A program made the translations under genes and the position numbers. The notes below the pieces were generated by a model. That model did no database searches, was not told the origin of the DNA, and saw nothing but the letters and a program-made list of their open reading frames with translations. Shown here one piece after another: positions 1-32,926 of a stretch of DNA of 32,926 nucleotides (positions within the stretch are counted from its first letter, which is position 1; the number at the start of each line of letters is the position of its first letter). Source of the DNA: Candidatus Binatia bacterium (GTDB lineage Bacteria > Desulfobacterota > Binatia > HRBIN30 > CADEER01); NCBI GenBank assembly GCA_028282445.1, contig JANQHZ010001023.1, forward strand, positions 1 to 32,926, written 5' to 3'.

Positions 1-144
1 ACTCGGACCGGCTGAAAAACTAACAATCTAGCAACGTCCCTTGTGAGCGAAGCGAACGGCCACGCCGGTTCGTACGGCCGAAACTCGCGTCCCATGCCCC
101 ACTCTACGATATCTCAGCCTGCTTTTCTTCTGCCGCGCAGACTC
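1..144. other. Non-coding tail downstream of the dockerin/YCF48 gene
   Basis: This stretch lies 3' of the minus-strand gene that stops at 145-147. I see no convincing coding frame, no clear hairpin followed by a T-run, and no RNA gene. It may hold the 3' untranslated end of the minus-strand transcript. Confidence 0.4.
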
Positions 145-3100
145 CTAGTCCCGCCAGTTTGCAGTGCAGTCCCCGAAGACGACCGCGACGAAGTCTTGCT
201 GTTCGACTGCATCCGCTAGATCGATGATGGCGGCACCGGGTGCGCAGGCCCCCTGACTAATTTGTGGATCGGCCAATTGCCGGGCGGCGATCTCGTGGTC
301 CACCGGGAGAAATCCGAAGTCGGAACCGCAACTGCTCGACACTGGCAGCTGTGGAATCAAGTTGAGTTCGTACTGCAGCAGCCTGGTAGCGTCCAAGCCG
401 CTCACCGTGCCGTCGGCCGTGACGTCGGCGGCTACTCGAGCGGCCCCTGTGAGCTCGCGCAGGCCGACGACGTGTTGCAGCACGTAAGCGGCGTCGAGGG
501 AGCTGACGGCTTGCGCCTGGCCACCGTCTTTCTTTGGCTGTACACGCCAAGACCCCGCCGACAATCCGCTCGCCCGGTAGGAACCATCGGCGAGCGTGAC
601 CAGCGAGAGAAGCCCGTCGGGCCCCTGTAACTCTACGACCGCGCCAGCAACGGGAGCAGCCGACGACTCGTAGCGGATCGTTCCCCAGATCTCGCCGGTC
701 CTAGGGGTCGCTGTGGAAGTCATGGTGCGTGTCGGAGTTTGGGTGTGGGTAGGATTCTGCGTGTGGGTTGGAGTCCTGGTGTGGGTTCGCGTCGTCGTTA
801 CCGTCTCGGTCGAGGTCTCGGATGCCGTGACGGTCTGGGTCGGGGTTGTGGTCGGTATTGCCGTTTCGGTCGGCGGCATGGTTGCCGTTGTGGTCGGCGT
901 CGGTGCGGTCGGGATTGGGCCGACGTACTTCGCGATCGTGCCTCCGTCTCCGACCGCCCAGCCAACGCCTTCCGCCAAGAAGTGTACGTCGCGCAGGTAC
1001 CGCGCGGTTGGACCGCTCTCGAGACGCCAGGGTTGCCCCGCGGACGTCGTGCTTACAATCGCGCCGTCGTCGCCTACGGCCCAACCGTTCAATGCGTCCA
1101 TGAAGCTCACGGCGTGGAGGTTGTGCGGAAAGTGGCTGACCTGGGTCTGCCAGGTCGCGCCGCCGTCGGCGGAGTAGATGATGCTCGATGGTGCGCTGCC
1201 CACACCCCATGCCCGATTGTCTACCACGTCCAAGCCATCGATGACCGGCGTTGTGTACGTGGGCTGCCAGGCGATTCCTCCGTCTTCCGTTCGAACGACG
1301 TGCGTGCTCGAGTTGATACCCAACGCGAGGTCGCCGTTGGTCGGATGTACGTCGAACAGCCACTCCGGCGAGCCGAAGAACCACGTCGCTCCGGCATCGA
1401 ACGAGCGAGCCATGCCGGTTCGAGTCCCGGCCCACACTTCGTTCCCGACAATCCCCAACCCCCAGACCTGCGACCCGCGATACACCTCGCGCCACGAGTC
1501 TCCGCCATTGATGCTCATCGAGACAAAGCCTTGCCCTCCGATGAGCCCACCGGCCCCGACGTTGGTGGAATTCGAGGCGACGAGTCCACGAAGCTCCCCG
1601 TCCTCAATGCCTGATGGGGCCGGCAGCTTCTGCCAAGAATTGCCTCCGTCGCGCGTCCGAAGTGCGATTCCGGCCTGGCCCACAGCCCATCCTTCCAACT
1701 CGTTGATAAAGTGAACGGCATGCAGCGTGAGTGTCGTTCCACTGTTCTGCAGGATCCAATTGCCAACGCGCGATGTCGTCGGAACGAAAGTTGCGCCGAT
1801 GTTGCGCGACTGCTCCATGCCTACCGTGCATCCGCCGTTGCCGATGCAGTCGCCTGTCCAAGAATCGAATCGCCATCCACTGGCGGGCCTTGGTGTGAGC
1901 GTGATCTGGGTCGACGGTGACCAGCCGGCGGTCGTGCAGGTTCCAGCGAAGCACGGCTGCGACCCATGCGAGTCCGTCACAACCCCACTTCCGGTCAGGT
2001 TGACCGAAAGCGTCGTCAGTCCCTGCGGTGATACGCGTTGGTCGTAGGACAAGAAGCTAGCGAACCCGGCGCCGTCGTCCAAGTCGACCTGGATCCTGCA
2101 AACCTCTTCGGTATTGGTGAGATTCGCGGGGGCCGTCCAAGACGACGCCGGACTGTTCGCGTTGCCGAACGTTCCATCCGATCCGAGTGTCGGACACGAT
2201 GCGCTCCACGCAACCGACACTCCATGCCCGTAGGTGTCGTAAGGATCGATGCTCACGATCGTTGCGCTCCCCGACGGTACCGGGTTGTGCGCTCCGCCCG
2301 GCCCGGCCAGCGCGAGGATTGTGTGGTTCGATGGCCCTACGCCCTGCGTGAACGATCGTGCTTCGCTGATGCCGAAGCCGTCGCTAACCTCGACCGTGAT
2401 GTCGCAGAACGTCACCGAGCCGGTTGGATTCAAAGGCGGGCTCCATATCGGCCCTCGGTTCGTGCGGTCGCTGAAGGCGCCGCTCGCCGACAGCTCCGGA
2501 CAGTCCGCCGACCAGAAGTAACTCAACCCGTGTCCTAGAGAGTCCTCTGCCAGCACGCCGAGGTTCGCTACGCTACCCGCGGTTACCGGGTTGAATCCGC
2601 TCGATGGTCCGCTGCGGAACTCGATCGTGTGTTCCGGTCCGACTGTCGGTGTCGGCGGCACGGGTGTCGACGTGGGCGGCGGACCGCTGCCGGTGCGAAA
2701 AGTCCGCACCCCGGACCACGGGCCGGTCAGGCCAAGCAGGTAGTTCCCAGCTCGGGCTCGCCAGTAGTAGCGTGTGTCGGGAGCGAGACCGCTGACGGCT
2801 AACTCGGCAACCGAGCCATCGACGACTTCGTTGACGACACAGTTGAAGCAGATCCGATCTGTGACATCGGTGTCGAAAGCTGCATCGGCGGTGAGTTGCA
2901 GGCGATACTCCGTGGCGTCTCCCACCGCCCCCCAGGATAGCGTCGGGTCCGTTGCCACACCGGACGCACCGCTAGCAGGCTGCGACAGTGACGGCGCCGC
3001 GATCGCGACGTCGCTGACCTCGATGGTGGCGTTGACGGGTGCGGATTCCACCTCGACGCTGTTGCGGACTTTGAAGAACACCGTCTTCTCACCGCTTCCG

Positions 3101-4353
3101 GGGGATAGCTCGAACGTCACACTTGGCGAGTACGCCTTCCAAGAGCCGGAGAAGTGTTCGCTCTCGCTGGCAGTGTATTCGACGGCGCCGGCGCTTGCGC
3201 CGCTGTTCAGGACTACGAGGCGTTTCGCCGTGACGTTGGCCCCGCTGTTGATCGCGAAGTAGCTCACCACCGGGGCCGGGACCTCTTCGAGCGTGATCGA
3301 CGCCTCGACCGTATCCGATTCCAAGCCCGCCGAGTTGCGTACTTTGAGGTAGATCGTCTTCGGCCCATCGCCCGGGCTCAGAGTGAATGAGTTCCCCCAA
3401 TAGCGAGAATCGCGCTTCCAGCATGAGCTCGAGAAGGGCTGAGTCTCGCTTGCGCAGTAGTCCTCGATGTCCTGGTAGTAGGATGGGTCGAAGGTGAGCT
3501 CAACCGTGCGTGAGAACGCTGTCGCTGCGCCCGCGTTGATCTCGAAGTTCATGGCCTGTGGGGGCACAGCCTGACGGACGATCGTCCTGCCGGTCTCGCG
3601 ACGCAGGCTGAGGGAATCGCTGCAAGCGACTCGGCGGTAGGCGTCGTAGGAGGACTCGAACAGCGCGAACAGTTGGTCGCGATTCAGGCCAGTTGCAAAC
3701 AACACGTCTTGTACGTGAACTTCGAACCAAGGCTGCGCTACCAGATCCTGCCAGGCGCGCTCCGGGCTAAGCGGATTGAACGCGTTCGATCGGGAGTCGA
3801 TGTACCAGTCAAGAAGGAAGCGAAGCTCCGGGGCGGCATCTAGGTGAATAAACAGCAGCACAACTTCCAAGGCAGATTGTATCTGGCTGAGGGTCGTCAA
3901 GACGGTAGCGGAGAAGGCCTCCGAAACGGACAGCGCTGCGGCTAACCAGGTCTGTGCTCGGCTGGTTGTGCTGGTGAGTCCCTCCACGAACAAACGCGCC
4001 TCGTCGGTCAGAAAGTTTGATTGGCTCGCCAGGAAGCGCTGCACAGCAATACCATAGTCGATCTGCGCCAGCAGGGCCGCGACCTCGCCGGGCTCGGACT
4101 CGACGAATGTGCGAAGCGGCGTCATCGGGACATCGATCAGCGGAATCTCGAAATAGGCTGAATCGTGCAGGATCCATGCGAGGCAAGCTGCGTCCCAGCC
4201 CGTGTGGGAACCAAGGATGTTCGTCTCCTCGCACTCGCTCGTAGGCCGGATGGGAGTCGTGGGCGTGACTGGCACGCAGCCGGCTCTTGCTTCGGCGTAC
4301 GAGGTTGCGATGACAACCGCGGCCAGCGCGGCGCGGACAAGGTGGATCTTCAT
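145..4353 (-). CDS. Secreted multidomain dockerin protein with YCF48/BNR-type propeller
   Basis: This is a 1402-aa exported protein. Residues 1-25 are a signal peptide (basic start, hydrophobic core, AEARA before Gly-Cys). Residues 26-265 are a helical region I do not recognise. Residues about 267-447 hold two related Ig-like units, each with a GDGPKT- or GSGEKT-type turn followed by KVRNS. A fibronectin III-like domain (about 453-555), two PKD-like repeats (about 571-775) and an InlB-type repeat with GWRFDSWTGDC (about 779-863) follow. Residues 864-1143 form a propeller with recurring GWAVG and DGGxTW motifs, as in YCF48/HCF136. A Thr-Pro linker (about 1145-1218), a carboxypeptidase-regulatory-like domain and a dockerin end the protein. 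The ATG at 4353 gives a proper signal peptide. The gene lies 159 bp downstream of the cohesin gene on the same strand, so co-transcription is likely. The ligand is unknown. Confidence 0.92.
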   Translation of the reverse strand: MKIHLVRAALAAVVIATSYAEARAGCVPVTPTTPIRPTSECEETNILGSHTGWDAACLAWILHDSAYFEIPLIDVPMTPLRTFVESEPGEVAALLAQIDYGIAVQRFLASQSNFLTDEARLFVEGLTSTTSRAQTWLAAALSVSEAFSATVLTTLSQIQSALEVVLLFIHLDAAPELRFLLDWYIDSRSNAFNPLSPERAWQDLVAQPWFEVHVQDVLFATGLNRDQLFALFESSYDAYRRVACSDSLSLRRETGRTIVRQAVPPQAMNFEINAGAATAFSRTVELTFDPSYYQDIEDYCASETQPFSSSCWKRDSRYWGNSFTLSPGDGPKTIYLKVRNSAGLESDTVEASITLEEVPAPVVSYFAINSGANVTAKRLVVLNSGASAGAVEYTASESEHFSGSWKAYSPSVTFELSPGSGEKTVFFKVRNSVEVESAPVNATIEVSDVAIAAPSLSQPASGASGVATDPTLSWGAVGDATEYRLQLTADAAFDTDVTDRICFNCVVNEVVDGSVAELAVSGLAPDTRYYWRARAGNYLLGLTGPWSGVRTFRTGSGPPPTSTPVPPTPTVGPEHTIEFRSGPSSGFNPVTAGSVANLGVLAEDSLGHGLSYFWSADCPELSASGAFSDRTNRGPIWSPPLNPTGSVTFCDITVEVSDGFGISEARSFTQGVGPSNHTILALAGPGGAHNPVPSGSATIVSIDPYDTYGHGVSVAWSASCPTLGSDGTFGNANSPASSWTAPANLTNTEEVCRIQVDLDDGAGFASFLSYDQRVSPQGLTTLSVNLTGSGVVTDSHGSQPCFAGTCTTAGWSPSTQITLTPRPASGWRFDSWTGDCIGNGGCTVGMEQSRNIGATFVPTTSRVGNWILQNSGTTLTLHAVHFINELEGWAVGQAGIALRTRDGGNSWQKLPAPSGIEDGELRGLVASNSTNVGAGGLIGGQGFVSMSINGGDSWREVYRGSQVWGLGIVGNEVWAGTRTGMARSFDAGATWFFGSPEWLFDVHPTNGDLALGINSSTHVVRTEDGGIAWQPTYTTPVIDGLDVVDNRAWGVGSAPSSIIYSADGGATWQTQVSHFPHNLHAVSFMDALNGWAVGDDGAIVSTTSAGQPWRLESGPTARYLRDVHFLAEGVGWAVGDGGTIAKYVGPIPTAPTPTTTATMPPTETAIPTTTPTQTVTASETSTETVTTTRTHTRTPTHTQNPTHTQTPTRTMTSTATPRTGEIWGTIRYESSAAPVAGAVVELQGPDGLLSLVTLADGSYRASGLSAGSWRVQPKKDGGQAQAVSSLDAAYVLQHVVGLRELTGAARVAADVTADGTVSGLDATRLLQYELNLIPQLPVSSSCGSDFGFLPVDHEIAARQLADPQISQGACAPGAAIIDLADAVEQQDFVAVVFGDCTANWRD
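349..516 (-). other. Dockerin-like domain of the YCF48 protein
   Basis: Two helix-loop units near the C-terminus share the pattern SxLDAxxxLQxxxxL. The second carries a good calcium loop, DVTADGTVSGLD, with Asp and Ser/Thr at the ligand positions. The first loop is degenerate and looks unable to bind calcium. The domain follows a carboxypeptidase-regulatory-like domain and precedes a CGSDFGF segment and a terminal FGDCTANW motif. This order is familiar from dockerin-bearing secreted proteins. It probably binds a cohesin, with the neighbouring 4513-5214 product the first candidate (inference). Confidence 0.65.
698..920 (-). repeat. Thr/Pro-rich low-complexity linker (coding)
   Basis: On the minus strand this encodes about 74 residues of almost only Thr, Pro, Ser, Glu and Ala with short TPTxT-type periodicity. 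It separates the propeller from the C-terminal dockerin. Such linkers are extended, often glycosylated spacers in secreted modular proteins. The DNA is an imperfect simple repeat. Confidence 0.85.
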
Positions 4354-4512
4354 TCGTTACCGCTTCTCGGTTAGGCTGCGGGCGAGCCAGTCTGTCGCCG
4401 AGTTCGAGGCCGAAGGGATCGAAACTTCTTTGTCGGGGCGACGCGACTCGTGTCACCTCTCGAAACTTGGGGCCGGCGCTGACGAGTCTCAAGATGCGCC
4501 CGGCTCGGACGT
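4354..4512. other. Short intergenic spacer inside the minus-strand arm
   Basis: This 159-bp spacer lies between the cohesin-dockerin gene and the YCF48 dockerin gene, both on the minus strand. A GAGAAG sequence about 12 bases upstream of the ATG at 4353 is a weak ribosome binding candidate. I see no strong terminator hairpin or promoter, which fits read-through from the upstream gene. Confidence 0.4.
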
Positions 4513-5214
4513 CTATGGTTGCCTGGCACAACCATCGAGAGACATCCGGACCGCCGAGACTATCTCGTCAATTGTGATTCTTCCGTCTTCGTCAGCATCG
4601 AAGACCCGGCATTGCGAGATGTCCATGCGGCTGAGCGCGATGTTCACCCCGCGGATAAGCTCTTCGATCGTGACGTCGCCGCTGGCATCGCAGTCACCTG
4701 GACACCCGAGTGCGCCGGGGTTGATGATGCAGGTATCAGATTCACTCTTGATCGGCGCGCCTGCCGTATCGGCAAGGCGAACGGTCGTGGCCCGCAGCTC
4801 GACCTCGGACTTCGTCAACAGCTCGAGGTTCACCGTGGCGACGTGCGCTGACCCCTTGGGCGAGGAGAGGCTCGAGCTGTTGAAGGCAGAGAGGCGCAGG
4901 TTGCCGCTCTGGAAATCCTGGGCGTTATGTGTCGGTACGCCGGAGAATTCACGGGTTGCGCCGCCCACGACGGAACGGACGCGGACATCGTTGCGATCGA
5001 AACTGAGGGCGACGGTGTAGGCACCGAGTGTCCGATCAGCGGCGTCAACGTAAATCTGTGCGTCCGCCTGATTCGCCTCACCTTGGACCGCCTCTGGACA
5101 GCGGATTTCGATCGTCGCGGCTAACGGAGACGCCAGGCAAAGTGACAATACGTGGAGCAAGACTCCCTGCGATTGGCGACGGCGTCTCCTGCGACAAGGG
5201 CGTTTTGAAAGCAT
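4513..5214 (-). CDS. Small secreted protein with cohesin-like and dockerin-like domains
   Basis: This 233-aa protein has an Arg-rich N-terminus and a hydrophobic core ending at LAA (residue 33), consistent with a signal peptide. Residues about 35-160 resemble a cohesin fold: GAYTVALSFD, then SVVGG, a conserved HN..DF.SG.L.L.A.N segment, and a late G-x-A-x-V-x-L-x-L strand. Residues 171-229 hold two EF-hand-type loops, DCDASGDVTIEE and DADEDGRITIDE, bounded by cysteines, which is a dockerin-like calcium module. One protein carrying both halves could act as an adaptor that receives a dockerin and docks onto another cohesin (inference). The ATG at 5212-5214 has a GAGAG sequence close upstream. 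The gene is divergent from a paralogous cohesin gene and upstream of the 1402-aa dockerin gene. Confidence 0.9.
   Translation of the reverse strand: MLSKRPCRRRRRRQSQGVLLHVLSLCLASPLAATIEIRCPEAVQGEANQADAQIYVDAADRTLGAYTVALSFDRNDVRVRSVVGGATREFSGVPTHNAQDFQSGNLRLSAFNSSSLSSPKGSAHVATVNLELLTKSEVELRATTVRLADTAGAPIKSESDTCIINPGALGCPGDCDASGDVTIEELIRGVNIALSRMDISQCRVFDADEDGRITIDEIVSAVRMSLDGCARQP
4528..4704 (-). other. Dockerin-like paired EF-hand module
   Basis: The module has two calcium loops of the D-x-D-x-[SD]-G-x-[VI]-T-I-[DE]-E type about 32 residues apart. Each is followed by an amphipathic helix (IRGVNIAL and VSAVRMSL). Cys171, Cys175, Cys202 and Cys229 may staple it. A plain EF-hand calcium-binding role is the alternative to cohesin docking. 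Confidence 0.65.
4735..5112 (-). other. Cohesin-like domain of the adaptor protein
   Basis: This beta-sandwich of about 126 residues aligns by eye with the domain at 5577-5969. Shared positions are GAY, LSFD, V.SV.GG, F.G.P.HN..DF.SG and L.A.N..SL..P.G. The order matches the cohesin family, where a YD/FD motif ends the second strand and a glycine-rich turn follows. Confidence 0.65.
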
Positions 5215-5435
5215 TCAATTCTCTCGGCTCGGCCCCCTTATTACTCGCGAGTTCCGGTTGCAATCAATACTTTACTCACGCGTTAGGCGATACACGCTTA
5301 CGCGACGTCAGCCTCGTTAATCAGGTGGCAAGCGATTCCTATATCTGAGAACGTTCAAGATTGACTTGACACTTCGACGCCGCCGGTACTACACGCGGTT
5401 CTGGTTTTTCATCTGCACCATTTCAGATTGATGCT
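5215..5435. promoter_or_regulatory. Divergent promoter region between the two cohesin genes
   Basis: These 221 bp separate the divergent start codons and should hold both promoters. For the plus arm there is a perfect TTGACA at 5366-5371, with a weak -10 candidate TACTAC at 5387-5392; the 15-bp spacing is short. For the minus arm, read on that strand, TTGATT (5262-5267) and TAATAA (5238-5243) lie 18 bp apart. The region looks more AT-rich than the flanking genes. I see no clear operator palindrome, so a regulator cannot be named. Confidence 0.35.
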
Positions 5436-6113
5436 TTGAGATTTCGGGTCTCGATAGGGGGGGCGCCGGCAATCGGAACAGCCATCGAGGGCCGGCGGCA
5501 CGGGAGACGTTCGGTCTTTGCCGCAGCGGCGGTACTACTGTGCCTCTTGTCGTCTCAGCCGACTCGCGCACAGGACACGTTGGCAAGGCTTGATTGCCCG
5601 AGATTCGTTGCGGCCGGCGAACCCTTCGAAGTCGAGTTCATCGTCGAGACGGCAAGCGACCCTATCGGTGCGTACCTGCTGCTGTTGAGCTTCGATGCGG
5701 GTTTTGCCGAAGTCATCTCCGTCGCGGGTGGCAGTCGCCCTGAGTTCGCGGGCACGCCTTTTCATAATCCGGCCGACTTCGATTCGGGCTGGTTGGTTCT
5801 GGCTGCGTACAACGCCACGAGCCTCGTCGAACCGGTCGGGACGGTGTCCGCAGCCCGTATCCGGATGATGGCGCGGCCCGATGCGAACGGTCTGAGCGAT
5901 CTCGACCTACCGCTCATGCTCGTCACCGACACGATGGGTCTTGATCTCGGGGCCGCGGTCTCAGGCTGCTCCATAGGATTTGTCGAGAGCATACCTGCAC
6001 CGGCGCCCGCGCTTGGTCCGGCAGGAAGCTTGGGCACGCTGCTCGTTTTGCTGATGGTCGCGAGAGCCCGCTTTCGCCGTCACCGACTCCAGTCTCGGGG
6101 AAAGCAAACCTGA
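5436..6113 (+). CDS. Cohesin-like protein with C-terminal sorting/membrane tail
   Basis: This 225-aa protein starts at a TTG, the only usable start in frame before the signal peptide: no ATG or GTG lies between the upstream stop and the hydrophobic core. Residues 25-46 (SVFAAAAVLLCLLSS to TRAQ) form the signal peptide. Residues about 48-178 are a cohesin-like domain clearly related to the one in the divergent 233-aa protein. The end has a PAPAPALGP stretch, a short hydrophobic segment (TLLVLLMVA) and an Arg-rich tail. That is the layout of IPTL/PEP-CTERM-type sorting signals, so this cohesin is probably surface-anchored. Its stop overlaps the next start (TGATG), which suggests translational coupling to the 2834-aa dockerin protein. 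The TTG start and lack of a strong Shine-Dalgarno may keep expression low. Confidence 0.85.
   Translation: MRFRVSIGGAPAIGTAIEGRRHGRRSVFAAAAVLLCLLSSQPTRAQDTLARLDCPRFVAAGEPFEVEFIVETASDPIGAYLLLLSFDAGFAEVISVAGGSRPEFAGTPFHNPADFDSGWLVLAAYNATSLVEPVGTVSAARIRMMARPDANGLSDLDLPLMLVTDTMGLDLGAAVSGCSIGFVESIPAPAPALGPAGSLGTLLVLLMVARARFRRHRLQSRGKQT
5577..5969 (+). other. Cohesin-like domain of the anchored protein
   Basis: The domain has GAYLLLLSFD, SVAGG, the block F.GTPFHNPADFDSG, then LAAYNATSLVEPVGT and a closing strand near MLVTDTMG. Its order and spacing match the domain at 4735-5112. Two cysteines (residues 54 and 178) bracket it and could form a disulfide. Confidence 0.65.
5991..6101 (+). other. C-terminal anchor: Pro-Ala stretch, hydrophobic helix, Arg cluster
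   Basis: Residues about 186-222 run from a Pro-Ala repeat through a short helix to a cluster of Arg, Lys and His. This tripartite shape is used by CTERM sorting systems and also by simple C-terminal membrane anchors. No exosortase or rhombosortase gene is in the window, so which of the two applies cannot be decided here. Confidence 0.6.
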
Positions 6114-6115
6114 TG
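6097..6115 (+). promoter_or_regulatory. Ribosome binding site and coupled TGATG junction
   Basis: GGGGAAAG at 6097-6104 lies eight bases before the ATG at 6113-6115. That ATG shares its first base with the TGA stop at 6111-6113. The arrangement supports this start for the 2834-aa protein and its coupling to the cohesin gene. Confidence 0.6.
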
Positions 6116-9100
6116 CGCGTCAGACGGTCGACGTCGGCGTTGGCAACATTCGTCGTCTTGCTCACTGCGGCCTTTCATACGGCGGTGGCCGGTGAGGCGC
6201 CGACTTGCGGCGTGTGTGGCGACGTAGACGGCAACGGCACCACCGACATTGTCGATGCCATGTTCGTCGGACAGCGCGCGGTCGGACTGCGAAGCAGTAT
6301 CCCATGTCCCGAAGACGGGGACGTCAACGGCGACAAGAGAATCGACATCATCGATGGTCTCTTCATTGCTCAGTTTACCGTGGGTCTCCGAGAGTCTTTG
6401 GGCTGCGGCGAAGTCACACCGACCCCGACTCCGGTCGCTACCCACACGCCAACGCCGAGCCCAACGGTTTCGCCGACCTGGACGTCTACCCACACCAAAA
6501 CAACAACCCCGACGGAGACACCGACCGACACTCCGACGTTGACGCCGACTGATACGCCGACGGACACGCCGAACGTGACGCGGACGCAAACTCCCACGCC
6601 GACGGAAACTCCGACGACCACTCCGACATTCACCCCTACCGAGGGGCTCGCGATGGCGATCGTCGATCCGCCGGAGGGCGAGGTTTTCGCGACCTCCCCG
6701 ATCACGGTCAGCGGAACGATCAGCCAGGAAGGGGCGCGCGCGCTGGTTGCGAACGTTCTCGCCGATGTCGACGGCACCGACTTCGAAGCCGCGGGGGTTG
6801 CGCTGTCCGAAGGCGAGAACATGCTGCAAGCGCGGGCGCTCAAGGGGTTCACCAACGAGGCCAGCACAACGCGGATGGTCGTCCTCGATACGATTCCGCC
6901 GTTTCTCAACATCCTCTCGCCGGCGGATCGTTCAATTCAGTCGCAATCCGCTGTCGACGTCGTTGCCTTGGTCACCGACGCCAACCCGGTGACTTGCAGG
7001 GTGAACGAAGAGGAAACGAGCATCGAGGAGGACAGCTTCACCGAGGATTCGCCGCTGGATGAAGGCGAGAACCTGATCTCGGTGATCTGCACCGACACGG
7101 CCGGAAACTCGACCACCCGCACGCTGACGGTGTTCTACGATGACGCGTTTTTGACGATCACCAACGTCGTTCCGCTGCCGGGGGCGACCGAAGTCGCGCC
7201 CGATGCCGACGTGGTCATCGACTTCTCGAAGGCCGTCGCACCGGCGACGGTCAACGCGTCCACCTTGTTCCTGCGCTCGGGCTCGCGGATTCTCGCGAGC
7301 ACTGTGAACGTCGATGCGGATGGGACGCGCGTCACCCTCGACCCGTCGGAAGACCTCGTGCCCGGTGCCGAAGTGCACATCAAGGTGACTACCGGCGTGA
7401 CCGATTCGCTTGGGATCCCGCTAACGTCACCGTTCTCCAGTAGCTTCACCGTCGCCGGCCTGCAGGTCGATGCCGGTGCGATCCGCGGTGAAGTCTATGA
7501 CGATACTCGGAGTCTGCCGCTTGCCGAGGCTGCGGTGCAGGTCTTTTCCTCGGGCGGCGGGCAGCTTCTGGCGACAGGATCCACCGATGAGCGCGGCCGC
7601 TACTTGTTCGACGTCGACGAAACCTCAGTGCGACTACGCATTGACAAGGAAGGATTCACCACCGTCGAGCGGACGCTCGAAGAAGTTTCAGAGACGCTGT
7701 CGGAGGTCTTCGACGCGCGGCTGACCCCGCTTGCCGCGCCGCAGGCCGTGACCGCGCTTCTCGGTGGTGAAATCGCCACGGCGCTGGGCCATCGCTTGAC
7801 CATTCCGGCCGGCGCCTTGGCGTCGGATGCCGAGATTGCTTTTACGGACATCAGCCCTCAGGGGCCGCGCGCGCCGTACCCGCCGGGCTGGAGTCCGGTC
7901 GCTGCGATCGAGATCGGAGGGACACTGTCGTTCGATCCCGCCGCGGAGTTGGCGCTGCTCGACCCGTCCGGCGACGCCGGCGGTCTCGACGCCGTGGTGG
8001 CGCGCTATGATGAGCAGGCGGGCGTCTGGATTGCGTTGCTTCAGCTGAGCGTCGCGGAGAACGGAGCCACGATAGTCGATGGGGTCGATCGGAGCGGTCA
8101 GTACGCTTTACTCGTGGCTGACCGCAGTGACAGCGCGACCGACCTCATCACACCTGGCCAGTCGTTGCCGGTGAGCCCGAGCGAAGAGATTCCGGCCGAT
8201 GCCACCGGCGCTGCCGAGGTAGTCCCCGAGGTCGGGCGCGCCGATGACCCGACGCCGGCGCAAGCGACGGTGACGATCTTGTCCGCGTCGCCGATGCGCA
8301 GCGGCTCGCTGCTGCGCGGCGACTTCATGGAGCTGTTCCTGCTGCGCGACGGAGGGCAGCTCACACCAGTGGGCTCGTCGCAGGACTTCGTCGCCTACCG
8401 CTTGCCAGGTGACGACGCCGGCACGACCTTGGTGGCGACGTTTCCGATCGCGCCGTCGCGAACATTCTCGCTGGCCGAGCTCGACACCGGCACGGTGACG
8501 GTTGCGCTCGAGCGCGCCGCGATGACGGCGACCAGTCTGGTCGGACCCGAAGGCGGCGGTATCGAGTCGGAAGCCGGCGGCCGCGTTCTAATCCCGCCGG
8601 GTGCGCTCGCCGACGGCGTGCCAGTCGATTTGCGTCAGCTCGAAGGAACATCGCTGCCGAGCAGCGGCAACGACGACATAATTGCCATTGGCGGCTTCGA
8701 CCTCGACCTCTCGGGTGCGTTCGCGGGCGAATCGCTGACGCTGGTCCTCGCCAACGCTGCAGCCGCGGTGCCGACCGGATTCAGCGTGGTGGTCGCCGAA
8801 GTAAGAAACATCGGCGGGCGCGACCGCCTCGTGCTCGTCGCGCTCGGTATCGTGGAGGGCGACGACGTCTCGATGGTGAGCGAGGTCGGTGGTGTGGTGC
8901 TCCCTGGTGTGCGCGGCGGGGGGCGTTATGGATTCTACCGTGTCGCATCGAGTCTGGAGCTAGTCACGGGAAGCGTTCGCGAGGACGCGACCGGTCTCGG
9001 CGACGGTCACCTCGCGCAGCTGGCGCAGCTGCCTTTCGCGTCGGTCAGCGGCGAGACCGGTTCCGACGCAGGCGGCGGCCTCTTCGCGCTCGTCGCCGCG

Positions 9101-12100
9101 CCGGGGCCGTTCGACCTTACGGCCATCGGTGCCACCGCGGCGGATGTGCTGGAGGTGCAGGGCAACACCACGCAGCCGCTGCCACAACTCGTCATTCCGG
9201 TAGTACCGCCACGGGTCGAGCTGATCACGGTTCGTCCACCGCGCGTCCCGGGTAACATCGCCGGCCCCGTCGTTTTGGTGGGTAATCCAGCGCCGATCAT
9301 CGACGACGATACACAAGGAGACAGCGACGGCGACAACGACGGCAACATCGAAGCCGGCGAGACGGTCGAGCTAACGCTGTTCGTCCGCAACCACGGCAAC
9401 GTCGACATCACGACCGGCTTCGTCGTCTTGCAGGTCGCGGATGGCGCGGTTCCCGTGTCGCCGGAACGTATCGACGTCGACCTCCTCGAGCCCGACGTAG
9501 CACACGGCTTCGGCCCGTTCGTTTTCGAAGCGCCTGCGGATCCTAACCAGCGGCGCTACACGCTCTCTTACCTCAACGACGGCGGCCTGGCGACGCAGAT
9601 TACGTTCGAGCTGCCACTTGGCGTCGAGCACCTCGACGTACCGATTCAGAGCGAGATCGTCGCCCGTTTCTCCGAGCCGGTCGACGCTTCGAGCGTCGAG
9701 ACGGCATTCTCTCTCGAGCTCGAAAACGGTGGCAGCCCGACACGGGTCGAGACACGCCTGTTTATCAGCGACGGCGACCGCGTCGCAACGCTGCGCCCGC
9801 TGGCCGATCTCGACGACAACAGCATCTATCGCACGACCTTGACCAACGGAATCGTCGACCTCGGCGGCCGGCCCCTCGACCCGGCCCCGGTCATCGAGCT
9901 GTTTCGTACGGAAGACCTCACTCCACCAGCGCCAATCCCGCCCGGGCAAATCGAGGCTTCGGTGCCCGATGCCGACGGCTTCGTCACAATCACCGCGTCA
10001 CCCGGATCGGTCAATCCGGACGACACCGTCATCGTCCTCAACGAAAGCACCGGCTACACCGCATTCCCCGACGTCCAACCCGACGGCAGCTTCACTGCGA
10101 TGGTCCTGGCCGCGGTCACCGATCGGATCACCATTCTGGTGCGCGACCGCACCGACAACGAGTTCCGGATCGACGTGGGGCCGTTTGTGAATCGTGATCC
10201 GGTGACGGGGGAGATTCTGTCGGCTTTCCTCGATCGTCGCGGCGGCGAGATCGTCAGCGCCGACGGCACTACGTTGGTCGTCCCTGCCGGGGCGCTCAAC
10301 GGAGCGGTCGAGCTATCGGTATCCAGTGAATCGGAGCCCTTCGAGCTTCCTACGGATATCGCAGCCGAACCGGATCTCGCAGCTGCCTTTGACTCGGCCT
10401 TCTCGGTCGTGCGGCGAATCCGAGTCGACGCGGAGTTAAGTTTTGCGGCGCCGGTAGAGCTTAAGATGCCCGCTCCCGGAGGATCGGAAGTTGGGGACCT
10501 GTTCCTGGTCGTCTGGACACGTACCGTAACGATTGGAGGTATCCTCGCTGACCTCGACCAGGTGACGGGGCTCACCGCAGCAGAGAACCCGGTTCGTAAC
10601 GTTGACCGACTGGAGATCATCGAGACGGCGACCGTAAAGGAAGAAGGGGGCCGGCTCACGCTTTCGACGGACTCGCCGCCGTTCCCAGGTATTCTTGAGC
10701 CGGGCGTCCTGACCATTCTGAAACCGCAGCGTCAGCTTTCGTTCCTTGCGGGAGAGGTTCGTAGAGATCTCGACGATAAGCCGATCGCAGCGGCGGTGGT
10801 TCGCAGTCTTCCAGATCAGCTAGCGACCGCCGCATTCGTGGGTGTTTCTAGTTTCGCGGGCAGGTTCGTAGTGCCTGATGGGATCCTGGCAGATCCTTCG
10901 GTGGTAGGAGACGGGGCCCTCGCGAGTCGCTTGGACACGAATGATCCCAGATTCGGGCGCGTGATCCGTCGTGATGTTCGTGCCAGCAGCGGCCCGCCGG
11001 CGCCCCCGAATGTGTTCGTCGCTCACTTAATCGAGACACTCGTACTACCAGAATCGCTCCCAGGCGCATTCGTCGAAGTTCTGGGAGACATAGAGCCTCC
11101 GAAGGTTCAGATCTCTCATTCGTCCGGTGGCTCGTCGCCGCATATCGTGAACCTGGGCCAGCTGCTGCACGTGCGAATCATTGCGACAGATAACGATCGA
11201 ATATCTTTCTCCAAGCTCTCGGTTGACGAAGGTTCTGGACCAGTTTCACTTCCACTAGACTCTGACGGTTCGGGGCAGTTCACCCCAGGACGCCCCGGGG
11301 TTGTCGAGCTGACGGCCGAGGCTCGCGATCCAAGCGGTAACGTAACCTTCGAGAACCGCTTCCTTCTAGTCGTCGGTAGCAGCGGTCCCGTTTCAGTCGA
11401 CTCCCCTCCGTTCGTTCTACCGGATTCAAGTCAATCAGGCCTTGGGGAAAGCGGCGCGATAGTCCGGCAGTTTTCTGAACCAATCGATCCGGGCACGATC
11501 AACGAAGGTTCGATCCAGCTCCTGGACCCTGAGGGGCGTACTGTCGCCGTTCAGCTATCTCTAGACCCCAGCCGTACTCGCCTGTCAGTTTCACCTGTTC
11601 GGCAGCTTCGGTTCGGTGCCGTCTATACTTTGGTGATCGGGAGCGAGGTCGAGGACGCGACGGGTCAGCCTTTGGCGGCAACCTCGGCTGGGGCACTGGC
11701 TGGGCACCCGGTTGCATTCTCCGGCGAGGTGGCTGTTGTTTCGACGACTGCCGCGACTGGGCATACCTCGCAGATCACAACTCCTTCGATTAGCCAGCGC
11801 CCTGGGCCAAGTCCCGGACAGCCAACCATACCAGCGGCGCACGTCGAAGATCTCGACGTCGCGGGGGACCTGCTGGTTGTGGTCGATCACCCGAGTTCTT
11901 CAAGCGTCGGCATGAACGGGCATCTTCGAGTGTACAAAGTCTTCGACCCCAACGCACCCGATGGGTATGAGAACCCGCCGCTACTACTGGGAAGTGGAGA
12001 GGCTGCAGGTCGCCCACTGACATTGGCTGTCGATGGCACAAGAGCTTACGTTGGAAATCGCTTCTTGGGGAATCTCTTACGGAAGGAACCTAAGTCGATT

Positions 12101-14617
12101 ATTGCGACCGGGACGCCGGAAGAGATCGCTACGCTGAACACGCCGTTCAGAGACCTTGGTTGCCGTCCCCACCCGACGCTTGGGGTGATCTGCTACATCG
12201 AAGTCATTACGGAGACCATATCTGACCTTCCGAAGCCTCCCACTAACTTCGAAGTTTTCGACCTGGGTCAGCCATCATCCCCCGTATCCGTCGGCCGCAG
12301 CGCAACCAATTTCGCTTCGGCTGATGTCTGGAATCCCAACACATGGCCGCAGCGCGTTGAGGTCTTAAGGCCCCCCCGTGAACCGCAGAGTGCTGCAAGC
12401 TTCGACGGTGTCGGGTTGCTCCACTTCTTGGGCAACATAGAACTCTTCGGGAGGGACGATCCGGCGCCTCTTGGAGTTGTCGGTCGTGTCCAGGGCTACG
12501 GCGAGTTTCTCGGTCGTTGCGATCGGCCCGCGGGCGAAGCGAACGAACCCTGCGCCATCCTACCGCCCACGATCACTGGGATTCCAAGAAACGAGTGCCG
12601 CCCTTACGATTGCATCGCGACGACGGAGTTTCTCGATGCGGCTTTCGTTAGGGACCACGCCTACTCGCTGGGAGCCGACGGACTTCGCGTTCTCAGGTTG
12701 TCGACAGACCCACTGGTCGGCTTCTGGACAGTCGGAGACGTTGTCGAGATCCAAGGGGTGCGCACAGCCAGAATCGGTGGCGTTGCCGCCTTCGGCGCGA
12801 CTGCTTCTCTGCCCGGAACTGATCTAATCTTCGTCGCCAGTGAGGTTGGCGGGTTGTCGATATTCGACGTGACGCAACCAGCCGCCCCGGTTCCCCTCTC
12901 GATATTGCCTGGGATCTTCGGAAATATGTCATTTGACGCATGCCGGGGTCTGGCGTACTTCCACGGGCGTCCCAATCCCGCCGGCGGTGCCTTCCACGTC
13001 ATCGACTTCAACGACCCAAGGCAACCGATTGAGTTGAATCATCCCGGAACTGGCGCAGCCTTTGCCGTGACTGGCGCAGGCATGAAGTTTAGCCCAAATG
13101 GAAACGCCAGTTCGGACGGCACCGTTTTTCTCGCCGGTGAAGCAGGCGTTGTGTTAGTCGACGTACCGCTGCCGAGGCGATCTTCAGCAACTGACCAGCG
13201 CTTGGCTTGCAGTGAACTGGAATTGGAATTCCTTGACGCTGACAACGATCCAATTGACCCACAGACACACGCCTTGAACGTGAGCAACTGGGTCACGACC
13301 AACGGACTATCCAAGAGCGGAAGTCTAGGGTTTTCTGACGTCGAACCACTCTTCTCGCCACTACCATCCCCACCCGCTGGATCGCAGCGCAGGGACCCAG
13401 ACAATTTCCGGATTCAGCTTCGCGATGCTTCTACCGACACACCCGCAGACATTTCGATTCGTGTCCTTATCGAAGGTGATCCTGCGAGACTACGTCCTAT
13501 CGGTTGTGGTGCAACCACATCTACCGAACTTAAGTACTCGCCCGGGAAAAAATGGTCGGCCGGCCGCGTATTTAGGGGCGACTTTCTAAGACTGGTCAGC
13601 GACTGTGCAGACTCGAACACCGCAGCCAATGCCGGGTTATCTGGAACGACCCTGCTAGTAGCGCTCGGCGACAAGGTCCAAGCGCGTTACACAAACGCGC
13701 GAGGTGAACCTGTCGAGAAGGAGATTCACGTTGGCCGACCATCGTCCGAGGACAAGAATGGCAACGATCAATACCAGCATGACATCCGGGACCTCCGGAT
13801 CAGCGTCGTGGCTTTCGAAGACCCAAGCCTTACGACGCCGATAATCGATATCCTATGCGAGGATATTTCGCGCGCGAACGAGAGGTTGGCCCAGTCTACT
13901 ATTAGGTTGCGAATCGGTACGATCACCGCGGGAACTGGCAACTGCGTATGCACCGGGGACGCTTGCTGCGAAAGCGCTGGTCGTCAACAGATGCAGAGTT
14001 GTGCGGGTCGCCCATTGCCGCCCTTCGGATTCGCAACCCCGGGCGTATTCTCGGCTTTGGAATTCGGGCCCACGCGAACAACGGCGCTTAGCGATGAGGT
14101 CGAGCTAGCCCAGCTCGGTGATGGCGACGTCAACAGCGTTGATCTGTTTTACGTCCCGACTCTCGAGGTGGCCGATACGAACGGGAACTTACTACCGCTG
14201 CCGCCGATACCTGGTCTCACATATACGATGCCGTTCGACTCAACTATTCGTAACACAGTCGTACTGACATACCCTTGTGACGACGCAAGTAAGGCTTGCC
14301 CCACGGATCCCGGAACAACGACTCCTTTGCCAATTCATCGGCGGCAAGATCATCCGTATGTGCTTCCTCATGAACTAATGCACGTGTTGCTCGAGCTACC
14401 TTTCCACCGACCCTTCGCCATAAGGGGTCAGGGGAGGGTGGCGGGCCCGAATAATCCAGTTGACCCGGTCGAGTCGCTCTTTTCCGCGCCACCCAGCGCG
14501 ACCAGCCCCAGTGGCTCGAGCGCAAAGAGGATTGGGCCATTCCCGCACAGGGTGCAGCACCAAGCTGGAGATCAGGACACAAAGACGATCCGGGACCATG
14601 CGGAAAGCCTGCCATAG
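6113..14617 (+). CDS. Giant secreted protein with N-terminal dockerin and C-terminal HExxH metalloprotease-like domain
   Basis: This is a 2834-aa protein. The signal peptide ends at AVA (residue 26). Residues 31-98 are a dockerin with two full calcium loops, and 101-177 are a Thr-Pro linker. Beta-rich modules follow: Ig-like (about 180-345), Big_5-like (near 350, 1170 and 1765), a carboxypeptidase-regulatory-like domain (about 458-530) and three ZU5-like domains marked by GG...[IV]P[AP]GAL (near 550, 810 and 1370). A CARDB-like segment with EAGETVELTL lies near 1080. Residues about 1909-2359 look like an LVIVD-type propeller (GLRVLRL, GGLSIFDV, GVVLVDV). The C-terminal part has HELMH at 2753-2757 and a third His at 2765, preceded by strands typical of zinc metallopeptidases. 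The gene is coupled to the cohesin gene upstream and overlaps the next gene by 20 bp. Its 3' half appears to use fewer GC-ending codons than its 5' half. Substrate and activity are unknown. Confidence 0.92.
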   Translation: MRVRRSTSALATFVVLLTAAFHTAVAGEAPTCGVCGDVDGNGTTDIVDAMFVGQRAVGLRSSIPCPEDGDVNGDKRIDIIDGLFIAQFTVGLRESLGCGEVTPTPTPVATHTPTPSPTVSPTWTSTHTKTTTPTETPTDTPTLTPTDTPTDTPNVTRTQTPTPTETPTTTPTFTPTEGLAMAIVDPPEGEVFATSPITVSGTISQEGARALVANVLADVDGTDFEAAGVALSEGENMLQARALKGFTNEASTTRMVVLDTIPPFLNILSPADRSIQSQSAVDVVALVTDANPVTCRVNEEETSIEEDSFTEDSPLDEGENLISVICTDTAGNSTTRTLTVFYDDAFLTITNVVPLPGATEVAPDADVVIDFSKAVAPATVNASTLFLRSGSRILASTVNVDADGTRVTLDPSEDLVPGAEVHIKVTTGVTDSLGIPLTSPFSSSFTVAGLQVDAGAIRGEVYDDTRSLPLAEAAVQVFSSGGGQLLATGSTDERGRYLFDVDETSVRLRIDKEGFTTVERTLEEVSETLSEVFDARLTPLAAPQAVTALLGGEIATALGHRLTIPAGALASDAEIAFTDISPQGPRAPYPPGWSPVAAIEIGGTLSFDPAAELALLDPSGDAGGLDAVVARYDEQAGVWIALLQLSVAENGATIVDGVDRSGQYALLVADRSDSATDLITPGQSLPVSPSEEIPADATGAAEVVPEVGRADDPTPAQATVTILSASPMRSGSLLRGDFMELFLLRDGGQLTPVGSSQDFVAYRLPGDDAGTTLVATFPIAPSRTFSLAELDTGTVTVALERAAMTATSLVGPEGGGIESEAGGRVLIPPGALADGVPVDLRQLEGTSLPSSGNDDIIAIGGFDLDLSGAFAGESLTLVLANAAAAVPTGFSVVVAEVRNIGGRDRLVLVALGIVEGDDVSMVSEVGGVVLPGVRGGGRYGFYRVASSLELVTGSVREDATGLGDGHLAQLAQLPFASVSGETGSDAGGGLFALVAAPGPFDLTAIGATAADVLEVQGNTTQPLPQLVIPVVPPRVELITVRPPRVPGNIAGPVVLVGNPAPIIDDDTQGDSDGDNDGNIEAGETVELTLFVRNHGNVDITTGFVVLQVADGAVPVSPERIDVDLLEPDVAHGFGPFVFEAPADPNQRRYTLSYLNDGGLATQITFELPLGVEHLDVPIQSEIVARFSEPVDASSVETAFSLELENGGSPTRVETRLFISDGDRVATLRPLADLDDNSIYRTTLTNGIVDLGGRPLDPAPVIELFRTEDLTPPAPIPPGQIEASVPDADGFVTITASPGSVNPDDTVIVLNESTGYTAFPDVQPDGSFTAMVLAAVTDRITILVRDRTDNEFRIDVGPFVNRDPVTGEILSAFLDRRGGEIVSADGTTLVVPAGALNGAVELSVSSESEPFELPTDIAAEPDLAAAFDSAFSVVRRIRVDAELSFAAPVELKMPAPGGSEVGDLFLVVWTRTVTIGGILADLDQVTGLTAAENPVRNVDRLEIIETATVKEEGGRLTLSTDSPPFPGILEPGVLTILKPQRQLSFLAGEVRRDLDDKPIAAAVVRSLPDQLATAAFVGVSSFAGRFVVPDGILADPSVVGDGALASRLDTNDPRFGRVIRRDVRASSGPPAPPNVFVAHLIETLVLPESLPGAFVEVLGDIEPPKVQISHSSGGSSPHIVNLGQLLHVRIIATDNDRISFSKLSVDEGSGPVSLPLDSDGSGQFTPGRPGVVELTAEARDPSGNVTFENRFLLVVGSSGPVSVDSPPFVLPDSSQSGLGESGAIVRQFSEPIDPGTINEGSIQLLDPEGRTVAVQLSLDPSRTRLSVSPVRQLRFGAVYTLVIGSEVEDATGQPLAATSAGALAGHPVAFSGEVAVVSTTAATGHTSQITTPSISQRPGPSPGQPTIPAAHVEDLDVAGDLLVVVDHPSSSSVGMNGHLRVYKVFDPNAPDGYENPPLLLGSGEAAGRPLTLAVDGTRAYVGNRFLGNLLRKEPKSIIATGTPEEIATLNTPFRDLGCRPHPTLGVICYIEVITETISDLPKPPTNFEVFDLGQPSSPVSVGRSATNFASADVWNPNTWPQRVEVLRPPREPQSAASFDGVGLLHFLGNIELFGRDDPAPLGVVGRVQGYGEFLGRCDRPAGEANEPCAILPPTITGIPRNECRPYDCIATTEFLDAAFVRDHAYSLGADGLRVLRLSTDPLVGFWTVGDVVEIQGVRTARIGGVAAFGATASLPGTDLIFVASEVGGLSIFDVTQPAAPVPLSILPGIFGNMSFDACRGLAYFHGRPNPAGGAFHVIDFNDPRQPIELNHPGTGAAFAVTGAGMKFSPNGNASSDGTVFLAGEAGVVLVDVPLPRRSSATDQRLACSELELEFLDADNDPIDPQTHALNVSNWVTTNGLSKSGSLGFSDVEPLFSPLPSPPAGSQRRDPDNFRIQLRDASTDTPADISIRVLIEGDPARLRPIGCGATTSTELKYSPGKKWSAGRVFRGDFLRLVSDCADSNTAANAGLSGTTLLVALGDKVQARYTNARGEPVEKEIHVGRPSSEDKNGNDQYQHDIRDLRISVVAFEDPSLTTPIIDILCEDISRANERLAQSTIRLRIGTITAGTGNCVCTGDACCESAGRQQMQSCAGRPLPPFGFATPGVFSALEFGPTRTTALSDEVELAQLGDGDVNSVDLFYVPTLEVADTNGNLLPLPPIPGLTYTMPFDSTIRNTVVLTYPCDDASKACPTDPGTTTPLPIHRRQDHPYVLPHELMHVLLELPFHRPFAIRGQGRVAGPNNPVDPVESLFSAPPSATSPSGSSAKRIGPFPHRVQHQAGDQDTKTIRDHAESLP
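6203..6406 (+). other. Dockerin-like domain with two intact calcium loops
   Basis: The loops DVDGNGTTDIVD (residues 37-48) and DVNGDKRIDIID (70-81) each carry Asp or Asn at positions 1, 3 and 5 and Asp at 12. Each is followed by a matching helix (AMFVGQRAVGLR and GLFIAQFTVGLR). This duplicated loop-helix unit is the hallmark of type I-like dockerins. Its position directly after the signal peptide, rather than at the C-terminus, is less usual. Confidence 0.78.
6413..6643 (+). repeat. Thr/Pro-rich low-complexity linker (coding)
   Basis: About 77 residues are mostly Thr and Pro with a recurring TPT[DE]TPT unit. They join the dockerin to the first beta domain. The DNA repeats ACGCCGAC/ACTCCGAC-type hexamers and could vary in length by slippage. 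Confidence 0.88.
13845..14614 (+). other. Metalloprotease-like C-terminal domain
   Basis: From about residue 2578 the order is helix (SRANERLAQ), strand (TIRLRIGTI), a Cys-rich insertion (CVCTGDACC), strand (VDLFYVPTL), strand (NTVVLTY), then PHELMHVLLELPFH. HExxH supplies two zinc ligands and the general base. His2765 is eight residues after the second His and could be the third ligand. The classical metzincin HExxHxxGxxH spacing and an obvious Met-turn are missing, so activity is not certain. Confidence 0.55.
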
Positions 14618-17600
14618 CCTTGCTGTCGCCGCAGCGTTCTTTCTGAATCTGGCGCTCGCAAGCGCGCAGACGTTGACCTATGGGCAATATCAAGTCGGCG
14701 GTTTTGGCCTTGAGGTCTCGCCACCTGTCGTAACGGTGCCGCGAGATGTTCCGTCGAGTGTCACCACGAATCTTGTGGGTATCTCGACTGCACCAATCGG
14801 TTCAGTTGTACGGGCCCGGGTTCGGGGTCCGAGCATTCCTACTATTCAGATACTCACCGGGATTCCCGGTGGCTCGCTTCAACTTCCAGGTCTTTCTCAG
14901 GCGGGGATACACTTTCTTGAAGATATAGAGTTGGTCCTTGAATCGGGTGAGCTCATCGCCGCTGATCCACCAACGGTAAGTATCGATGTTCTCGACGAGT
15001 TCCTCGTGACTTCCGTCGTTTCGCGACCCCTCTCGCTCGAAGAAATCCGCGCGCTCGGTATCGAGTTCGACGAGAACAGCTTTCAAGCCTTCAGCTTCAC
15101 CGTCGCATTCACCACGAGCAGTGGCGTCGTCGAAATCGACTTCCCCGTTCTAATGCCGATCGTCGCGGGTGAGGAGCAGCCGCGGTTTATTCAGCCGCCG
15201 GGGTTTCAGTCGTTTCAGCAGATTCCGGGGCTGCCCAACATTTCTCTGGCACCGGCGATTCTGGAGCCGATCGAGGAGATTAAGGAGTCCCTGCCGCCGG
15301 GGGTGGAGATCCCGCCGATCCCGGGTGTGGTGGTTATTCCGGGGAACGTTGCCTTTCTCAATCAGTTCTTCAGCGTATTGCTTCTGGTATCCAACGAGGC
15401 GCCGGACGGAACTCCCTTGGTTGTGCGAGACGTCGAGGCGGAGATTGTGCTGCCGCCGGGGCAGGATGGAGTTCCGGGCGACATTACGTCGGATCCGCCT
15501 TATGCGCCTGGGGATCCGGAGTTCGATAACCCGCTACGAATCGCGAAGCTGGCTGACGAGGGGCGCGTGATCGTGCGGCCGGTGCTGTCGGCGGGGCCCG
15601 ATGGTGAGGAGGGGACGGGGGACGACGAGAATCGGCTGGTGCCGCAGGGGCGCGGTAGCGCTGAGTTCTTCGTCGAGGGTGTAAGGCAGGGGAATCACAT
15701 TGTCGAGATCGAGCTGCGCGGGATTCTCGACGGGCTGCCGGGCGGGCCGATCGAGATCTCGGGAATCACGGAAGGCGCGGTCGTCGTGCGTGACCCGAGC
15801 TTTTCGATCACCTTCATTCATCCGAACACCGTTCGCGCCGGCGAGGTCTACGAGCTGCGCGCGCACCTTCAGAATACCTCGGATGTCGACGCTAACCTGG
15901 TCACGGTGTGTCTCGAGGAGCGCAACCTCTCCGGGGCTCGCTTTGTTGACTCGGACGACAGCTGCCAGTTGATCGAGACGATCTTTCCAGGGGAATCCGG
16001 GGTCGCCGTGTTTCCGCTGGAGGCGTTGCGCACAGGGCGCGTCAACGCCTCGACCCTCGAGCTCGATGGTGAGGGCGGCGTGATCAGCGGTCGCCGCATC
16101 TCGTTGGTGACGGGTATCGGCGAATCGGGCGCTCCGACGTCGCCGGATACGCTGATTCTGCCGCCGTCTACCGGCCTGCTGCGCGAGCGCGCCAACAACG
16201 ACGATCTACTGTTTCGTGCCCTAGCGCTGCTCGGCGAGGCGCACTCGATCGCCACGGCGCCGCGCGGCAGCCTGCCGCCGGGTGTGTCGCCCATCGTTCC
16301 CGGTACGGTGATCCAGCGCGCGCGCGAGCTTACGGAGGCGGCTCTCCGACTCGATCTCAGCGTGCGGCCGGGGCCGAACGGTCAGCCGGAGCCGCTTCCC
16401 GACGGGCTGCTGCTGACCTTGCAGGATCTGCACTTCGATTTCCTCGGCGCCGGTAGCTTCGATTTCGGCTGGGACTCACTCTTTCGCAGCTCGCGCCAGG
16501 CGCGGCTGTTTGCCGAAGCGCTTGCCGAGGTGCTGGGGCGCGAGATGCAGTCCCTCGGCTTCGCGGACCTCATCGAGTTGCAGCAGTCCTGGGCGGATAC
16601 GGAGTCGTACCGCGACGCGCACGTGTCGATCGCGACGCAGGGGGGTACAACTCCCGCGTTCTCGATCACGGATAGCGTTGAGCGCACGCTTGGTGGTTCG
16701 CTCGATCCGGAGGGCGGCGATCGCGAGTTCCCGGGTGGCGACGTGCTCACGTTCCCGGGAAGCGGGCAGCTCGCGCTGCTCACTCGTCTCGAGTCATCGC
16801 GCTACGGAGTTGCGTTCGACGTAGCCACCGATACCACCTTCGACCTCGGCATTGTCGCGCCGGGAAGCGACGGACAATTGCGTCAGTTTGTCGTGCGTTC
16901 GCTCAGCGTCGCCCCCGGCGATGTGCTCAGCGCGACGATTCGTCCTCGTACGCAAACACCGGTGCTGTTCGAGCTCAACGGGCAAGTCTTGGTGCCCGCT
17001 GCGGAGCTGGTCATCGTCGACGGTCCTCCCGAGATTCTCGGCGTGATTCAGAATGCCGACCGCGAAGTCGATCGCTTCGGGCGCGTCGTGGCGATTCTTT
17101 TCGACGAGGAGGTCGATCCGGCGACCGCTACGCCGCCGGGCAACTACGCGGTGAGCGACAATGAGATCGCCATGTTGGCGCCGCCGAACTTGATCGATGG
17201 CAACGCGGCGCGGCAGGCGCTGGTGCAGTTCGGCAACCGCATCGTCTTCGTCGGCATGCGCGATCCGGTCGGGCCTTTCCGCACGCGCACACTCGACATT
17301 GTCGGCGTTCGCGACCTGCGTGGCCAAGAGATGGATCCGGCACTGGGCGTGCCGATCCTCGCCGATCCGGACATCGAGAACGGGGCGACCCTGACCGGGC
17401 GCGTGCGCCGCGCTGATGGTACGCCGGTGGCGAATGCCGAGATCACGTATCGCAATACCGACAGCAACCAGATTGGTCGGTTCGAGAGGACGATCTCGGT
17501 TAAACCCGCTGACGCCGAGGGTGGCTACGGATTCGACTTCGTTCTCAAGAGCCCGGACGGACCGTTCCGTATCCGCGCCCGCGACCCGATCACTGGTGAG

Positions 17601-20600
17601 GAAGGGGAGCTCAGCGCCGCGGTGGCGATTGATGGACAACGCTTGAACCTCGATATCGTTCTTGCCGGGCGCGGGTCGGTCGAGGGAACGGTGCGCGACC
17701 AGAACGGCCAGCCGATCGCCGGCGCTTTCGTCCAAGTCAGTAGCTCGGTCGGGCGCGACAAGAAGTCGGTACTGACCGACCAGAACGGCCTCTACGTGGT
17801 TAATGACATCCCCGTCGGCGGCTTCGGCGTCGAAGCAGTGACCACGCAAGGTAGAGCGCGCGCCTCGGGTGCGATCATCCGAAACGGCGAGACTGCGGTC
17901 GTCGACGTGACGATCTTTCCGGCGGCACCATCCAATGCAACCCTAGCTGGGCAAGTGCGCTTCCCGGACGGATCGATTGCCCCCGGCGTCGACGTCTTCC
18001 TCGGCTTCTCCAACGGAAGCTTCATCGACCGTACGACGAGCGATGAGGGCGGCACCTTTGCTTTCGATGGCCTCGCGGCGAGCAGCTACTTGGTGCGTGC
18101 CCTCGACGTTGCCCAAGGGCTCACTGGGGAGACGACCGTTTCGGTCCCGCAGAGCGCCGACGTGTTCGCCTCGGTAACTTTGGCGGGAACCGGGAGCGTC
18201 ACGGGCCGGGTCTTCGGTCCCGATGGCGTCACCCCGGTGCCCGGTGCGCTGGTCGCCGGTGGTACCGAGATCGTCACGGCCGACGAGAACGGCGACTATT
18301 TCATCCCCATCGTTCCGGTCGGAATTCGCACGATCGAAGCGGCCGACCCCGAGACCGGTAACAAGGGGGCGACGCAGGTGTCGATTCTGGTCAACGGCCA
18401 GGCTTCGGCCGGCATCGACATCGTCTTGGAGCCGCGCGGTCGAGTGACCGGACGCGTGCTCGATCCGTCGGGTGCGGTTGTTCCCGGGCAGGAGGTTCGG
18501 CTGCTCGTCGGTACGAGCTTTGACTTTGGCGAGATCATTTACCTGGTGCGGCGAACGAATACCGCCGCCGACGGCACGTACGCGTTCGACCAGCTCGACC
18601 TCAAGTCGTTCCCTCTGATGGCTGTGCGCGGAAGAGAAGTGGCGAATGGCCGCGTGCATCTATCGTCAACGCGACGTGAGCAAATCCTCGACCTGCAGCT
18701 CGTGGCACCGAACGGCTCCGTGGAAGGCACGGTCGTGCAGGGCGGCGACCAGCCGTTCCCGATTGCCGCCGAGGTGTCGCTCAGCGCTCGCGTTCCCAAC
18801 GCTGCTGGGCTGCTCGAATTCCGCAGTGCTGGAACGATCGTCAACGACCCCGACCGGGGTTTTCGCTTCGAGGATCTATTTCCCGGCCGCTTCTCGGTTA
18901 CGGCGAGGTCGTTTTTCTCGTCAGGTGGCGAAACGGCGACTCTCTCGGGAACCCTGCCCGACTTCGATCCCAACATCGATGGGATCGTACTGACCCTGAT
19001 TCCGAACGAGGCGTCGCTGCGCGGGCGTGTGCTCGATCCGGAAGGCGAGCAGATTCTTCCGATACTCGACGGCGACGGCATCCCACTTCCTCTGCCGGTA
19101 TGCATCTCATCGAACCGGCTGCGCAGCCAGCTCGACGACAATACGCCCGCGCCATGTTTCGGCTCGACGCTGGACTGTGGCGGCATCTGCGTCGACGCCA
19201 GCGACGGAACCTTCGAGTCGACGATCGCTCTCCCCGCCGATCTCTACACCATCGTCTTGCGCGACGAGCGCAGCGGCTCGCCGACCGAGGGACTCAGCGG
19301 ACGTTCGACGATCTCGCTGTCCAAGGCGCAGGATGGGGAGCGCGACGTGCGCTTGCTAGGTGAAGGGAACCTGCTGGTCGACGTCGTCGATGGCATGGGG
19401 GACCCGATGCCGGGCGTCCATGTGACCGTGCGCCGCACGAGCTTCCCGAGCGACACCCGGCAAGCGCTGCTGCTCGACGGCACAATGTTGTTCGAGAATC
19501 TCACCGAAGGATCGATCTCGGTGAGTGCGGTGGTGTCGACGGATCCTCTGATCGATGTCGGTGGGCGCGAGGACCTGCGCGGCTTCGGCGGAAACGCGAG
19601 CACGACGGTCGTTCGCGGTAGCACCCAGATGGTCGAGGTGCGGATCGCCGATGCGGGGCGCGTAACCGGACGCTTTCTCCTGCCGGACGGCGTAACGCCG
19701 ATTCCCAATGCCCAGGTTGAGCTACGCCCGTCTGGGCTTGGCAGCTTCTTCGACGTTACGGATGCCGACGGTGCGTTCTCGTTCAACGGCGTTCCGCGCC
19801 GAAGCTACTCGCTGGAGGGCGTCGATCCCGTGACCAACCGATACGGCCGCGCCGGCGGGCGTATCGACTTCGACGGTCAAGAAGTCGTGACCAACATTGA
19901 GCTCGGGCCGCTGGGATCCGTGGTCGGGGTCGTTCTCGATGCCGATCAAACCACACCGGTGGCGGGTGCCGAAGTTCAATTGCTTCTCGGGTCGTCGGTG
20001 TCGCAGACAGTGACGGCCGACGCCGGTGGAGAGTTTGCCTTCCAGAGTGTTCCGGGAGGCGCCTTCAGCGTGCGTGCCTTTTCGCCGGGGGGGCTCTCCG
20101 GTCAGGCGAGCGGCCGCATCGACGAAGAGTCGCAGGAGGTCGCGGTCGAGGTCGTGATCGAGGGCAGCGGCCGCGTCGAGGGGACCGTGTTCGATGCCTT
20201 TGGACAGCCCGTGCCCGATGCCGAAGTCACCCTGCGCGACGCTCGCGGGTCATCGCGCTTTGCTCAGACTTCGAGCGATACTTCAACCTTGGGGCAGTAT
20301 TCGTTCGATATCATACCGCTCGGTGGAGTCTCGGTTACGGCACGTCCGCTCGGGGCATTGACGCCGGGTGACGGCGGCAGCGCCGGCGGCGTCGTCGAGC
20401 CCGACGACGAGACGATCACGGTCGACGTCACATTCCAGGGCACGATGACGGTCGGCATCGAGGTCGAGGGCACGGTCGGAGCCGCGCCCGTATCGGCGCG
20501 CGTCGACAGCAGTGGCCTGTTTGGCGGTCGCGTGCCGCTGTCGACCGTCGACAATGGCGTCTTCCTATTCGAGGGCGTACCGCTGGCGCCATTCACCGCG

Positions 20601-23600
20601 GCGGCGAGTCAGACCACTCCGATTGGAACGACCATCTCGGCGAGCACCTCGATCTCGCAGGTCGATCTGCCTGGTCCAGGTGAGCGTGTCGACGTCGTGC
20701 TTCAGCTCAGCCAAGTGGCGACGGTCGTTGGGGAAGTGGTGCATCCGGAAGGCGAATCCGTCTCGGGAACGCTCGTACTGCTGCAGGCTGGTGGTGTCGC
20801 GTCGCAGCAGCTGGTCGGGGATGATGGGGTGTTCGAGTTCTCCGGTGTTCCGCTGAACGCCAATCTTACCGTCGAGGCGGACGGCTCGGCCGGTGCGCGA
20901 GCCTTGTTCCGAGGGCGTATCGACGGCGGCGGCAACGTTCTCGACGAGGAAGATATTCCGATCGATCCACTGCGTCTGATCCTCGACCTAGAACCGCCGA
21001 TGGTGACAGCCGTGCTGCCCAACAACGGCGGCATCGATGTCCCGACGACGTCCGTAATTGATCTGACTTTCTCCGAGGAGGTGGACGTCGACACCCTAAC
21101 GACCTGCACGGGGCAGCCGCAGTCGATGGTGCCGGCGTTTTACCTCGTCGAAGCGGTCGAGGGTAGCGTCGACATCGGTAACCCGAGTGATCCGTGCGAC
21201 GATGGCAACGTGATCCCGCTCGACGCCGTTCTCTCCCTGGACGGGCGAACAGTGACGTTGACGCCGCTGGTCGAGCTTTCGAGCCTGACTTCGCACACGC
21301 TCGTCGTCGATGCCGGAACACTGACGCAGGGTGCCCTGGTCGGTGGTGTGCGCGACTTGGTCGGCAAAGCGCTCGAGGCGCCCTTCATCACGAGCTTCAC
21401 CACTGTAGACAACGTCGCGCCGGCTCTGCTCACATTAAGCCCGCCGGACGGCGCGGTCGAGGTTGATGAAGAGAACCTGGTGCGTGCCACGTTCAGCGAG
21501 GCCCTTAGCGCGGCGACGATCAGTGAAGCGACGGTCCGGATCGACGGACCGGGCGGGCCCGTTAGCGGGCTGCGCAGCCTCGTCCCAGGCGGCACCGTCG
21601 TCGTCTTCACTCCGACCGACGGCAGTGGCGGCCGCGCCTTCTTCGACAGTGACTCGACGTATACGATCACGATCGACGGTGTCGAAGACCTTGCCGGTAA
21701 TCCCTTGCAGACACCGGTGCAGGCGAGCTTCGTAACGCGGGATACGATCGCTCCTGAGGTTTCGATGTTGGTCGCCGTGCCGGCAGCAGCGCGCGAGGGC
21801 GATTCGATCGTCCTGGTCGCGACGGTTCCCGACACGGATATCGATACCGTCGAATTCTTCGTCGACGGGGTGCTCGAATCCGTGCAGTCGCAGCGCATGC
21901 CCTCCGGTGCGTTCGAGGCGACGATCACGATGCCCGACGCTCCTATCGCGGTGCGTGCCCGAGCCATCGACCAGGTCGGCAACATCGGACAGACGACGGG
22001 CGAAGTGGTCGTCCCGCTCCTGCCCGACAATCCACCCAGCGTCAGCATCACCGCACCGACCGCGGGGACGACGTTCCTACCGGGTGAAGGCGTGCGCTTC
22101 TCCGTTGACGCCGCAGACGATGTCGGTGTCGCCTCGGTGCGCGGTGTCACCAGCGGCGAGGCGGCGAACGAGCAGACGCGAAACGTCGCGCCGCCACTCC
22201 CCTTGGTGAGCCTTGATTTCGACGTCACGATTCCGACCAGTGCCGCCACCGGCACGATTTCGTTCGCCGCGGTCGCCACCGACACACGCGGCCAAATGAG
22301 TGCTCTTGCCTCGATCGAAGTCGAGGTAAACGACCCGACGCCGCCGGTCGTCAACTTGCTACCTCCGGCAAACGGCGTTGCTCTCCTCGGCGAGACTCTG
22401 AACGTCACCGTGCAGGCGAGCGATGCCGCTGGGATCGTCGAGGTTGTGCTCGAGGCTCCTCAGATCGCTTTCGCGCAAACAGTTGAGGTCGCGCCGGCCG
22501 AAACCGACACTTCGCAGGCGTTTACTTTGCCTGTGCCGGCGCCGCTCGCCGCTCTGGCGCTGGATCTGACCGCCACTGCCACGGATCGATCCGGAAACCA
22601 GACCTCGGTTGCGCTTGCGCTACCGGTGGTCGGGCCGTTCGAGATTGACGCAGTCGCTACGACAGGCGTCGCGAACGACTCTCTGATTGCTTCGGCGAAC
22701 GTGCAACAGACAATCACTCTGCTCGGACAGGGCCTCGGCGAGGTAGCTGCGGCGCTGTTCGACGCGACCGACGCCGCGGGCGACCCGGTCGTGCAATCGG
22801 CAGGCCTGTTCGATGTGCTTTCCGACGGCTCCCAGGCGTCGGTGATCGTGCCTGCGACTGCCGTCACAGGAGCGGTTCGTCTCGAGCTGTCTGATGGCTC
22901 GACGGTGCCGGGAAGCGTCTCGTTGCAGATCGTCCCAACCGCGAGCGCGATCTCGATTCCGGCGGAGGAAGCTTTCGTCGCCGGTGTCGAGGTCTCGATT
23001 GATGGAACCGGATTCCGCGCCGGTGCGACCGAGGTGGCGTTCCCACCGGCCAATCTCGACGTCGTCTCCGCTTTGGTCAGCAATGCCAACACGCGGCTGG
23101 CGGTGACGTTGCCGGTTGGCGTGGCGGCAGGTGAGGCGTTCGTCCTAACTGATGGCGGCATCAGCAATCCGCTGCCGATTCTCATCTTCGGTCTCATTGG
23201 TGTCGCGCAGGAGGGCACCGCGACCGATCCCCTGACTGCTTCGGCCAACATCGGTCAAACGATCACCGTGACCGGAAGCGATCTCAGCGAAGATCTCGCC
23301 GCGGTCTTTGGGGCGACGAACGACGTAGGCAGCGGGCTCAGCATCGACGTATCCTTGAGCAACGTCAGCGCCAACGCCATGCAAGCCGAGGTCATCGTTC
23401 CCGCCGGCGCGATCAGCGGTTCCGTGCGCCTACGCGCGGCGGACGGAATTCTGTCGCCGGCAGATGCGATGCTGCAGATCGTACCAACGCTGAGCAGCTT
23501 TACTGTCCCGCCGGGGCAGGTGTTGCAGCCCGGGGTCACTGCGACGCTGAATGGAACAGGCTTCCGTATCGGACAATCGGACGTCGAGTTACCCGGTCTG

Positions 23601-26600
23601 GCGCTTGTATCGCCTGATACGGACTCGCTGACCTCAATAACGGTTACCGTGCCCGGTGGTCTTGGCAGTGGTGAGGTTGCGGTCGTCACCGACGGAGGCC
23701 GCAGTCGTGGCATCCCCCTGCCGGGTACGTTTGGGCTGAGCGCGACCGCCGACCTCGGTGTTCCCGCCAACGCGACGGAGGCATCGGCCAATGTCGGCCA
23801 AACGATCACCGTCACAGGTGACGAGCTGTCAACGGACCTGCGACTGGTGGTGCCGAGCGTCAGCGACGGCGGGGCGAACGGAACCCTGGAGCTGCCTCTG
23901 TTGAACGTCGCGCCGGATCGCACATCGGCGTCGGCCGTTCTCGGCGCGGGCGCGAGCTCCGGAACCGTCTATCTGCGCCACACCGACGGCGCCGCCGCGA
24001 CCTCGACGGTGATGCTGCAAGTCGTTCCGACCCTGGATACGCTCGAGGTACCGGACGGTCAGGCCTTTGGACCGGGTACTGTGGCGACGCTGCGCGGCAG
24101 CGGTTTCGTCGAGGGACAGTCCGATGTCGCCTTCCCCGGCGCCGCCGCGGTTACACCGGCTTCCGACGTCTTCGACAGCGGCGCGTCCTTGACGGTGACG
24201 ATTCCGGTCGGGGTCGAGGACGGCGTCGTCTCGGTCACGACTTCGGGCGGTACCAGCCCTGGCGTCAACATCGTGCTGGACGCCGATGGCGACGGGTTGA
24301 GCGATCTCGACGAAGTCAACATCCACGGCACAAACCCATTCGTCGCGGATACCGACGGCGACGGCCTCTCCGACGGCGATGAGGTCAACGTCCACGGCAC
24401 CAATCCGCTGGAGCCCGACAGCGACGACGACGGACTCGACGATGGCGCCGAGGTTGGCCTCGGAACGGATCCGACGGTTCCCGATTCGGACTCGGATGGC
24501 CTCGACGATGGTGAGGAGATCTTGATTGGTACCGAGCCCCTCGATGAGGACAGCGACGACGACGGGATTGAAGACGGTGCGGAGGTCGACGCCGGTCTCG
24601 ATCCGCTGGATGGTAGCGACGCGGCGGCTGATCCGGACGGTGACGGGCTGAGTAGCGCCGAGGAGATCGGGTTGGGAACCAACCCGTTCCGCAGCGACAC
24701 GGATTCCGACGGCCTCAGCGACGGCGATGAGGTCAACACACGCGGAACCGATCCGCTGAATCCGGATACCGATTCCGGCGGTCGCACGGACGGCGACGAG
24801 GTCCTTGTGGATGGCACCGATCCGCTTGACGGCTCGGACGACCGGGTGGAGTTGCCGATTGTTCTCCAGGATAGCGATACTTTCCGCTGGGACATCAGAG
24901 GCGACGGCACAATCAGGGACGGCAGCAACAATGCCTTCGACGGAGCCTTTGATCTGGTTGTTGACGGCGGATTCTTCTCGTTCTTCCCCTCGGGCACGGC
25001 GGAAGAGCTCGGTCGGGAAATCGTGATTGGCCCATGGACTCGTTCCGGGCTGATCATCCGGCGCAAGGTCTTCGTTCCCGAAGACGACAGCTTCGCACGC
25101 TTCCTCGAGGTGTTCGAGAACTTCAACGGCTTCGACGTACCGGTCTCGATCGAGTTACGGAGCGATCTCGGTGCCGGTAACCGTAGTGAGATCATCACCA
25201 CCTCGGACGGCGACCAGGTTTTCGAGCGCAGAGACGACTTCATCGTGCTCGACGACGGCACGGACGGCGGGGGTAACCCTGCGGTGACGCACGTGTTTTC
25301 GGGTCCGGGGGCCGAGGTGGAGCCGAGCAGTGTTTCGACCAACATCCCGGGTGGGGACGACTTCTCCGTTCGCTTTGACTTCACGGTGCCGGCGCAGGGG
25401 CGTGCGATCGTGATGCATTTCGGCATGCAGTCTCACGACCGTGGCGCTGCCGCGACGCGTGCCGAGGGTCTCACGTTCGTCGAGGGCTCGGCGCTCTTCG
25501 GTCTCGCACCCGACGAGCAGCTCGACGTCGTCAACCTCGTGCCTTTCGCCGACAGCGATCGAGACGGCGCCACCGACAGCGAGGAACTGGCGGCAGGCAC
25601 TTTGCTCGACAATCCGGACAGCGACGGCGACGGCTTGCTCGACGGATTTGAGCTCGACAATGGCCTCAACCCGCTGGAGGCTGACTCCGATGGCAATGGT
25701 ACGAACGATGATCTGGAAGACCCGGACGGGGACGGCCTGACGAATGCGGAAGAGCAGACTCTGGGTACAGATCCGTCGGCGAGTGATAGTGACGGCGACG
25801 GCTTGGACGACGGCGCGGAGGTGAACGGCTCACCGGCGTCCGATCCGCTGAACCCGGACACCGACGGCGATACCCTGAGCGACGGCGAAGAGGTGAACGT
25901 CCACGGTACCGACCCGACCAAAGCCGACAGCGACGACGGAGGTCGCACGGACGCACAAGAAATCAATGAGGATGGCACGGATCCACTCGACGGCGCCGAT
26001 GACCGCGTCGTATTCCCAGCGACATTGTTCGATGGCGCGGGATTCCTCTGGGACATCAACAGCGACGGATTGACCATTAACGGTACGATCGACGCTTTCG
26101 ACGGCGGTCTGCAGTTGTACATCAACGGCCAGCGCTTCAGGGGGCCATCGTTCGGCAGCGCCGAGGATCTCGGGCGTGAGCTGGTCATCGGGACGGATCG
26201 TCTTTCGAGACTGGACGTTACGCGGAAAGTCTTCGTGCCCGAGGACGGTGTGTTCGCTCGCTATCTGGAGATCCTCGAGAATCCAGATGACTCGCCGCCC
26301 TGCGACGCCCTCGAGGTGCAGGCATTGAGTGACTGCGTCGCCGAATTCTGCCCAGACCTTGATCCAGCCTGCGTCGGCAGCGCCTGTGTCGCAGAGCTTG
26401 CTCCTCTGTCGACGTCCTGCCTGAATTGCCTCGGCGCGACGTCGCCGATTGACGTCTGCACGGATGCGCCCAGTCTCGCGACCGTGGAGATCCGTACGCA
26501 TCTCGGTTCCGGGCGCGCTACGCAGCTCGTCCTCACTTCAGATGGAGACCAGGCCTTCGAACGCAGCGATGATTTCATCATCACCGACGACGCCGACGGC

Positions 26601-29600
26601 GCCGGCGATCCCACAGTGGTGCACGCCTTCTCTGGACCGTTTGCCGAGATCGAGCCGATCTCGGTGTACACGAATGCCCCGGGTCGCGAGGAAGTTAGGT
26701 TCGCCTTCAATGTAGAGGTTCCGGACGGCGGTCGCGCGATCATCATGCACTTCGCTTCTCAGAATGACGACCGGGCGAACGCGGAGGCGGGGGCGCATAC
26801 CCTGGTAGGGCTCGAGGGCTCGACTTTGTCCGGCCTCAGCGCCGCCGAGATGAACGAGGTCGTAAACTTCTTCGGCTTCCCTGATAGCGACGACGACGGA
26901 CTTGCCGACGCGGAAGAAGACTTGCTCGGCACGGACTCCAACAATCCCGACAGCGACGGAGACGGTCTGCTCGACGGAGTCGAGGTCGCCAATGGCCTCG
27001 ACCCGCTCGTCCGCGACAGCGACGGCAACGGCACGGACGATGGTGCCGAGGACGGCGATGCCGACGGCTTGGATAACCTCACCGAGCAGACGATAGGAAC
27101 CGACCCCGGGGTAGCGGACAGTGATGGTGATGGGCTGTTGGACGGCGCGGAGGTCGCGGGCGATGCCGGGAATGGCGTGCCAACGACGGATCCGCTGAAC
27201 GCGGACAGCGATTCGGACGGTCTCTCTGACGGCGACGAAGTGCTCGTTTGGGGAACCGATCCGACTCTGGCCGACACCGACGGCGGCGGTCGCAGCGACA
27301 GTCAGGAAGTCAATGAGGACCAAACTGACCCGTTGGATCCGACCGACGACGCGATCGTGCTGCCGACGGACCTCTTCGACAGTGAGGGCTTCCGATGGGA
27401 CATTCAGGGAGACGGGCGCATCGGTGACGGGTCCAGTGGCGCGTACGAGGGCGGGAAGGGACTGACGGTCAACGGCACGGCCTTTCCGTCATTGGCGGTG
27501 GCACGCGTCGAGGACGACGGGCGGGAAGTGGTCGTCGGTCCGTGGACGGAGTTTGGCCTGGACATTCGCCGCAAGATCTTCGTCCCCGAAAACGAAGCTT
27601 TCGCTCGCTACCTCGAGATCTTCGAGAATCCGGCTTCTTGTGCGGCAGTCGAAGTCGAGGCAGTGAACGACTGCGCGAACGCCCTCTGCGACGCGACCGC
27701 CGCTTTCGAGGTCTTTCAGGCCTGTGTCGCTGCGAGTTGTGCCGCCGAGCGCTCGGCAATGCCGTTGGCATGTGTGAGCTGCCTCGACGCGGCGGTCTCG
27801 ATCGCCGATGCGACGGCGTGCATTGGCGACAGTGTGCTGGTCGCTGCGAGCCTAGGGTCGAACCTGGGGTCGGATTACTTCGACGCCGTCCAGATCATTG
27901 CGACGTCGAGCGGCGATCAGATCCTCGATCGCGACGATGGCTACGTGATTACCGATGATTCAACGGACGGCGGCGGCGTGCCCGCCGTCACGGACGTGTT
28001 TGCCGGCCGCCGTTACTCCATACCGCCAACCAACGCCTTTTTCGGTCAAGTCGACGATTTTCCCCCACGACAGCGTGTTCTGGTCGACTACGACTTCACC
28101 GTGCCGGTTCGCGGTCGCGTGCTCTTGATGCACTTCGCGGCCCAGCGAAATCTCGGACTCGAGGCAGGGACCAGTGCGGCATCCCTGACCTATCTGGATG
28201 GAGAGGCTTTGAATGGTCTCAGCCAGTCGGAACAGGAGCAGATCGTCAACTTCGTAGCGTTCGCGGATCGCGATCGAGACGGTCTGACGGACGACGAAGA
28301 AAGCGTCTTGGGAACCAACCCCGAGTTGGCGGATAGTGACGGAGACAGTTTGAAGGACGGGTTCGAGGTCGAGTTCGGCTTCGATCCGCTCGTCTCAGAC
28401 GAGGACGGCAACACGATAGATGATGGTCTCGATGACACCGACCTCGATGGCGTGGACAACGCAACCGAAGAGGCGGCGGGGAGCGACCCGACCGTCGCCG
28501 ATACCGATGGCGACGGTTTGACCGACGGCGAGGAGGTCAACAATCTCGGCACGGACCCAAGCGATGCTGATAGCGACGACGATGGGCTGACCGACGGCGA
28601 AGAGGTCAATGTTCACGCTACCGATCCTCTGGCTCCCGATACCGATGGTGGCGGCCAGCTTGACGGCGACGAAGTCCTGCGTGATCGAACGGACCCGATC
28701 GAGCCTAGCGACGACGAGGTCCTCACACTCTTCTCGCTGGATCGTGGGAGTGCGCTACTCAGGAGACTCGACCCAAGCACCGGCGCGATCTTATCGTCGC
28801 TTGCCATCACGATGCAGGGCGCCTCGGTACGAGGTGGGAGTGGGCTAGCGACACATCCGGTGACTGGGCAATTATTCGCCTTGCTCGAAGTGAACGACCG
28901 TCTCAGCCGCGATCTCGCTACGATCGATCCGCATACCGGCGAAGCGACCTCGATTGGCAATACAGGAGCTCCGTTTGCGGCACTCGCGTTCGGCCAAGAC
29001 GGCACGCTCTATGGCCTGACAGGTGAGAGGGGGGCCACTCCCGAGACGCTTTTCGAGCTTGATCAAGCGACGGGTGCTGCAACCCAGTTGACGACACTTG
29101 GATCGGGGTCAGGAGGAGAAGCCCTAGCGTTGAATCCGCTCGATGGCTTGCTCTATCGCGCCTCAGGCCGCGGCCGCAGGAACATCGACCGAATCTTCGA
29201 GACCGTTGACCCGAGCGACTTCTCGGTCGAAATGGTCATGCTTTTTGGTGACGATTCCGATCAGTTGAGGGCGCTCACATATGCCGGTGCCAATCGTTTC
29301 GTGGCATTCGATCGAGGCCGCGATTTCTACACGCTGAGCGCTGATGGACGGCTTCGCAAGATGGGGCGCCCAGGTGTGGAATCGAAGGGCCTCGCGTTCG
29401 TCCGCAGCGCTTTCATAGACCTCGACGCCGACGGACTAACCGGAAGCGAGGAGGCCGCTGCGGGCACGGATCCCCAGGACCCGGACACGGACGACGACGG
29501 CCTGTTGGACGGGTTCGAGGTCGACAACGGCCTCGATCCGCTTATCCCGGGAGACGAAAATGGCGATCTCGACAGCGACGGCCTGACCAACTTCGAAGAG

Positions 29601-32192
29601 CAAACGATCGGAACCGACCCGGCTGTCGCGGATACGGATGGGGACGGGCTGTCGGACGGAGACGAGGTCAACGTGCACGGTACCGATCCGCTGGATCCGG
29701 ATAGCGAAGGCGACGGATTGAGCGACGGCGATGAGATCAACGTCTACGGATCCAACCCGCTGAGTCGCGACTCTGACGGTGGAAGCCGCCCGGACGGGGT
29801 CGAGGTCAACCGCGACGGAACGGACCCGACCGATCCGAACGACGACTTGCCTAGCCTCTACTCCCTCGATCGGAACGCGGCAAGGCTGCACTTGATCGAT
29901 GTCAGCGACGGTTCGACGTTGGCGACAACGGAACTGTCTGTATTCGCAATGGGCCTGGCAACAAATCCGGAGACTGGTGAGCTCTGGACTTTCGTCGGGG
30001 GAGGCCAGCTATCAACGGTGGATCCGATAACCGGAGCGTTTGGAGTCGTGGGGTATCCTCCTGAATTTTTCGAAGCGATTACCTTTGACAACGATGGGAA
30101 CCTCTTGGGGGTGACCTCGTACTATGGCGCATCCCCGGGTTCACTCTTCTTCATCAGTACTCTGGATGCATCCGTAACGCCGATCCGGCCGCTGACAAGC
30201 CCGAGCAACTTCGGCAGCCATGCTCTAGCCTTCCACAACAACAGCGGCTTGGTTTATCACTCGGCGGGGGACTACAACAGCGCGTCGATTCTGGAGACCG
30301 TGGATCTGACGACGCTCCAATTGGAGATGCTTCCGTTGTCGGGTTTCAGCTTCCGCGAACCAACGGCGCTCACCTACGCAGGCAACTCGGAGTTTTTCGC
30401 AACCGACTACGGCCGCGATTTCATGTCGATTCGGGACGACGGCTTCGTGCGATCTCTGGGAACTCTGAGTCACACCTCGGCAGGCCTCGCCTTGGTGGGG
30501 GTCAGTCTCGCAGACCGCGACCTCGATGGGCTGAGCGACAGTGCCGAGGCCGTGCTTGGTACCAATCCCGAGGTTGCAGATAGTGACGGTGACGGGCTTG
30601 AGGACGGCTTCGAAGTAGAAAACGGGTTCGATCCACTCGATCCGGACGAGGACGGCAACACGATCGACGACGGACAGGACGATCCAGACGGTGACGGTTT
30701 GGATAGCGCGGCCGAGCAGTCTCTCGGGACTAACCCGACGCAGAGCGATACTGACGGCGACGGACTAGATGACGGCGAAGAGGTCAACGTCGAAGGAACC
30801 GATCCGCTGGTCGCTGACTCCGACAGAGACGGCCTCGACGATGGGGAGGAAATTGATTCGTTCGGCACCGACCCCCTCGACGCCGACTCCGACGACGACG
30901 GATTCAAAGACGGGGTAGAAATCAACTCGGGAAGCGATCCGCTGGCACCCGGCAGTGTGCCGTTCCTGCTGCTCTATGGGCTCGAGCGGTTCGGAAGCGG
31001 TTCGCTCTATCGGATCGATCCCGGCTCGGGTACGGCCTATGCAGTCGGCGAGACTGGGATCTCTGATTGGAGTGCTCTAGCCGTGGACCCAAATGGAGTC
31101 ATGTACGCGACACAGTTCTTCGGGGGACTCTTCAAGATTGATCCGTTGACCGCCGCGGCCGATTTGATCGGGCCAACGCTCGATGCGCTCGACGATCTCG
31201 CGTTCCGAAGTAGCGACGGGAGCCTTTTTGCGGCGACTGACTTTAGTCAGTTCGGGACGATCGATGTGACAACTGGCAGTGGCACAGTTGTCGCGAACCT
31301 AGGTTGCTGCGGAACCGGAGGCTTGGCCTTTTCTGCAGATGACACGCTTTACCAGACTCAACGGGATGACCTGAAAATCTTGGATCCGACGACGGGCCAA
31401 ACGACATCCCTTGGCCGATTGCAGACACCGCCCGGGCTGTCGTTGTTTGACACCTACGCGATCGATTTCCGGCCAGGAAGCAACGACCTGTTTGTGCTCT
31501 ACGAAGCATATCCCGCAAGGCTCGGCGTAATCGACCCGTCGACGGCGCAATTGACGGATATCGGGCCAACCGCAAGCGATCTCGTAGGACTGGCCTGGTT
31601 GCCCGCACCGGGCGGCGTCGACACAGACGGCGACACGCTGCCGGATGCGACTGAGGCCTTGGTTGGCTCGGACCCTGCGCTCATCGACACGGATGGCGAC
31701 GGGTTAACGGACGGCGAAGAAGTGCGCGACGTCGGGACCGACCCTAACGACGCAGATACAGATGACGATACGGTCAACGACGGCGATGAAGTCGATGCAG
31801 GTCGAGATCCACTGGCCGCGGATCCGACACCGACGCCGACCGACACGCCAACGCCGACCCACACGCCACCCGATACGCCGACGCCGACCCCGAGCCCGAC
31901 GACAGCAACCATCGGGACTGCTACCCCTACACCAACGGCAACGGATACTCCTTCCGGTCCACTCTGCTTTCGGTGTGACTACGACGAGCACTACTGCGAA
32001 TGCCAAGATGGTACGGTGGTGTTCGACGAATGCGTGTTGGACACCGAGCACGTCCAGACCTGCGGTCCACGTCAGCAGGATTGCGAGCAAGCTTGTATTG
32101 CTATTGACGGCCAGTTTCCTACAGAGGTTTTCTGCGCTCAGAACAACGCGTTCGATTGCTGCGGTGTCGTCGTGCAGGTGCCGTGCGACTGA
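14598..32192 (+). CDS. 5864-aa giant secreted repeat protein (CarboxypepD_reg, IPT-like, TSP3, propellers, Cys-rich tail)
   Basis: I place the start at the ATG at 14598, not the frame-open ATG 46 codons upstream, because it begins directly with a signal peptide (MRKACHSL to LALASA, cleavage near residue 23). It overlaps the previous stop by 20 bp. Residues 24 to about 815 are not recognised. A Big_5-like domain follows to about 926, then 13 carboxypeptidase-regulatory-like repeats (927-2132), two Big_5 domains, three Ig-like domains, three IPT-like units (2682-3227), and TSP3 blocks alternating with globular modules (3228-5742). A Thr-Pro linker and a 12-Cys tail end the protein. The many Asp-rich TSP3 loops should bind tens of calcium ions and stiffen an extended fibre. 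I see no dockerin, cohesin or membrane segment, so how it is retained is unclear. Adhesin, surface-layer component or filament are all possible (inference). No frameshift is seen across 17.6 kb. Confidence 0.92.
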   Translation: MRKACHSLAVAAAFFLNLALASAQTLTYGQYQVGGFGLEVSPPVVTVPRDVPSSVTTNLVGISTAPIGSVVRARVRGPSIPTIQILTGIPGGSLQLPGLSQAGIHFLEDIELVLESGELIAADPPTVSIDVLDEFLVTSVVSRPLSLEEIRALGIEFDENSFQAFSFTVAFTTSSGVVEIDFPVLMPIVAGEEQPRFIQPPGFQSFQQIPGLPNISLAPAILEPIEEIKESLPPGVEIPPIPGVVVIPGNVAFLNQFFSVLLLVSNEAPDGTPLVVRDVEAEIVLPPGQDGVPGDITSDPPYAPGDPEFDNPLRIAKLADEGRVIVRPVLSAGPDGEEGTGDDENRLVPQGRGSAEFFVEGVRQGNHIVEIELRGILDGLPGGPIEISGITEGAVVVRDPSFSITFIHPNTVRAGEVYELRAHLQNTSDVDANLVTVCLEERNLSGARFVDSDDSCQLIETIFPGESGVAVFPLEALRTGRVNASTLELDGEGGVISGRRISLVTGIGESGAPTSPDTLILPPSTGLLRERANNDDLLFRALALLGEAHSIATAPRGSLPPGVSPIVPGTVIQRARELTEAALRLDLSVRPGPNGQPEPLPDGLLLTLQDLHFDFLGAGSFDFGWDSLFRSSRQARLFAEALAEVLGREMQSLGFADLIELQQSWADTESYRDAHVSIATQGGTTPAFSITDSVERTLGGSLDPEGGDREFPGGDVLTFPGSGQLALLTRLESSRYGVAFDVATDTTFDLGIVAPGSDGQLRQFVVRSLSVAPGDVLSATIRPRTQTPVLFELNGQVLVPAAELVIVDGPPEILGVIQNADREVDRFGRVVAILFDEEVDPATATPPGNYAVSDNEIAMLAPPNLIDGNAARQALVQFGNRIVFVGMRDPVGPFRTRTLDIVGVRDLRGQEMDPALGVPILADPDIENGATLTGRVRRADGTPVANAEITYRNTDSNQIGRFERTISVKPADAEGGYGFDFVLKSPDGPFRIRARDPITGEEGELSAAVAIDGQRLNLDIVLAGRGSVEGTVRDQNGQPIAGAFVQVSSSVGRDKKSVLTDQNGLYVVNDIPVGGFGVEAVTTQGRARASGAIIRNGETAVVDVTIFPAAPSNATLAGQVRFPDGSIAPGVDVFLGFSNGSFIDRTTSDEGGTFAFDGLAASSYLVRALDVAQGLTGETTVSVPQSADVFASVTLAGTGSVTGRVFGPDGVTPVPGALVAGGTEIVTADENGDYFIPIVPVGIRTIEAADPETGNKGATQVSILVNGQASAGIDIVLEPRGRVTGRVLDPSGAVVPGQEVRLLVGTSFDFGEIIYLVRRTNTAADGTYAFDQLDLKSFPLMAVRGREVANGRVHLSSTRREQILDLQLVAPNGSVEGTVVQGGDQPFPIAAEVSLSARVPNAAGLLEFRSAGTIVNDPDRGFRFEDLFPGRFSVTARSFFSSGGETATLSGTLPDFDPNIDGIVLTLIPNEASLRGRVLDPEGEQILPILDGDGIPLPLPVCISSNRLRSQLDDNTPAPCFGSTLDCGGICVDASDGTFESTIALPADLYTIVLRDERSGSPTEGLSGRSTISLSKAQDGERDVRLLGEGNLLVDVVDGMGDPMPGVHVTVRRTSFPSDTRQALLLDGTMLFENLTEGSISVSAVVSTDPLIDVGGREDLRGFGGNASTTVVRGSTQMVEVRIADAGRVTGRFLLPDGVTPIPNAQVELRPSGLGSFFDVTDADGAFSFNGVPRRSYSLEGVDPVTNRYGRAGGRIDFDGQEVVTNIELGPLGSVVGVVLDADQTTPVAGAEVQLLLGSSVSQTVTADAGGEFAFQSVPGGAFSVRAFSPGGLSGQASGRIDEESQEVAVEVVIEGSGRVEGTVFDAFGQPVPDAEVTLRDARGSSRFAQTSSDTSTLGQYSFDIIPLGGVSVTARPLGALTPGDGGSAGGVVEPDDETITVDVTFQGTMTVGIEVEGTVGAAPVSARVDSSGLFGGRVPLSTVDNGVFLFEGVPLAPFTAAASQTTPIGTTISASTSISQVDLPGPGERVDVVLQLSQVATVVGEVVHPEGESVSGTLVLLQAGGVASQQLVGDDGVFEFSGVPLNANLTVEADGSAGARALFRGRIDGGGNVLDEEDIPIDPLRLILDLEPPMVTAVLPNNGGIDVPTTSVIDLTFSEEVDVDTLTTCTGQPQSMVPAFYLVEAVEGSVDIGNPSDPCDDGNVIPLDAVLSLDGRTVTLTPLVELSSLTSHTLVVDAGTLTQGALVGGVRDLVGKALEAPFITSFTTVDNVAPALLTLSPPDGAVEVDEENLVRATFSEALSAATISEATVRIDGPGGPVSGLRSLVPGGTVVVFTPTDGSGGRAFFDSDSTYTITIDGVEDLAGNPLQTPVQASFVTRDTIAPEVSMLVAVPAAAREGDSIVLVATVPDTDIDTVEFFVDGVLESVQSQRMPSGAFEATITMPDAPIAVRARAIDQVGNIGQTTGEVVVPLLPDNPPSVSITAPTAGTTFLPGEGVRFSVDAADDVGVASVRGVTSGEAANEQTRNVAPPLPLVSLDFDVTIPTSAATGTISFAAVATDTRGQMSALASIEVEVNDPTPPVVNLLPPANGVALLGETLNVTVQASDAAGIVEVVLEAPQIAFAQTVEVAPAETDTSQAFTLPVPAPLAALALDLTATATDRSGNQTSVALALPVVGPFEIDAVATTGVANDSLIASANVQQTITLLGQGLGEVAAALFDATDAAGDPVVQSAGLFDVLSDGSQASVIVPATAVTGAVRLELSDGSTVPGSVSLQIVPTASAISIPAEEAFVAGVEVSIDGTGFRAGATEVAFPPANLDVVSALVSNANTRLAVTLPVGVAAGEAFVLTDGGISNPLPILIFGLIGVAQEGTATDPLTASANIGQTITVTGSDLSEDLAAVFGATNDVGSGLSIDVSLSNVSANAMQAEVIVPAGAISGSVRLRAADGILSPADAMLQIVPTLSSFTVPPGQVLQPGVTATLNGTGFRIGQSDVELPGLALVSPDTDSLTSITVTVPGGLGSGEVAVVTDGGRSRGIPLPGTFGLSATADLGVPANATEASANVGQTITVTGDELSTDLRLVVPSVSDGGANGTLELPLLNVAPDRTSASAVLGAGASSGTVYLRHTDGAAATSTVMLQVVPTLDTLEVPDGQAFGPGTVATLRGSGFVEGQSDVAFPGAAAVTPASDVFDSGASLTVTIPVGVEDGVVSVTTSGGTSPGVNIVLDADGDGLSDLDEVNIHGTNPFVADTDGDGLSDGDEVNVHGTNPLEPDSDDDGLDDGAEVGLGTDPTVPDSDSDGLDDGEEILIGTEPLDEDSDDDGIEDGAEVDAGLDPLDGSDAAADPDGDGLSSAEEIGLGTNPFRSDTDSDGLSDGDEVNTRGTDPLNPDTDSGGRTDGDEVLVDGTDPLDGSDDRVELPIVLQDSDTFRWDIRGDGTIRDGSNNAFDGAFDLVVDGGFFSFFPSGTAEELGREIVIGPWTRSGLIIRRKVFVPEDDSFARFLEVFENFNGFDVPVSIELRSDLGAGNRSEIITTSDGDQVFERRDDFIVLDDGTDGGGNPAVTHVFSGPGAEVEPSSVSTNIPGGDDFSVRFDFTVPAQGRAIVMHFGMQSHDRGAAATRAEGLTFVEGSALFGLAPDEQLDVVNLVPFADSDRDGATDSEELAAGTLLDNPDSDGDGLLDGFELDNGLNPLEADSDGNGTNDDLEDPDGDGLTNAEEQTLGTDPSASDSDGDGLDDGAEVNGSPASDPLNPDTDGDTLSDGEEVNVHGTDPTKADSDDGGRTDAQEINEDGTDPLDGADDRVVFPATLFDGAGFLWDINSDGLTINGTIDAFDGGLQLYINGQRFRGPSFGSAEDLGRELVIGTDRLSRLDVTRKVFVPEDGVFARYLEILENPDDSPPCDALEVQALSDCVAEFCPDLDPACVGSACVAELAPLSTSCLNCLGATSPIDVCTDAPSLATVEIRTHLGSGRATQLVLTSDGDQAFERSDDFIITDDADGAGDPTVVHAFSGPFAEIEPISVYTNAPGREEVRFAFNVEVPDGGRAIIMHFASQNDDRANAEAGAHTLVGLEGSTLSGLSAAEMNEVVNFFGFPDSDDDGLADAEEDLLGTDSNNPDSDGDGLLDGVEVANGLDPLVRDSDGNGTDDGAEDGDADGLDNLTEQTIGTDPGVADSDGDGLLDGAEVAGDAGNGVPTTDPLNADSDSDGLSDGDEVLVWGTDPTLADTDGGGRSDSQEVNEDQTDPLDPTDDAIVLPTDLFDSEGFRWDIQGDGRIGDGSSGAYEGGKGLTVNGTAFPSLAVARVEDDGREVVVGPWTEFGLDIRRKIFVPENEAFARYLEIFENPASCAAVEVEAVNDCANALCDATAAFEVFQACVAASCAAERSAMPLACVSCLDAAVSIADATACIGDSVLVAASLGSNLGSDYFDAVQIIATSSGDQILDRDDGYVITDDSTDGGGVPAVTDVFAGRRYSIPPTNAFFGQVDDFPPRQRVLVDYDFTVPVRGRVLLMHFAAQRNLGLEAGTSAASLTYLDGEALNGLSQSEQEQIVNFVAFADRDRDGLTDDEESVLGTNPELADSDGDSLKDGFEVEFGFDPLVSDEDGNTIDDGLDDTDLDGVDNATEEAAGSDPTVADTDGDGLTDGEEVNNLGTDPSDADSDDDGLTDGEEVNVHATDPLAPDTDGGGQLDGDEVLRDRTDPIEPSDDEVLTLFSLDRGSALLRRLDPSTGAILSSLAITMQGASVRGGSGLATHPVTGQLFALLEVNDRLSRDLATIDPHTGEATSIGNTGAPFAALAFGQDGTLYGLTGERGATPETLFELDQATGAATQLTTLGSGSGGEALALNPLDGLLYRASGRGRRNIDRIFETVDPSDFSVEMVMLFGDDSDQLRALTYAGANRFVAFDRGRDFYTLSADGRLRKMGRPGVESKGLAFVRSAFIDLDADGLTGSEEAAAGTDPQDPDTDDDGLLDGFEVDNGLDPLIPGDENGDLDSDGLTNFEEQTIGTDPAVADTDGDGLSDGDEVNVHGTDPLDPDSEGDGLSDGDEINVYGSNPLSRDSDGGSRPDGVEVNRDGTDPTDPNDDLPSLYSLDRNAARLHLIDVSDGSTLATTELSVFAMGLATNPETGELWTFVGGGQLSTVDPITGAFGVVGYPPEFFEAITFDNDGNLLGVTSYYGASPGSLFFISTLDASVTPIRPLTSPSNFGSHALAFHNNSGLVYHSAGDYNSASILETVDLTTLQLEMLPLSGFSFREPTALTYAGNSEFFATDYGRDFMSIRDDGFVRSLGTLSHTSAGLALVGVSLADRDLDGLSDSAEAVLGTNPEVADSDGDGLEDGFEVENGFDPLDPDEDGNTIDDGQDDPDGDGLDSAAEQSLGTNPTQSDTDGDGLDDGEEVNVEGTDPLVADSDRDGLDDGEEIDSFGTDPLDADSDDDGFKDGVEINSGSDPLAPGSVPFLLLYGLERFGSGSLYRIDPGSGTAYAVGETGISDWSALAVDPNGVMYATQFFGGLFKIDPLTAAADLIGPTLDALDDLAFRSSDGSLFAATDFSQFGTIDVTTGSGTVVANLGCCGTGGLAFSADDTLYQTQRDDLKILDPTTGQTTSLGRLQTPPGLSLFDTYAIDFRPGSNDLFVLYEAYPARLGVIDPSTAQLTDIGPTASDLVGLAWLPAPGGVDTDGDTLPDATEALVGSDPALIDTDGDGLTDGEEVRDVGTDPNDADTDDDTVNDGDEVDAGRDPLAADPTPTPTDTPTPTHTPPDTPTPTPSPTTATIGTATPTPTATDTPSGPLCFRCDYDEHYCECQDGTVVFDECVLDTEHVQTCGPRQQDCEQACIAIDGQFPTEVFCAQNNAFDCCGVVVQVPCD
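17376..20993 (+). repeat. Thirteen tandem carboxypeptidase-regulatory-like beta-sandwich repeats (coding)
   Basis: Units of roughly 80-120 residues begin with a G-[RS]-V-x-G-x-V motif, followed by [DP]-x-x-G-x-P-[VI]-x-x-A-x-V. A D-x-x-G-x-[FY]-x-F turn comes mid-unit and a V-x-[IL]-x-[LV] strand closes it. I count thirteen. Units 7 and 8 are the most divergent, and unit 7 has a Cys-containing insertion. These domains act as structural stalks in many surface proteins. Confidence 0.82.
22641..24278 (+). repeat. Three tandem 181-183-codon IPT-like repeats (coding)
   Basis: The units are 22641-23189, 23190-23732 and 23733-24278 (183, 181 and 182 codons). Each has A[ST]ANV/I-x-QTIT near the start, an SG-x-V-x-L-R-type strand, the phrase LQ[IV]VPT in the middle, then a GTGF- or GSGF-type turn and an FPG-like segment. 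Each looks like a pair of IPT/TIG-type domains. The constant length points to duplication of the pair as one unit. Confidence 0.8.
26301..26459 (+). other. Eight-cysteine cassette inside module 2 (coding)
   Basis: This segment of 53 residues carries eight cysteines. It interrupts the beta-domain just after the LEILENP motif. Module 1, which is otherwise alike, lacks it. It probably forms a disulfide-tied mini-domain. Confidence 0.7.
27639..27821 (+). other. Eight-cysteine cassette inside module 3 (coding)
   Basis: This segment of 61 residues has eight cysteines. It sits at the same place as in module 2, just after LEIFENP. Order and approximate spacing (DC, LC/FC, AC, SC, then C-x-x-C-L) match the cassette at 26301-26459. 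Confidence 0.7.
31824..31961 (+). repeat. Thr/Pro-rich low-complexity linker (coding)
   Basis: About 46 residues of PTPT[DH]TP-type repeats lead from the last TSP3 block to the Cys-rich tail. The DNA resembles the linker at 6413-6643. Confidence 0.88.
31962..32189 (+). other. Cysteine-rich C-terminal tail of the giant protein (coding)
   Basis: The last 76 residues hold 12 cysteines, including CFRC, CEC and a CC pair, ending in PCD. I do not recognise the family. The even number and compact spacing suggest a disulfide-tied cap or binding domain at the end of the fibre. Confidence 0.6.
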
Positions 32193-32218
32193 GCTCGAAC
32201 CCCAACGAGTATGCTCCC

Positions 32219-32593
32219 TCAATCTCGGCGCATGAGATGGTTGAAGTCATACAGCCTGCACGCCTGCATGTCCTCCGTGACACCGTCTCCGACCAAGCCG
32301 CATTTTAGACGACCCTCTGCGGACTTGCGGAGATGTGCACAACTTCGACATGTCAAGGTCATATCCGGAGGATCTAGGCTGATGTCCCAAGGCAATTGCG
32401 CCTCCAACTGCTCCCGGAAGATCTCGTTCTTCGTGCGGCGTAGCTCTTGCTGGGATTCAGCAAGGAAGAACTGCAGCCCCAGCGAGTTGATTGTCTCGAG
32501 GCAGAGGGCAAGCGCGTCCGGCCCGTCATCGTGAGTATCCTGGGGCCAGTAGCGCATCTGTCGATAGAGAGTTGCCAGGCGACGGTTGAACAC
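32219..32593 (-). pseudogene. 3' fragment of a phage terminase large subunit
   Basis: A 124-codon open frame starts at a GTG at 32593, just after an in-frame stop. Near its N-terminus is a W-P-x-D-x-HDDGPDAL motif (32516-32533). That matches the end of the RNase H-like nuclease domain of phage large terminases, where the Asp residues hold metal. The ATPase domain (Walker motifs) and most of the nuclease domain are absent, whereas a complete large terminase is usually over 400 residues. The C-terminal extension has four cysteines (CRSC, then KC and AC) like a small zinc ribbon. The truncation point coincides with the direct repeats at 32600-32648, and no other phage genes are nearby. It is most likely a prophage remnant and non-functional. 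Confidence 0.6.
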
Positions 32594-32599
32594 GCCTCG

Positions 32600-32648
32600 G
32601 TGGACACCTCAAAACCGGCCAGTCGTCGACACCCCAAAACCGGCCAGT
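32600..32648. repeat. Two 24-bp direct repeats, possible IS21-type terminal repeats
   Basis: 32600-32623 and 32625-32648 match at 22 of 24 bases and are one base apart. Both end in CAAAACCGGCCAGT. Such tandem GTxGACAC...AAACCGGCCA units resemble the multiple terminal repeats of IS21-family elements as I remember them. No transposase gene is present, so at most an element end or scar remains. Confidence 0.4.
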
Positions 32649-32651
32649 TGA

Positions 32652-32926
32652 GGCGGCAGCAGCGGCGAGCAGATCCTCGCGGTAGACGTCGACGCGGTCG
32701 GCGTTCTCGAGCCCCTCGATCACGAGCCTAACGTCCGCCGCATCGAAGGTGGCATCACGCTCGCCTACGCCGCCGGCGCCAGGCCCCTCATTTTGCTCAC
32801 CAAGTGCGATGTCGAAAACGACGTTGACCGATCTCGGGAGGCCGTCTGCGGGTCGGCGCGGGGCATCCGCGTGCTGACCGTAAGTGCGACGGAAGGCGAA
32901 GGGCTCGACACGGTTCGCGACGCTAT
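32652..32926 (+). pseudogene. rsgA: 5'-truncated ribosome small-subunit GTPase RsgA, running off the window
   Basis: The frame opens right after an in-frame TGA (32649-32651) and has no plausible start codon. The translation begins near EQILAVDVDAVGV, continues with NVRRIE and LAYAAGARPLILLTKCDV, and reaches TVSATEGEGLD. This is the centre of RsgA (YjeQ), a circularly permuted GTPase that acts in 30S subunit maturation. TKCD (32799-32810) would be the G4 motif and VSA the G5 motif. The P-loop, which comes later in this family, lies beyond the window. The N-terminal OB-fold is missing and replaced by the direct repeats, so the gene is broken at its 5' end unless the junction is an assembly error. 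Confidence 0.72.

Follow-up and report, generated by a model that had tools for sequence, protein, structure and literature searches.

Elements of the IS21 family duplicate a short target on insertion and have TG...CA termini. The ends of the family, as given in PMC10122671, are built from L1/L2 and R1/R2 repeats. The locus studied here resembled such ends in its paired units, in IstA/IstB fragments on the inside in one relative and in an inverted right end in another, but carried rsgA where istA and istB belong. Its remaining parts resembled a terminase large subunit that may be of Mu-like phage type (C-terminal tail alike by PHROG 38; one weak phage match near a Mu gp29-like gene), and RsgA (YjeQ), the ribosome small-subunit GTPase (GTPase-domain similarity, TKxD motif, and, if it belongs to the same gene, a C-terminal piece on another contig, C329). 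Compared with a complete terminase large subunit, only the last 124 aa were kept; compared with RsgA, the fragment lacked the N-terminal domain and a start, and the P-loop part would fall in a probable contig gap.

The window, i.e. the whole stretch of DNA analysed, was an entire contig of 32926 bases (G000:C396), with its right edge at the contig end, an assembly break. The source was a draft genome of 6.05 Mb (96.4% complete). At the right end of the contig the order was terminase tail, two 24-bp repeats and headless RsgA fragment. The co-occurrence of these three parts, claimed in a sequence-only reading of the same DNA, was borne out by the PHROG 38 match, by the repeat pattern (0/100 shuffles) and by a partial PF03193 match. 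A genomic deletion scar, with a relict IS21-type end at the contig break, was the reading given slightly better than even confidence.

The terminase tail was a minus-strand ORF (32593-32219; 124 aa) and the remainder of the gene was absent. Its similarity to PHROG 38, a terminase large subunit profile, covered positions 671-715 of 760 (E = 3.6e-5), indicating that the C-terminal region was present; the TIGR01630 match was weak (E = 0.0096; 16.4 bits, below the cut-off of 41.65), and Pfam gave no match. The ATPase domain was absent from the ORF, and a PF03237 search of the genome returned nothing. The sole match among 50,697 phage records (E up to 0.01) fell within a Curvibacter phage TJ1 gene that adjoins a Mu gp29-like gene, at 50% over 30 aa (E = 7e-3). 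Besides itself, the ORF had only a chance-level match in its own genome (E = 0.456). A convergent ORF of 5910 aa ended 27 bp past the terminase stop.

The 67-bp block (32595-32661, plus strand, inner side rightward) contained two 24-bp plus-strand units (32600-32623 and 32625-32648) that were 92% identical (22/24) and started 25 bp apart. A degenerate pattern of the repeat (up to 3 mismatches) had 2 sites in the window, and 0/100 shuffles reached 2. The block was identical (67/67) to C886:7351-7417, and the flanks differed on both sides: left of the block was the terminase tail on C396 and a frame-broken stretch on C886, and past the block the contigs ended after 265 bp and 31 bp, respectively. 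By eye the C886 stretch read as a REP-type transposase remnant, but it gave no family match, and a match to the repeat core on C1123 (1 mismatch in 15) lay inside a long ORF and was judged chance. The window contained neither transposase genes nor a right end, only the left end of about 67 bp remaining. Neither an assembled element body nor a right end carrying these repeats was found in the genome, and its IstB-like loci were without the repeats; full IS copies with the same repeats, which had been proposed as a check, were not encountered, only the second block copy on C886. An istA/istB pair with intact frames, without CAAAACCGGCCA units, was observed at G000:C1178 (about 910-3190); its own end repeats were of a different type by eye (AAGTGCCCCC plus its inverse).

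The block, as a 66-bp query (E up to 0.001), matched 8/58 genomes including its own (7/57 others), the set consisting of the own genome and 57 relatives from genus to class. A 97-nt query matched 3 of the 395 genomes of the phylum, own included; the two besides it, in G148 and G299, looked like chance when inspected. At 7/8 of the relatives' loci there were two units spaced 25 bp apart and at 1/8 a single unit, a count that is partly circular because the loci were picked by similarity. At one of them (L029, G052) an rve domain was recognised in a fragment on the inner side (E = 2.9e-7), along with a stretch similar to IstB (52% over 58 aa), and with the queries used no IS21 genes were found beside the other seven. 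At another (L026, G014) the outer edge recurred in inverted form, as two copies of GGTGTCCACCGA, some 350 bp beyond the left end. Because of the IstA/IstB fragments on the repeat side at 1/8 loci and the matching right end at another, the 67-bp block is probably, as judged from sequence, the left end of an IS21-family element. Multi-unit terminal repeats were represented by two units at the C396 left end, and by an inverted right end in a relative only. Outside TGGACACC, CTCGG was exact at 5/8 of the relatives' loci, one off at 2/8 and different at 1/8, and the outermost base was not fixed; TG...CA ends would presumably begin a few bases further inward than CTCGG here.

The L026 locus (G014:C541, 1054-1405) looked like an element of some 350 bp that had lost its body but kept its two ends; an IstA-like frame start was seen between the ends by eye, with no Pfam match. 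At L024 (G006:C14 region) a left end at 5889-5935 was accompanied 2.7 kb on by a right-end-like block (about 8590-8660) on the other strand, and because of that strand the two blocks do not bracket an element. A plasmid search with the IS-end query and a viral-contig search with the repeat pattern found none. The locus suggests that left ends of IS21 type, carrying CAAAACCGGCCA units in pairs, are scattered through the class as relicts.

Orientation was given by the inner (right) side of the block, at which C886 shared 22/26 positions with L028 (G010; 0/500 shuffles as high). The inner-side homology of C886 was to this one relative; the same segment had no clear likeness to four other loci (scores reached by 37, 74, 409 and 487 of 500 shuffles). 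The inner side of C396 was unlike L028 (198/500 shuffles as high) and turned into rsgA from 32662. On C396 rsgA therefore sat inward of the IS end; a plain IS insertion into rsgA was rejected on this ground, and the arrangement is better explained by a misjoin or by a deletion that began within the element. An IS21-like insertion followed by a deletion had been suggested from the sequence: the likeness of the repeats to an IS21 end held, and the orientation agreed with a deletion starting inside the element, the deletion itself being what we infer. An IS21-family element would have landed in a prophage terminase gene or next to it. A subsequent rearrangement, one of whose breakpoints lay within the element some 65 bp in from the left edge, would have removed the element body and joined the leftover left end to mid-rsgA, leaving a remnant presumably without evident function.

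The misjoin, already raised by the sequence-only reading as a misassembly at an IS end, was considered distinctly the less probable origin. The wrong flanks may have been paired at the 67-bp block, or the IS end and rsgA may have been fused by a chimeric read within a GC-rich GGCGGCAGCA stretch. The block was present at least twice and identical in two contigs, with both copies near contig ends (31 bp for C886, 265 bp for C396), the draft had 1198 contigs and 3.5% contamination, and the element body with these ends was not found assembled, all of which would be consistent with an artefact. GC content also differed (57.3% in the terminase part and 66.8% in the rsgA part), though stretches this short prove nothing. 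After a flank swap alone, however, rsgA would be fused at the same point to one or other copy of the IS end.

The RsgA internal fragment (about 32664-32926, plus strand) was truncated by the contig end. Positions 32655-32925 matched PF03193 at 16-102 of 174 (E = 5.4e-8; 33.3 bits, over the cut-off of 30), part of the RsgA GTPase domain being present, and a TKxD motif was seen by eye. The second repeat ended in a stop in the frame of the fragment, and no ATG, GTG or TTG was seen by eye from there to where the RsgA similarity begins; the head of rsgA is therefore missing. The N-terminal OB-fold domain was absent upstream of the fragment, and a PF16745 search over the whole genome, limited in sensitivity as only 5/14 control genomes pass its cut-off, gave none over the cut-off (best E = 0.0245). 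None of the solved structures searched matched at E 0.01.

Along the 347 positions of NF008931, the piece that opens C329 aligned at 268-323 (E = 7.2e-10) and the one in the window at 116-201 (weak alone; E = 0.11). As the pieces on C396 and C329 did not overlap and were in order along NF008931, one gene split across a gap is likely. The 3' part of rsgA probably resumes on C329 beyond some 200 bp (about 66 codons) of missing sequence, if the two contigs are adjacent as we infer. The case that the sequence-only reading had named as refuting it, a matching intact rsgA with its 5' part elsewhere, was half borne out: a downstream RsgA piece opened C329, but a search of limited sensitivity found no 5' part.

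Where the RsgA similarity stopped on C329, positions 172-186 (GAGGTGTCAGCCGAG) matched the inverted left end at 13/15 and in the right orientation. This motif weakly supports the rsgA piece as cargo between inverted IS21 ends (left on C396, right on C329) with the body replaced, an explanation considered improbable. The motif was common: the 15-mer (up to 2 mismatches) had 34 genome sites, including the two left ends already known, vs 8 for the reversed control. Among 30 sites checked of the 34, the one on C329 was the only one with CCGGCC within 15 bp upstream, a placement also found in 2/3 reference right-end copies, but CCGGCC may be plain rsgA coding sequence. The best local match of C329 to the L026 right end was 80% over 25 nt (E = 0.019), yet the C329 locus (L079) had no CAAAACCGGCCA-like unit; moreover, the test was picked after the match was seen, and it presupposes the C396-C329 link. 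If this explanation were true, the locus would be a shell lacking its own transposase genes that may have been mobile as a whole, and would illustrate on a small scale how IS21 ends can capture part of a gene. Two other right-end candidates with 1 mismatch were judged chance: C322 had no repeat-like unit and C955 one weak distant unit.

Full-strength RsgA matches were rare in the class. Among the first 49 candidates per genome, PF03193 was over its cut-off in at least 3/58 genomes, namely the own one, through this fragment, and G019 and G039, which share a family; none of the same-genus relatives G001-G003 passed. Among the same first 49 candidates, 55/58 genomes had weak PF03193 matches, as expected of other GTPases, and 10/14 controls passed. 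The fragment as a query had no match in 7 other genomes, including three of the same genus. The view of rsgA as a housekeeping gene whose loss is costly, advanced by the sequence-only reading, was not supported by these PF03193 counts. Its idea of a compensating second copy was not supported either: no second intact rsgA was found in the own genome by TIGR00157, the fragment itself or PF03193, although TIGR00157 missed the window fragment too, so that these searches were not fully sensitive. The fragment was 37% identical over 76 aa to the G039 protein, and a scan of genome contigs that relies on exact short peptides gave one relative, in Streptomyces calvus (48%). rsgA is probably sporadic in the lineage, perhaps horizontally acquired, and broken here. 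As most relatives are without a full-strength RsgA match, the loss of the head here would seem to call for no compensating copy.

A composition scan of the window did not reveal a sharp break, and a plasmid search with the C396 window tail gave no match. Most of C396 was occupied by three very long ORFs of 1402 aa (145-4353, minus strand), 2834 aa (6113-14617, plus strand) and 5910 aa (14460-32192, plus strand), which by eye resembled large repetitive secreted proteins.
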